Below, in pieces: positions 1 to 64,000 of a DNA stretch of 64,000 nucleotides. Below the pieces are notes generated by a model that was given only the letters and a program-made list of their open reading frames with translations, was not told where the DNA came from and did not search any database. The stretch comes from Auriscalpium vulgare. Lineage: Eukaryota > Basidiomycota > Agaricomycetes > Russulales > Auriscalpiaceae. The stretch is from positions 1,240,001 through 1,304,000 of the forward strand of contig JAHBBC010000009.1 in the NCBI GenBank assembly GCA_019915015.1. Direction: 5' to 3'. Position 1 is the first letter of the stretch; each line of letters begins with the position of its first letter. The position numbers and the translations under genes are program-made.

Positions 1-594
1 GACCCAGCAACATTGAGTCTTTTAATATGTATTGTGCTCAGAAAGAATTTAATAATGCTCCGGAAAAACGCGGGTGAGCCTCGGGTGAACCCGTAAAGTG
101 TACTTTACTTCGGACTCCGACGCGCTATTCTTCTCCTTGAAAGAACTGATTCCCAATGTGGAATCAGAACAGGATATGCTTCAAGAGATGTGTAGGGTGC
201 CTAGGTCGAAAATGTACGAACCTTCAGGAAGTTGTAGACACCCTTCAAGAAAATGTATGGACCCTTCAAAGGTTTGTAGTCGCCCTTCATGATGCACAGG
301 CAGGGCAGTTCGCGATCTTTAATTCGTCTGGACCGCAAATGAAAAGTAATCTTTCTTTATTTCGGTGAGCTCAAATTTATTTTATATTGCACCTGCCCAG
401 AAGCCAATAGAGCTGTCAATATTCAAATGTTGATATATGTCGCACTCAATAGCACTCAGCCTCTGAGCTGACCCAGCAACATTGAGTCTTTTAATATGTA
501 TTGTGCTCAGAAAGAATTTAATAATGCTCCGGAAAAACGCGGGTGAGCCTCGGGTGAACCCGTAAAGTGTACTTTACTTCGGACTCCGACGCGC
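1..594. repeat. 469-bp satellite, left block (about 1.3 units)
   Basis: The sequence at position 1 recurs at 470, giving a 469-bp period. The block is interrupted at 594 by the LTR of E1 and resumes at 14150 in the same phase. It is AT-richer than the neighbouring retroelements. Short reading frames of 64 and 70 codons recur in every unit but have no start context or partner that would make them genes. Confidence 0.97.
591..594. repeat. Target-site duplication of E1, left copy (GCGC)
   Basis: GCGC precedes the TG of the left LTR and recurs at 14150-14153 after the CA of the right LTR. Joining the two flanks restores the uninterrupted satellite. Confidence 0.85.
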
Positions 595-1252
595 TGATAC
601 GCTATCACCCGGGACGGACCCTAGCGGGGCGTGCGGCGAGTGCCTCACAGGGACAACAACCACCAACACTGCCTCCTATACGTTGCGATCCAGTCCGGGT
701 GACTAGTCTTGCTGAGGGGGGAAGGTGTTCGTGTCGCTGTTGCGCTTCGTGCCCTCCCCGCGGTCGTGCGGGGCCACCTCCTACCGCCTAAACACCAAAC
801 TAAACACTCACCTGCCTGGGGATGCCCTCTACGGGATCCTCCTCCGAGTGCTTCGCACCCGTGTGCGAAGCGTCCGCCTATGGGCCGTCGCACCCCCTCT
901 TGCCTGTCCGCCTGCCTACCTGTTCCCACATCGGTGGGGTCCTTCCTTCCTAAGTCTGGTAGCGCCTCAGGCTACAGTTTCTGTGAGGTAAAGGGTGTGG
1001 GTGGCTTGCGCCGCCCACAGGTTGATTGGGTTGCTACGTCTCGCGCAGCTCCCTAAGTAGTGGCTCTACCTACGTCGCTAAGCCCTCCCGATCTAGCCCG
1101 TTCCGGTGATCCGTTCCGTCGCCAGTCCCGGTTGCTCCTGGGTCGCCGGACCACGTTCCCATCACCCCCGCTCCCGCGACCCTGCGCCTCGCATGCTGCT
1201 TCCCCGTCTCGCGACGTCTCGCTACACGCTTGCCCGCGGCCTGAACCTATCA
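595..1252 (-). repeat. E1 3' LTR
   Basis: 658-bp direct repeat of 13492-14149, TG...CA ended. In the sense of the element this is the 3' LTR because the polypurine tract abuts it at 1253. Open frames inside it recur unchanged in the other LTR and are not genes. Confidence 0.95.
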
Positions 1253-1267
1253 TTTCTCTCCCCAACT
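1253..1267 (-). promoter_or_regulatory. E1 polypurine tract next to the 3' LTR
   Basis: On the minus strand the sequence AGTTGGGGAGAGAAA runs directly into the TG of the 3' LTR. That is the expected position of the plus-strand primer for reverse transcription. Confidence 0.8.
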
Positions 1268-1273
1268 GAAACT

Positions 1274-1291
1274 GCAACTGTCCCCAGTTGC
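1274..1291. other. Perfect 7-bp-stem hairpin beside the terminal polypurine tract
   Basis: GCAACTG, a 4-base loop, CAGTTGC. A hairpin plus polypurine tract of the same design lies just after pol at 6543-6579, and again after pol in E3 at 59799-59833. Confidence 0.7.
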
Positions 1292-1313
1292 CAGGAACCG
1301 TGCGGAAGCGGCA

Positions 1314-1320
1314 TATAAGG
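1314..1320 (+). promoter_or_regulatory. TATA box of antisense gene A
   Basis: TATAAGG lies 67 bp upstream of the ATG at 1381, just inside the LTR. Two TCGCGA half-sites at 1323 and 1333 follow it directly. Confidence 0.6.
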
Positions 1321-1380
1321 GCTCGCGACCTTTCGCGATAACGTCGCTTGTAGCATCCCTTTGCCGATTTCTGTCCCGCG

Positions 1381-2629
1381 ATGTCCCTCCCCGCAGCGTC
1401 TGCCACCGCCGACAACCTCGACCTCCTCCGCCTGTTGACGCAGGCCCCCTTCGCTGGTTTTGACCTTGGGGATGCCGAACGGGAGGTTGCGCTACGTCTA
1501 GAGTGGGCCGACAAAGTCAACCAGCTCGTGGTGCGTGCTGGTCCCCGACCGCGTCTTTTCCCGGCTTGGCTGATGATGAACTCAATTCCAGACCCTTTCT
1601 TCAATCCGCGCGTCCCGCAGCCTGCGCGATCTTGCCTTCCACTTCACCTCGCCGATCCTCGAGTTCATGGTGAAGCTCGTTCCAGCGTCCGCCCCTCTCG
1701 CCCAGCGCTTCGAGGGCACCCTCATGCGTACCCTCCCCGACTCAGCGCGCGCCAGCCCGCGGTGGTCCCAGATGTTCTCCCCTTTCCCTGCCGACGCTAC
1801 CGACGCGGAACTCCACGTCTTGATCACCATCGTGGAGGCTGGGCTCTGGACCGTGTACTACTTCGGAGACGGTTCTGTCGAATCCTACCTCCATGAAATC
1901 ACGGAGTTGCATGGCGCCTTCCCCACCCTGCGTCCTCAGGGGATGCAGAGCTGGCTCCTACGTGATTTCGACGCCCGGGCCGTCCATGGGATGTTTGTTA
2001 TTACCCGCGAAGACGCCGTGTGCCGCGCCCTGGCCTACCACGTCCGTGGTGCCTCCAGCTCCCCCCACTCTCGTGCCTACGCGGGCCGCCTCACCACGGG
2101 CGTGGTGTACTACCTATTGGGGGGCCTCGCGGAGGACTCGGTGGATATGTTACGGGACTTTACCACCATTTCCGAGGCCTTCGACACGTTTCGCGATATT
2201 TGGGCGGACTGGCCACTGGTGTTGGATCGCCTCGACATGCGCTGGGCCGCGATGGCAACCTGTATGGGCGGGATGCTGGACGCATGGGGATTAGGGTCCC
2301 GCCTCCTGGCCAACCTCCAGCCCGCAGACTTCCTGGTCCAGGATATCAGCGTGGCCTCGATTCGCGCCATCGAGCAGATCAGTTCTGCGCGCCTCTCGCA
2401 CATCTCCTCCTCCCAAGCCATAGCTGAGATACCCCTAGGCTTCGATGCCATAGTCCATCCCTCGGACCAGCCGGGCCCTCTTCCCTTCCCCGCGCACCCC
2501 ACGGTACCAGCGCCGACGGCCCCCTCCGCGTCTCCTACCTACGCCGGGGAGATACCGCCGCCCATCGCCAGCTCGGAAGAAGTCGAGGAGGGGGAGGTGA
2601 TCGAGCTTCTGATGGAGCGCGAGGAATAG
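1381..2629 (+). CDS. E1 antisense gene A: unrecognised 395-aa protein
   Basis: Exons 1381-1530 and 1592-2629 give 395 residues. The 61-bp phase-0 intron has donor GTGCGT, a CTGAT branch motif and a CAG acceptor; using it fuses a 50-residue N-terminal exon to a long open frame. The protein is largely helical-looking in the middle, with a Pro/Ala-rich tail and an acidic end (EEVEEGEVIELLMEREE). No domain is recognised. The first exon ends in an EWADKVNQL-type segment, and exon 2 begins with a hydrophobic stretch (SPILEFMV) that recurs in the E3 gene at 62930-64000. Gene B has the same exon plan, so A and B look like ancient paralogues. It is transcribed against gag-pol, from a TATA box next to the LTR. 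Function is unknown; a regulatory or structural accessory role is only inference. Confidence 0.75.
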
Positions 2630-2968
2630 GTATATTCCCGGGCCCATGTCTGTAGAATGTTCCATAGCTATTGAAATGGAACCAGGAGCCATGTGCGGCT
2701 TCCCCCTGTCCCTGTGCCACGTTTCGCGATGCCTTGCGATAAGCTCCTGGGCCCATGCCGGAGGCTCCGTCTGGGTCGCGATCTGTCGCGATAACCCACG
2801 TTGGCCGGAACTCCGGCGAGACCCTCGTGTTTTGGTCTTCGCGCTGTATCGCGACGCCGCGATGGTGTGCCTCTTTCCCTACTCGCGCCGCCTATATGAG
2901 GGGGCTGCGACGATGGCCTTTTCCAAAAAAACCCTCAACGCCCCAGTCCGTCCGACTACCTCCTCCAC
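2630..2968 (+). promoter_or_regulatory. Spacer between genes A and B with the gene B promoter
   Basis: 339 bp without a gene. It holds TCGCGA-N4-TTGCGA at 2724-2739, an exact TCGCGA-N4-TCGCGA at 2776-2791 and a TATA box (TATATGAG, 2893-2900) 76 bp before the gene B ATG. The 10-mer TCGCGATAAC at 2786 also occurs at 1333 in the gene A leader. Confidence 0.6.
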
Positions 2969-4150
2969 ATGCAGGCCGTCCTACTCCGCGCGTTTTCGCG
3001 TTTCCGGCTGTACCAGCTGTTGATACATCCGGTTGAGGTGCCCTTGCCTGGTGCCGACGCTTCCTCATTTCCCGCGGCCGCCGTTGCCTGGCTTCAGGAG
3101 ATCTCCGACCTATTGGTGCGTCGTCCCGCGGCCCTCTTTTCCCTCATCCCGGCCTCGTACTGACGTTGTCTTCGCTTCTTCCCCCCTTTTCAGCAGGACC
3201 ATCGCGAGACGTCGCATTTTACCCTACCGGCCCTCGCGTCCATGACCGTCGTCTCGACGCTCTCCTACCTAGCGGAGCGCTTTCCCGAAACGTTCGAACA
3301 AACCGCCCCCATTCGCGCGAATATCGTAGGAAATATTCCGTTCGGAGGGGACAACGCCCCGGGGCAGCCACCCAGCGTCGCTCTGCTTCCTCACGTGGTC
3401 CATGTGGACTCCTTGGCCCACCTGGTGGAGCGCTCCGTTTGGTTGCTGTACCGTCACCAACTTCACGGCCGGGCAACTTTCGAGGTCAACTTGGCAGCGC
3501 TGTTCGGCCCCGAGTTTGCCCCCCGTCCCGACGGCCTTGCCACCCGTGTTGCCGAGTTATTCCTTCGCGACCTCGATCGTTTGAGTGACGACCTCGACCA
3601 CGCCGACGGGCTGGTCGGGGCCCTCATGCTCCCCTTGAACCGCGCCGTGATCGGAATGACCCACCCCCGCGACATTGGCGTCCTCGACTTCCTTGCGGCC
3701 GCGAGTCCCTCGTTGCAGGCTGCCCATCGTGCGAACGTCCGTGAAGCCGCCGACTATCTCGTTCCCGGCCTCAAGTTGGTCGCGGAGCTTCGCGACTTCG
3801 TTTGGGCGGACCAATTGAACGCCAGCCACCTGCGCCACGCCGTCACTCGCCTCGAAGGCACCGCGGGAAAGCTGCTGTACGATGCCTGCGAAGTTGCCGC
3901 GGTCCTCGACCACCTCGCCGGTGCCGGTCCTATGCGCCGTATGCTTACCGCCCTTCCCTTCCCGCCGCTTACTCACCGAGTCATCCGCCGCGGCTCTATC
4001 GCGTTCTCGTGGGGGGTCCCCAACCTTGTTGAGGTCGTGGGCCCGAGGCCTCCTGATGCCCTGAGTCGACGGGCTGGTCGTAGGAATGGGGGTAACCGCG
4101 CCCGGACTCCCGCGCCCAATGGTGCGTCTGGGTCCGGTGCGCCCGCGTAG
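2969..4150 (+). CDS. E1 antisense gene B: unrecognised 367-aa protein, paralogue of A
   Basis: Exons 2969-3115 and 3194-4150. The 78-bp phase-0 intron has donor GTGCGT, a CTGAC branch motif and a pyrimidine-rich acceptor. The first exon encodes 49 residues, matching gene A in length, phase and donor. The protein has a helical core, a segment SLAHLVERSVWLLYR near residue 110, and near residue 325 a motif FSWGVPNLVE followed by an Arg/Gly/Pro-rich tail. The E3 gene at 62930-64000 has an equivalent order: ARQLARLCESALWAAF in the middle and AVPMGWQNVHRG plus an Arg/Gly tail at the end. No family is recognised. The ATG at 2969 was chosen because it follows the TATA box at 2893 and begins the frame spliced into exon 2. 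Confidence 0.75.
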
Positions 4151-4429
4151 CGAGCGATTCCTGTAATTTGCCCAAGGCGCCCTTAGGGCCCAGTAATGCC
4201 ATTCCGTTCCCTATCCCTTCTTCTTGACTCGCGCGCGAACGCTCGCTAAGCCGTGTGAAGGTAAGCGCCGCACCTGTCGCGGCCCGGCGGGCCCGCTCTG
4301 CTTCCACGTCGGAAGCAAAAACCCACACGCTGGCGCGGCGCCCCGTCTTAACGCGACGCGTTGCGCCTCGACCTCTCCGTCTCTCTCTTTCCTCCCCTCA
4401 CCTCTCCCTATCTCCCCCCTTCCCTGGCC

Positions 4430-6128
4430 ATGTCTGCGTTCTCCCGCCCTATCAACCTCAGGAAACGGCTGTCCGCCGTAGAAGCGCTCGTCGCCTCCCT
4501 CCCCACAGTCGACTCCGCCCACTACGGCGAGTTCGCCGCGAACTGGGAGTCGGCCACGGTGAGTGCCCACGGCCTCTCGCTCCCGACGCTCTGCTGACCC
4601 TCCCTTGTGTCCAGTCCGCCTATGCTGAGGTGCTGGGGGAGGACCCCCCGCCGTCCGAGGTGCTGGACAGGATCGGGGCCGTGTCCGCCGTTGTCGACGC
4701 CTGGCCGTCCTCCGGCCCCTCCCCCACGCCGTCCTCACCCGCCATCCCCTACTCCACTCCCGTCGCCGCTCCCCTCTCCCGTCAGGCTGGCAAGCGGGCC
4801 CGCGCCGACAGTGCCCTCCCCGCGCCTTCTGTCCGCCCCCCGGTCTCCTCCACGCCTCACCGCGCCGCCGCCCGCGCTTCCCCGCCGCCCACCAAGCGCA
4901 ACCGCGAGTCCGCCCCCTCCGAGGCTGACGCCGAGGCCGAGGTCGACGAGCTAGATGAGGCGGGGGACCCGCAGGAGCCCGTCGCGCAGCGCACCCGCGG
5001 CGCCACCAAACTCCCCGCCCCCCGATCAGTCCCCGCCGCCGCCAAGTCGAAGGGCAAGGGCAAAGCCGTCCGCAGTTCCAAGCGCCCTGCCAACGTCCCC
5101 TCCGGCTCCCTCGTGCCTCCGCCCGCCGCCACTGTCCCCTCTTCCGAGGCCGGCTCCCCCGCGCCCGCCGCCGACCCTTCCACCTCCGTCAAGGGCGCCA
5201 AGATCCCCGTCGCTGACACCTTCCCGGGCCGCCGCCTTCAGGTACGTCGCCCTTTTCTTGTCCGTCGTGTTGCGCCGCTCACACTCCGACCCTCAGGCTT
5301 CCGCCCCCTGCTACCGCTGCGCCACGATGGACTCCCACCCCACGTGCTTCTTCACGGACGTCAGCGGCCGCCAGTGCCATCGCTGCTTCGTGGGCCACCA
5401 CAAGTGCGACGACGGTGTCCGCGGGACGCACTTCTACGTGGTGGGCAGCGACGGAGTCTCGCAGGATGTCGACCCTGCCGGCATCCATGTCCGTCCCCGG
5501 TCCTCCGCCTTCGACTGGGCCGACCACCCCGACCCTGCCGGCGCCGTCCCCATCCTCCGCTACGACTCCCCGCCGCAGCTTTTCCGGACCTACAACGCGC
5601 TCACGGAGGAGCTCAACACCATCAGCGTCAACTACGCGACGCTCGACGCCCGGGCCCGCGGCATCGTCGCTGAGCGGAACTGGGTCTGGCGGACCCTGCA
5701 GCAGCTCGGCGACCCCGCGTTCCCTGCGCCTGCCGGGGGCCTCATCTCGCCGCAGGTTGGCCCCTTCGATCCGCCGCGCCGCCTCCCATTCCCTGCTCCC
5801 TCCGCGTCGCGTGCCGCTTCTCCCGCGCCGGCCAGGCCTGCCTCGCGCCTCCCCCTCGCGCCGCCCTCGTCGGCTCTCATCGCCTCTTCCCTCCCGCTGC
5901 TTAGCGCCGCCGTCGTGGCTCCCCTCGGTCGCGCTTCTCGCCTTCCTTCCCCCGTGCCTCCGGTTGCTCCCGCTGCGCCCTTCTCGCCGCTCGCCTCTGC
6001 CGCTCCTCCCGCGTCGGACCCTGCCCCGGCCCTACCATGCCTACCGCCGCCGCTCCCTCCTTCGAGGATGTCGGCACGCCGCCCTCCGCCGCGGCTGATG
6101 GTCCCGCTGACCCCGCGCCCGCCGCTTA
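4430..6128 (+). CDS. E1 antisense gene C: protein with a Zn2Cys6-like cysteine cluster (3' end uncertain)
   Basis: Exons 4430-4558, 4615-5241 and 5297 onward, separated by 56- and 55-bp phase-0 introns. Exon 1 encodes 43 residues. Exon 2 is Pro/Ala/Ser-rich with basic patches such as KSKGKGKAVRSSKR. Exon 3 opens with six cysteines in the order C-x2-C-x8-C-x9-C-x2-C-x6-C, which resembles a fungal Zn2Cys6 cluster with a lengthened first loop. A helical segment (around FRTYNALTEELNTI) follows. The E3 gene at 60124-62440 has the same exon order and cysteine cluster. The frame read from exon 3 stays open to 6343 but looks non-coding after about 6030, whereas the +1 frame from 6037 to a stop at 6128 looks coding with an acidic Pro/Ala end. 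I therefore suspect a further intron or a frameshift in this copy. DNA binding is inferred from the cysteine pattern only. Confidence 0.65.
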
Positions 6129-6601
6129 GCCGCTTGCGAGCCTTCTTTAAAAGGAGTCGCCCCTGCTTCAACAGCAGAGGGCCTTGGTGCTTCGATGCGG
6201 GGGGCGTTCCTCGTGTCCTAGGTGGGGGTTTCGGCGTCTCGCTGTCGTGTTGTCCGCTCGTTATCGGTCTGTTCATAGTTGTTCGCTATCCGTCGCTACC
6301 TCTTTGCTGTGTACATAGAATTCGCTATCCTGCTATGTTGTGAATAGAGTCCATTGCTTGTGTCACAGTGTGAGCGTGTCCTATCGCGTTTCCGGCGCGA
6401 CCCCAGCCTTGTTCCAGACCCTTGAAGCCTTAGTCGGTGCCTGCCCAGTCCGAGCTTCGCTAGCGCTCGCGACCTCGACTTATCGTCCTGACTCGTCTCC
6501 ATCCGTACTTCCAGCTGTTCAGTCCTAAATACCACCGTCTAATCCTCCCCCCAACTGAAATATCGACTGTCCTCAGTCGCCGTAGTGCTGGGCGGTACTT
6601 T
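6129..6601. other. Gap between the convergent 3' ends of gene C and E1 pol
   Basis: 473 bp with no convincing gene. Its right part carries the internal hairpin/polypurine module. Confidence 0.6.
6543..6579 (-). promoter_or_regulatory. Internal hairpin plus polypurine tract just downstream of E1 pol
   Basis: On the minus strand, 22 bp after the pol stop, come a perfect 6-bp stem (CGACTG, 4-base loop, CAGTCG; 6564-6579), then TTTCAGTTGGGGGGAGGAT. The LTR-adjacent module at 1253-1291 has the same order: hairpin, TTTCAGTTGGGG, purines. E3 carries a counterpart at 59799-59833. It may be a central polypurine tract or a relic of an earlier 3' end. Confidence 0.65.
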
Positions 6602-9600
6602 TTAGACGGTGATCTCGTCGTCCTTGTCATCGTCTTCCCTGGTGGGGTCGTCTGCTTCCTCTTCATGAATGGCATCGTGATCCTGCCTATCTTCATGAAG
6701 TAGCTCGTCCACCCTGGACTGTGGGACGTCCAGAAATTCGGGCAACTCTGGCAGCGCAATGTTCGTTCGCGCGAAGTAAGGCAGGACGCGAAACTCCGCG
6801 ACCGGTCGGTCGAAGAGCGCACCGTGGAGGTCCGCAAGCACGTAAGGTCCTCCTTTCCGTCGGCCAATTACCACGAACGGTCCATCGTAGCGCGGAAGCA
6901 TTTTTCGATCTAATGACTTCTCGTACCGCGTGAACCGTAGGAGGACCAAGTCGCCTCTCTTGAAATTGTAGTCGCGAATCGTCGCTTCGTGGTCACGTTC
7001 AAATTTTACCGCCGCGATACGTCGCGCTTCAAAGACTTTGTCGTGGATGGTCCTTAACTGGGCTTTTCTCTTTTGTAGGGCCATTGCCCTGCGCGCTATG
7101 AGGTCTGTGGAAGACAGTAGAGACTCGGGCGGAGGCATCAAGTATGAAGCCTCGATGATATCCAGCGGCATTAGCGGCTGCGTTCCTGTTACCGCGAAGT
7201 ATGGCGAGCAGCCCATCCTCCGCCTGATCGTTATCCTGTCCGACCAGAATACCGAGTACGCGACCGTTGACCATTTTGCAGCATTTCCATCGGCTGCCTT
7301 GTAGAGCGCTTGACGTACGTCGAAGTGAGACCGCTCGACTATTCCGTTGGCTCGCGAATTATATCCCGATATTCGAATGTGCCGGACTCCATACTTATGC
7401 GACAGGGATTCCAAGGCCGACACGAACGGTGCGCCGTTGTCCGTGACCACTTCTCGCAGGGCGCCCCACCGGCACAAGACGTCTTCGAAAATCCATTTCG
7501 CGATGGCGTCCGCCGTCTCCGCCCTTAGCATTCTCCACTCTGGATAGTGGGTTACGGAGCAGCGTCCTTGCACGATGTATTTGAATCCGCCGCTTGCTGG
7601 CATATGCATGGTGTCTGCATACATCTTTGCGAAAAGGTTCGCCGGCGTTGCCACCGTTGGCGGTATCAGGCTGTGGCGAACTAGTCGGGTTTCGCAAATA
7701 TGGCACGTTCTCACCCACCAGGCCACGTCTGCGTCCACGTATGGCCACCAGAAACGCTCCAACAGCATCATCCGCGTCGCGTAGACGCCTTTGTGTCCGA
7801 CATCGTCATGAGCTGCTTTGAGGACCGCGATACGTCGGTCTCCTCCCAGCACGAGTTGGTGCCTGCCTTGGTGGTGCCTTTTGAAAAGGCGGTCCCCATC
7901 CTTGAAGAACTGGAGCGCGTATCGAGCGAAACGAGCGAACTGTTCGTCGGTCAAGTCCGCCGGCCGCGCCAGGGTCCCTAACCAGTCCCTGACTAGTTCC
8001 AGCCGCTTGTCAGCTTCATGAGCCTTGTCTGATCTGGGAACATCGCGATACGTCGCGTCCTGTACTGGTGCGGGTTGCATTTGGACCGTAGTTGCCCAGA
8101 CGTCGGCCGGTTCATCGTGGGAGCGCCGGGCCTCCTCGCGACGTATCGCGTCCTGGCTTGAACCAGCCCCATGTTCGTCTGGTATGCTTCCTGGCCCCGT
8201 CCATCCATCTTGCCGTCGCGAGGCTCTCTCTTGCGCTGTCTTCGGGACTACCATGTTTACGATATGTGCGAAACCATACACCGCATCAACCCAGTCGTCG
8301 AAGTCGTCTTCCTGTTCCAGAGCGTCTCCTGGTTGCCTACGCCTCCTGGATAGGCCGTCGGGCCCGTGGAAGAGTCCCGGCACATGCACTAGCTCAAAAT
8401 GGAACATCAGGATGCCTATAATCCACCTGTTCATACTGGCCGATGGCTCGAGGTCAGGATTTTCCAGCATGCCTTTGATATACCTGGCGTCGACCTCAAT
8501 GGTCAGGTTCCTCACCCCTATCAGGTAGACTTTAAGGGCCCGCAGGGCTCGAAAAAGACCATAGAGCTCCAGCTTGGGCTGCGAGAACCGCGCTTCGCGA
8601 TCGTTTAGCGCGATGCTACCAAATCGAGAATATCGGCGTCTCTTCCTGTCTTGGGGAACGTTGGGGTCCGCCTGACTCAATAGGAAACCCACCGCGATGT
8701 ACGAGGTGTCTACCGCTAGGATCACGGGGGCCTCCGACGTGTAATCAATCGGTAGGAGCGCTGGTGATGCGAGGACTGCCTCCTTGAGGTCCTCCATAGC
8801 TCGCGACTGTTCGGGTCCCCATTCGAACGGGACGTCCTTCCTCGTCAGGTGTGTCAAGGCATGGGCTCGGTGCGCAAAGTTACGGATAAAGATGCGCAGG
8901 ACTCCGACTGTCCCCAAGAAAGCCCGTACGTCTGAGAGGTCCGTGCACGGCCCCCAATTGCGAATCTTCGCGACCTTTTCTTCGTCTGCCATCCTTCCTT
9001 GCGGTGTGCAGCGATGCCCTACCACGTAGAATTCTGGTACGCACAGCTGTGATTTCCATCCTGAGAACGTGCCATGACAGTAGCGCATTCGTTGGACTAC
9101 CCTGTTAACGTTGTTAAAGTGTTCCCATACGAACCGCCTTATGCCGTTGTTGCCGGGGATCGTTTCGTATCCTCCGCCTTCCGTCCTGTAGTCCGAGTCC
9201 GGCCCCTTCAGGGGGACGTCGTCTATAAAAGGCACCGTAATATGCGGGATTTCCGGTTGGAGAATAAAGGTCACGTCGTCGTGGAAGATCGGGACGGAAT
9301 TCGTCCACCCCATAGGCAGGGTCACCAGCCGTTTTGCGCCGTACGGCGTCTGGAAAGTCGTGAGGTCCCTTGAGGCTTCATCTAGTCTCCTTTCGTCATA
9401 GCCCACGTAGAGGTCCAGAATTCCCCCGCACGGCCGCCCCGCAAACTGCTCCGCCAAATGATCTGGGAAGGGGGGTACTCCTGAGTGCGCGATGGTCACC
9501 GCATTCAGGGGTTCCAGACTATGGACTATACGGAGGCTGGTCCCGTCCTTCTTAACCACACAGAACCACCTAGAGCGGTACGACGAGTTTGAGTCCTCGT

Positions 9601-10372
9601 AGACTCCCGCGGCGATCTTGGTCTTGATGAGCGCCATGACCTTGTCGTATATCCCTGGCGGAATCGGAATATTTCGCTGAACCCACGGCCGATGCGGAAC
9701 TACTGGTATTGTGACGGGGGGGAAGAAGTCTTCTCGGAAGCGCCCCCGCTCCGAGTCGTCCCAGGCAAATGCCTCGTTTTGTGCGCACATAAACGCATGC
9801 ATGAGCTTCCTTTCTTCCGGCCATAGGAAATCTCCGTCGTGGACTCGGTCAAATTGTTCGCGACGTTCCGCGGTGTACCTTCCCGTGGGTACGAAGTCCG
9901 GTGGCTTCTCTGGGAGCGGCGGCATATCCGCCAGGGGGTCCCCTCTGATCTCTCTGAGGATCCGGAAGTGCTCCGGCAGGTCCGTACGAATGGGCTTTAC
10001 CTTGAGGTGTGCTGGCTTGTAACGCTTCTTCGTGGCCGCAAAGACTTCGCGCTGCATCGCGGTCGGCTGTAGCTCACCTCTGTCCGTTTCCTCCTCTCTT
10101 TCTCTCCCACTCTCGCCGTCTCCCCAGTCTGCCGCCGTCCAAATAAACGTCCCTGCTCTTGCTCGTTCCTCCTCTTCCTCTCCTTCTTCCGCTCGCTTCG
10201 CGAACACTCCCGCGTATTCCTCCGGTAGGTCGCACACTGACAAATAAGCTGACTGCACATCTTCGATTGTAGGCGAGGATTCGAGGTACACCAGGGATTC
10301 CATTCTAAGAGTATCAGGCTTATCGGGCTCGAACCCCACGACCAGCCCTACCTCCTCCTGGTCCTCCAACAA
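6602..10372 (-). CDS. pol: E1 pol: reverse transcriptase, RNase H, integrase
   Basis: About 1,256 residues in the -1 frame relative to gag, overlapping or abutting its stop. The reverse transcriptase carries WFCVVKKDG, LDLYVGYDER and the catalytic FIDD motif near residue 382. The RNase H region starts with VILAVDTS. The integrase has an HHCC finger (GHKGVYATRMM to CHICETR), then D (YADTMHMP), D (VTDNGAPF) and E (NGIVERSH). After it comes a GPY-type segment (GGPYVLADLHGA). There is no chromodomain; the tail is acidic. No stop or frameshift is seen, so the enzyme could be active. The first codon is not a firm ATG, which agrees with expression by frameshifting from gag. Nearest relatives in the window are the E3 and E2 pol genes. 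Confidence 0.93.
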   Translation of the reverse strand: MLEDQEEVGLVVGFEPDKPDTLRMESLVYLESSPTIEDVQSAYLSVCDLPEEYAGVFAKRAEEGEEEEERARAGTFIWTAADWGDGESGREREEETDRGELQPTAMQREVFAATKKRYKPAHLKVKPIRTDLPEHFRILREIRGDPLADMPPLPEKPPDFVPTGRYTAERREQFDRVHDGDFLWPEERKLMHAFMCAQNEAFAWDDSERGRFREDFFPPVTIPVVPHRPWVQRNIPIPPGIYDKVMALIKTKIAAGVYEDSNSSYRSRWFCVVKKDGTSLRIVHSLEPLNAVTIAHSGVPPFPDHLAEQFAGRPCGGILDLYVGYDERRLDEASRDLTTFQTPYGAKRLVTLPMGWTNSVPIFHDDVTFILQPEIPHITVPFIDDVPLKGPDSDYRTEGGGYETIPGNNGIRRFVWEHFNNVNRVVQRMRYCHGTFSGWKSQLCVPEFYVVGHRCTPQGRMADEEKVAKIRNWGPCTDLSDVRAFLGTVGVLRIFIRNFAHRAHALTHLTRKDVPFEWGPEQSRAMEDLKEAVLASPALLPIDYTSEAPVILAVDTSYIAVGFLLSQADPNVPQDRKRRRYSRFGSIALNDREARFSQPKLELYGLFRALRALKVYLIGVRNLTIEVDARYIKGMLENPDLEPSASMNRWIIGILMFHFELVHVPGLFHGPDGLSRRRRQPGDALEQEDDFDDWVDAVYGFAHIVNMVVPKTAQERASRRQDGWTGPGSIPDEHGAGSSQDAIRREEARRSHDEPADVWATTVQMQPAPVQDATYRDVPRSDKAHEADKRLELVRDWLGTLARPADLTDEQFARFARYALQFFKDGDRLFKRHHQGRHQLVLGGDRRIAVLKAAHDDVGHKGVYATRMMLLERFWWPYVDADVAWWVRTCHICETRLVRHSLIPPTVATPANLFAKMYADTMHMPASGGFKYIVQGRCSVTHYPEWRMLRAETADAIAKWIFEDVLCRWGALREVVTDNGAPFVSALESLSHKYGVRHIRISGYNSRANGIVERSHFDVRQALYKAADGNAAKWSTVAYSVFWSDRITIRRRMGCSPYFAVTGTQPLMPLDIIEASYLMPPPESLLSSTDLIARRAMALQKRKAQLRTIHDKVFEARRIAAVKFERDHEATIRDYNFKRGDLVLLRFTRYEKSLDRKMLPRYDGPFVVIGRRKGGPYVLADLHGALFDRPVAEFRVLPYFARTNIALPELPEFLDVPQSRVDELLHEDRQDHDAIHEEEADDPTREDDDKDDEITV

Positions 10373-10377
10373 ATCCT

Positions 10378-13300
10378 CTAGTCGCGGAAACCCTCCACCC
10401 CCTGCTTCTGGGTTCGCGAGATGCGCTTGCGGCCGCGTGGAATAGTGGGGATTGACGCCATGACTCCCGTGTTTGGGTCCGTGATCGTGATTGTCTGCCT
10501 CTCGTCTGCAAAGTTTTGCACGGTACTTCCCGTGAGAACGTCAAAGGGCCTCCCCAGGAGCATGTCGTACGCCGGGTTGCGGATGATATGCACCTGTACG
10601 TATAGCGTTATACCCCCAATCTTCATCGGGACGTTTCTAGCCAGGCCTAGCGACCTATCGCGACTTTTGTTGGCCGATATCATATCCAGGCGAACGTTCG
10701 GATCGTAATGCAGCCCGAGGTAATGGCATACGTCCTCGGACATGGAAATAATCTGCGACCCGGGATCCACGACTGCCTCGATGTGCGCTTGGTTGTCGAC
10801 TAGTGGCAAGATCGAACGGAGGGCCAGCGATTCCTTGGCGACTTCCAACGGCTCAGGGTCTGGTTCCCCTTCTCCTGCTTCTCCTAGATCTCCCATCAGA
10901 ACCTCCACAATGACTTCTCCTACACGCGTCCCCTCGGGCAACTCCGTTGGCTGGTGTCCCAGGGCTTGCAGAAAGGTTTCGGGCATATGGTCCGCGAATC
11001 CCCTCACCACCTTCTCGTCCTCTCCTTCCCCTTCGTCCTGGTCAAAGTCGAACGGAAAGAGCTCTGGTTCGCTTTCCACCATCGCCTGGACTACTGGTAC
11101 TCTTGCCTCGTTTGGGACCCGCTTAGGGGTCACCACGTTGCGAACTTGAGCGCGTACTTCCGGGGCAATGGACATGAGCTCCCTCTGTGTCAAGGTGACC
11201 TCCGCATTCATGGCCCTCTCATAAACCTTACTTGCTATTACGGGGTCGCGGACCGGGGCGACCTTATTGTATGCTGGGTCCGCCTTGCGCTGCCCCGCGC
11301 TTCGTTGGTAACTTGCCGGCCCTATGTACGTCGCGTCGGGCACCTTCGCGAAAGGGTGGATCGGAGGTGTTAACGGCTCCTCACCCGCTGTGGTGTCTTC
11401 GTCGGCCTGCCTTTGTTTGTCTGCGCTATCCCCAGTCTCCCCTGGTCGGTCGACGGCCTCCGGCTCGAAGGAAACCTGCTTCTTGGCTTGCGTAAACGGC
11501 TTCCTCTTCGGAATGACCACCTCTGGAACTCGTCGCGATCTTTCGCGCTCGCCAGGCAGCAGCCCTATTGCCTGGGGAAACTCGCCCGCGTCCAGTGCGG
11601 CCTGCCGGCGTTCCTTCTGAGCTTGCCTTTCCGCTCGGGCCGTCAGGAGCACTGCCATCTCCTGCTGGAGCTCCGTCATTCTGTCTTCGTCGGTCAATTG
11701 CGGCGTCAGTTGGATTAGGCCGGCGACCGTCTGCACTTTGGCCGGCACTGGCTCGTAGTCCATCGTCGTCAGCATCATGGCTTCTGACTGTCCGTGTTGA
11801 TTCCCGGCGTAGTACGCATCCACACGCTGCTTCAGCGGGCCTTCTCCTAGCGGGATAAGTCCTCCACCCTTCAGAACGACCCGGTTGTTGTGGTCCCTAG
11901 ATACGCGACCCGTCGCGATGTAGTCCTGGACCACCATACATTCCCTGACGAAGTGCCCCGTTTGGCCGCAGAAAAGGCATCCTGACGGCCCTCCCTGTCC
12001 GCCTTGATTTCCTTGCGTGGCGCGCGGCTGTTGAGTTCCCGAGGTACCCCCATAACCCCTCTGACCTCCGCCGTTCCCCTGGTTGACGAGCATCCGCGCG
12101 AACTGTTCGGCAACCGCGGCTTTGATTGCTTCTTGAAACTGTTCTATTTTGATTACAGGCTCCGTCGTTGCAACCGCCACTGCCGGTCCTGCGCTGACCG
12201 CTGGTACGATTGAGGGAGTGCCCCTCAGCTCGTACTCTCCTGCCTCTAGCACGTCGGCCATGGGGTACGGTGTTTCTTTATCGTGGTCCGGCAATTTGAT
12301 CTGCAGTCTCGTCGCCACCCTGTTCATGAGGCTGTCCTGGAAAGCGCGAAGGAACGCGATATCGCGCTCACGGGTCGAGATCCTGCTTTTCTTAACCAGG
12401 AAGTCGGTGATCGCGAAGAACTGCCGATAGAATTCGCTGAGCTCGCCGCCGGACGCAATGCCCAGACGGTACCGACTGCCTACGAGCGCGTCCATGTCCG
12501 CGATGGTATACTTGCGGTCCTCATCGGCTCCCGGGTACAGTTTAACAATGGCGTCCTGAAAGTCTTGGTAGGTCTTGGTGGGATCCTTAAACTCCGGCCT
12601 CGCTTCCCACTCCTCAGCCGTCGCGACGTCTAGGTAACGCACTGCATGGCCCTTCTTCGCCGTATCATCCGCTAGTTGAGCCCGGGCAAAGAGATGGTTC
12701 AGCTCGTCGAAGTAACGCGGTAACTCGCGGGCCTTCTGATTGAAAGACGGTGCGTTGCGGTCCCCGCGGGTAGGCATTGCGACTGGCGCGACGTTGGGCT
12801 GAGGCGGTATTGCCTGTTGTCCGCCGCCTCCCCCTCCTCCACCGCCTCCGCCTCCGCCGCCGCCTCCTCCACCCGTTCCTGTTCCTTGTTGCTGTGTACT
12901 CATTCCTGACTGTGTTGGCAACTTTGGGTTGCTGGGGTTCGAACGGCTTGATGGAGCTTCTTGGGGATTGTTGCTAGCTTCCGCGACGTTTCGCGAAGTC
13001 CTATCTTGTAAGGAAACGGCCCGTCCCCATCCCGGACTGACCCGTTCGTTCCTCGAGCATTCCCCTTCCGGATCATGCCGTGTGTGATGGTCGCTATCGC
13101 CACCATCAGAATTCAGAAGCAAACCTTCTAGTCCCTCGATCGTGACGCGATCCCCTCCTGTGATCAGGGACCTAGGGTCCTCTCCGGCGCGTCGGATCTC
13201 CCTACTGAGGGTCGGTCCATGCGGATCCTCTTCTTCTGATGGCAGACTTGATAGCGATGAGACTTCCCCCTGTTCGTCTTGTGGTTCCTCGATTTCTGCC

Positions 13301-13401
13301 TCTATGGCCGCCTGTCGCGACGTATTGCGAGCGTCCGCCCTCGTGGTCCTCTGCGGCTGTGTTCGCGTTGGGAGGTGGGCTATCTTGGGTTTCGGCGCCA
13401 T
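10378..13401 (-). CDS. gag: E1 gag with C-terminal aspartic protease
   Basis: ATG at 13401, 1,007 residues. The N-terminal third is charged and disordered and includes a run of about 20 glycines encoded by a GGN microsatellite near 12826-12870. A capsid-like helical region follows (ELPRYFDELNHLFARAQL onward). One zinc knuckle, C-x2-C-x4-H-x4-C (CLFCGQTGHFVREC), lies near residue 475. The protease begins at VDNQAHIEAVVDPGSQ, with D-P-G at about residue 879 in place of the usual D-T/S-G, and ends with LLGRPFDVL. E2 and E3 share the DPG. The stop overlaps the conserved gag-pol junction motif. The 90-bp leader to the LTR holds the primer-binding site. Confidence 0.92.
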   Translation of the reverse strand: MAPKPKIAHLPTRTQPQRTTRADARNTSRQAAIEAEIEEPQDEQGEVSSLSSLPSEEEDPHGPTLSREIRRAGEDPRSLITGGDRVTIEGLEGLLLNSDGGDSDHHTRHDPEGECSRNERVSPGWGRAVSLQDRTSRNVAEASNNPQEAPSSRSNPSNPKLPTQSGMSTQQQGTGTGGGGGGGGGGGGGGGGGGQQAIPPQPNVAPVAMPTRGDRNAPSFNQKARELPRYFDELNHLFARAQLADDTAKKGHAVRYLDVATAEEWEARPEFKDPTKTYQDFQDAIVKLYPGADEDRKYTIADMDALVGSRYRLGIASGGELSEFYRQFFAITDFLVKKSRISTRERDIAFLRAFQDSLMNRVATRLQIKLPDHDKETPYPMADVLEAGEYELRGTPSIVPAVSAGPAVAVATTEPVIKIEQFQEAIKAAVAEQFARMLVNQGNGGGQRGYGGTSGTQQPRATQGNQGGQGGPSGCLFCGQTGHFVRECMVVQDYIATGRVSRDHNNRVVLKGGGLIPLGEGPLKQRVDAYYAGNQHGQSEAMMLTTMDYEPVPAKVQTVAGLIQLTPQLTDEDRMTELQQEMAVLLTARAERQAQKERRQAALDAGEFPQAIGLLPGERERSRRVPEVVIPKRKPFTQAKKQVSFEPEAVDRPGETGDSADKQRQADEDTTAGEEPLTPPIHPFAKVPDATYIGPASYQRSAGQRKADPAYNKVAPVRDPVIASKVYERAMNAEVTLTQRELMSIAPEVRAQVRNVVTPKRVPNEARVPVVQAMVESEPELFPFDFDQDEGEGEDEKVVRGFADHMPETFLQALGHQPTELPEGTRVGEVIVEVLMGDLGEAGEGEPDPEPLEVAKESLALRSILPLVDNQAHIEAVVDPGSQIISMSEDVCHYLGLHYDPNVRLDMISANKSRDRSLGLARNVPMKIGGITLYVQVHIIRNPAYDMLLGRPFDVLTGSTVQNFADERQTITITDPNTGVMASIPTIPRGRKRISRTQKQGVEGFRD

Positions 13402-13470
13402 GTTGATCAGCGACCGGGTGCCGTCTACGAGGCTGATTTTAAAGCTCGAACACGATCGTCATCACCATAC

Positions 13471-13488
13471 CCCTCGCGGTGGGCTCCA
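13471..13488 (-). promoter_or_regulatory. E1 primer-binding site
   Basis: On the minus strand TGGAGCCCACCGCGAGGG starts 3 nt after the LTR. The same sequence follows the LTRs of E2 (50135-50153) and E3 (52890-52908). The implied primer tRNA would end in CTCCA, i.e. have U at the discriminator position, which hints at tRNA-Cys. Confidence 0.75.
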
Positions 13489-13491
13489 AAA

Positions 13492-14149
13492 TGATACGCT
13501 ATCACCCGGGACGGACCCTAGCGGGGCGTGCGGCGAGTGCCTCACAGGGACAACAACCACCAACACTGCCTCCTATACGTTGCGATCCAGTCCGGGTGAC
13601 TAGTCTTGCTGAGGGGGGAAGGTGTTCGTGTCGCTGTTGCGCTTCGTGCCCTCCCCGCGGTCGTGCGGGGCCACCTCCTACCGCCTAAACACCAAACTAA
13701 ACACTCACCTGCCTGGGGATGCCCTCTACGGGATCCTCCTCCGAGTGCTTCGCACCCGTGTGCGAAGCGTCCGCCTATGGGCCGTCGCACCCCCTCTTGC
13801 CTGTCCGCCTGCCTACCTGTTCCCACATCGGTGGGGTCCTTCCTTCCTAAGTCTGGTAGCGCCTCAGGCTACAGTTTCTGTGAGGTAAAGGGTGTGGGTG
13901 GCTTGCGCCGCCCACAGGTTGATTGGGTTGCTACGTCTCGCGCAGCTCCCTAAGTAGTGGCTCTACCTACGTCGCTAAGCCCTCCCGATCTAGCCCGTTC
14001 CGGTGATCCGTTCCGTCGCCAGTCCCGGTTGCTCCTGGGTCGCCGGACCACGTTCCCATCACCCCCGCTCCCGCGACCCTGCGCCTCGCATGCTGCTTCC
14101 CCGTCTCGCGACGTCTCGCTACACGCTTGCCCGCGGCCTGAACCTATCA
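13492..14149 (-). repeat. E1 5' LTR
   Basis: 658-bp copy of 595-1252 with the same TG...CA ends. It is followed by GCGC at 14150 and then by satellite. Confidence 0.95.
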
Positions 14150-14153
14150 GCGC
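14150..14153. repeat. Target-site duplication of E1, right copy (GCGC)
   Basis: Matches 591-594. Confidence 0.85.
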
Positions 14154-17100
14154 TATTCTTCTCCTTGAAAGAACTGATTCCCAATGTGGAATCAGAACAG
14201 GATATGCTTCAAGAGATGTGTAGGGTGCCTAGGTCGAAAATGTACGAACCTTCAGGAAGTTGTAGACACCCTTCAAGAAAATGTATGGACCCTTCAAAGG
14301 TTTGTAGTCGCCCTTCATGATGCACAGGCAGGGCAGTTCGCGATCTTTAATTCGTCTGGACCGCAAATGAAAAGTAATCTTTCTTTATTTCGGTGAGCTC
14401 AAATTTATTTTATATTGCACCTGCCCAGAAGCCAATAGAGCTGTCAATATTCAAATGTTGATATATGTCGCACTCAATAGCACTCAGCCTCTGAGCTGAC
14501 CCAGCAACATTGAGTCTTTTAATATGTATTGTGCTCAGAAAGAATTTAATAATGCTCCGGAAAAACGCGGGTGAGCCTCGGGTGAACCCGTAAAGTGTAC
14601 TTTACTTCGGACTCCGACGCGCTATTCTTCTCCTTGAAAGAACTGATTCCCAATGTGGAATCAGAACAGGATATGCTTCAAGAGATGTGTAGGGTGCCTA
14701 GGTCGAAAATGTACGAACCTTCAGGAAGTTGTAGACACCCTTCAAGAAAATGTATGGACCCTTCAAAGGTTTGTAGTCGCCCTTCATGATGCACAGGCAG
14801 GGCAGTTCGCGATCTTTAATTCGTCTGGACCGCAAATGAAAAGTAATCTTTCTTTATTTCGGTGAGCTCAAATTTATTTTATATTGCACCTGCCCAGAAG
14901 CCAATAGAGCTGTCAATATTCAAATGTTGATATATGTCGCACTCAATAGCACTCAGCCTCTGAGCTGACCCAGCAACATTGAGTCTTTTAATATGTATTG
15001 TGCTCAGAAAGAATTTAATAATGCTCCGGAAAAACGCGGGTGAGCCTCGGGTGAACCCGTAAAGTGTACTTTACTTCGGACTCCGACGCGCTATTCTTCT
15101 CCTTGAAAGAACTGATTCCCAATGTGGAATCAGAACAGGATATGCTTCAAGAGATGTGTAGGGTGCCTAGGTCGAAAATGTACGAACCTTCAGGAAGTTG
15201 TAGACACCCTTCAAGAAAATGTATGGACCCTTCAAAGGTTTGTAGTCGCCCTTCATGATGCACAGGCAGGGCAGTTCGCGATCTTTAATTCGTCTGGACC
15301 GCAAATGAAAAGTAATCTTTCTTTATTTCGGTGAGCTCAAATTTATTTTATATTGCACCTGCCCAGAAGCCAATAGAGCTGTCAATATTCAAATGTTGAT
15401 ATATGTCGCACTCAATAGCACTCAGCCTCTGAGCTGACCCAGCAACATTGAGTCTTTTAATATGTATTGTGCTCAGAAAGAATTTAATAATGCTCCGGAA
15501 AAACGCGGGTGAGCCTCGGGTGAACCCGTAAAGTGTACTTTACTTCGGACTCCGACGCGCTATTCTTCTCCTTGAAAGAACTGATTCCCAATGTGGAATC
15601 AGAACAGGATATGCTTCAAGAGATGTGTAGGGTGCCTAGGTCGAAAATGTACGAACCTTCAGGAAGTTGTAGACACCCTTCAAGAAAATGTATGGACCCT
15701 TCAAAGGTTTGTAGTCGCCCTTCATGATGCACAGGCAGGGCAGTTCGCGATCTTTAATTCGTCTGGACCGCAAATGAAAAGTAATCTTTCTTTATTTCGG
15801 TGAGCTCAAATTTATTTTATATTGCACCTGCCCAGAAGCCAATAGAGCTGTCAATATTCAAATGTTGATATATGTCGCACTCAATAGCACTCAGCCTCTG
15901 AGCTGACCCAGCAACATTGAGTCTTTTAATATGTATTGTGCTCAGAAAGAATTTAATAATGCTCCGGAAAAACGCGGGTGAGCCTCGGGTGAACCCGTAA
16001 AGTGTACTTTACTTCGGACTCCGACGCGCTATTCTTCTCCTTGAAAGAACTGATTCCCAATGTGGAATCAGAACAGGATATGCTTCAAGAGATGTGTAGG
16101 GTGCCTAGGTCGAAAATGTACGAACCTTCAGGAAGTTGTAGACACCCTTCAAGAAAATGTATGGACCCTTCAAAGGTTTGTAGTCGCCCTTCATGATGCA
16201 CAGGCAGGGCAGTTCGCGATCTTTAATTCGTCTGGACCGCAAATGAAAAGTAATCTTTCTTTATTTCGGTGAGCTCAAATTTATTTTATATTGCACCTGC
16301 CCAGAAGCCAATAGAGCTGTCAATATTCAAATGTTGATATATGTCGCACTCAATAGCACTCAGCCTCTGAGCTGACCCAGCAACATTGAGTCTTTTAATA
16401 TGTATTGTGCTCAGAAAGAATTTAATAATGCTCCGGAAAAACGCGGGTGAGCCTCGGGTGAACCCGTAAAGTGTACTTTACTTCGGACTCCGACGCGCTA
16501 TTCTTCTCCTTGAAAGAACTGATTCCCAATGTGGAATCAGAACAGGATATGCTTCAAGAGATGTGTAGGGTGCCTAGGTCGAAAATGTACGAACCTTCAG
16601 GAAGTTGTAGACACCCTTCAAGAAAATGTATGGACCCTTCAAAGGTTTGTAGTCGCCCTTCATGATGCACAGGCAGGGCAGTTCGCGATCTTTAATTCGT
16701 CTGGACCGCAAATGAAAAGTAATCTTTCTTTATTTCGGTGAGCTCAAATTTATTTTATATTGCACCTGCCCAGAAGCCAATAGAGCTGTCAATATTCAAA
16801 TGTTGATATATGTCGCACTCAATAGCACTCAGCCTCTGAGCTGACCCAGCAACATTGAGTCTTTTAATATGTATTGTGCTCAGAAAGAATTTAATAATGC
16901 TCCGGAAAAACGCGGGTGAGCCTCGGGTGAACCCGTAAAGTGTACTTTACTTCGGACTCCGACGCGCTATTCTTCTCCTTGAAAGAACTGATTCCCAATG
17001 TGGAATCAGAACAGGATATGCTTCAAGAGATGTGTAGGGTGCCTAGGTCGAAAATGTACGAACCTTCAGGAAGTTGTAGACACCCTTCAAGAAAATGTAT

Positions 17101-18555
17101 GGACCCTTCAAAGGTTTGTAGTCGCCCTTCATGATGCACAGGCAGGGCAGTTCGCGATCTTTAATTCGTCTGGACCGCAAATGAAAAGTAATCTTTCTTT
17201 ATTTCGGTGAGCTCAAATTTATTTTATATTGCACCTGCCCAGAAGCCAATAGAGCTGTCAATATTCAAATGTTGATATATGTCGCACTCAATAGCACTCA
17301 GCCTCTGAGCTGACCCAGCAACATTGAGTCTTTTAATATGTATTGTGCTCAGAAAGAATTTAATAATGCTCCGGAAAAACGCGGGTGAGCCTCGGGTGAA
17401 CCCGTAAAGTGTACTTTACTTCGGACTCCGACGCGCTATTCTTCTCCTTGAAAGAACTGATTCCCAATGTGGAATCAGAACAGGATATGCTTCAAGAGAT
17501 GTGTAGGGTGCCTAGGTCGAAAATGTACGAACCTTCAGGAAGTTGTAGACACCCTTCAAGAAAATGTATGGACCCTTCAAAGGTTTGTAGTCGCCCTTCA
17601 TGATGCACAGGCAGGGCAGTTCGCGATCTTTAATTCGTCTGGACCGCAAATGAAAAGTAATCTTTCTTTATTTCGGTGAGCTCAAATTTATTTTATATTG
17701 CACCTGCCCAGAAGCCAATAGAGCTGTCAATATTCAAATGTTGATATATGTCGCACTCAATAGCACTCAGCCTCTGAGCTGACCCAGCAACATTGAGTCT
17801 TTTAATATGTATTGTGCTCAGAAAGAATTTAATAATGCTCCGGAAAAACGCGGGTGAGCCTCGGGTGAACCCGTAAAGTGTACTTTACTTCGGACTCCGA
17901 CGCGCTATTCTTCTCCTTGAAAGAACTGATTCCCAATGTGGAATCAGAACAGGATATGCTTCAAGAGATGTGTAGGGTGCCTAGGTCGAAAATGTACGAA
18001 CCTTCAGGAAGTTGTAGACACCCTTCAAGAAAATGTATGGACCCTTCAAAGGTTTGTAGTCGCCCTTCATGATGCACAGGCAGGGCAGTTCGCGATCTTT
18101 AATTCGTCTGGACCGCAAATGAAAAGTAATCTTTCTTTATTTCGGTGAGCTCAAATTTATTTTATATTGCACCTGCCCAGAAGCCAATAGAGCTGTCAAT
18201 ATTCAAATGTTGATATATGTCGCACTCAATAGCACTCAGCCTCTGAGCTGACCCAGCAACATTGAGTCTTTTAATATGTATTGTGCTCAGAAAGAATTTA
18301 ATAATGCTCCGGAAAAACGCGGGTGAGCCTCGGGTGAACCCGTAAAGTGTACTTTACTTCGGACTCCGACGCGCTATTCTTCTCCTTGAAAGAACTGATT
18401 CCCAATGTGGAATCAGAACAGGATATGCTTCAAGAGATGTGTAGGGTGCCTAGGTCGAAAATGTACGAACCTTCAGGAAGTTGTAGACACCCTTCAAGAA
18501 AATGTATGGACCCTTCAAAGGTTTGTAGTCGCCCTTCATGATGCACAGGCAGGGC

Positions 18556-18557
18556 AG
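18556..18557. repeat. Target-site duplication of the Plavaka element, left copy (AG)
   Basis: AG here and at 43182-43183. Removing the element and one AG restores the satellite sequence GGGCAGTTCGCG. Confidence 0.75.
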
Positions 18558-18584
18558 CATCTGGAAACCCACTCCCCCATAATT
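18558..18584 (+). repeat. Plavaka left terminal inverted repeat
   Basis: Starts CATCTGGAAACCC and matches the reverse complement of 43155-43181 at 26 of 27 positions. Confidence 0.9.
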
Positions 18585-18911
18585 TATACTTATTTAGCCT
18601 GATTTACTCAAAATAATGCTAATATGTGCAAAATCCTCATTATCATTATTATTACCCATCCCCCCCCTTCAAAAAGATGTAATTTAGGATATTTTATAGA
18701 AATTTACACAGTAGCCTAGCCTGTATCATCATTGTGCATATTACAGATTAGTTCAAATATTACCATAATATTACTCTCATGTGAGCCAGACATTGGACTA
18801 ATATTGTCCGCAAGGGGCACAGGTTAAACAATGAGGGGAGGATTATATTCTCTAATATTTGAGTAAAAAGTCAAGCATGTAGGAGGCTAATAACTGAAAA
18901 AAGCGCAGGCA
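18585..18911. other. AT-rich left subterminal region of the Plavaka element
   Basis: 327 bp without a gene. It includes a C8 run and several CTAATAT-like words (near 18617, 18797 and 18855), candidates for subterminal transposase-binding repeats. No matching set was seen on the right side. Confidence 0.5.
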
Positions 18912-20165
18912 TTACTGATCCTGAACACCCTTGCGACGAATTCCGACCTTTGTGAAATCCACCGATGATGCCTCAGGCCGTCCAATGGATGCTGGATCGG
19001 CAACATCCTCCTCCACTGGGATGGCCCTATAAAAGCACATCAGAGATACCCAGAATGAAAGAAGGTAGCACTCACATGGCCCTCTTGTAGAGATCATGCG
19101 TAATCTCATGGTAGCCCTCTGGATTCACCCTCTTCAGCCGCTTCAACTCACTGAGCAGGGTGTTGTACATCGTTCCGAAGGTCGTAGTGGAGAATGACAC
19201 CTTGATAAATGTCCCAGTTTGATATTGCTTCAGCCATGCGCCAACCTAAGGGGCAGGCAGCGTTAGCATATGGTGGATCATGTCAAGCCCGAGCATGCTT
19301 ACTATAGTGGCCGCATAAGCGACCATCGCTGCAGGGAGCTCCAGTTCGCCGGCCTCATCGCCATCGTCGTAGCTTGATGTGAAGAGGTTCTCTGGGAAAG
19401 CTTCATAGCGTTTCTTGCTGAAGAAAAGGATCCGGAGGACAGCGACGATCGACTCGTGACAGAATGGTTCGTTGACACTATATGCAGACAGCTGACGAGG
19501 CGGTCAGCAGATGCACCATGACAGTAATCGCACTTACCAATGGATCTCCAGAGAATGTGAATGTCACCATATTCTCTTTGAAGACCTTGGCCACAGCATC
19601 TGCGATCTTTGCGGCCGTCTTCAACTTGTCGAGTTTGTAGAGTTGAGCGAAATCCACATCTTGGGCCTTTTTGTACGAGTCGCTTCGGAATGTGCTGCAT
19701 CTTCCTCGGGGCTATGAGAGTGGCATGGGGTCAGCAGGGAAACAAAGGAGACGATGGAACACAAACGATATGTCCCAAGGCCTTTGCATAAGACTTGTCG
19801 GCTCGCAGGCGCTGCTCGATGTCGTCGTGCCCGCATTCGATGGCGGCGTTGATGAGCGCGTCACGGAGGACGTCGACCAGAAGGGGACCGGTAGGCATGG
19901 CGTGCATCCAGCACAGCGAGCGCGGGATCTGTCGCGTATTAGCCTCTGTGATGACCTCGCGCACCTGAGGAGTCTGGTCCTTCAGGGACGAGACCATTTT
20001 GCCGGTGTATGTAAGGTTCGTGTGCGCAGGCCATTGGTTCGTGCCCGACGTCGCAACCTTCCGACACAGCAGTCAGTACAGTCAGGGAGGTCGGGGATGG
20101 TATACGCACGTCGTCGTCGCCGTCGTAGTCATCGCCCTCTCCCTCACCATCCTTGCTACCCTCGT
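18912..20165 (-). pseudogene. DUF6532-like passenger gene, 3' part (split by retrotransposon X)
   Basis: Exons on the minus strand: 20165-20110, 20057-19767, 19711-19538, 19491-19303, 19245-19076 and 19026-18912, with 46- to 57-bp introns. The exon at the break continues in frame with the part at 33314-34848 once X and one copy of CTCGT are discounted. The ancestral reading frame then totals 2,382 nt (793 residues). The segment here is the conserved domain: VREVITEANTRQIPRSLCW, then FCHESIVAVLRILFFSKKR, ELELPAAMVAYAATI, and GTMYNTLLSELKRL. I recognise this as the DUF6532 type common in Agaricomycetes. Its function is unknown; as it stands the gene is disrupted at about residue 464. Confidence 0.75.
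20161..20165. repeat. Target-site duplication of retrotransposon X, left copy (CTCGT)
   Basis: CTCGT precedes the first LTR and recurs at 33314-33318 after the third LTR. Confidence 0.9.
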
Positions 20166-20778
20166 TGAGACGCCTCTGATAGGTGAGTCTCGAGATTCGG
20201 GCGTAGGACGGGCGAGAGACGAGCCCAGGGAGGAACCAAAGGTGTGTTGTCCTGTCGGTACGGGGCTTCCCCGTGTTGACAGACCTCCTCCGTAGCACGG
20301 AAGGAGTGGAGGGCGAGGAGATGTGATCACGCCCGTAGGCGCAAGGCCCGAGCGGGAGCTCAGTCGTTAGGAGGCTTCCTCCTGGTGACTGGCTCGAGAG
20401 AGAGAAGGGCGAGGCGCCGACGGCCCAAGTGCGTCGCGCGTGTGTGGTTCTGTGGGCGCGCTGTTGGCGCTCGAGAAGCCTCACGCGCTCGTGACTCGTC
20501 GCGTCGTCGCGTCGTCGATTCTCGTAGTCGACTAGCAACTACTTTGCCTGAGGGAGACTTGAAGAGAATTGAGGAAGGCGAAGAGACGAGAAAAAGAGAA
20601 AGAAAAAGAAACACGTTGTATTGATGATGCACGATGCTGTCAGTACACGACTTATATACTTACAGACATCTTCAAACTCCGACTAATCTAATCTATTGTA
20701 CAGTAATCTAATAGCGTCCTGCGTCGAGACTGATGACCTTCTGCCCGCGTTACCTCCGGGCCTCTTTCTCCCGTCACA
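20166..20778 (-). repeat. X LTR 1
   Basis: 613 bp, orientation as LTR 3 (TGAGACGCC...CCCGTCACA on the plus strand). On the minus strand a TATATAAG box lies near 20651. The pol ATG starts at the very next base. Confidence 0.95.
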
Positions 20779-23700
20779 ATGTCGGTGCCCATTCTATTGG
20801 GAGAGGACTTCCACCAAGCTTATGAGTTGGCTGTTGAACGAAACTTGGAATCAGGAACTCGAGTATACTTCGAAGGACGGAAATACGAGGTTCTAGCTGA
20901 AAGAGTTCAAGAGTCAAATGGGAAGGAAGCTCGGATAGCGAAAAGGGTACTGGGGGCTCCACTGGCACGCTTTATTCTCGCCAAAGCTCATCGTCGGAAC
21001 AAGGCGAAGCGCAGAGTCTTGAGAAAGGATGCGGAAGGTCCACGAAGCGTGCGGGTATCTAGTGACGTCAAAATTCCCCCACATTCAGTGAAGCGTGTAC
21101 AAGTCTCCGCTAGCTTCACGGACGAGCGCACTTGGATGGTAGAGAAATCTATGGTAGCTTCGTCCAGAGCTCCCGTCTTCGTAGTTCCCAATACTCTTTT
21201 GAACCAATCGTCTCCGTACATCCCGGTAGCGAATACGTCAGCGCACCCTAAGATGCTGCGGAAAGGAGAAGTCGTAGGACATCTGGTCGACCCTGCTAAA
21301 TTCCTGGATGCCCCCGGGAGTGTCGAGAATTCGGAAGCTTTAGCAAATCACGCAAGCGTCCTCAAGCAGTTAGTACACGCGAACTTAAACTTGCAATCTG
21401 AAGTAAGAGATGCGGAAGTCAGGGTTGCTCCCGAAAGGCCGACGGAAGCCGTCGAGCCAGAACCTCAGGAAGAGGAGATTTGGGGGCCCAAAACTGCTGA
21501 AGTGCCCGATCCAACCATATGGCCATCTCAAGACATGGAAGAGCTCCTCGATGTAGGGCAACTTCCGGAGGAGCTGAGAGAACGAGCTTGGGAAATGCTG
21601 CGACGCAGACAACGAGCATTTGGATTTGATGGAAGATTGGGAAAGCACCAATCGAGGGTACACATTCGTACCGAGGACGGACAAGTGCCTATAGCCGTGC
21701 CCATGTACGGGAGCTCTCCGGCCAAACGAATGGTTATTGAAGAGCAACTTAATGTGTGGTTTGAGCAAGGGGTCATTGAACCATCCGTTAGCCCTTGGAG
21801 CGCTCCGGTCGTCATCGTCTACCGAAATAACAAGCCAAGATTTTGTGTAGACTACCGGAAGCTCAACGCAGTCACTGTCCCAGACGAATTTCCTATTCCA
21901 CGCCAGTCTGAGATTCTTTCTTCACTCTCAGGATCTCAAGTCTTGTCATCTCTGGACGCTCTAGCCGGATTCACTCAGTTAGAGATGGCCCCGGAGGATG
22001 TAGAGAAAACTGCCTTTCGCACGCACAAAGGGCTCTTCCAGTTCTTGAGGATGCCCTTCGGACTACGTAACGGCCCTTCGATCTTCCAACGCGTCATGCA
22101 AGAGATCTTGTCCCCGTACCTCTGGTTGTTTTGTCTGGTCTACATAGACGACATAGTGGTTTATTCGAGGAGCTATGAAGAACACATTGAACATTTGGAC
22201 AAAGTACTCGGAGCCATTGAGAAATCAGGAATTACATTATCTCCGAAGAAATGTCATCTTTTCTATAGTTCCATCATTCTACTCGGACACAAAGTCTCTC
22301 GGTTAGGTTTGTCGACGCACAAACAAAAGGTGGAAGCCATCTTGAAGATGCCGAGGCCTACTAAGGTGGCCGAATTACGCACGTTCCTGGGGATGGCGGT
22401 GTATTTTTCAGCGTTCATACCACACTACGCTACACTTGCAACTCCTCTATTCTCGCTGACCCGGAAGGGAGCTGCATGGAATTGGCGTGCCGAACACGAA
22501 AGAGCCTTCGAAGAGATCAAGAAAGCTCTATCTCGTGCTCCGGTACTGGCGCATCCGGAGATGGGGAAGCCCTATCGGTTGTATACGGATGCTTCCGGAG
22601 ACGGTCTAGGAGTTACTTTGCAACAAGTGCAAATAATGGCCTTGAAAGATCTGAAAGGAACGAGGACTTATGAGCGTGTCCGTCGGGCATACGAGTTGGG
22701 GAAGCCGGTTCCCAAGCTCACGACCACTTTATCGAGCAAGATTATTGACTGTGATTACGAGAGCTCCTGGGGAAGCTCTTTCGAGGATACGACCGTACAA
22801 GTCGAAAGGGTAGTAGGATATTGGAGTCGAACTTTCAAACCAGCGGAAAGGAATTATTCTGCAACGGAGAGGGAGGCTCTAGCCGCTAAAGAAGGGCTCG
22901 TAAAATTCCAGCCGTTCATCGAAGGCGAACGTATCTTACTCGTCACTGATCACGCGGCTCTTCAATGGGCAAAGACGTATGAAAACAATAATCGACGACT
23001 GGGAGCTTGGGGAACTGTCTTCTCGGCTTACGCTCCGGGCCTGGAGATCATTCATCGTCCGGGTAGGGTACACTCCAATGTGGATCCCATCTCTCGCTTG
23101 CTCGAAGGCGTGCCCAGTTATGTAACTCCTAACGACGAAGACTCACCCGCTCTAACGCTCGCCAAGTTGTCCGAGTCTCCTCTGAGGGGCAACTCCGTAG
23201 GAGAATTAGAGAAGTCCGTACAATTGGTATTAACGGACTGGAACGACGGCTTGTTTAATCCGCCACATCATTGTTTCCAAGTTACGACCCGTTCCTACAA
23301 GACGGCTAGTAAGAACCTAGATTCGGAACGCGCAACGAAGGACTACATCTCGGGGGAGCCATCGTTGGAAGCCGACACAGGAGAGATCAGGGCGTCTGAC
23401 CTGTCAGAGCATATCGATCTGTACGACAAGCAGCGAGCCTGGGAAGCCGCAAATCCTCCTCCTACTATTCATGTCCACATGGATAAGAGTTATCTGCAAT
23501 CCTTTCTGCAAGGATATAAAGCGGATGCCGCTTTCAAGCAGAGATGGGAAAGTACTAGTACTTCTCCGGATTCTTGGGATGCGGGACAGCGATATTTCAA
23601 GGACGAGAAAGGACTGCTATACTTTAGAGATGCGGATTTCCAACCCCGGCTTTGTGTTCCCAAATCCCTGCGAGCCAGTCTGCTCCTCCAAGCTCATGAA

Positions 23701-25008
23701 TCTCCATTCGAATCGGCTCATGCCGGCGCAGAGAAGCTATGGCAGCTCATGAGCGGAAAATTCTTTTGGCCTTCAATGAAGAAAGACGTACAACGGTTCT
23801 GTGACACCTGCGATGTATGCCAGAAAATCAAGCACAGGAACTTTACTAAGTTCGGCCGTTTGATTCCGAATCCAGTTCCGCGACGCCCCTATGAATCTGT
23901 ATCGCTGGATTTAGTGACTGGCCTACCTTGGTCGCTAGAGTTCAATGCTGTCCTGGTTACAGTCGATCGAATGTCAAAACATGCGCAGTTTATCCCTACT
24001 ACGACTGGCCTAACAGCCGAAGGATTCGCGAAGCTTTTTGTCAATCATGTCATCTGCAGGTTCGGCGTGCCCGATAACATAGTTTCCGATCGTGATCCTA
24101 GGTGGACTTCTGACTTCTGGAAAGGGGTGTCGAAAGCGCTCAAAACTAGAATGTCTCTATCATCCTCGCATCATCCTCAGCACGATGGACAGACGGAAAT
24201 CGTAAATCAGAAGCTGGAGATCATGCTACGCGCCTATGTCGCTACGGACAAGACGAGTTGGGCCGAATGGTTGCCGCTGCTTGAACACGCTTATAATAAT
24301 CTTCCCCATTCGTCCACGGGGATGAGTCCTCATTTCGTACTCTATGGGTTCCAACCCAAATCCAGCTTAGATTTTGCGCAGTCAGAAGGAGCGGAAGCCG
24401 CTCCGCAGGACGCGTTATTGAATGACCGATCCGATGATTTCGTGCGACTCATGCAATACCATAGGGAAAGCGCGAGGATGGCTCTCGCGCGAGCTCAGTT
24501 GAAACAGAGCGAATCCTACAACAAGGGTAGACGAGAGTTAGAATTCAAGGTCGGAGATCAAGTCCTGGTGAATCCTCATTCTTTGGAATGGTTGGAAAGT
24601 AAAGGGGAAGGGAGCAAGCTAGTACAGCGTGCAGTTGGTCCATTCGAAGTTCAGGAGCGTATTAACCCCAAAGTCTACCGTCTCCGACTTCCCGACAATT
24701 ACCCTGGCTCCAATGTCCTTAATCTCGAACATTTGCGTCTGTACAGACCATCAGATCCCGAATTCGGGCATCGCACTGTGTTACCAGACACCCGTTCAGA
24801 CAAGCCAGCTTCTGAAGAATATCATGTCGATAAGATTGTCGGTCATCGTTACGATAAGCGCAGGAAGCAGATGCTCTACCTCATTCGTTGGGAGGGGTAT
24901 TCGCCGCTATACGACTCATGGGCAACCGCCACGGATTTACGGAACGCACCCCAACGATTATTCTCTTACCGACGGGACGCGGGCTTGGCAGGTCCTGCTA
25001 AACGATGA
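20779..25008 (+). CDS. pol: X pol: protease C-terminus, reverse transcriptase, RNase H, integrase, chromodomain
   Basis: 1,409 residues, directly abutting LTR 1. The start (ILLGEDFHQAYEL) is the end of the protease region, whose first part is now on gag at 28772-32628. The reverse transcriptase has FCVDYRKLNAVT and YIDD at about residue 455. RNase H starts LYTDASGDGLG, has an insertion of about 60 residues, and continues with YWSRTFKPAERNYSATEREALA. The integrase has an HHCC finger (CDTCDVCQK) and D1044, D1104, E1140 with 35-residue D-E spacing. A chromodomain (EYHVDKIVGHRYDKRRK to RWEGYSPLYDSW) lies near residues 1350-1395 and marks this as a chromovirus. No stops or frameshifts are visible, but the separation from gag means that it cannot make the original fused polyprotein. 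Confidence 0.95.
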   Translation: MSVPILLGEDFHQAYELAVERNLESGTRVYFEGRKYEVLAERVQESNGKEARIAKRVLGAPLARFILAKAHRRNKAKRRVLRKDAEGPRSVRVSSDVKIPPHSVKRVQVSASFTDERTWMVEKSMVASSRAPVFVVPNTLLNQSSPYIPVANTSAHPKMLRKGEVVGHLVDPAKFLDAPGSVENSEALANHASVLKQLVHANLNLQSEVRDAEVRVAPERPTEAVEPEPQEEEIWGPKTAEVPDPTIWPSQDMEELLDVGQLPEELRERAWEMLRRRQRAFGFDGRLGKHQSRVHIRTEDGQVPIAVPMYGSSPAKRMVIEEQLNVWFEQGVIEPSVSPWSAPVVIVYRNNKPRFCVDYRKLNAVTVPDEFPIPRQSEILSSLSGSQVLSSLDALAGFTQLEMAPEDVEKTAFRTHKGLFQFLRMPFGLRNGPSIFQRVMQEILSPYLWLFCLVYIDDIVVYSRSYEEHIEHLDKVLGAIEKSGITLSPKKCHLFYSSIILLGHKVSRLGLSTHKQKVEAILKMPRPTKVAELRTFLGMAVYFSAFIPHYATLATPLFSLTRKGAAWNWRAEHERAFEEIKKALSRAPVLAHPEMGKPYRLYTDASGDGLGVTLQQVQIMALKDLKGTRTYERVRRAYELGKPVPKLTTTLSSKIIDCDYESSWGSSFEDTTVQVERVVGYWSRTFKPAERNYSATEREALAAKEGLVKFQPFIEGERILLVTDHAALQWAKTYENNNRRLGAWGTVFSAYAPGLEIIHRPGRVHSNVDPISRLLEGVPSYVTPNDEDSPALTLAKLSESPLRGNSVGELEKSVQLVLTDWNDGLFNPPHHCFQVTTRSYKTASKNLDSERATKDYISGEPSLEADTGEIRASDLSEHIDLYDKQRAWEAANPPPTIHVHMDKSYLQSFLQGYKADAAFKQRWESTSTSPDSWDAGQRYFKDEKGLLYFRDADFQPRLCVPKSLRASLLLQAHESPFESAHAGAEKLWQLMSGKFFWPSMKKDVQRFCDTCDVCQKIKHRNFTKFGRLIPNPVPRRPYESVSLDLVTGLPWSLEFNAVLVTVDRMSKHAQFIPTTTGLTAEGFAKLFVNHVICRFGVPDNIVSDRDPRWTSDFWKGVSKALKTRMSLSSSHHPQHDGQTEIVNQKLEIMLRAYVATDKTSWAEWLPLLEHAYNNLPHSSTGMSPHFVLYGFQPKSSLDFAQSEGAEAAPQDALLNDRSDDFVRLMQYHRESARMALARAQLKQSESYNKGRRELEFKVGDQVLVNPHSLEWLESKGEGSKLVQRAVGPFEVQERINPKVYRLRLPDNYPGSNVLNLEHLRLYRPSDPEFGHRTVLPDTRSDKPASEEYHVDKIVGHRYDKRRKQMLYLIRWEGYSPLYDSWATATDLRNAPQRLFSYRRDAGLAGPAKR

Positions 25009-25241
25009 AGCAGGATCGCCTCCATGTATATAATTTCTTCTGATTTTATTTCTTGATGTACTATTCATCGCTAAGAGCACCGCCTTTTTAATTCTATCTT
25101 ACTTATTCTACGCGACGCGACTGCAGCACGTGACCCCGCCGGGCGCCACCGCCTCGAGGCGCGCTTAGACGGAGAACGGACGACTCGAGTCCCTCTTCTT
25201 TGTCTCGAACCATCACCTCGCCTCTACCCCGTCAAACGCAA

Positions 25242-28163
25242 ATGTCGTCGTGGGCACAACCATCGTATGGTTGGGGAGCGGAAGCCGCTCCCACGCCCCC
25301 GCCGGCAGGGAAACTGCGAGACATTGCGCGTCGACGGCGCGCCGGAGACCCCAAGGCAGTTTACGATGAATCGGTCAAGCCATACAGCATAGTGACGTCC
25401 GGAGGATATCTCGCCGAAGTATACACGTCTTCAGTTCCAGGAGTTCAATGGGTGGGATTCGGAATGGATCCAACGCCGTGCGGACGCTCGCCGGTGCCCT
25501 TACCTTCACGAACTGCTTTACACGCGACTCCCCCATTTCGTTATCGATTGGACGGTCCAGACATTCCCATCGAATGGTGGGATTACAAACGACCTTGGCT
25601 GGCTTATCGCCCGCTGCCCAACGATAGCACCAACGACGAGTGGGTGTATAACGATGAAGCGGATGGGAACGGCTTCGTACGTGTCGGCAACGACCGGTAT
25701 CAATGCGCTCCGAAGGCCTTATCGTGGTTAACGGAGTACACAGGCCATATGATGCAGATCGGAGAGGCCATGCAGAGGTACTTGGGTTACGATGCGGCTC
25801 CACTACGTATCCCTGCCATGACCCGAGAGCCAGCGGTTAAAGGCGACCTCAAGAAACAACTCTCGATCATTCGTCGTTCTATGCACGAGTGGATGGCTTT
25901 CGTGGTATTTCTCGCAACTCATGCGGGTCATGGCTGGGAAGCAATCCCTCTCCCCGTAGCTGGTTGGACCAATACGATCATCATTTGGCTTTCAGGAGAG
26001 CGCGTGGGCACCCTCATCGACTTTCATCTCCCTCGAATCACCTGGCCGAATGTTCAAGAACTCTACCTTCATGGCGCGAACCCTCGGTATCTGTGGCACT
26101 TCGGGTTGGAGAAACCTGAGTTGGAAATGCTCAACCCTCGCAATCTGGGTGCGCGGGAAATCGGAGCGGTAACACGTGAACGAGACAAACGCTTGCGCAA
26201 GTGGGAGAAAAACGCCGAGAACTTGAAGCATAGGACAAACGAACTGCTCCGCAAAGACCGTATTCGAAAAGTCAGTGAAGTCCGTCGCTGGCACGAGCAG
26301 ATGGATTCGGACGACCCCTCCACGAGGCGGTACATCGCAGCCAAGCACGTGAAGGATGGCGAGTACATGGGATGTGCGGTTCGGTTGAATCATCCTGAAC
26401 CTGGGGACGGTACCGTGTTCGTCGACATAACCGACTTCCGTGCGACCAAGGAGCTGCCGGGCGAATGGGAGATGCTGCCGCTTCCCGCCTATGACCAGGA
26501 CGAAGAAGACGATTTCATCGAGTCTATATACGGGAAGAACATCGGTCCCATGAGGCCGCCGGCCGATCCTCCAACCCCTTCAACTGCCGAGCCGCGCGCC
26601 TCATCGCCATCCGGGAAAGGGAAGCAGAGAGCACACGTCGACCCATCATCCCCACTCCGCGAAAGCGACGCGGATGTTGAACATCAGCTGCATCAAGAAG
26701 AGGCCGACGTTCAAACCGCCATTCGTGTCTCTCTCCAAACTCTCCATCACGGGCCTGGAGAAAGTTCGTCGCAACGTGCCTCATCGGACGTGGTTATGGA
26801 GGACAGAACTGGACAGTCCGGTTCTGCGAAGAAGGATAGCTCTTCTTCATCCTCCCGCGGACCAACCACGCCCATCGAGACACGCGGACGTAAAAGACCT
26901 CGAGAGGACAGCTCTCTCGAGGGTGGATCGAGCGCTCGATCTCTTCTTGATCGTCTGACGGGTCCCACATCAATGGTTGAGAGTATATCGAGAGAATTTG
27001 ACACTCCAAAAGTTCCAACGTTGCTGGCTCGCATGTCCCACGGAATTTCTGTTAAGCCCGCATCTTTGTTGTCGCGGTTGGATACAGTGCCCACGACTTC
27101 ACTGATGGACAGAATATCCGAGACGCGCGGCGATCGGTCGACGGCCATGGACACCGAGCCTGTTTCCCCCGCTCCGGCCAACGTCAGCTTAGAGGAGCAG
27201 CCCGTCACTGTTAATACGGAAGTGTACGGGCCATCTTCACCGCTGCATGGGGTCGCTACGTTCTCAGCGGCTATCCTACGTCCTTCGGAGACTCCGTTGT
27301 CCATCCCGCCCACCTCTCCCATCCTTACGGGGCATATTCACTTGCTGTCGCGCTCGAAACTGCGAGTAGCGATGTGGAGAGATGCCTGCACTGCACCGTG
27401 GCCAGACGTGATTGCCTTCATGCTCAGCAAAGGCATTTCCTTCCGATGGAGCTATCCAAAGAGTCGTTTACCGCAGCCACTCCCAATCCTGCCGGACAGC
27501 TGGGCGGCGTACGCGCACGTCAACCTCACCCAAGTTCGTTGGTGGGAGGCACGCGCCAACATCTGGGACGCGTACCTCGCGACTGTGCGCGACCTCATGA
27601 CACAGCCTAACGCACGCATGTTCCTCCAAGCGGGTGGCATTTCTTGGAGACTCGCCCTTCAATTTGGGCCTCCTAGCCTGTTGGAGGATGCGGGTACGGG
27701 GCCTTCGCGGCTAGTAACGGAATATGGCATTGGCGACGCGACTACCACTCCAGTTCCTAGCTGCTTCGACCGCACGACCCCATCGGAGGTAGATCGGCTG
27801 TATGGAGGAAAGAGCGGACGAAGCCTTTGGCCGAGACAGAAGGACTTCTTGGACAGTCGCGCATGGAACGGTGAATGGTCATGGTCCAACGAAGTCTGGT
27901 TCACCACACGTCTGAACAATCTCTCCGCGGCGAAGCAAGACCTCACCCTCACGCCGACACAGTGGACTAAGGAACTGCGTAATGCCTTGCGCCCAGCTGA
28001 ACGACGTGCACTGGACGGTGTAGGCTCGGAAGCACATGCAGAAGGCCAGATCAACGCGGACCCCGACATCGCAGCCCTGGGAATCCTCGACTTGGGCGCG
28101 CTGCAGGCCTCTTGGGACAATTCGAGCGAAGCTTCCAACGCCGAGACTGGGGGGGCTTTGTGA
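25242..28163 (+). CDS. X third ORF between pol and 3' LTR: unrecognised 973-aa protein
   Basis: ATG at 25242, 233 bp after pol and in the same sense, so it occupies the position of env. The stop codon lies within the first 5 bases of the following LTR. No signal peptide or clear membrane segment is seen, so it is not an obvious envelope. The N-terminal half is globular (HEWMAFVVFLATHAGHGWEA; WLSGERVGTLIDFHLPRITW) with a Lys/Arg-rich coil near residues 310-370. The middle is Ser/Pro-rich with a basic stretch (RGRKRPRED). The C-terminal third is rich in Trp (FRWSYPKSRLPQPLP; RWWEARANIWDAYLATVRD). The frame is intact. I do not recognise a family. Confidence 0.85.
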   Translation: MSSWAQPSYGWGAEAAPTPPPAGKLRDIARRRRAGDPKAVYDESVKPYSIVTSGGYLAEVYTSSVPGVQWVGFGMDPTPCGRSPVPLPSRTALHATPPFRYRLDGPDIPIEWWDYKRPWLAYRPLPNDSTNDEWVYNDEADGNGFVRVGNDRYQCAPKALSWLTEYTGHMMQIGEAMQRYLGYDAAPLRIPAMTREPAVKGDLKKQLSIIRRSMHEWMAFVVFLATHAGHGWEAIPLPVAGWTNTIIIWLSGERVGTLIDFHLPRITWPNVQELYLHGANPRYLWHFGLEKPELEMLNPRNLGAREIGAVTRERDKRLRKWEKNAENLKHRTNELLRKDRIRKVSEVRRWHEQMDSDDPSTRRYIAAKHVKDGEYMGCAVRLNHPEPGDGTVFVDITDFRATKELPGEWEMLPLPAYDQDEEDDFIESIYGKNIGPMRPPADPPTPSTAEPRASSPSGKGKQRAHVDPSSPLRESDADVEHQLHQEEADVQTAIRVSLQTLHHGPGESSSQRASSDVVMEDRTGQSGSAKKDSSSSSSRGPTTPIETRGRKRPREDSSLEGGSSARSLLDRLTGPTSMVESISREFDTPKVPTLLARMSHGISVKPASLLSRLDTVPTTSLMDRISETRGDRSTAMDTEPVSPAPANVSLEEQPVTVNTEVYGPSSPLHGVATFSAAILRPSETPLSIPPTSPILTGHIHLLSRSKLRVAMWRDACTAPWPDVIAFMLSKGISFRWSYPKSRLPQPLPILPDSWAAYAHVNLTQVRWWEARANIWDAYLATVRDLMTQPNARMFLQAGGISWRLALQFGPPSLLEDAGTGPSRLVTEYGIGDATTTPVPSCFDRTTPSEVDRLYGGKSGRSLWPRQKDFLDSRAWNGEWSWSNEVWFTTRLNNLSAAKQDLTLTPTQWTKELRNALRPAERRALDGVGSEAHAEGQINADPDIAALGILDLGALQASWDNSSEASNAETGGAL

Positions 28164-28771
28164 CGGGAGAAAGAGGCCCGGAGGTAACGCGGGCAGAAGG
28201 TCATCAGTCTCGACGCAGGACGCTATTAGATTACTGTACAATAGATTAGATTAGTCGGAGTTTGAAGATGTCTGTAAGTATATAAGTCGTGTACTGACAG
28301 CATCGTGCATCATCAATACAACGTGTTTCTTTTTCTTTCTCTTTTTCTCGTCTCTTCGCCTTCCTCAATTCTCTTCAAGTCTCCCTCAGGCAAAGTAGTT
28401 GCTAGTCGACTACGAGAATCGACGACGCGACGACGCGACGAGTCACGAGCGCGTGAGGCTTCTCGAGCGCCAACAGCGCGCCCACAGAACCACACACGCG
28501 CGACGCACTTGGGCCGTCGGCGCCTCGCCCTTCTCTCTCTCGAGCCAGTCACCAGGAGGAAGCCTCCTAACGACTGAGCTCCCGCTCGGGCCTTGCGCCT
28601 ACGGGCGTGATCACATCTCCTCGCCCTCCACTCCTTCCGTGCTACGGAGGAGGTCTGTCAACACGGGGAAGCCCCGTACCGACAGGACTACACACCTTTG
28701 GTTCCTCCCTGGGCTCGTCTCTCGCCCGTCCTACGCCCGAATCTCGAGACTCACCTATCAGAGGCGTCTCA
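28159..28771 (+). repeat. X LTR 2 (inverted relative to LTRs 1 and 3)
   Basis: 613 bp in the sense of pol (TGTGACGGG...GCGTCTCA). One difference from the other two was seen, at 28689. A TATATAAG box lies near 28276. It follows a G-rich tract (28149-28155) that suits a polypurine tract. Confidence 0.95.
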
Positions 28772-31700
28772 GACATGTTCGATACCACGTACGCCTCGAC
28801 TTCTAGTTGGAGTTCTCTTCCGTCGACCGTGTGCACGAAAATGGGTAACATCACATATCCATGTAAGGAAGCCTCCTTAGCTGTCAATTGCACGAGCTTC
28901 AACTTCAACCCCTGCCTCAGGGCCGGCGGATTAACTAGCTGATCATAAGTCGATTTGGAGAGGAGAGAGATATCTGCGCATGAATCTAGTCGTAAATCGC
29001 GCAAAGGTCCAGAGGGAATCATGATTCGTCCTCTCATGGACACTACTGACACGCCTACGGCTGACATTCCGGGGATAGAAGTGCGCTTCCTCTTTAATTT
29101 GATGATCTCCATCTCAGGCGTTTCGGCTTGCAATGCCTCAATTCGTTCTATGAGACTGCCGTCGCTAGGACTTGATCGACCGTGGAGCCTTAATTGAGTG
29201 TAATACTCGTCTTCCACTTCCTCTACTGTAGGAGAGGGGGTCCGTACGATTTTCTCGAGGTTTCCTCGAGTACGTGCTGTCAGCACTTCTCGTACGGACG
29301 GGATTTCCTGCCCACTATCTACCTGCTTCTCAATGGATCTCATTTCTATCGTCTCATGGTCGGCTTCCGACCATTCGCTCTGGCGCGATACGATATAAGC
29401 TGAAGAAATAGCTTCCATTAGGTACGCTTCAAACAAAGTATTATACATGAGTTCATCCTCCGGAGACCTATCCGACTCTAATCCCGCGCTCAAAAGATTT
29501 ACTTCCTTCTTTTTGACGTAAGTCGGCCAGTGAGGGCATTCTCGGTCCCAATGATGTTTACTCCCACAAAGCTTGCAAGGTGAAGGAGGTGGTTTGACAA
29601 GGGACTTCGTGCCATCAGCTTTAGGAAAAGGATAACCTCCTTTCGGAGGAGCCCTCTGCCGTTTAACCAACGTAGCGAATACTTGTGCTGATACGGCGGG
29701 GTCGACTTGGTCCGGGGCACTTAGATTCTCCTCGTCATCTTCATTAACGATAGGGAATTCAGCTTCTTCAGCTTCATCCCCGTTCCCGGAAGCTAGATGG
29801 ACGGACGCTTGGCCTCTATCATTACGGCCGCGGAATGCTCTAGGCCGGAAGGGCCGGGCATTCTCTTCACGTATCGCTTGCCGGACTAACTGTGGTATCT
29901 CTTCTTTAGATACCAAATCGCTGGAATTACGCGAAGCAGCAATTAGAGCTAAGGCGTTATCCTGAGCCCTTCGAGTGAGATCGTCCGTGCCTAATGGTAA
30001 CGGCACATTCAGAGTCGTCATCCAGCTAGAGGGTACGTTGCGAAGGACGATCTGGGCTTCTTCGGGTCCTCCGTTATCCGTGTTCAGGAGAGCGCGAGCA
30101 TACATAATGCGCCTCTGTAGGTAATCCTCGGGCATTTCACGTTCATGTCCCTTTTGACGGAAGAACATCTCCGTGAATTCCATGTTCCGTTCCAACTGCC
30201 ATTGACGTCCCAGGAATACGGATTTGAGACCGTTCAGCCAATTCAAGTGGTTGGCCATCATGTAGGTTTTCATGCGCCTCGACACCTGGATCCACCACCG
30301 CTTCACTCGCGAGTTGTCCTTGAGCTGCGTCCATAGCCAACGTCCCATGGCCGCGGGAAGCGACTCATTCATTACCGCTAATTCCTGAACATCGGCGAAG
30401 TATGCAATAGCGGTATGTTTGTTCCCATCCCAGCTGGGCAAATGATCGGGCCTTAGCTCTTCCTTTAACCTCGGCCCGAGGTTCAGGGTACCTTGAGGAT
30501 TGTTGGGATAACCGTGCCACTGCCAAGGGTAACCCCACCCCGGAGGCGGCCCTCCGCCTCCACCGGGTGGCCCTCCAGGTGGTCCTCCACCTCCAGGCGG
30601 TCCATAGGGTCCACCCGGAGGCATTCCTCCGGGATATCCTGGAAAATTTCCAGGCAACCCTCCTCCAGGTGGTCCTCCGCCACCTCCAGGCATTCCAGGA
30701 TATCCGCCGGGCGGCCCTCCGCCCGGAAATCCTGGGGGACCTCCAGGGGGTCCACCTCCCGATCCTCCTGCTCCTCCTAGTGAAGGAGGCCATCCCGGGG
30801 GTCCTCCTCCAGGAACTCCTCCGCCAGCTGGTTCAGCCGAGTCTCCGTGGTTCGAGTACCCGGCTGATGGATCTTCAGGAAGAGGATCAGGTTTAGAGGG
30901 AAAACCGGTTACGAGGGTGTTCCGGCGAGGCGCGAATGGGAAATTACTGCCCCATGGTGGAGTAAGATTCTGCTGATCGGGTTTCAGCGGTGAGCTCCGG
31001 GGCCATTCTCCTTTGAGGAGAGGTAAAGAACTGGAAGGCCCGGTAGGGAATTCGTCACCATTGTCTCTAGCCATACGCTTGTCCCAAGGTACACGTTCCT
31101 CGAAGTTCACCGTGCGCTCAACGCGTGTAGGTTGAGTCGCGAAATTATTTAAATTCGCGCTTCGAAGGTGTGGAGGCGTTTGACGGTCCGGTAAGCCTTG
31201 GGTGATAGGCTGCGTCTTTACGCCCATGGCATCTAAGGAGAAGGCCGGCTGAAGCGGAGGTTGAGCGTAGAGATTGCGTTTGTATGGCATAGCCGAGACG
31301 CTTCCTGTTTCCGCGTTGTACATCGATGGAGCGAGGTACGTCGCTACTTCTTTGGAGGAAGTATCTGCCTCGGGTGTTCTCTGCACTTGAATCTGCTCGG
31401 CGACATTTTCCGGTTCTGAAGGGAGCGGGTCTGCTCCCGGTATATCCCCGGGAAGCCCCAATCCTTGGGTGACGTCGCCTCTGGCCATAGAAACCTGAGT
31501 GGCCGTACGTACTGGCGTATACGGTAACACCTGTGACACGTACGTAGCCGATGGTTTATTGAACCGTTCAAAGAAATCTCCAGCTTTTCGAAAAGGCGGA
31601 TGCTCCACATTTTGAAGAGTTAACTGCGCAGGTAGAGAAGAACGAGGCCGACTTGAGGCTCCTGTCGCAAAGCTTTCGTACCGAGTATGTTGCTCTCCGA

Positions 31701-32628
31701 TGATAGTCTCGTCCTCTCTTCCTTTACCCTTATTTCCCTGTCCCGAGGCTTCCTCGGGCTCATCTCGTATACGAGGTGGGGTTATAAGAGTATTCTGTCG
31801 AGGAGAGGGCGCTAGAGTTCTTGGAGGCGGCTGCGATTCGGCCGCTATGACTTCATCGAGGAAATTGTCTGGGAGAGGCCAGACTTCGTGAGGTAGAGCT
31901 TGTGCGTTTGTCCGTAGTAAATCCATGATGAATTGATCCATACGCTCTCTCAGAGCAGGCCGCTGTAAATACTCTTTGAGAACGTTAAGAGTACTTAGTC
32001 CGTGGAGTCGCACTGTCTCGGATTGCGTGGTTGTGGCTGGCGAAGCGATTCTGACCGACCCTACTATTTCCTCTCTAGCTTTCTCCAAGTGTTTGACAGC
32101 TAAGGAAAGCCGGTGTACGAGGATTTCCCAGGCTAAGTCGAGCTCGTTCAATGTACGGGATCCTCGCAGCGCAACAATTAGATGATTGTTATAGTCAATG
32201 ACAAAGCTCGACCTTGGGGGATCCAGGAGCGCATAGAGTTGTGAAATTAAATCCTGAAGCTCTGCGGCTACTCCAATAGCAGGCCACAATGCATGAGATT
32301 TCAACGAATATTGCTCCGATCCTACGGGTAATAGAGGTCCATCTCGTAGAATATATCGTTGTGACAGCGGAGCACTGATCAAAGCCTCCACTCGTGCTTC
32401 TAGAGATGGTTCGTAGTCGTCGGGAGAAGTGCGAAATTTTGCGTAAATGCTGTCCGCAATTTCCGCACGAGACGCATTGTCCAAAGTAATGTCTTCCTCT
32501 GACTGAGGGGCTGCTGGCAAATGTCGCGACTGGGCTTTCACTTCTCCAGCGCGCCTGGGAGTGAAAGAATAATCCAATGTAGCCGCTCTGGAGGGAGTCT
32601 GTAAATGACTTGGGCTAGGCGGCGGCAT
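28772..32628 (-). CDS. gag: X gag and N-terminal part of the protease (separated from pol)
   Basis: ATG at 32628; about 1,285 residues up to the LTR junction, after which the frame runs on into LTR 2. There is a long disordered N-terminus, then a Gly/Pro-rich tract of about 110 residues (near 30520-30850). The capsid-like region follows (LKEELRPDHLPSWDGNKHT; EFTEMFFRQKGHEREMPED), then a zinc knuckle CKLCGSKHHWDREC. The protease segment has DSCAD where D-S/T-G-A is usual. The 3' edge is GACAT (complement of ATGTC), the same 5 bp that begins pol at 20779. The frame is intact to the break. Confidence 0.9.
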
Positions 32629-32681
32629 ACTGTTCCCGACTTGCGAAGAAAGTTCCTCAGGACCGGTCTTCGTGTCCTACT

Positions 32682-32697
32682 TTCCGGATGTGTCCAC
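32682..32697 (-). promoter_or_regulatory. Candidate primer-binding site of X
   Basis: On the minus strand, TGGACACATCCGG begins 4 nt after the LTR that precedes gag. The matching tRNA was not identified. Confidence 0.4.
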
Positions 32698-32700
32698 CTT

Positions 32701-33313
32701 TGAGACGCCTCTGATAGGTGAGTCTCGAGATTCGGGCGTAGGACGGGCGAGAGACGAGCCCAGGGAGGAACCAAAGGTGTGTTGTCCTGTCGGTACGGGG
32801 CTTCCCCGTGTTGACAGACCTCCTCCGTAGCACGGAAGGAGTGGAGGGCGAGGAGATGTGATCACGCCCGTAGGCGCAAGGCCCGAGCGGGAGCTCAGTC
32901 GTTAGGAGGCTTCCTCCTGGTGACTGGCTCGAGAGAGAGAAGGGCGAGGCGCCGACGGCCCAAGTGCGTCGCGCGTGTGTGGTTCTGTGGGCGCGCTGTT
33001 GGCGCTCGAGAAGCCTCACGCGCTCGTGACTCGTCGCGTCGTCGCGTCGTCGATTCTCGTAGTCGACTAGCAACTACTTTGCCTGAGGGAGACTTGAAGA
33101 GAATTGAGGAAGGCGAAGAGACGAGAAAAAGAGAAAGAAAAAGAAACACGTTGTATTGATGATGCACGATGCTGTCAGTACACGACTTATATACTTACAG
33201 ACATCTTCAAACTCCGACTAATCTAATCTATTGTACAGTAATCTAATAGCGTCCTGCGTCGAGACTGATGACCTTCTGCCCGCGTTACCTCCGGGCCTCT
33301 TTCTCCCGTCACA
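32701..33313 (-). repeat. X LTR 3 (5' LTR of gag)
   Basis: 613 bp, same orientation as LTR 1 and apparently identical to it; followed by CTCGT. Confidence 0.95.
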
Positions 33314-33318
33314 CTCGT
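33314..33318. repeat. Target-site duplication of retrotransposon X, right copy (CTCGT)
   Basis: Matches 20161-20165. Confidence 0.9.
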
Positions 33319-34848
33319 TGCCTGCCGCCATCTCCTCGCCTGCCACCTGCACCTCTACCGGGCTGGCGCCATCCCACTGCTCCCCACCGGCATCATTGAC
33401 GGCCGCGGCCTTCTTCAGCTTCGCATGCGGGCCTGGACCTGCCGACATCACAGCGCGCCTGTGCTTAGCAGCAGCGCTCGCGCCAGCCTTCGCCGACGCA
33501 CCAGAGCCGGCGGGGCCCGCGCTGGACTTTGAGGCATCGGTCTTGATGCTCGCGGTTGCTGGCGTGTCGTACGACGTGGTGGTCTCGATGGCCGTCGTCG
33601 ATGCCTGCTGTCCTGGGGCCACCTTCTTCGTCTTCGAGGTATTCTGGCCCTGCGTGCCGGCGCCCGAGTCGTACATGCTGGTGCCCAAGTTGATCGTCGG
33701 AGAGGGAGTGGGTGCGGCCGTCGGAGAGGGAGTGGGCGCAGACGTCGGAGAGGGAGCGGGGCGCACAGCGGATTCGGCGGCGTGAGGCAAAGTTGCGCTG
33801 CTCGTTGACATGTTGGCGTTCTTCCCCACCCGTCTTGCCTTTGGCTTCCTCCCGTGAGGGGCCGCGAACTGTTGGACGTCGGGAGCACTGTTGACCTGGG
33901 GATCTGCTGCCGGTCGCGGCCTCGGTTTCTTCGGCAACGTTGGCTGCAGACGACCTTCACGCGACTTGCCCGAGTCCGTGTCGTCGCTGTCGACACGCAC
34001 TCGCTTGGGGGCGGCCTTCCCTTTGCCCTTGCGATGTGCCGGGATGGGCTCGTCCTTGTGTGCAGTGGATGATGCGCGCGCGTCCCCGTGCTCTCCCTCG
34101 TCGTCAGAGGGCCTGCTGAAGGTAGGGATCTGTTGAGCTCGTTAGCATTTGATGTACGGCGCACCCAATGTGCACGCACCGTCGTGTCGTAGCGGCGAGC
34201 TGCCGCTTGGCCTTTCTTTCTTCCCCCGCGTGCCTTTACCACCTCTGGGGCCTCCTCACCATCATCGTCGCCACCCTGGTCCACCCCACCGCTTCTGGCT
34301 CCCTCGCCCTCGCCCTCGACATCGTCTTCGTCGTTGTCGTCGTCAATCTCGTCCTCGTCTTCGTCCGAGATGGACGCGCCGGATACCGTGCCCACATCCA
34401 CGGCCTCGTCAGTGTAGCGCTCGTCCTCTGAGCCTTGCTCGTCGTCGACATGGAGCGCGCTGAAAATCTTGAGCACTGGAAGCCGCAGGTAAGACCGCTG
34501 TCAACAGAGACAAGCCAGAGCTCACCTTGCTCTTGCACCTCGATGTTGGAAGAAGCGTTCGAAGGCGCTCCTTTTTTGGGCTTCTTCGCCACCGCGGGCG
34601 CCTCACCCGACGTCAATGCGCGCTTGCGACGGGCCGACTCCCTTCTCTTGTCTATCGCGGTGTGGTCTGTCAGCTGGTAAGCCCCTTCATTAGTGTCGAG
34701 GGTACTCACTAGCATTTGGTTCAGGTGCCACGTCAGCATCGACGTGGCTGCGAATGTCGCTGGCAGCCGCAGCTTGACCCTTGCGGGACTTCCTCGAAGG
34801 CGCCGGGGCCTCAGGTGCGTCGTCTTTCTTGCTACGGGTACGTGCCAT
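33314..34848 (-). pseudogene. DUF6532-like passenger gene, 5' part
   Basis: Minus-strand exons 34848-34710, 34666-34526, 34475-34180 and 34129-33314, with introns of 43, 50 and 50 bp. The ATG at 34848 begins MARTRSKKDDAPEAP. This half is low in complexity: basic patches (RRESARRKRALTSG, KKPKKGAPS), an acidic run (SDEDEDEIDDDNDEDD), and Ser/Thr/Pro/Ala-rich stretches. It looks like the disordered tail that often precedes DUF6532. The reading frame is broken by LTR 3 and continues at 20165. Because the flanks rejoin in frame, the gene was intact before X arrived. Confidence 0.75.
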
Positions 34849-35184
34849 GTTGATGCCTGTGCATCGTCAGCAACTGAATGGTCCGACAGCGCAAAAACGG
34901 CGTGCCTTGTGGCGCGCGAGGCGGAATCGTGGCCGTGGGCCGTCGAACGCTACTCGTGGCGACGCGGGAGGGCGCGCGAGAGGGTCGCGAGAGGGACACG
35001 AGGGGACACGGGGAGTGACACGGGAGGAGCTGAGATGGCTCTGGTGGCAGGGTCCTGGTGAGTTTTTCTGCGCGCGGTCAGTGTCTCCGGCCGAGCGCAC
35101 CTAACTCCAAACCCCGCCCAGATAAGATAATATGTCTATACTGCTCGTACATCTCCCTCCAACACACAGTATCTTTTGCTTCTC
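34849..35184. promoter_or_regulatory. Divergent promoter region between the DUF6532-like gene and the transposase
   Basis: 336 bp without a gene. An AT-rich stretch with GATAATATG lies about 50 bp upstream of the transposase ATG. Confidence 0.45.
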
Positions 35185-38100
35185 ATGGCAGCCCCAAGGG
35201 ACTATCGTTGTCAAGGCTGCTCGCGTTCGTTCACACACATCGGCCTGCAGCGCCACCTCGATACTACGACCAACCAAAGCTGTCGGCAGCACCGAGATCG
35301 TAATCTGATCTATCCTGGTCCGCCCCCTCCTCAGCGCAATCCAACGCCCCGCGCAGGCCCCAGCGGTCGTGTTCGGTCGCCGTCGCCAGCACAAGGCAGT
35401 CCTGATGGCTCGCATGGTGGGTCAAATGCTGCTATGGACGTCGATGAAGACGTGGTCGATCAACCCGCGGTCACTCACCCTCTCCTCGATGAGCATGGCG
35501 AGGACGGCATGGACTGGCATCCCGGCGTTCAGGAGGCCGCCGCACGCGTCTCTGACATGGAGGGACCTGCAGACAGTGACGATGACGAGGAGGAGGAGGG
35601 CCCAGTCGATGAACGCGATGCGGTCGAGCTCAACGACGCTCGCGAGCCGCCCGAGGAGCCGCACGCAGATGTACCTCACGCCGACGCTGCCCGTCCAGAG
35701 ACCGTTGGCTCGGCCCCGCAGGTCGACGACGACGCGCTGTGGGACGACCCGGAGATCATTCCTTTCACAGAGGGCAAAGCCGGTGCGCCTGTTGGTGCGG
35801 ATGAAAACTCTGGCTATAACGAATATGGCGAGGACGTCGCACAGGTCGAAGGAAATCCATGGCATCCATTCCCATCGAAGGTGGCATGGGAGATCGCGCG
35901 TTGGGCCAAACTCCGCGGGCCCACGTCCACTGCACTGACCGACCTTCTAACGATCGAAGGGGTGCGTTCAGTCGAACCATTACCTCCTTGTCTAACGCCT
36001 CCCGCAGGTTTCAGACGCTCTCAACCTGCCGTACAAAAATGCAAAGGAGCTCAACGCGATCATCGATGGCCACCTTCCGCGCCGCCCGACATTCATGCAC
36101 GACCTGGTCGAGGTCGCAGGTGAAAAATTCGATTTCTACCACCGCGACGCCCTCGAGTGCATCAAGGCGCTCTATGGCGATCCCGAGTTTGCCCCTTACA
36201 TGAAATATGCCCCCGAACGGCACTACTCTGACAAGGATCAAACAATTCGAGTGTATCATCAGATGCACACCGGCAAATGGTGGTGGCGGGTACAGGTGAG
36301 TCGCGATGCTATTGTCTACTCCGTCAAATGGCTGATCCACGCTCCAGCGTCTTCTTGAGCGCATGAAGGAGGGGGCCACTGTCGTTCCTCTTATCGTCTC
36401 CACGGACGCAACTCAATTGACAACATTTCGAAACAAGTCCGCATACCCTGTCTATCTCACGATTGGCAATATTCCGAAAGAGATTCGGAGAAAGCCTTCT
36501 CGCCGTGCTCAGATCCTTCTTGGGTATCTGCCGACCTCACGCCTGACCCACATCAAGAATAAAGAGACGCGCCGCCTCGCCCTCGCGAACATGTTTCATG
36601 CATGCATGCGTCGAATTATGAAGTCTCTCGAAGATGCGGGACTGCATGGCGTGCAGATGGCCGGCGGTGACGGCGTTGTGCGTCGGTGCCACCCGATCCT
36701 CGCCGCGTACGTTGGAGACTATCCGGAGCAGTGTCGCGTGGTTGGCTGCAAGAACAAGCACTGCCCGAAGGGTTGCGTGATGGAACCGGGAGACCTTGGC
36801 AAGTGGATGGAGTTCGACGAGCGGAACTTGGACGATGTGCTCGCAGCCCTGCAAACTACAGAAGATGGGCCCGACGCTTTTATCGCGGCCTGCCATGAAG
36901 CGGGGATCAAGCCCATACACCATCCATTCTGGCAGGACCTCCCATTCACCAATATCTACCAGTCAATCACTCCCGACGTGTTGCACCAGCTGTACCAGGG
37001 CATGGTGAAGCACCTTATCTCCTGGCTCAAAAAAATCTTTGGCGAAAGCGAAGTCGACGCCCGCTTCGCACGTCTGCCTCCAAATCACAATCTGCGTCTC
37101 TTCTCGTCTGGAATATCTCACCTGTCGCGCGTAACAGGCCAGGAGCACAAAGACATCTGCCGCGTACTTCTCGGTGTCATCGCTGACATACCTCTGCCGA
37201 ATGGTGCACGCACGGCTCGAATCGTTCGCGCGGTTCGCGCCCTCCTCGACTTTGTCTACTTTGCGCAGTACCCGACACACTCCTCCAACACGCTGGTTTA
37301 CCTTGATGAAGCCCTTGCTCGTTTCCATGAAAACAAGGACGCGTTCGCCGATCTCGGAGCAGTCCACAGTTTCGAGCTTCCCAAACTACATTCGATGCTT
37401 CACTACTCCGAATCGATCAAGCTGTTCGGTACGACAGATAATTACAACACAGAATACTCCGAACGCCTGCACATAGACCTAGCGAAGGACGCTTATCGAT
37501 CCACCAACCACAAAGATGAGTACCCACAAATGACGACTTGGCTTCTGCGCCGGGAGAAGATCTTGCGACACGACTTGTTCATCAAATGGCGACTCAACGG
37601 CTCCCCCGCTATCGGCGACCTGGAACCCGAGATGACCCCGCGACACCTGCGCATGAAGATCCCTCGCTTCCCTAGTGTCAAGGCAGTTTCTTTCGCGGAT
37701 GTCGCCGGTCGCTACGGTGCAGATCGCTTCCGAAATGCGATGGCTCGGTATATCCTACAGTGGAATAATCCAGACTGGTCCGCATCCCGCGTGAACCGAA
37801 TCGCAGAGACTTACACGTTCTCATTTCGTTCCGTTGCTGCATATCACAAGGTTAAGTTCTGGCACCCCGATGCTCAAGGTCAAGACGACGCACCTCAGAC
37901 CCTGGACTGCGTCTATGCACGCCCCAAATATCGCGATACCCTGCGTCGACTGCGGGATGGCCGGTTCGACACGGCACTAATTGATGATGGGGAAGCGGAC
38001 GAGGACGAGACACCGGTACACGGTGCGTTTCTGTTCGATGACCGTGTACGCTGTGACTGATACCCGCTGTTTCAGGTTTCAGAGTGGTGCAGGTCAGGAT

Positions 38101-38440
38101 GGTATTCTCATTGTCTCAAACGGCCATGGAAACCACGTTCACAAGCACAAACGCAACCCGCACACCCCCGACGCATTTTGCGTACATTGAGTGGTTCACC
38201 AAGTTTGCAGCAAATCCGGATGGCAACAGTCAGATGTACAGAGTGTCGCGACTGGTAGAGGATGGGCGACGAGTCGCGAGCATTGTACCTGTGGCCCGCC
38301 TCCGGCGGAGCATTCACCTGGTGCCGCTGTTCGGTCGCCAGGTCTCTCTGGCTTGGACGAGCTCAAATGTGTTGGACAAAGCACAACAATTCTATGTAAA
38401 TTGTTTTATGGATCGTACAACATATCTAACAGTGTACTAG
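35185..38440 (+). CDS. Plavaka transposase
   Basis: Exons 35185-35961, 36008-36295, 36348-38022 and 38076-38440 give 1,034 residues; introns are 46, 52 and 53 bp. A C2H2-like finger (YRCQGCSRSF...LQRH) opens the protein. An acidic linker follows, then the conserved start NPWHPFPSKVAWEIARWAKL near residue 230, APERHYSDKDQTIRVYHQMH and HTGKWWW. The DDE-like core includes STDATQLT, NKSAYPVYLTIGNIPKEIRR, GGDGVVRR, AAYVGDYPEQ and NTEYSERLHIDLAKDAY. The last exon holds YIEWFTKF and RRSIHLVPLFG, typical of the C-terminus. Splicing gives one open frame throughout, so it is potentially active. The family (Plavaka, CACTA-like) is recognised from these motifs; which acidic residues are catalytic was not established. 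Confidence 0.92.
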
Positions 38441-38446
38441 CTTTAG

Positions 38447-40245
38447 CTACTTACGTTCGAACCCCTTCATGTCCTTAGCTAGGTCACTCCACTTTGAGAA
38501 GAAGCCCAACACCTCCTTCCATCGCCCAGCGGCTGCGTCCCGGAACTTGCGCGCGAGCGCGGGGGCCTCTTGCTCCATCGTGCGCTCGGTTCGGAAGCCG
38601 TAGGACCACCAACGGACCAGCCCTCCGGCCATGTGCTGCGTGAACGACTGCCTAGTCTCCCCAGGCTGAATCGCCGTGTTCGAGTGGGTGATGATGGCCG
38701 AAGGGAGGAGGATGGTGGATCCCGGAGGGAATTCGATGAGGAGGTTCAGGTCCCAGAGCACCAAATGGCCCCCGAGATGATGGTCGAAGTTGCCCAGGGC
38801 TGTGACTGCGCACCAGCCATACGGCACGTTGCGGGAATCACGATGGGGAATGGTTGCCGCGTACGGCCCAAAGTTGAAGGTCGCGGCCGGGAAGAAGCTG
38901 TTGTCGAACGGCTTGCGTAGCTCGGGGTCGTCCGCGCAAACGTCCGTGATGACGTGGTCGAGATGGTGATAGAGTCGCGGCGCTCCTGTAGATACGCCGG
39001 CTGTATGCTAGTCAGAGGTTTGTTGGCACCAATGATAGAGGCACGCACCGTTCGTATGGCCCGAGATACGCACGAATGCGTCGTGCTGCACGAGGCGCCC
39101 CAGTGAATCTCTCTGTTTGTTATTTTTGTACGGTATGTTGAAGGGTCGCTGTCCGAGCATCGCATCAGCGCCGCTAGATAAGTCTGCAATGGCCACGCAC
39201 CTTGTTCCCCCCTCCGAAGGAGAAGCCCGTGCTGAGGAGAGAATACGTGCCTCTTTCGTGCTTTTGGGGAGGCGGGAGCTTGCAATGCGTCTGCTCTTCG
39301 TCCATGGCCGCGCTCGCACTTGTCCCCACGTCCTTCCAAGAGGGATCTCCCTGCGGGGCCCCCAGCATGTATGCCATGACGCGTTGCTCGCTGTCGACGA
39401 CTACATGGCTATCGCTGGTCAAATTGGTTAGCAATGACATGCGTCAGCCTGCCTGGCTGTGCTTACCGGCCCTCCCAGCGCTTGCGGGTGAAAGCGGGGT
39501 CCTTGAGGAGTTCCTCGGCCTCGACGACCATGTCTTTGAAGGGAAGAGCGGCTGGGCATAGGCCGGGCTTGGCCACAAACGCTCCCTTGGCAGCGGGCAG
39601 CGACTCCGCATCCTGGGCCATCGGCGTGACGGCAGGCTTGCTGTACTTTCTGATCATATTCTTGTTTGGCGCGGGGAGGCCCGAGGAGCCAAAGGTGCGC
39701 TGCTTCTCCTTGCGCTTCTTCTGGCGAGTACGCTTGTAGAAGTGCGCAAGGCTTTCCTTGAGGCCAGGACCGGAGGAGGGCACAGATCGTTTTGGAGGGC
39801 GGACGCCTTGAGCGGCGATCACAGATGGAGCCTCGGTTGCCAGCGGACCCGAGTTTTGCGGCAAGGAGGCGGGCGCGCGGGGCGCGTTGGATGGCGGGGG
39901 TGCCTGGGGCGAAGAATCCATGGTATCGTCGTCTTCGGAGACATCAGAGAGAGCGTCGTAATCTGGTACGCCGTCGTCTTCGCGAGAGAGCGAATCTTGA
40001 AGGGCCGAGACGAAGTCAAAGGACGCCGGTACCTCGAGAACCCAATAGGGCGTATATTCTTTGTGGTTGCGAAGCGGCTGGGAGAAGTGATGAGCAAGTG
40101 GTCAGAGGCGGAGGCGCCTGCAACTCACCATGTTTTGTTGGAAGGAGACACAACAATGAGCAGAGGCCTGCAGAGAACGCGTGGTCAGCATGGCTGTCAA
40201 CAGGTAACGGACAAGCCAAGAGTCGCCTTGAGTGGCGTCATGCAT
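38447..40245 (-). CDS. TET/JBP-family 2-oxoglutarate/Fe(II) dioxygenase carried by the transposon
   Basis: Minus-strand exons 40245-40129, 40077-39467, 39414-39201, 39148-39049 and 39000-38447 give 531 residues. The N-terminal half is linker-like and basic (YKRTRQKKRKEKQRTFG). The catalytic core has HRD at about 400-402 (H-x-D iron ligands), WCAVTALGNFDHHLGGHLVL, FPPGSTILLPSAIITH with the distal His at about 453, and R464 in GETRQSFTQ, the likely 2-oxoglutarate contact. Members of this family oxidise 5-methylpyrimidines in DNA. The key residues are present, so activity is plausible. A minus-strand TATAAAT at 40345-40351 lies 100 bp upstream of the chosen ATG. It ends 6 bp from the transposase stop, tail to tail. 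TET/JBP genes are known to accompany fungal DNA transposons, notably the KDZ class. The very 5' exon is the least certain. Confidence 0.85.
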
Positions 40246-40668
40246 GGCAAAGAGAGGACTTTCCTGGTACGTTGGTATGCAAGAGTGGCCGACGAAGGGG
40301 GAGGGGAGGCGAAGGATGCAGCAGTGCGCAGGTTTGGGGCAGGGATTTATAGCTGGTGACAACACGACGGGGTTCTCAGTCAGTTAAAATCAAATGATGG
40401 AGGCGCTCGCACTCACTGATGCGGCCAATGCACGGCCGCGCGCTCCAAGTCAACGGCGGGAGCTTATCAACTCAGACGCGCCCCGGTCTTGAAGGGACGA
40501 GCGTGGCGATAGAAGTACGCGCAGAACAGCAGTACGCGCTTGTGTCGACGTGTTTTGTTGATAAGTCGCGTCGCGTCGGTGGCGTCTTCTGCACAGCCAC
40601 AGCCGTACTCGGAAGCATTCGCAGGCTTTCCCCTTGGCGACGCCGCGCGCTCTTGTGCACTTCCCACC
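40246..40668. promoter_or_regulatory. Divergent promoter region between TET/JBP and the 205-aa gene
   Basis: 423 bp. It contains a TATA box for the TET/JBP gene (40345-40351, minus). No TATA box was seen for the plus-strand gene. Confidence 0.45.
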
Positions 40669-41339
40669 ATGGAGCATCAAGCCCTCCAGGTCAATGTCAA
40701 CATCACACTCGCCCGCCCCGGACAATACGTGCGTGACGGCCGCCCCGGCGCTGCTCGCATGCTGACCTCCCAGCTCTGTAGGCTATAGAATTCCCCGGGC
40801 TGCCGATTGCCTGGTGGGCTGGAGCTCACCAGGCGCCTACGACTTTCTTCGCGGGCAGCTTCAACGCCCCTGCCCCCGCGCCTAGCTTCCCCACCCCCGA
40901 GCCTGCAGCGCCCGCGCACAACACCGACGCGCCCGCCAACCCCACCCCATCCTTCGTCACTAGCGCCGCCGTCCTTGTCGCCCCCATCCCCACCCCGATC
41001 TTCACCGCGCCCGATTTCCTCACCGCACTGCCCTCCACTGGTGGAGCCGCAGCGGACGTCCCGCCCACTGGTGCGCCGCGAACGCCCCCGCCGTCCCCTG
41101 CGATTGCCCGCGCCCGCGCCCGCGCTGCGTCCACGTCCATGGATGACGAGGCCCCGATCACTCCCCTCACGCCGGCTCCCATCCACAGGCGCAACCGAGC
41201 CCCTCGCACAAGCCCCTCTCCCCCTCCGATGCCTCCGATGCCGAGCACGAGCGCTGGCGGCGACTTGTCATGGCTCAGCCCGTTCGGTGGTGCGCTCGCG
41301 ATCATTTGCGACGACGCGGTGGAGCCAATCGTTATCTGA
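40669..41339 (+). CDS. Unrecognised 205-aa Plavaka passenger protein
   Basis: Exons 40669-40728 and 40782-41339; the 53-bp phase-0 intron has donor GTGCGT, a GCTGACC branch motif and a TAG acceptor. The first 45 residues look folded (QVNVNITLARPGQY, then EFPGLPIAWWAGAHQAP). The rest is Pro/Ala/Thr-rich, with an acidic-hydrophobic end (LAIICDDAVEPIVI). The 3' untranslated region appears to carry two further introns (41350-41403 and 41459-41513). No family is recognised. Confidence 0.6.
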
Positions 41340-41714
41340 GGGGTGCTTGGTATGTCCTGCGCGCATCGCTCTCCATCCTCAAGCTGACTCATTTCCTCTA
41401 CAGTCTTCAAAATATAATCTGCGATGGCGCAGATCGCTCCTTGTTCGATAGCTTCTTGGTACGTCCGCCCGTGCATCGCTCTCAGTCCGCAAGCTGACCT
41501 CTATCGTCTGCAGTCTTCAGACTTTTTCTATATTAGCTTGTCACCTGTGTGCTTCGCCGCTGCTTTGTTACCACAATCCATACCAACTCATTTACCCTAG
41601 TAGTTTCATGTACCATGCTTGTTCAATAGACTGCAATTTTGTGCCCCACATTCTGCCAAGACCCAGGGACAGCGCATGCGCTACAAGCAGAAGTTGTACA
41701 GCCAGCTAAATAGT
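41340..41714 (+). other. 3' region of the 205-aa gene with two similar introns
   Basis: 375 bp between converging genes. 41350-41403 (GTATGT...CTGAC...CAG) and 41459-41513 (GTACGT...CTGAC...CAG) align over their full length. Both are preceded by CTTG and followed by TCTTCA. Confidence 0.5.
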
Positions 41715-42990
41715 CTACAGAGGACATTCGCCCTTCGCCCTTCGCCTGTCCGTCTCCCCCACCGAGTCCTCGCGCAGTCGCTTCACCCCTGAGGGCTCGT
41801 CCGTGGCGGCTGGCGTAGCATCGTGTTGCCCGCGTTCTGTCAGAACAACCGGAATGCGGGCTACGGGAGACGGGCTCGGCGGTTCGTCTGGGAGTCGCAA
41901 TGCCTTTTGAAATGGAACGGGCATGGGATGGCGCGGGTTGCGGGGTGGACGCTCGCCCGTATCGTCCTCAGGGAAAGACGGTGAGAATGGGTCTGCAGCT
42001 CCTGCCGGAGAGCCAACAACGGATGAGCTACTGGCCTGCGCGCGTGGGCTCTTGAAGAACGACGGTGGAAAGCGGCCTGGGCCCCACTGCGGCGTGGACG
42101 GCTCGGTCTCGGAGCCAGACTGCGGCGTGCGGGGAGGGACGAGTCGAAAGGGGTGGCTATGGTTGGGCGATGCATCCATGGAAATGGTCGAAAGGGGGGT
42201 GCGTACGTTGTGCGCTGGCTCGTCGTCTGATTCCTCTGAATCCGAGCGCAGAAGAATGGCTTGAATACTTGAGGGCATATCTTGGAAATGCGGGAATGGC
42301 AGCGCACCGGGCTCATTTTCTGGGTAATCGAAGGATGATGCAGGGGAGTATGTGGCCTGGGACTCGGACGAGGGATGTGCATCGGCGTGCATACTGTCAG
42401 CGCAGCCCGATTCGGCGGCTGGAGTCGTCTGCAATGCCTTATAATCGGAGGCTGGGATGGTGAGAAGATCTTCTGGTTGGGAGTCTGGTACTTCCCAGTC
42501 CTCCTCGTTGTCGGGGATCGTGCAAGGGGGCTCCGAGGGGGGCGGCGGGGTGGGCGTGCGCGCAGGGTCCGATTCATGCACGGGCTGTACGGTGGATTCA
42601 AGGCAAAATTCGGGGACTGCCAGGAACGCAGTTGTCGGTGAAATCTGGGTGACAGCTGTCCCCATGTCATGCTCGACAGGCCAGCTCCGGTGCTGCTGCA
42701 GTCCAGGTGCGGCCTCGAGCCGGATCCTCTGTGTAGAGTATAGAATGAGTACGCAATTAAAGAAAAGAAAAAAGAAAAAAAAGGCTTACGACAGTGCGGC
42801 CTGTGGGAGAAAAAGATCCTGTGGATGCCAGGGGGGTATAATAAAAGTCAACGGCACCGGGGCCGTTCAGCAGGACATCGATGAAGTCAATATTCTCCTG
42901 TAGTAGGAAGATTGTGATTAGGTCGGTAAATTTGGTTGAAATGGTTAGATTGAAGGATACATACTGGAAAGTAAGCTGGAATGTCGTCAT
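41715..42990 (-). CDS. Unrecognised 404-aa Plavaka passenger protein
   Basis: Minus-strand exons 42990-42790 and 42728-41715, joined across a 61-bp phase-0 intron (donor GTAAGC, acceptor CAG). The first exon is compact and hydrophobic: FQLTFQYVSFNLTISTKF, then IDFIDVLLNGPGAVDFYY. The second exon is Pro/Ser/Glu-rich and disordered, ending in a basic Arg-rich tail (VGETDRRRAKGECPL). It lies next to the right inverted repeat and reads inward from it. No family is recognised. Confidence 0.6.
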
Positions 42991-43154
42991 ACATCGTGCT
43001 AGAAGGCCGGTTGTTGCAGCAGAATGTCGAGGGTAGCCTTGCACTGCTCAGCCTAGGGATGTGACTCTATGTGACAACACTGGCCTCTCAGTGCTAAGCG
43101 TGACATTGGTGGCTGCAACGACGCGGCTTTCTGGATTAGGAAAGCATTAGCCAC

Positions 43155-43181
43155 AATTACGGGGGAGTGGGTTTCCAGATG
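43155..43181 (-). repeat. Plavaka right terminal inverted repeat
   Basis: Ends GGGTTTCCAGATG; inverted copy of 18558-18584 with one mismatch. AG (43182-43183) follows. Confidence 0.9.
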
Positions 43182-45390
43182 AGTTCGCGATCTTTAATTC
43201 GTCTGGACCGCAAATGAAAAGTAATCTTTCTTTATTTCGGTGAGCTCAAATTTATTTTATATTGCACCTGCCCAGAAGCCAATAGAGCTGTCAATATTCA
43301 AATGTTGATATATGTCGCACTCAATAGCACTCAGCCTCTGAGCTGACCCAGCAACATTGAGTCTTTTAATATGTATTGTGCTCAGAAAGAATTTAATAAT
43401 GCTCCGGAAAAACGCGGGTGAGCCTCGGGTGAACCCGTAAAGTGTACTTTACTTCGGACTCCGACGCGCTATTCTTCTCCTTGAAAGAACTGATTCCCAA
43501 TGTGGAATCAGAACAGGATATGCTTCAAGAGATGTGTAGGGTGCCTAGGTCGAAAATGTACGAACCTTCAGGAAGTTGTAGACACCCTTCAAGAAAATGT
43601 ATGGACCCTTCAAAGGTTTGTAGTCGCCCTTCATGATGCACAGGCAGGGCAGTTCGCGATCTTTAATTCGTCTGGACCGCAAATGAAAAGTAATCTTTCT
43701 TTATTTCGGTGAGCTCAAATTTATTTTATATTGCACCTGCCCAGAAGCCAATAGAGCTGTCAATATTCAAATGTTGATATATGTCGCACTCAATAGCACT
43801 CAGCCTCTGAGCTGACCCAGCAACATTGAGTCTTTTAATATGTATTGTGCTCAGAAAGAATTTAATAATGCTCCGGAAAAACGCGGGTGAGCCTCGGGTG
43901 AACCCGTAAAGTGTACTTTACTTCGGACTCCGACGCGCTATTCTTCTCCTTGAAAGAACTGATTCCCAATGTGGAATCAGAACAGGATATGCTTCAAGAG
44001 ATGTGTAGGGTGCCTAGGTCGAAAATGTACGAACCTTCAGGAAGTTGTAGACACCCTTCAAGAAAATGTATGGACCCTTCAAAGGTTTGTAGTCGCCCTT
44101 CATGATGCACAGGCAGGGCAGTTCGCGATCTTTAATTCGTCTGGACCGCAAATGAAAAGTAATCTTTCTTTATTTCGGTGAGCTCAAATTTATTTTATAT
44201 TGCACCTGCCCAGAAGCCAATAGAGCTGTCAATATTCAAATGTTGATATATGTCGCACTCAATAGCACTCAGCCTCTGAGCTGACCCAGCAACATTGAGT
44301 CTTTTAATATGTATTGTGCTCAGAAAGAATTTAATAATGCTCCGGAAAAACGCGGGTGAGCCTCGGGTGAACCCGTAAAGTGTACTTTACTTCGGACTCC
44401 GACGCGCTATTCTTCTCCTTGAAAGAACTGATTCCCAATGTGGAATCAGAACAGGATATGCTTCAAGAGATGTGTAGGGTGCCTAGGTCGAAAATGTACG
44501 AACCTTCAGGAAGTTGTAGACACCCTTCAAGAAAATGTATGGACCCTTCAAAGGTTTGTAGTCGCCCTTCATGATGCACAGGCAGGGCAGTTCGCGATCT
44601 TTAATTCGTCTGGACCGCAAATGAAAAGTAATCTTTCTTTATTTCGGTGAGCTCAAATTTATTTTATATTGCACCTGCCCAGAAGCCAATAGAGCTGTCA
44701 ATATTCAAATGTTGATATATGTCGCACTCAATAGCACTCAGCCTCTGAGCTGACCCAGCAACATTGAGTCTTTTAATATGTATTGTGCTCAGAAAGAATT
44801 TAATAATGCTCCGGAAAAACGCGGGTGAGCCTCGGGTGAACCCGTAAAGTGTACTTTACTTCGGACTCCGACGCGCTATTCTTCTCCTTGAAAGAACTGA
44901 TTCCCAATGTGGAATCAGAACAGGATATGCTTCAAGAGATGTGTAGGGTGCCTAGGTCGAAAATGTACGAACCTTCAGGAAGTTGTAGACACCCTTCAAG
45001 AAAATGTATGGACCCTTCAAAGGTTTGTAGTCGCCCTTCATGATGCACAGGCAGGGCAGTTCGCGATCTTTAATTCGTCTGGACCGCAAATGAAAAGTAA
45101 TCTTTCTTTATTTCGGTGAGCTCAAATTTATTTTATATTGCACCTGCCCAGAAGCCAATAGAGCTGTCAATATTCAAATGTTGATATATGTCGCACTCAA
45201 TAGCACTCAGCCTCTGAGCTGACCCAGCAACATTGAGTCTTTTAATATGTATTGTGCTCAGAAAGAATTTAATAATGCTCCGGAAAAACGCGGGTGAGCC
45301 TCGGGTGAACCCGTAAAGTGTACTTTACTTCGGACTCCGATGCGCTATTCTTCTCCTTGAAAGAACTGATTCCCAATGTGGAATCAGAAT
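43182..45390. repeat. 469-bp satellite, right block (about 4.7 units)
   Basis: Continues the phase of the middle block after the Plavaka insertion. The last unit differs from the others at 45341 (C to T) and 45390 (C to T), and then joins E2. Confidence 0.96.
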
Positions 45391-46992
45391 AGGCTGTAGC
45401 GCCGGGGACTCTAGCACCGCAGCCTTTAGGTCTTCCATGGCTGCCAACTGCTCCGCCCCAAATTCGAAAGGGACATCCTTTCGCGTGAGGTGCGTCAACG
45501 CGTGTGCGCGATGGGAAAAATGTTGGATGAATACGCGTAGGACCCCAACCGTCCCCAGGAATGCGCGCACGTCTGAAAGGTCTCGACACGGCCCCCAGTT
45601 CACGATTTTGGACACACGGGCCTCGTCGGGTACGCGGCCTTCCGCCGTGCAGCGGTGGCCGACCACCATGATCTCCGGCGCACAGAGCACCGTTTTCCAG
45701 CCCGAGAACGTTCCACCCGAGTACTTCATCCATTGTACCACCCGGTTGAGGTTCTGAAAGTGTTCCCACACGAATCGGCGAATACCCTCATTGTCGGCGA
45801 TAGTCTCGTAGTTTCCTTCCTCGTCTTGGTACCTACTCGCCGGACCTTTGACCGGTACGTCGTCGATGAATGGTACCGTGATGTGTGGTATTTCCGCCTG
45901 CAGGATGTGGGTGACGTCGTCGTGAAATATCGGCACGGAATTCGTCCATCCCATAGGCAAGGTGACCAGTCGTAGGGCGCCGTACGGGGTCTGGAACGTA
46001 GTCAGGTCCCGTGACGCGACGTCCAGGGTCCGTTCGTTGTAGCCCACATACAGGTCCAACATCCCTCCGCACGCTCTCCCAGCGAACTGTTCGGCGAGCT
46101 GGTCCGTGAACGGCGGAACTCCCGAGTGCGCAATTGTCACCGCGTTGAGGGGCTCGAGGCTGTGTACTAAACGCAAACTCGTGCCGTCTTTCTTGACCAC
46201 ACAGAACCATTTGGAACGGTACGAGGAGTTGGATGATTCGTAAACGTTCGCCGCTAGCTTTCGGCGAATCTGTTCGCAGACCTGATCGTAGATGCCAGGC
46301 GGGATTGGGATGTTGCGCTGCACCCACGGCGTATGGGGAACTACGGGAATGGTAACCGGCAGAAAGAAGTCCTCACGGAAGTGCCCTCGCTCTGTATCGT
46401 CCCATGCAAACGCCTCGTTGTGCACTCCCATGAAGTGGTGCATCAGCTTGCGCTCCTCCGGCCACAGGAAGTCCGGTCCGTGGACCACGTCGAACTGGGC
46501 TCTCCTCTCAGCCGTATACCGGCCTTCAGCTTTAAAGTCCGGGGGCTGGGTCGGCAGTACCGGTATGTCCGCCAGCGGGTCGCCAGCGATATCGCGCACT
46601 ATCCGGAACTGCTGGGGCAGGTCGGCAAGAACGGGTTGCACTTTGAGATGTACTGGCTTGTACTTCTTTTTAGTTGCCGCAAAGACGGCCTTCGCTTTCT
46701 CGTTCTGTACCAGGGGTTCGGCGCCGAGGGTCTTGTCCGAACTCGCGTGCGAAGGCAGCTCAGCCGCTGCGAAATAGAATAAAGGATCCGCGGGTATATG
46801 GACGACATCGACCGGCGACGTCTTAAACAATCGTGGGGTATCCCCCGGCAAATCACAGAAAGATAAATAGGTTGCACGTAACTCGTTTGCTCCCGTCGAG
46901 GAGTCGAAGGGGACCAGGTTTTCAATCTTAAGCTCTTCAGTGTCGCCGGGCCGGAACGAGACCACTAGCGCCACCTCCGCCTGATCCACCAA
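45391..46992 (-). pseudogene. pol: E2 pol, truncated after reverse transcriptase
   Basis: About 534 codons of pol remain, in the -1 frame after gag. The reverse transcriptase is complete in motifs: WFCVVKKDGTSLRLVHSLEP, LDLYVGYNERTLD and FIDDVPVKG. It follows the E3 protein closely until LESPALQP and then runs into satellite sequence. Without RNase H and integrase this copy cannot be autonomous. Confidence 0.9.
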
Positions 46993-47000
46993 CGACCCCT

Positions 47001-50000
47001 CTAGTTCCGAAAACCCGCAGCCTTTGTTTCTTGTTCCACAATCCGCCGCGATCCCCGTTCGATAGTGGGGACGGTCGCTGTCTCCTGAGTATTGGGGTCT
47101 GTGATCGTGATGGTCTGACGCTCATCCGGAAAGTTGCGGACCACGCTGCCCGTCAATACGTCAAACGGCCTCCCCAAGAGGATGTCATATGCCGGTGAGC
47201 GAATGACGTGTATCTGAACGTAGAGCGTGATTTCGCCGAGTTTGAGCGCTACGTTGCGCGCCAAACCCAGCGACTTGTCGACGGACCCGTTTGCCGACAG
47301 CATATCTAGCGTGATGGTGGGGTCGTAAGCGAGCCCTAAAAAGTGGCATGTATCTTCGGACATGGAGATGACCTGCGATCCTGGATCCAGGATCGCCTCT
47401 ATGTGCGCTTGGTTGTCTACCAACGGTAGTACTGCCCGTAGCGCCGACGATTCTTTTGCCACGATCAATGGTTCCGACGGCCGCTCGGTCGCGTTGAGGA
47501 ACTGCGATAAAACCGGGTCCGGCAAGATGAGGGCGCCGGCGGGCGGCGCCGCCGTCTGGAAGCCCATCGCCTGCATGAACGATGCCGGCATATGCGAAGA
47601 TATTCCCCGGGCACGGTCCCTCTCGGATTCGCGCTCACTGCTGCCGTCGTCTAAACCGCACAGGTCGCCGAAGGCTTCGGCGAATTCATCCCGTCCTGCC
47701 TGTAGCTCCGTTTGCATCACCGCCACCGGCTCTTGTGCCGCTCGGGCCGGTGCGGTAGGGATACGCCGAGGGGTGACAGCGTGTCTTATCTGCGCCCGTA
47801 CTTCTGGGGCCAACGACAGTAACTCCCGTTGCGTCAGCGTAACTGATGCTCCCATTGCCCGCTCGTAAACCGTGGATGCTATGCCCTCCTCGTGTACCGG
47901 CGTGTCCTTGACGTAGGCCGCGGTTGCCTTCTTATTCCTTTCTGCGCGCTGTTCCTCCTCCGTGGCCACGTACGTGGCATCCGGTACTAGCGCGAACGGG
48001 TGTATAGGCTCCGTGTCTAACTCCGGTTCTTCTTCGTGCCCCGCGACCGCCTCGCTGGATGGCTTGGCGTTCTCCGGTTCGGCGAATGCGACTTTCTTTG
48101 GCTTCGCTGTATACTTGGATGGCGAAATGACCACTTCTGGGACCATGCGCCTCGTCTTAACCCGCTCTCCGGGTAGGGGACCTATGGGTTTGGCTAGCTC
48201 CCCGTTCGCCAAGGCTCGCTCCCTTCTAGCTTTCTCCTCTGCCCTCTTGTCTCGCAGATTCATCAAGACTTGCACCTCCTGATGTAGTTGTGCGATGCGT
48301 TCCTCATCCGTGAGCTGGGGTATCATCTGGATCATCCCTGCCACCGGTTGGTCGCGTGCAGGCCTCAGCGGGTAGTCGGTAACCGCGATCGGCCCCGACG
48401 TGGCTAACATCATGTTCTCGGTCACCGCATTCCCGAGTCTCGCTGCGACTTCGGGCCTCAACGCCGCCGGGTTCGCTCGATAGTAATCATCGACAATCTG
48501 CTGTAGAGTTCCTTTGCCCCAGGGTATCTCCAGACCGCTGGCGAGCGTCACTTGGCCACGGTTGTTTCGGCGAACCTTCCCGTCGGCGATGCTCTCCTGG
48601 AGCACCATGCACTCGCGCATGAAGTGGTCCGGCCCCCCACAGAACGTGCACCGCGCACCGCCTTGTCCTGGCCCTGGGCGCGGCCGATCGTACCCCATGT
48701 TGGCCGCCTGCATCGGGCCCGCGGGTCCGCGCGTGAAGTTCGGTGCACCGTTGCCGTTGCCAGCTAGTGCCTCAGCTCTCCCGGCCTGGTACGCTCTCGC
48801 TATCTGTTCGGTCGCCTTCTCCAATAGCGCCCCAAACTGTTCGACCTTTACTACCGGTTCGGCGGCCTTTGCTGGCGGCAGCTGGCTCTCCACCGCCGCG
48901 GTTACTGACGGCATATCCGTGTGTGAGCGCGGCGTCGTCGTGGTCCCGTGCAGCAGGTACTCGGCGGCCTCAAAGACCTTCGCCATTGGATAAGGGTCAT
49001 CGCGATCATGGTCCGGCTCCTTGTACTGCAACCGCTGTTCCACCCTGTCCTGCAGCGACCTGGGAAGCCCTCGGAGGAATGCGAAGTCTTGATCCCTCTC
49101 CGATACGCGGCCCCTCTTCTTCAAGAATTCGGAGATTGCGTAGAACTCCCGGTAGTAGTGGCTCAGGTCACCAAGAGAAGTAAGCCCCCCGTTTGCGTAC
49201 TGGGCCACCAGCCTATCGAGGTCCCCTAGGACGTACTTCCGTTCACCGTCCGCGCCCGGGTAGAGGGCTATGATCGCCTTCTCGAAATCGGCGAACTTCT
49301 TGCCCTTCTCAAACTCCGGACGTATCACCCACTGATCCGCTGTGAGGACGTCGAGGTAACGGACCGCATGCGCCTTCATCTCTTCATCGTTCGTAATCCC
49401 AGCTTGCGTCAACAGGTGCTTGAGTTCGGCGAAGTAACGGGGTAGCTCGCGGGGACGGCTCCCATCGAACGTGGGGGCGCGCCTATCACCGCGCGTAGGC
49501 ATCGGGGTTGTCATCCTGGTGGGTAACGGCTGGTTTACGGGGGAACTGGGTGTGTCTGAAAGTGGGGAAGAGGCAGCCGACCCGCTTCGCTGCCGCTCGC
49601 CTGATAAACCTCCCTGCGACCCGCGGTTCGGCGAAACTGGGCTATTTCGCCGTGACCCTGGATTTGATGGTTGCCGTTCCCCGCGCCCATCAATGATGTC
49701 GGCGACTTCGGGCTCCGAATCGTCCGCCTCCGCGACTCGTCGTGAGCGCGGTGTCTCGACTGGGCCAATCCTGAGCCTGGCCGGGCTCTCGCCCATGCGC
49801 AACAGTTCCCTATGCAGCATTAGCGACTCTACCCACCCGTCTTGCTCCGCTGGGCGACCATCTGGCCCGTCGTGTCTTGGCAAGGGAGGGCCCTGACGCG
49901 ACACTTCGACCTCGTCGACCCCTCCACGGCTTCCCCTGCCTGCGTTGGTCGGGTCGAGTGCAGCGTCGTAACCAGCAACGTTCCCGTCTTGTTCCTCGTC

Positions 50001-50114
50001 TTCGAAGTGGCCTGGCATCTCGGCGAATTGAGCCACGGCATATGCGTCCGTGCGTGAGGCTCGCAACGGCTGTCGCCTTGTGGGCTCCAACACTACTCTG
50101 GCCTTCGGTCCCAT
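47001..50114 (-). CDS. gag: E2 gag with C-terminal aspartic protease
   Basis: ATG at 50114, 1,037 residues. The disordered N-terminus is followed by the capsid-like region (ELPRYFAELKHLLTQAG), one zinc knuckle (CTFCGGPDHFMREC) and the protease (AILDPGSQVISMSED) with the same D-P-G as E1 and E3. The frame is intact. The stop lies in the GGTTTTCGGAACTAGAGG junction motif. It is much closer to E3 gag than to E1 gag. Confidence 0.9.
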   Translation of the reverse strand: MGPKARVVLEPTRRQPLRASRTDAYAVAQFAEMPGHFEDEEQDGNVAGYDAALDPTNAGRGSRGGVDEVEVSRQGPPLPRHDGPDGRPAEQDGWVESLMLHRELLRMGESPARLRIGPVETPRSRRVAEADDSEPEVADIIDGRGERQPSNPGSRRNSPVSPNRGSQGGLSGERQRSGSAASSPLSDTPSSPVNQPLPTRMTTPMPTRGDRRAPTFDGSRPRELPRYFAELKHLLTQAGITNDEEMKAHAVRYLDVLTADQWVIRPEFEKGKKFADFEKAIIALYPGADGERKYVLGDLDRLVAQYANGGLTSLGDLSHYYREFYAISEFLKKRGRVSERDQDFAFLRGLPRSLQDRVEQRLQYKEPDHDRDDPYPMAKVFEAAEYLLHGTTTTPRSHTDMPSVTAAVESQLPPAKAAEPVVKVEQFGALLEKATEQIARAYQAGRAEALAGNGNGAPNFTRGPAGPMQAANMGYDRPRPGPGQGGARCTFCGGPDHFMRECMVLQESIADGKVRRNNRGQVTLASGLEIPWGKGTLQQIVDDYYRANPAALRPEVAARLGNAVTENMMLATSGPIAVTDYPLRPARDQPVAGMIQMIPQLTDEERIAQLHQEVQVLMNLRDKRAEEKARRERALANGELAKPIGPLPGERVKTRRMVPEVVISPSKYTAKPKKVAFAEPENAKPSSEAVAGHEEEPELDTEPIHPFALVPDATYVATEEEQRAERNKKATAAYVKDTPVHEEGIASTVYERAMGASVTLTQRELLSLAPEVRAQIRHAVTPRRIPTAPARAAQEPVAVMQTELQAGRDEFAEAFGDLCGLDDGSSERESERDRARGISSHMPASFMQAMGFQTAAPPAGALILPDPVLSQFLNATERPSEPLIVAKESSALRAVLPLVDNQAHIEAILDPGSQVISMSEDTCHFLGLAYDPTITLDMLSANGSVDKSLGLARNVALKLGEITLYVQIHVIRSPAYDILLGRPFDVLTGSVVRNFPDERQTITITDPNTQETATVPTIERGSRRIVEQETKAAGFRN

Positions 50115-50134
50115 TGTGAATTTGAGCAGAGAGA

Positions 50135-50153
50135 CCCCTCGCGGTGGGCTCCA
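50135..50153 (-). promoter_or_regulatory. E2 primer-binding site
   Basis: Same sequence as in E1 and E3, starting 4 nt after the LTR. Confidence 0.75.
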
Positions 50154-50157
50154 CAAA

Positions 50158-50872
50158 TGATGAGTAAACCCCCACTGCAGTCGCTGGAGGGGCCAAGGGT
50201 CGGGGTGAGGAGTGCTCTACTGCCTGGGGCGAGAGGAGAGAGGGTAAGAAGGAGCGTGAGAGCGCGCGACCGCTGGCGAAAACCCCCAACCACAGCGCGC
50301 TCTCTATCCTGGGGCGCGCTGCCGCTGCCGTCCTTCTCCTACCAGCCAGATACCGTCAGTCCCGTCGCAAACGTAATACACATACCGTCAGTCCAGCACC
50401 GTGCCGTTGAGTCCCTCAGTCTCCCATTTCGCTCGCCGTGTTCGCCTAAGCCGTACTGACTTGGTGACTCTTCGCCGAGACTACCGCTTCCCCTGCCGCT
50501 GCTATCTTCGCCTTTCCCCTAGTGCATGGTTAGGTCCCGTCGCCTGGTTCGCCGAACGCTCGCTAGGATCGTATCTCTTGTTTTGAGCTGTGAAGTCTCG
50601 GGTGTCGTCTCCCAAGGGTAGATTGCTTTGTCATCACTCGTACACGTACACTCTATGCTCTATCACCTCTCGATTCCCACGCTACCCTTCGTTCGGCGCC
50701 TACGACATCTCCCGCCTCCGGTCACTCTACCCTTCGCGAGTGGCAACCTTCCCTCAGTTCGCTGCGTTTCGCCGACCTTGGTTTTGTCCCGCCGCGCCCA
50801 GGGGAGAGTGTGGTGGTGTGGTTTGAGGTGTGCGGTCCGGTCTACGTGCCTGTAGCACGCGAGGTCCCATCA
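50158..50872 (-). repeat. E2 5' LTR
   Basis: 715 bp with TGATG/CATCA ends. Its first bases in element sense (TGATGGGACC, then GCTACAGGCAC) match the start of the E3 LTR, which fixes the border. The partner LTR is lost, so no target duplication can be checked. Confidence 0.8.
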
Positions 50873-51136
50873 GCGGCTTGTACAAAATTTTGAGTCGCTT
50901 GTGCCCTCGTTGCTAACGGTCTGTATGTAGATCTTTCCCCAAAATCTCCGGACACTTCAGTACAAAAGAAAATTAAGCAGTAATAAGCGTACTATGCATC
51001 TTTACCAGGAGGTTGACGTTGAACGTCTGGCGTGGAGGGAGCACGGCGGACCGGCTGGATGGAAGCAATTGTGAGCCCTTGTCTGCCCCCTCTACATACC
51101 GACGGCCGGTATTGACCTGTGCATGCTCCCGGCAGT

Positions 51137-51310
51137 ATGGATGAGCAGTACAAGATGTACAAGGCGGAATATGAAATTTGGCGCACGAACCCCCAAGTGA
51201 TGCAGAAACCCATATTTCACTGCCCTGACTTGTACTGCCCGTGAGTTCTGTGCACTACCTCAATACTGCGCATCGTGTTGAAGGTTTGCAGGCCAGACGA
51301 CGGAATATAA
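51137..51310 (+). CDS. Possible small gene or fragment (40 aa)
   Basis: ATG at 51137 opens MDEQYKMYKAEYEIWRTNP and reaches FHCPDLYCP. A GTGAGT...GCAG intron (51241-51291) would join it to a short exon ending at 51310. The composition looks protein-like but it is short, has no recognised relative, and could be a transposon remnant. Confidence 0.25.
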
Positions 51311-51767
51311 ACATGGATGTAGGCTGCGTAGAAGAAGACTCAGAGGACGAACTTGGTTGACGATGACGATCACTTCCGGCGCCGGCACCATATGGATGAT
51401 GAGGGAAAGACTGGCCCTCCAAGCATGAGATAGTTGGAGCGTAGTGTAAGCTCAGAGCTTACTACGTACCCTTTTTCTTCTCTATCTTTCTCTCTCTGTA
51501 CGATACCGCTACGACAGTCTCGTTCTTACTTACGCACTGGCGCGAGCCCGGCAAACGCCGCGCCGCAGCCACGTCACAGTTGTCGTTCGCCTCTCGCTCT
51601 CTCCTCACCACGACCACGATTCTTCTCTCCTGTATTCGCATACATCCTGCTGTCTAGCAACCAGGCTAGGTTCCTTTCTGTGTCGTCTGATCTCCGTCTC
51701 AGTGTTTCTGCCTCACGGCAGTCTCCACTTTTTTTTTGAAACCGAACCTCTGCCAAACTGCCGCCCG

Positions 51768-52034
51768 TCACCCGCCGTCGTTCTGCCATCCAGCTATCGG
51801 TCGACATCCCCCCGCTGCACTCCCCGACTCCCTCTGCTCTATCGTCCATCATCAGCAGTGACCTTTCCGAGCCGTCCCCGGTCCTCGTCTCGCCCGTCCA
51901 CGAGGCCGATATCGCCGACCTTTCCCCGATCTTCGTGTCGCCTCCCAGCGACGACGCTCTCGCTGTACCCCCACCGACTCCTGTCACTCCCGACGTGATC
52001 GTCAACCCGGTTACCATCCCCCTACCGCCGTCGC
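51768..52034 (+). pseudogene. Possible coding fragment cut by the E3 LTR
   Basis: One frame is open up to the LTR. It reads as a Ser/Pro/Asp-rich segment (SSIISSDLSEPSPVLVSPV; PPTPVTPDVIVNPVTIPLP) preceded by a possible CCATCCAG acceptor at about 51800. It may be an exon into which E3 inserted. No homologue is recognised. Confidence 0.25.
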
Positions 52035-52885
52035 TGATGGGACCCGCCGCGCTACAGGCACCGAAACGGGCCGATCGCACCGCTACAGAACGATACACAC
52101 CCCCGAGACGCCCATAGGGCGTCGAGGCAACCACACGACCACGATGCGATACTCCGGAGGCAGGGCGACACAGCTGCGATAACAGACGGCGTAGGGGAAG
52201 CGTACCATGGAGGGGGGCGAGACTTAGCGGGGCGCGAGTGCACGGGCCGTGGGAGAGCTGACGAAGCAGCGGTATATAGATGCGATTCATACTCTTGTAT
52301 AGACACTTTTGGACCTTGGGCCTACACCCGAGACTACACCTTTCATTCCTGCTTCACAGAGAGCATCGCACGACGCGACACCGCCAGACCAGCCCGACAC
52401 GATGCCTTAAACCAGGAAGCCGTAGCGACATCCGGGTCGCGCCACCTTTGCGATACCACGGGCTACGCTGCCCCGACTCAACCACAGACTGGAGTGATAC
52501 AGTGTGGTAGGTTTTATGACTGACGTTTATATTCCAGGATAGCGACTCGGACGGTACAAGCGCGGGGACACAGGTCGGACGGTCGGACGGCAAGGGCGAC
52601 TCCGCAACTAGGACGGACCGGCGGCGACAGACGGGAGGGTCGCACCGAATAGTGTGGGAAGAGACGCAACGTGCGACGGTCGGACGGGAGCGGAGAGAGA
52701 GAGAGAGAGGGAGAGGGCCGCAGGACGAGGGCAGGACCCGCGGGGTCCTGGGTGGTTTGTTCGGGGCACGGTCGCGATCTTGGGTTTCTTCCTCCGACCC
52801 ACTACCTCTTGGGCCAGCGGTTGGCTGCTCGCTCCCTCCATTTCTATCGACGTTCCCGGGGCCTCCCCCAGGGTTCATCTCATCA
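52035..52885 (+). repeat. E3 5' LTR
   Basis: 851 bp, TGATGGGACC...CATCA. Borders come from the match to the start of the E2 LTR and from the primer-binding site 4 nt after its end. Confidence 0.75.
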
Positions 52886-52889
52886 TTTG

Positions 52890-52908
52890 TGGAGCCCACC
52901 GCGAGGGG
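52890..52908 (+). promoter_or_regulatory. E3 primer-binding site
   Basis: TGGAGCCCACCGCGAGGGG, as in E1 and E2. Confidence 0.75.
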
Positions 52909-52934
52909 GCTACTGTCAACCGCTCAGCAACCCG

Positions 52935-55900
52935 ATGGCACCAAAGGCGAGGGTTATCGTAGAGCCCACTCGACGCGCACCGCCCCGATCGGCCCCGTCG
53001 GAGTACTCGACCAGTCAGCGGGCGGAGTCCATGCCAGGACACCTCGCATCGTCGGAAGGTGGGGCGTCGGACGAAGAGCGCGCGACTTCCAGCGCTGAAG
53101 GCGCCGAGGGCGACAACGAAAACGACGACGGCGAGGCATCGGGTGTGTCGGACGCAGCACCCGAGAACAACGGGGATGCTGCGGGCGAGGCTCCCGGCGA
53201 TCAAAACGCGGAGGCAGGCCCTGTCCAATCGGAAGAGTCGGAGCACGGTTGGGATGGTAGACGGTCCCTCCATCAGGAGCTCCTGGACGTCAATGAGGCG
53301 TCGATCGAGTTGCTGACTGGCGGAGCGATGCGACAATGGTCGTCGCCGGAGCTTACCCCGTCGGAATCGGAGCCCGAAGTGGCTGCGCTGATTGATGAGG
53401 ACCGAGACGAGGCACAGGTGCCTTCCGACAGCGACCGCTTGGCTTCCGACCGCGGAAACGTCGGAACGCACGGAGGTTTATCAGGAGACGGGCGTGGAGC
53501 GGCCGCACAGGTTTCCCGACCAGTTTCTCCCACATCGCAATCCAGTACTCCGTTATCGTGTTTACCCCGTCGCACGACCATGGCCACTCCGATGCCTACC
53601 CGTGGCGACCGCCAAGCCCCTAAGTTCGACAATCTTAAGCCGCGCGAGCTGCAACGCTATTTCGCGGAGTTGAGGCACTTGTTCACGCGGGCGGGTATCG
53701 AGGACGGCCAGGACCAGGAGAAGAAGGAGCACGCCACGCGATACCTGGACGTCCTTACAGCAGACCAGTGGCAAAGCCGACCCCAGTACGCGGGCAATGC
53801 GACGTTCGAAGAGTTCGTGACCGCGATCATAGCGCTATACCCCGGAGCGGACGAGGAGCGCAAATACACGATGGGCGACCTCGATCAGCTCGTCGCCGAG
53901 ACAGCCCGCCGAGGCGTCACGACCATTGGCGACGTTGGGGAATACTATCGCGGTTTCTACGCGATCTCCCAGTTTCTTATAGGGCGGCAGCGTATCTCCG
54001 AGCGCGACCGCGACTACACTTTCTTGCGTGGATTTCAGAAGGGACTGCAAGATAGGATAGAGCAGCGGCTGCAGCTGAAGTATCCCGACCACGATCGCGA
54101 CGGCCCGTACCCGATGGACCAAATAGTGGAAGCGGCGCGGTACGTGCTGCACGGCACGTCGAGCACCCCGCGATCGGCAGGGCTCAGCGTCCCCGCGGGT
54201 CTGGCCGACTTGTCCCAACCCGTGGCCGTCAAGGCGGAAGAACCTGCGATCAAGGTCGAGCAGTTTGCCGCTCTGATGGAGAAGGCGGCCGAGCAGATCG
54301 CGAAAGCGTATAGCGCGGGGAGAGCCGATGCGATGGGGATGAGTAACGCAGGCCCGCAGCCGTCGGCGTACACGCGCGGACCACCGGGCCCGATGATGGC
54401 GTCGGCCGCTCGTTTCGATCGTCCTCGCCCGGCCCCGGGACAGGATGGCGCCAGGTGCTCGTTCTGCAACGGTCCCGAGCACTTCATCCGCGAATGCCTC
54501 GTCCTGCAAGACTACATAGCGACGGGGCGGGTGGTACGCAACGAGATGAACCAGGTGGTACTCAAGAGCGGCAGGCCAGTGCCATTTGGGCTAGGCCCGA
54601 TTCAAGCGAGGGTAGACGAATATTATCGCACGGACCCGTCCGGGCTGCGCGCCGACGTCGCGGCCAGAGTCGCGGGCAACGCGACGGAAACAATGATGTT
54701 GGCGTCGACAGGTCCCATCGCCGTCACCGACTACCCGCTCCGACCTGCGCGCGACCAGCCGGTCGCCGGGCTCATCCAGTTAATCCCGCCGTTGACGGAC
54801 GACGAGCGACTCGAGGAGTTGCGTCAAGAGATGGCGGTGTTAACCCTCATGAAGGAGCAGAGGAACGCCGGCCGGGCCCGAAGGGAGGCAGCGATTCGCA
54901 ACGGAGAGTTACCGCCACCAATCGGTCCGCTGCCCGGGGAGAGAGTGCGATCCAAGAGGCTAGTCCCTGAGGTGGTCATATCTCCGTCGAAATTCACGGC
55001 AAAGCGGCCGAAGGTTACGTTCGCGGTGCCCGAAGATCCAGAGGATGCGGAAGCAGCGAGGGAAGAGAGCGAGGGCGAGCCGACAGTCGAGAAGGACCCC
55101 GAGGAGATAGAGCCGGAACCCATCCATCCTTTCGCCTCCGTACCCGACGCAACCTACATACCCGTCGGGGACGCGTCCCGACCAGACAAAGGAAAGAAAC
55201 CAGTCGCCGCCTATACCAAGGACACGCCCATCCATAGTGAGGAAGTCGCGAAGGAAGTCTACGGCCGCGCGATGGAGACTTCCGTCACTCTGACACAGAG
55301 CGAGTTACTGTCGCTGGCGCCAGAAGTACGTTCCCAGTTGCGATACGCTATCACCCCGCGACGCATAGCGGCCCCGGTACTGTCCAGCGGGGACTCCCCA
55401 GTAGCGGTCCTACACACGGTCGTAGCGGAAGGGGAAGGGCCTACCAAGGAGTGGTCGGACCTACCCGGCGACTTGTACGAGGAAGAGCGCGAGCAGGAGA
55501 GAGATCGAGCGCGGGGATACACCTCGCACATGCCGTCGTCGTTCTTGCAGGCCATACAGAGCCAGCCAGCGGTGCCGCCTCGCGGGTCGCTGGTGCTCTC
55601 CGACCCGATGCTGACGTTGATGAGTGCCTCGGCCGAGAAACCGGCCCCGCTGGTGGTCGCAAAAGAGTCATCGGCATTGCGAGCGGTCCTGCCCTTGGTG
55701 GATAACCAAGCGCACATTGAGGCTATCCTGGATCCAGGGTCGCAGGTCATCTCCATGTCCGAAGACGTTTGTCATTTTCTCGGCCTGGCATATGATCCCG
55801 CGATCACACTGGACATGCTTTCCGCCAACGGCTCGATTGACAAATCCCTCGGGCTAGCCCGCAACGTAGCGCTAAAGCTAGGCGACATCACGCTCTACGT

Positions 55901-56117
55901 GCAGATACACGTCATACGTTCTCCGGCCTACGACATCCTGCTAGGGAGGCCCTTCGACGTCCTCACTGGGAGTATAGTCCGCAACTTTGTCGATGAGCGA
56001 CAGACCATCACGATCACCGATCCCAACACTCAAGCGACGGCGACCGTCCCGACAGTAGAGCGAGGCTCGCGTCGCATCGTTCAGAGCGCCGGCGAGTGCA
56101 GGGATTTTCGGCTCTAA
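52935..56117 (+). CDS. gag: E3 gag with C-terminal aspartic protease
   Basis: ATG at 52935, 1,060 residues. A charged, acidic, disordered N-terminus of about 210 residues precedes the capsid-like region (ELQRYFAELRHLFTRAG; FLRGFQKGLQDRIEQRL). One zinc knuckle (CSFCNGPEHFIREC) lies near residue 508. The protease has DPGSQ at about 933 and LLGRPFDVL. D-P-G replaces the usual D-T/S-G, as in all three relatives. The stop lies inside the junction motif GATTTTCGGCTCTAAAGG, and the pol frame overlaps its last 22 nt. Confidence 0.93.
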   Translation: MAPKARVIVEPTRRAPPRSAPSEYSTSQRAESMPGHLASSEGGASDEERATSSAEGAEGDNENDDGEASGVSDAAPENNGDAAGEAPGDQNAEAGPVQSEESEHGWDGRRSLHQELLDVNEASIELLTGGAMRQWSSPELTPSESEPEVAALIDEDRDEAQVPSDSDRLASDRGNVGTHGGLSGDGRGAAAQVSRPVSPTSQSSTPLSCLPRRTTMATPMPTRGDRQAPKFDNLKPRELQRYFAELRHLFTRAGIEDGQDQEKKEHATRYLDVLTADQWQSRPQYAGNATFEEFVTAIIALYPGADEERKYTMGDLDQLVAETARRGVTTIGDVGEYYRGFYAISQFLIGRQRISERDRDYTFLRGFQKGLQDRIEQRLQLKYPDHDRDGPYPMDQIVEAARYVLHGTSSTPRSAGLSVPAGLADLSQPVAVKAEEPAIKVEQFAALMEKAAEQIAKAYSAGRADAMGMSNAGPQPSAYTRGPPGPMMASAARFDRPRPAPGQDGARCSFCNGPEHFIRECLVLQDYIATGRVVRNEMNQVVLKSGRPVPFGLGPIQARVDEYYRTDPSGLRADVAARVAGNATETMMLASTGPIAVTDYPLRPARDQPVAGLIQLIPPLTDDERLEELRQEMAVLTLMKEQRNAGRARREAAIRNGELPPPIGPLPGERVRSKRLVPEVVISPSKFTAKRPKVTFAVPEDPEDAEAAREESEGEPTVEKDPEEIEPEPIHPFASVPDATYIPVGDASRPDKGKKPVAAYTKDTPIHSEEVAKEVYGRAMETSVTLTQSELLSLAPEVRSQLRYAITPRRIAAPVLSSGDSPVAVLHTVVAEGEGPTKEWSDLPGDLYEEEREQERDRARGYTSHMPSSFLQAIQSQPAVPPRGSLVLSDPMLTLMSASAEKPAPLVVAKESSALRAVLPLVDNQAHIEAILDPGSQVISMSEDVCHFLGLAYDPAITLDMLSANGSIDKSLGLARNVALKLGDITLYVQIHVIRSPAYDILLGRPFDVLTGSIVRNFVDERQTITITDPNTQATATVPTVERGSRRIVQSAGECRDFRL

Positions 56118-59100
56118 AGGCGTCGTTGGACGACCAGGCGGAGGTGGCGCTCGTCCTCGAGTTCACGGGCGACGCCGCCGATCCTATTTCCGTGGAAGCC
56201 GTGGTCCCCTTCGACTCCTCTAGTTCGCCCGAAGAGTTACGAGCAACCTATTTATCATTTTGCGATCTCCCAGAATCTACCCCTCCAATATTTGATCGGC
56301 CGACCGACGCGACTTTAGACGTTCCATCGGCGCCCGTTTTCTTTCTCGCCCCAGCCGGGGTGCCCTCGTTCGCAGGCGAACAGGAATTTCGCGACTGTAA
56401 GTCGCTGCCAAGCAGCGCGCGGGCACGCGCAGTTTTCACAGCGACCAAGAAAAAGTATAAGCCAGCCCACCTAAAAGTGAAGCCAGTACTAGCCGACTTG
56501 CCTGGGCAGTTCAGAATCATACGCGACATACGAGGCGACCCGCTAGCGACACTACCCAAGTTACCGACGAAGCCCCCCGACTTCCGGCCGACGGGGCGTT
56601 ACACCGAGGAGCGCCGCGACCAATTCGACGTAGTTCACGAGGGGGACTTCTTGTGGAAGGAGGAACGCAAGCTGATGCACCATTTTATGTGCGAGCACAA
56701 CGGCGCGTTCGCGTGGGACGACGGCGAGCGAGGCCACTTCCGCGAAGATTTCTTTCCGCCGGTCACGATACCCGTCGTACCGCACACGCCATGGGTACAA
56801 CGCAACATACCGATCCCGCCGGGAATCTACGACCAAGTCATGGAACAAATCAGTCGGAAGTTGGCCGCGAACGTCTACGAACCATCCAATTCGTCGTATA
56901 GGTCGCGGTGGTTCTGCGTGGTCAAAAAGGATGGAACGAGCCTGCGCATAGTGCACAGCCTGGAGCCGTTAAACGCCGTCACGATAGCTCATTCCGGTGT
57001 GCCCCCGTTTACCGACCAACTGGCCGAGCAATTCGCGGGTCGGGCTTGCGGCGCGATGCTGGATCTGTACGTCGGATACGACGAGCGGGCGTTGGACCCA
57101 GCGTCGCGCGACCTCACTACGTTCCAGACCCCTTACGGCGCGCTGCGGTTGGTAACACTACCGATGGGCTGGACGAATTCAGTGCCTATCTTCCACGACG
57201 ACGTCACACATATCCTGAGGCCGGAAATTCCCCACGTCACGATACCGTTTATTGATGACGTACCGGTCAAGGGCCCCGCGAGCGAATACAAGGACGACCA
57301 GGGGAAGTACGAGACAATCGCTGACAACGAGGGCATCCGCCGATTTGTCTGGGAACACTTTCAGAATCTCAACCGCGTCGTACAGCGCATGGGTTATTCG
57401 GGCGGGACGTTTTCGGGTTGGAAGACTATTTTGTGCGCGCCCGAAATTGTCGTGGTCGGACACCGCTGCACGAGGGACGGGCGGATCCCCGACGAACAAC
57501 GGGTGGCTAAGATTGTGAATTGGGGGCCATGTCAAGACCTGTCCGATGTGCGGGCGTTCCTCGGGACGGTCGGGGTGCTGAGGATCTTCATCCACCATTT
57601 CGCACATCGCGCGCATGCGCTCACGCACCTTACAAGGAAAGATGTGCCATTCGAATTCGGAGCGGAACAATTAGCAGCTATGGAAGATCTCAAAAGCGCG
57701 TTGCTGGAGTCGCCAGCCCTGAAACCGATCGACTATCAGTCGGGCGAACCGGTTATCCTCGCGGTCGATACGTCTCCTATTGCGGTCGGGTTCTTGCTGT
57801 GCCAGGCTGACGCCGACGATCCGAAGAGTCGCAAGAAGCGTCGGTACGCACGGTTTGGGTCCATCGCGTTGAACGATCGCGAGGCGCGTTTTTCGCAACC
57901 AAAGTTAGAATTATACGGCCTGTTTCGGGCGCTCCGCGCGCTGAAGATATATCTCATCGGAGTGCGGAACATGGTCGTGGAAGTCGACGCACGCTACATT
58001 AAGGGCATGCTCGACAACCCCGATATTGAACCCTCAGCCAGCATGAATCGGTGGATTATTGCCATTTTAATGTTCCATTTCGTCCTAGTTCACGTGCCCG
58101 GCCTGTTTCATGGGCCTGACGGGATGTCGCGACGAAGGCGCCAACCGGGCGACGTGGCAGAGAATGAGCACGACGGGTTCGAGGATTGGGTCGACGCAAT
58201 GTATGGCTTCATTCACCTCGTGAACGCATACGTACCGCGCAGTACAAGGCCACGGTCGGGGGATCCGCGCGACCAACCAAGGGCCGCGATCGCAACGTTC
58301 GTCATCCAGGCAGCTCCGACAGAGTTGTCGTACGACGCCGTTGACCGCGACATCAAGGCGCAGCAGGCCGAAGAGCGACTCGTTCGAGTGCGGGAATGGC
58401 ACAACACGCTCCAACGACCGGAGGGCCTCGCCGACCAAGAGTATGCGACGTTCCTAAGGTACTGCACTGAGTTCTTCCTCGATGGCACGAGTCTCTTTCG
58501 CAAGGAGCCGCAGGGGCGCCACCAGCTCGTTTTAGCACCGGAACGCCGCATAGGGGCTTTAAAAGCGTGCCACGACGACGTCGGCCATCGCGGCGCGTAC
58601 CCGACCAAGATGTTTCTCCTCGAACGCTTCTGGTGGCCCTACATGGACCGCGACGTCGCGTGGTTTGTCCGATCGTGCCACATTTGTCAAGTGCGACAGG
58701 TGAAGCACGTGCTCATTCCCCCAACGGTCGCGACCCCGGCGCCGCTGTTCGCCAAGATGTACGCTGATACCATGCACATGCCGGCTTCGCGAGGTTTCAA
58801 ATACATCGTACAAGGCAGGTGCTCGGTCTCGCATTTCCCAGAGTGGCGCATGCTGCGTCAGGAAAATGCCAAGTCGCTCGCGCGATGGATATTCGAGGAC
58901 GTACTCTGTCGCTGGGGAGCGCTCCGGGAAATCGTAACGGATAACGGGACGCCGTACCTAGCAGCGATGAAGCACCTCGAGGAAGATTACGGCGTGCAGC
59001 ACATCCGCATCTCAGGCTATAACTCGCGATCCAACGGAATCGTAGAGCGATCGCATTTCGACGTCCGACAGGCCCTGTACAAGGCCGCCGACGGTGACGC

Positions 59101-59785
59101 GAGCAAGTGGGCCACGGTCGCACACTCGGTATTCTGGGCGGACAGGATCACAACGCGCAGGCGTATGGGCTGCTCCCCCTACTTCGCGGCGACCGGCACG
59201 CAGGCATTGATGCCCCTCGATATCGTAGAGGCGACGTATCTCCTACCACCGCCCGACTCAATACTGTCGACGACGGATTTAATCGCGCGACGGGCTGTCG
59301 CACTTCAGAAGCGCCGCACCCAGCTCCGTACGCTCCACTCGAAAGTGTTTGACAAGCGGCGGCATGATGCGCTGATTTTCGAGCGCGACCACGAAGCGTC
59401 GATCAAGAACTACGGCTTCCAACGAGGCGACCTTGTCCTGGTACGTTTCACGCAGTTCGAGAAATCACTCGACCGCAAGATGCTGCCTCGCTACGACGGT
59501 CCGTTCATTGTAATTGGGCGGCGACGCGGTGGACCGTACGTCCTGTGTGATATGCACGGGGCGGTCTTCGACAGGCCCACTGCGGAGTTTCGCGTCATTC
59601 CGTACTTCGCGCGACCACACATCACGCTTCCTCCGCTACCGGAGTTCATCGACATACCCGCCCGACGACTAAACGAGCTTCTCGGACAGCTTGACCCCGA
59701 CGTCCAAGCACAGGAATCACGCAGCATAGACAGCGACGCGTCGGACACCGCGAGCAACAGCGCGGAAGACGGCAGCGTCGCATGA
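56096..59785 (+). CDS. pol: E3 pol: reverse transcriptase, RNase H, integrase
   Basis: About 1,229 residues in the -1 frame relative to gag. The reverse transcriptase has WFCVVKKDGTSLRIVHSLEP and FIDD at about 385. RNase H starts VILAVDTSPIAVGFL. The integrase finger (GHRGAYPTKMF to CHICQVR) is followed by YADTMHMP, VTDNGTPY and NGIVERSH as catalytic D, D and E. A GGPYVLCDMHGA segment and a short acidic tail close it; there is no chromodomain. The frame is intact. The frame is entered at a GTG rather than an ATG, which again fits frameshift expression. Confidence 0.94.
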   Translation: MQGFSALKASLDDQAEVALVLEFTGDAADPISVEAVVPFDSSSSPEELRATYLSFCDLPESTPPIFDRPTDATLDVPSAPVFFLAPAGVPSFAGEQEFRDCKSLPSSARARAVFTATKKKYKPAHLKVKPVLADLPGQFRIIRDIRGDPLATLPKLPTKPPDFRPTGRYTEERRDQFDVVHEGDFLWKEERKLMHHFMCEHNGAFAWDDGERGHFREDFFPPVTIPVVPHTPWVQRNIPIPPGIYDQVMEQISRKLAANVYEPSNSSYRSRWFCVVKKDGTSLRIVHSLEPLNAVTIAHSGVPPFTDQLAEQFAGRACGAMLDLYVGYDERALDPASRDLTTFQTPYGALRLVTLPMGWTNSVPIFHDDVTHILRPEIPHVTIPFIDDVPVKGPASEYKDDQGKYETIADNEGIRRFVWEHFQNLNRVVQRMGYSGGTFSGWKTILCAPEIVVVGHRCTRDGRIPDEQRVAKIVNWGPCQDLSDVRAFLGTVGVLRIFIHHFAHRAHALTHLTRKDVPFEFGAEQLAAMEDLKSALLESPALKPIDYQSGEPVILAVDTSPIAVGFLLCQADADDPKSRKKRRYARFGSIALNDREARFSQPKLELYGLFRALRALKIYLIGVRNMVVEVDARYIKGMLDNPDIEPSASMNRWIIAILMFHFVLVHVPGLFHGPDGMSRRRRQPGDVAENEHDGFEDWVDAMYGFIHLVNAYVPRSTRPRSGDPRDQPRAAIATFVIQAAPTELSYDAVDRDIKAQQAEERLVRVREWHNTLQRPEGLADQEYATFLRYCTEFFLDGTSLFRKEPQGRHQLVLAPERRIGALKACHDDVGHRGAYPTKMFLLERFWWPYMDRDVAWFVRSCHICQVRQVKHVLIPPTVATPAPLFAKMYADTMHMPASRGFKYIVQGRCSVSHFPEWRMLRQENAKSLARWIFEDVLCRWGALREIVTDNGTPYLAAMKHLEEDYGVQHIRISGYNSRSNGIVERSHFDVRQALYKAADGDASKWATVAHSVFWADRITTRRRMGCSPYFAATGTQALMPLDIVEATYLLPPPDSILSTTDLIARRAVALQKRRTQLRTLHSKVFDKRRHDALIFERDHEASIKNYGFQRGDLVLVRFTQFEKSLDRKMLPRYDGPFIVIGRRRGGPYVLCDMHGAVFDRPTAEFRVIPYFARPHITLPPLPEFIDIPARRLNELLGQLDPDVQAQESRSIDSDASDTASNSAEDGSVA

Positions 59786-59798
59786 CAGGCCCAATAAG

Positions 59799-59833
59799 AC
59801 TGCTGGGGTCAGCAGTTTCCGTCGGGGGGAGGA
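59799..59833 (+). promoter_or_regulatory. Hairpin plus polypurine tract just downstream of E3 pol
   Basis: A perfect 7-bp stem (ACTGCTG, 4-base loop, CAGCAGT; 59799-59816), then GTCGGGGGGAGGAT, followed by GACGGTG. In E1 the counterpart also ends GGGGGGAGGAT then GACGGTG. Confidence 0.65.
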
Positions 59834-60123
59834 TGCGACGGTGCTACTAATTACGTTAAGGAGATACATCGCGGACATTGCACGGGGCCGGCGAAAAGGC
59901 ACGATAGTCTTATTCCATTTCTCTTCTCCTTTTGCGATGGGGGAACATTTTATTTTATTTTTCGGTTCCAAGGCGCGACGAGACACGGACTAAAAAGAAG
60001 CAGGAAACACGAAGAGACAGGCAGCAAGGCGTAAGGTGAGCAAAGAAGAGGTAGAGAAGAACACGGGGACTATAGTACAGTACGAGCGACGAGAAAACAA
60101 GAAAAGGCCAAGGAGTGGCCACC

Positions 60124-62440
60124 CTACTCAGCAACGTCCATATAAACGGTCTCGACGGCGTCGCCGACGTCGGAACCGTCCTCCTCGCTGCTCTCCTCGA
60201 CTCCGACCACGCCTTCCTCGCTCTCCTCTTCGTCGTCGTCCGTCTCGTCGTCGACACCCGCTGGATCGGCAGGCGCGGCAAGGGGGATACCGCCGGCCGA
60301 GGGAAGGTCCTCCGCGCTCTCCGCGCCATCCGACACGGCGGGCGTACGAGCAGCGCGCCGGCGACCATACGTGCGCAGCACGGGATGCACGGGAGCCGGG
60401 GACGCGCGCGACTCTACGGAGGGGGCGCGAGCAGGCTCCAGCTCATCCTCCTCCTCATCGCTAACGATCGGGGCGGCGGGAGTAGAGGCGGCGACGGAGC
60501 TGGGCGGAATGGTGGCGAGGGTGGGCGAGTCAGAGCGCCGGTGACCACTGGGCCCAGCGACCGGCGAACTACGGAGGGAGGGAGAGCGGGAGGCCTCGGA
60601 AGCCACAGCGTCGGCGGACACGCGCGAGCCGAACTGGTGCTCGAGCTGGGCAAGGCGCACGAGGAGCCGGTCGTGACGGTAGGGCCACAGGTTGAGCGTC
60701 GTCGCGCTAGCAGCCAGCTCCGCCCGGACGAGCGCGATGGAGTCGGCATGGTCGGAGAAGTTGTCGGCAGGAGGGAGGTCCTCGAAACGTCGCGCGTCCT
60801 CGTCCACCGACGCCAGCACGGACGCGAGGAGGTCGCGAGCCCGACGTGGGGAATCTGAAGGGAGGGAAGAACAGGTGAGTGTTAGGAGAAGGGTAAGAGG
60901 GGCGCAGCAACGTACCTGCAGAGTCGGCGGCCGCCAGTAAGTCCGCAAGGAACTTGGCGAAGAAGGGCGCCGCCACAGGCGCCGCAGCGCCGCGACGGGA
61001 GGGAGAACGCGGCCGGGGGGCACGAGAAGGAGCGCGGGAGCGGACCGACCAACCACGGGAACGGTGGGGCGAAGGGGCGCGAGGGCGCGAACCGTCCACG
61101 AGTACAGCGCCGCCGCAGCCCTTGCGCTGGGCGCGACAGCGGATGCACTTGGTGGGGCGGTGAGGCTTGAACTCACAACGCACCGGCCCGCGCACGAAAC
61201 CAGCCTGGCAGCGGCCGCAGCGGGTAGAAGTCTGGGAGGGTGGACGGTCAGCAACAGCAGGGGAGATGGGGAGGGGGTAGCTCACCTTGATGCGCTCACC
61301 AGCGTACCGCTCGGTGTGCGTCGGGCGGCGATCCGACCGGTGGAACAAGGGGTCGCCGTCACTGTCTACCGCCTCCGACAGCGAGTCGTCGAGACCACTA
61401 CCCGGCGACGTCGACGAACGGCTGCGACGGCGGCGAGGGGCGGGCCGACCCTTTTTGGCGGTGCGACCGCGCCGGGGTTGAGGCGACTCGGTCGCGTGGG
61501 GAGACGAGAGGGGTGTGGGGGAGTGCGAGGCGCGGCGCTTCCCGGCGGCTTGGGACGGAGGCTGGACGGTCGCAGTGGCGGTACGCGCGGCGAGGCGCTC
61601 CCCGCGGGCAGAAGGCGGTGGCGGGACCGGCCCCGGGAGCGGCAACACCACCTCCGCGCGGTTCGCGAGCACGCGACGAGCCTGCGTAAAGAGCGGGCAG
61701 AAAGAAAGGGGCGAGGTTAGCGGGTGACGACAGGGACCGCCGATACACGCACCTTGGGGCGGAGCCGGGTAACGGAAGGGTCGGCCACGGCGACGGTGCC
61801 CTCACGCGTCCCAGCGCCGACGAGGGGCGACGGCGTGGCAACGGTCGGAGCGGACCGCGGCACGGTCGCCTGGGGCGCTTCAGGGGCCTCCGCAGCCTCG
61901 TCGTCTTCGTTCGCCTCGTCGAGGAACAGGGGCGGGGGTCGCACGGCTTCTTCAAGCGCGTCGTACCGCGCGCGCGCCTCGGGGGAGAACGTCACCCCAC
62001 GACCACGGGCGTCGACGGTGCCCTCACGCGTCCCAGCGCCGACGAGGGGCGACGGCGTGGCAACGGTCGGAGCGGACCGCGGCACGGTCGCCTGGGGCGC
62101 TTCAGGGGCCTCCGCAGCCTCGTCGTCTTCGTTCGCCTCGTCGAGGAACAGGGGCGGGGGTCGCACGGCTTCTTCAAGCGCGTCGTACCGCGCGCGCGCC
62201 TCGGGGGAGAACGTCACCCCACGACCACGGGCGTCGTAGTAGGCACACTAGGAAATCGCAAGTCAGAGAGGAAGGCGAGATCAGGAAGAGCAGACGTACC
62301 AGGAGCTGGCGCGCTTGCGGGCGCAGCAGCGCGAGTTGGGCCTCGGAGGTGGCGTCACGCGCCATGGGCCCGAGTAAGCCCAGCTGGAGATCCAGCATGG
62401 CGCGGGTAGCGGTGGCGTCGGCGACGGTGGCAGCGTCCAT
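60124..62440 (-). CDS. E3 antisense gene C': protein with a Zn2Cys6-like cysteine cluster (692 aa)
   Basis: Minus-strand exons 62440-62300, 62247-61753, 61681-61286, 61231-60916 and 60854-60124 give 692 residues; introns are 52-71 bp. Exon 1 encodes 47 residues. Exon 2 contains two identical 74-residue repeats (222 bp each, 61791-62234). Exon 3 is Pro/Arg/Ser-rich. Exon 4 opens with C-x2-C-x10-C-x9-C-x2-C-x6-C (CGRCQAGF...CEFKP...CIRCRAQRKGC), preceded by AGERIK just as PGRRLQ precedes the cluster in E1 gene C. Exon 5 has a helical stretch (ARDLLASVLASVDEDARRF) and a strongly acidic end (DDETDDDEEESEEG). It converges on pol. A DNA-binding or transcriptional role is inference from the cysteines. 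Confidence 0.75.
61791..62234. repeat. 222-bp in-frame tandem duplication inside gene C'
   Basis: The sequence at 61791 repeats from 62013 with no difference seen, adding one 74-residue unit to the protein. Confidence 0.9.
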
Positions 62441-62929
62441 GGGGTGAGGAATCGGGGGAGCGGGAAGGCGAGCGAGCGAGGTGAGGGGAAGAGGGAAGAA
62501 GGGCGACGGCGACTTCGCCGCAGGCGCACGAACAATGGTGCGTGCGTGGGAGCGACCGGCCGCGTGGCCCGGCCAGAGCGCTGGTTTTGCCTCCGAGCGC
62601 CCACGATGCCGGGTCGATCCGCGATCTGATCAGCAATTGTTGATTTGATCCCGCGACGTACACCGGGCCGCGGCGGGACGACGCGCGCGGCCAAGCCGCG
62701 TGGCGACCACGTGCCCCCGTCGCGAGCGAAATCTCTCAAGTCATTGGCGCCCGTCCCTCCCTCGACGCGCGGCCCCTGCACACTGACGTCGCCTAACCAG
62801 GCAATGGGTCGCAGATCTAATAGTCCTATTGGGAGGCATTCAACGACGTACATGCAGATGCAAAATGACTACACTAATGCGGGCGCTTTCTTTCCCTCTA
62901 CTCCTCGACGCCCCGACAACGCGACAAAG
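62441..62929. promoter_or_regulatory. Spacer between genes B' and C'
   Basis: 489 bp without a gene; presumably the leader and promoter of gene C' plus the 3' region of B'. No clear TATA box was found. Confidence 0.4.
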
Positions 62930-64000
62930 CTATAGTATGGCAGGGTCGTCGCGTGGGATGCGCCCCTGCTGGCTGACACGACCCCGATTCGCGCCTCCAC
63001 CTCGGCGACCGCGGTGAACGTTCTGCCACCCCATCGGGACAGCGCGAAACGTCACGATCTCATCCAGAAACATAGTCGGGTTGCTGTGGATGTCGGCCAA
63101 CAATTGAGTGGGGAGGTTCGACACGAGGATCGCGCTTTCTATCGCAGTCCGGGCATGGAGGCTGTCGATCGTGGTAGCCCACTGTAACGAGTCGCGAAGA
63201 AACGCCGCCGCGGCGGCCTCCAGCGACCCATCCGCCGAATCAAAAGCGTCAACGTAGGGACCCCAGCGACCGCGCGCACTCCGATCGTCGGGTCGCGCGA
63301 CTCGAGCGATGGTAGTATAGACCGATTCCACGGTCGCCACCGTCTCGGTAGTGTGGGTGATAAGAGTGTCGGAGAGGGGATGCGCGAGGGTGCGCAGGAG
63401 GTCGGGAAGGGATACGCCAGTGGTCGAGTAGGCCAGGCGATGGACCTCGGACAAGAGGGCCTCCTCCCCGCCATTCAGGCGCTGGAGCGCGGACGCGCAA
63501 GCCTCCATCGCGGAAATAAACTCCGCGTGCACGGTCGCGTCAATGCCCGCGCCGCGACCAGTAGGATGAGCGGCCAGGCAGAGCTCGCCGAGGCTGCGGC
63601 GGTACTGGGGGACGGACGTGCGACCCGATTCGAACGCTGCCCACAGAGCACTCTCGCAAAGGCGGGCGAGCTGCCGAGCATGATCGCGATTGTTGGGAAA
63701 GGTGAAGCCAGCAATTGGGCGAACTGCGAACGTCGGATCGAGTGGAGCGGACGTCGGGGGCGCGATGTCGCTGATGAGAATACCACCCCACTCGGCGAAG
63801 GCAATACGCGACTCGGGGGACACGGTGAACAACGTCTCGAAGATCGGGCCCGCAATCGCCTGCACCAGGCGGAGGACGGATGGCTTCGCGGTATTGAAAA
63901 CTTCGCCCTGGAACAACCCGACACCAGGATGAGCGGCGGTCGCGATAACAATGCGAGGACGTACGTAGAGGGCGGCTACCTTGCGACCCCACTCTTCACG
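62930..64000 (-). CDS. E3 antisense gene B' (A/B family), 5' end outside the window
   Basis: Minus-strand exon 63907-62930 (325 residues plus stop) and the end of the preceding exon, 64000-63965, joined by a 56-bp phase-0 intron (donor GTACGT, acceptor CCAG). The first exon ends EEWGRKVAALY, equivalent to EWADKVNQLV of gene A in E1, at the same intron phase. Exon 2 begins with SVLRLVQAIAGPIFETLF, equivalent to SLRDLAFHFTSPILEFMV of gene A. It ends with AVPMGWQNVHRG and an Arg/Gly-rich tail like gene B. By position next to the C-type gene it corresponds to B. No family is recognised. The start lies beyond 64000. Confidence 0.72.
   Translation of the reverse strand, partial: REEWGRKVAALYVRPRIVIATAAHPGVGLFQGEVFNTAKPSVLRLVQAIAGPIFETLFTVSPESRIAFAEWGGILISDIAPPTSAPLDPTFAVRPIAGFTFPNNRDHARQLARLCESALWAAFESGRTSVPQYRRSLGELCLAAHPTGRGAGIDATVHAEFISAMEACASALQRLNGGEEALLSEVHRLAYSTTGVSLPDLLRTLAHPLSDTLITHTTETVATVESVYTTIARVARPDDRSARGRWGPYVDAFDSADGSLEAAAAAFLRDSLQWATTIDSLHARTAIESAILVSNLPTQLLADIHSNPTMFLDEIVTFRAVPMGWQNVHRGRRGGGANRGRVSQQGRIPRDDPAIL

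Follow-up and report, generated by a model that had tools for sequence, protein, structure and literature searches.

Three antisense, intron-containing genes form a conserved module in a group of Ty3/gypsy retrotransposons of Auriscalpium vulgare

The Ty3/gypsy LTR retrotransposon E1 (positions 595-14149 of the window, i.e., the whole 64-kb stretch of DNA that was analysed) carries three intron-containing genes, A, B, and C, on the strand opposite to gag-pol. The module recurs in diverged element lineages of the same genome, and the A, B, and C proteins are under purifying selection in close pairs. Judging from these sequence patterns, the three genes probably serve the element, perhaps as regulators, and are not passengers. 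As a whole explanation, we would give about even chances to an old antisense cassette of the E1 group, coding for element-encoded regulators with promoters of their own.

Results

The assignment of E1 to the Ty3/gypsy elements rests on its LTR pair, gag, protease, and the reverse transcriptase-RNase H-integrase order. On the minus strand, the 3' LTR (595..1252, TG...CA) and the 5' LTR (13492..14149) are 658 bp each and 100% identical, and the flanking bases point to a GCGC target duplication of 4 bp, inside a 469-bp tandem repeat. The gag frame (10378..13458, minus strand) includes a zinc knuckle, below the Pfam cut-off, and the protease, while the pol frame (6602..10540, minus strand) includes reverse transcriptase, RNase H, and integrase. 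In the Pfam search on gag-pol, Integrase_H2C2, RT_RNaseH, and RT_RNaseH_2 scored above the cut-off, RVT_1 and rve below it.

The first-pass annotation had proposed three antisense, intron-containing genes within such an element, two of them with TATA boxes, and the observation was borne out. The genes lie on the plus strand between pol and the 3' LTR, with in-frame GT..AG introns at the positions it had given. Gene A consists of exon 1 (1381..1530, 50 codons), a phase-0 intron (1531..1591), and exon 2 (1592..2629), for a protein of 395 aa; the public Auriscalpium vulgare gene model P0002 has the identical splice junction, the closest pointer towards expression of the module. Gene B, spliced by eye and homology, consists of exon 1 (2969..3115, 49 codons), a phase-0 intron (3116..3193), and exon 2 (3194..4150), for a protein of 367 aa. 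Gene C, as spliced, has exons at 4430..4558 (43 codons), 4615..5241, and 5297..6343, separated by introns at 4559-4614 and 5242-5296. A TATA-like string starts 67 bp upstream of the A start codon and another 76 bp upstream of the B start codon; none was found within 130 bp of C. The extent of C, which had been taken to reach 6343, stands only in part: the frame is open up to that position, but E1 and the copy L027 differ slightly in length around 5801 and around 6025, which shifts the frame. Thus, beyond ~5800-6025 the reading frame of C is not conserved, which puts the end at 6343 in doubt.

Genes A and B are tandem paralogs (comparison of family profiles, hhalign probability 98.5, E 1.5e-15). 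In all nine A/B genes that were spliced, by eye and from homology, a single phase-0 intron follows the first 48-50 codons (exon 1 of 144-150 nt), and this intron lies at an identical place in both genes of E1, E2, E2b, and E3. The proposal that the antisense orientation preserves the introns fits this pattern, since introns kept at one position are expected if they are never spliced from genomic RNA. The B protein of E1 matches the B family of E2 and E3 weakly at the profile level (hhalign probability 6, E 0.006).

The A-B-C module was found in two further lineages, E2, which lies partly inside the window, and E3, located elsewhere in the same genome. The order LTR-A-B-C-pol, with A-B-C opposite to pol, is common to E1, E2, and E3. 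In E2, the pol frame (55997..59785, plus strand) is followed by gene C (60124..62440, minus strand; 5 exons, 692 aa, with the six-cysteine domain and an acidic tail) and gene B (62930..64000, minus strand), of which exon 2, the intron, and the last part of exon 1 fall inside the window and the ATG just outside it. The E2 and E3 lineages are 43-48% identical to E1 in gag and 67-69% in pol, and the A proteins of different lineages share roughly 21-32% identity. Pol lies within 8 kb on the opposite strand at 83 of the 99 B loci and on the same strand at none of them; reciprocally, among the matches listed, 83 of 112 pol tails are accompanied by B on the opposite strand at no more than 8 kb. Since most copies have such frames, running against gag-pol in the interval from pol to the 3' LTR, the elements belong to the aORF-3R class of LTR elements with an antisense additional ORF. 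Several places hold shortened copies with one common layout, in which B and the greater part of C are missing; this suggests that B and C are not needed in cis.

Open frames alone are unconvincing here because of the low stop frequency at the local composition: the gene strand has 0.018 stops per codon, and a run of 349 open codons has p = 0.0017 per start, with ~90 starts. What goes beyond chance is conservation, not frame length, namely synteny, dN/dS of 0.07-0.37 in close pairs, and the excess of third-position differences in A and B. The dN/dS ratio was 0.076 (0.05-0.105) for B and 0.18 (0.06-0.39) for A between E2 and E2b, 0.069 (0.047-0.102) for A between E3 and E3s, and 0.37 (0.30-0.46) for C between E2 and E2b, with 0.037 for the pol control. 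For B of E1 vs E3, a pair near saturation, the ratio of 0.81 (0.61-1.06) is compatible with neutrality. Differences at codon positions 1/2/3 were 38/20/151 in B, 35/13/151 in A (E3/E3s), and 166/168/298 in C, the least constrained of the three genes. The absence of frame conservation would have spoken against the first-pass annotation; the A, B, and C frames are kept and selected. The paralogy of A and B, the six cysteines of C, and the second cassette in E2 within the window go beyond what that annotation had proposed.

The C protein has a six-cysteine domain (from 5309 in exon 3 of E1) resembling a Zn2Cys6 cluster, with spacing CX2CX8-10CX9CX2CX6C and all six cysteines kept in E1, E2, E2b, and E3. 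An intron directly precedes the domain in E1, E2, and E2b, as spliced here, and probably in E3, as judged from the frames. Zn2Cys6 factors have the canonical spacing CX2CX6CX5-12CX2CX6-8C and bind at CGG-type DNA sites. C resembles the fungal factors of this type (PF00172) in the arrangement of its six cysteines as two CX2C...C knuckles, with CX2CX6C as the second, in its basic flanking stretches, and in the acidic tail of E2 and E2b. It differs from them in the first spacing, which at 8-10 residues is longer than the canonical one, and it gave no Pfam match to PF00172. The antisense gene of another pol lineage, L035, also has six cysteines, and it was rejected as a C homologue after the profile comparison gave no support.

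The conserved CGG-containing motif CGGARGCAAAA has two matches in the window, each before a C gene: CGGAAGCAAAA (4310..4320, plus strand), a candidate promoter element 120 bp before the C ATG of E1, and CGGAGGCAAAA (62585..62595, minus strand), before gene C of E2. It is present once per module in the four C-bearing modules, at -120 to -155 relative to C, and 1 of 100 sets in the shuffle control shared any such 11-mer. The string TCGCGA before A and B was dropped as a candidate operator because pol, gag, and the tandem array show an excess of it as well.

Searches for relatives of the three proteins gave little. Nothing in Pfam exceeded the cut-off for A, B, or C, and a loose limit yielded chance-level matches only (E 0.066-0.76); this includes Transposase_28, and homology to a named antisense-frame protein such as TRP28 was not found in these Pfam searches. 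PHROGs had no match for eight A/B proteins, the PDB sequence search with the A/B profile returned nothing significant (best E 0.42), and that with the E2 six-cysteine domain returned nothing up to E 10. In the protein database (~8000 candidates scored per search), A of E1 matched one Auriscalpium vulgare protein, and B of E1 and A of E3 matched none. Structure predictions were discarded as too poor for both the A/B core (mean pLDDT 37.5) and the six-cysteine domain (mean pLDDT 56.0).

Separately, we observed that polypurine tracts flanked by a hairpin recur inside the element, the hairpin covarying and present in up to three copies per element. In E1, one adjoins the 3' LTR as the 3' polypurine tract (1253..1291, minus strand) and one lies beside the pol end (6543..6579, minus strand); E2 has an internal one beside its pol end (59799..59833, plus strand). 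A promoter role for the hairpin motif was rejected: the copies beside the pol end of E1 and E2 stand where no cassette gene starts, and a polypurine-tract role thus fits better. Lentiviruses likewise have an extra, central polypurine tract in sense orientation inside the element; the candidate tracts described here, recognised by sequence and hairpin alone, differ in their covarying hairpin and in numbering up to three per element. Rfam gave no match on the window at the gathering threshold.

Discussion

Several other explanations were weighed against the antisense cassette of regulators. Long frames arising by chance in GC-rich sequence would be favoured by the rarity of stops, but we give this a negligible probability: introns and dN/dS well under 1 in close pairs, together with gene order and codon positions, refute it for A and B, and the E2/E2b ratio with the six conserved cysteines does so for C. 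A recent capture of host genes by one element (transduction), leaving them as passengers, also appears very improbable. In their introns and TATA-like strings, A, B, and C do resemble ordinary fungal genes, and among the 16 of 99 B loci that are not tied to a pol tail there may be a stand-alone host copy. However, the presence of the module in three lineages as diverged in gag and pol as those reported above, together with the low A identity, implies that the acquisition is old, and the protein database searches, with ~8000 candidates scored in each, gave a single Auriscalpium protein.

The selected proteins might instead have no part in transcription and, translated from antisense messages, serve as factors of the particle, of assembly, or of nuclear import, or as envelope-like proteins; we consider this reading unlikely while granting it some weight. 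Retroviral env and accessory genes are likewise located after pol, A and B are conserved and have no match that would indicate their fold, and B of E3 includes one stretch whose hydrophobicity (mean hydropathy 2.0) would suffice for a membrane segment. Against this, hydropathy is low in five of the six A/B proteins measured (peaks of 1.3-1.5), C has its conserved six-cysteine domain and basic stretches, and the antisense orientation separates these genes from the retroviral and errantivirus env class of sense-orientation membrane proteins. Finally, antisense transcription could itself be the product, as double-stranded RNA or by hindering sense transcription, with the proteins secondary. Such roles of transcripts are discussed for other LTR elements in the relevant part of PMC7264820, but a noncoding role does not predict selection at the amino-acid level, seen here in the third-position bias and dN/dS, and we regard it as improbable.

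Under the cassette explanation, A, B, and C would each be a small transcription unit, read from the element interior towards gag-pol. Their introns, running against the genomic RNA, would survive reverse transcription and be spliced from the antisense mRNAs only. With less certainty, C may be a nuclear, zinc-cluster-like DNA-binding regulator of element transcription or silencing, perhaps also controlling its own promoter via CGGARGCAAAA, and A and B could work together with it or take effect at the same step. Counting against the explanation are the absence of Pfam matches above the cut-off, the long cysteine spacing of C, the weak profile match of B of E1 and its ratio to B of E3, the low constraint on C and on its end in E1, the shortened copies, and the hydrophobic stretch in B of E3. 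A more elaborate version, which we find rather doubtful, is a self-contained antisense regulon: C would activate or de-repress the element by binding a dedicated motif upstream of the C gene and possibly at other sites too, A and B would be its partners, and the hairpin-marked polypurine tracts would split plus-strand synthesis so that pieces of the module are exchanged as units between lineages. The VANC anti-silencing proteins of VANDAL transposons, likened here by description alone, may offer a model for an element-encoded protein acting on its own noncoding motifs, although they belong to Arabidopsis elements.

Antisense genes after pol are already known; what sets this cassette apart is that its introns are conserved, that two of its genes are a duplicated pair, and that it includes a Cys6 gene. 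The passages cited from PMC11963269 and PMC7264820 describe plant LTR retrotransposons, Grande (gene23), RIRE2, and Retand, whose antisense ORFs likewise follow pol and precede the 3' LTR, and propose a regulatory role for that of Retand, in which a DNA-binding domain (TRP28) is predicted. As far as these passages go, the place, the orientation, and the presence in most copies are shared with the A-B-C cassette, which differs in having three genes, two of them paralogous, and introns conserved across lineages; the word "intron" occurs 0 times in the main texts of the two papers. Closer in host, Boty of Botrytis cinerea is reported in the cited portions of PMC7264820 and PMC8365987 to carry the antisense gene brtn between pol and the 3' LTR. 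It resembles E1 as a fungal element with an antisense gene at the equivalent place, a likeness by description alone, and differs in its ascomycete host and in the one gene described.

Taken from sequence comparison, our results indicate that spliceosomal introns can persist in a retrotransposon while the proteins diverge to about 20-30% identity. What antisense genes do in LTR retrotransposons is called unknown in the part of PMC7264820 that treats it. The E1-type family makes this function testable, as it combines several open-frame lineages in one genome, selection at the protein level, introns that would directly report antisense splicing, and a candidate promoter motif.

Structure of E1 and its antisense genes

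The Ty3/gypsy element E1 spans positions 595-14149 of the window, in a genome of 51.6 Mb, and it is flanked by two identical LTRs of 658 bp each. Since gag and pol of E1 are carried by the minus strand, the left LTR is the 3′ LTR. Between this LTR and pol, the plus strand carries gene A (395 aa, two exons), gene B (367 aa, two exons), and gene C (three exons), as proposed in the first-pass annotation. The 3′ end of C, placed there at 6343, is doubtful and should be held open, because the end of C in E1 is out of frame relative to the copy at locus L027. Antisense introns survive reverse transcription, which is the principle of laboratory retrotransposition reporters. Of 67 candidate DNA matches to A, 40 were scored, and 39 of these covered its full 1249 bases at 97-100% identity: the E1 copies are therefore young and, alone, unable to reveal selection.

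The insertion site of E1 is a 469-bp tandem array. Arrays of this repeat occupy positions 1-595, 14150-18670, and 43182-45393, and a truncated element (45388-50120) ends at one of them. A 614-bp near-identical repeat is present in both orientations (20165-20778, 28158-28771, and 32700-33313), possibly representing the LTRs of another element.

Conservation of the cassette among pol lineages

A second lineage, E2, is partly included in the window, with gag-pol at about 53450-59785, C at 62440-60124 (minus strand), and B from just past the window end to 62930 (minus strand); its A gene lies past the window end, in locus L026, on the same strand as B and C. In the third lineage, E3 (loci L029 and L030), A, B, and C have the same order as in E1 and E2 and are followed by pol and gag on the opposite strand. 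Over aligned codons, E2 and E3 each share 69% pol identity with E1. The gag identity to E1 is 47% for E2 (tblastn) and 48% (aligned codons) or 43% (tblastn) for E3, and the A protein of E1 shares 26% identity with that of E2 (tblastn) and 26.5% with that of E3.

Among the matches listed, 83 of 99 B loci have an opposite-strand pol tail within 8 kb (E1 40/47, E2 34/43, E3 9/9), none has a same-strand one within that distance, and 16 have no pol tail within it. Conversely, B is present beside 83 of the 112 pol tails listed (E1 40/61, E2 34/41, E3 9/10). Some of the B-less tails are shortened copies, in which part of A is kept, B and most of C are missing, and the pol frames are broken. Shortened E1 relatives of this kind share one layout at several places (L009, L011, L013, L015, L017, and L019).

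Three other pol lineages in this genome were covered at one locus each (pol tail 58-62% identical), and the 6.5-7.1 kb after pol contained no relatives of A, B, or C at E < 0.1 (best values 0.16, 0.23, and 0.35). One of these three Ty3 lineages (L035, C4:2178900-2185900) has its own multi-exon antisense gene after pol (400-2700, minus strand), with six cysteines; homology of this gene to C was unsupported by profile comparison. Searching with a fragment of its protein gave 17 matches at 88-100% identity, another that was split in two, and a distant one at 39%. Among the pol tails listed, each of the 10 from this lineage has, as judged by eye, a copy of the gene roughly 1 kb away on the other strand.

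Literature searches of open-licence PubMed Central papers, a set with few subscription journals, listed no description of a basidiomycete element with a multi-gene antisense cassette that bears introns. Plant elements and Boty are known to carry antisense genes between pol and the 3′ LTR (PMC7264820, PMC11963269, PMC8365987). Passages on Laccaria bicolor elements make no mention of one (PMC3411680).

Relationship between A and B, and features of C

In a search of the genome itself, B of E2 found A of E3 at E 1.3e-9, and the comparison of the A and B profiles (three proteins each) gave a probability of 98.5 and an E value of 1.5e-15. The nine A/B genes that were spliced, by eye and with the help of homology, all agree in structure: exon 1 measures 144-150 nt, the phase-0 intron 51-78 nt, and the protein 367-395 residues. 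Judging from sequence comparison, A and B are paralogs; the simplest account would be that one ancestral gene with a phase-0 intron was duplicated before the lineages split. Because B of E1 is a poor match to the remaining B proteins (E 0.006 at a probability of 6), it is placed in the family mainly by position, size, and intron.

The alignable part of C across lineages reads CX2CX8-10CX9CX2CX6C and resembles a zinc cluster domain; no Pfam model scored above cut-off for C. Compared with the profile from E2 and E3, the Cys domain of E1 scored E 1.5e-4 at a probability of 51, and an intron lies directly ahead of it in E1, E2, and E2b, a close relative of E2 (L032). Other features of C are basic stretches and, in E2 and E2b, a long acidic tail.

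About 180 bp upstream of C are near-identical between E2 and E2b, although the two C proteins share only 59% identity. In this stretch, the motif CGGARGCAAAA is found, once per module, at -120 (E1), -155 (E2), -151 (E2b), and -138 (E3) from C, and within the 64-kb window it is found only ahead of the two C genes. When the upstream regions were shuffled and the same rule applied, a shared 11-mer of any kind turned up in one of 100 sets.

Polypurine tracts, hairpins, and mosaic modules

A G-rich tract, preceded in the sense of the genomic RNA by a hairpin, adjoins the 3′ LTR in E1, E2, E2b, E3, and E3s, a shortened locus close to E3. Extra copies of tract and hairpin are found by the pol end in E1, E2, and E2b (imperfect in E3) and after A in E2, E2b, E3, and E3s, giving up to three repeats inside one element; examples are at 1253-1291, 6543-6579, and 59799-59833, and in L026 and L029. 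Over 12 distinct hairpins, 95.2% of cells are paired, in a set without duplicates but hand-picked for having the hairpin, which favours this result. Four of seven pairs change on both sides, a level reached by 12 of 500 shuffles, and the covariation score exceeds that of all 500. Five cells are G-U wobbles, which speaks for a putative structure in the sense RNA.

E2 (window end and L026) and E2b are mosaic, with A near-identical and B and C diverged. Their identity is near 99% over the first 1140 bp or so inward of the 3′ tract, about 92% from there until the tract that separates A from B is reached, about 78% immediately past that tract, and 73-87% across B. One identity step is located near this intervening tract; being a single case, it is a lead, not proof, that sequence exchange may follow polypurine tracts.

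Selection and possible function

Nei-Gojobori dN/dS ratios, with bootstrap intervals, were 0.076 (0.05-0.105) for B, 0.18 (0.06-0.39) for A, 0.37 (0.30-0.46) for C, and 0.037 (0.01-0.07) for 301 codons of pol between E2 and E2b, and 0.069 (0.047-0.102) for A between E3 and E3s. Differences at codon positions 1, 2, and 3 were 38, 20, and 151 in B (374 codons), 35, 13, and 151 in A of E3/E3s (386 codons), and 166, 168, and 298 in C (606 codons). Between E1, E2, and E3, four A and B ratios were 0.55-0.81, with synonymous sites near saturation; three of the four intervals exclude 1, and that of B between E1 and E3 (0.61-1.06) includes it.

The E3s locus (L031, C19:157000-164999) is a different shortened locus, which retains gag and A, with no pol, B, or C match in the 8 kb covered. 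Its A was therefore selected during most of the time since the split from E3, and L031, with gag and a selected A, is a possible non-autonomous derivative.

The cassette is almost certainly real, old, and under selection. It could encode regulators of the element, with C a zinc-cluster-like DNA-binding protein and A and B its partners or acting on the same step; taken as a whole, we regard this regulatory mechanism as evenly poised between right and wrong.
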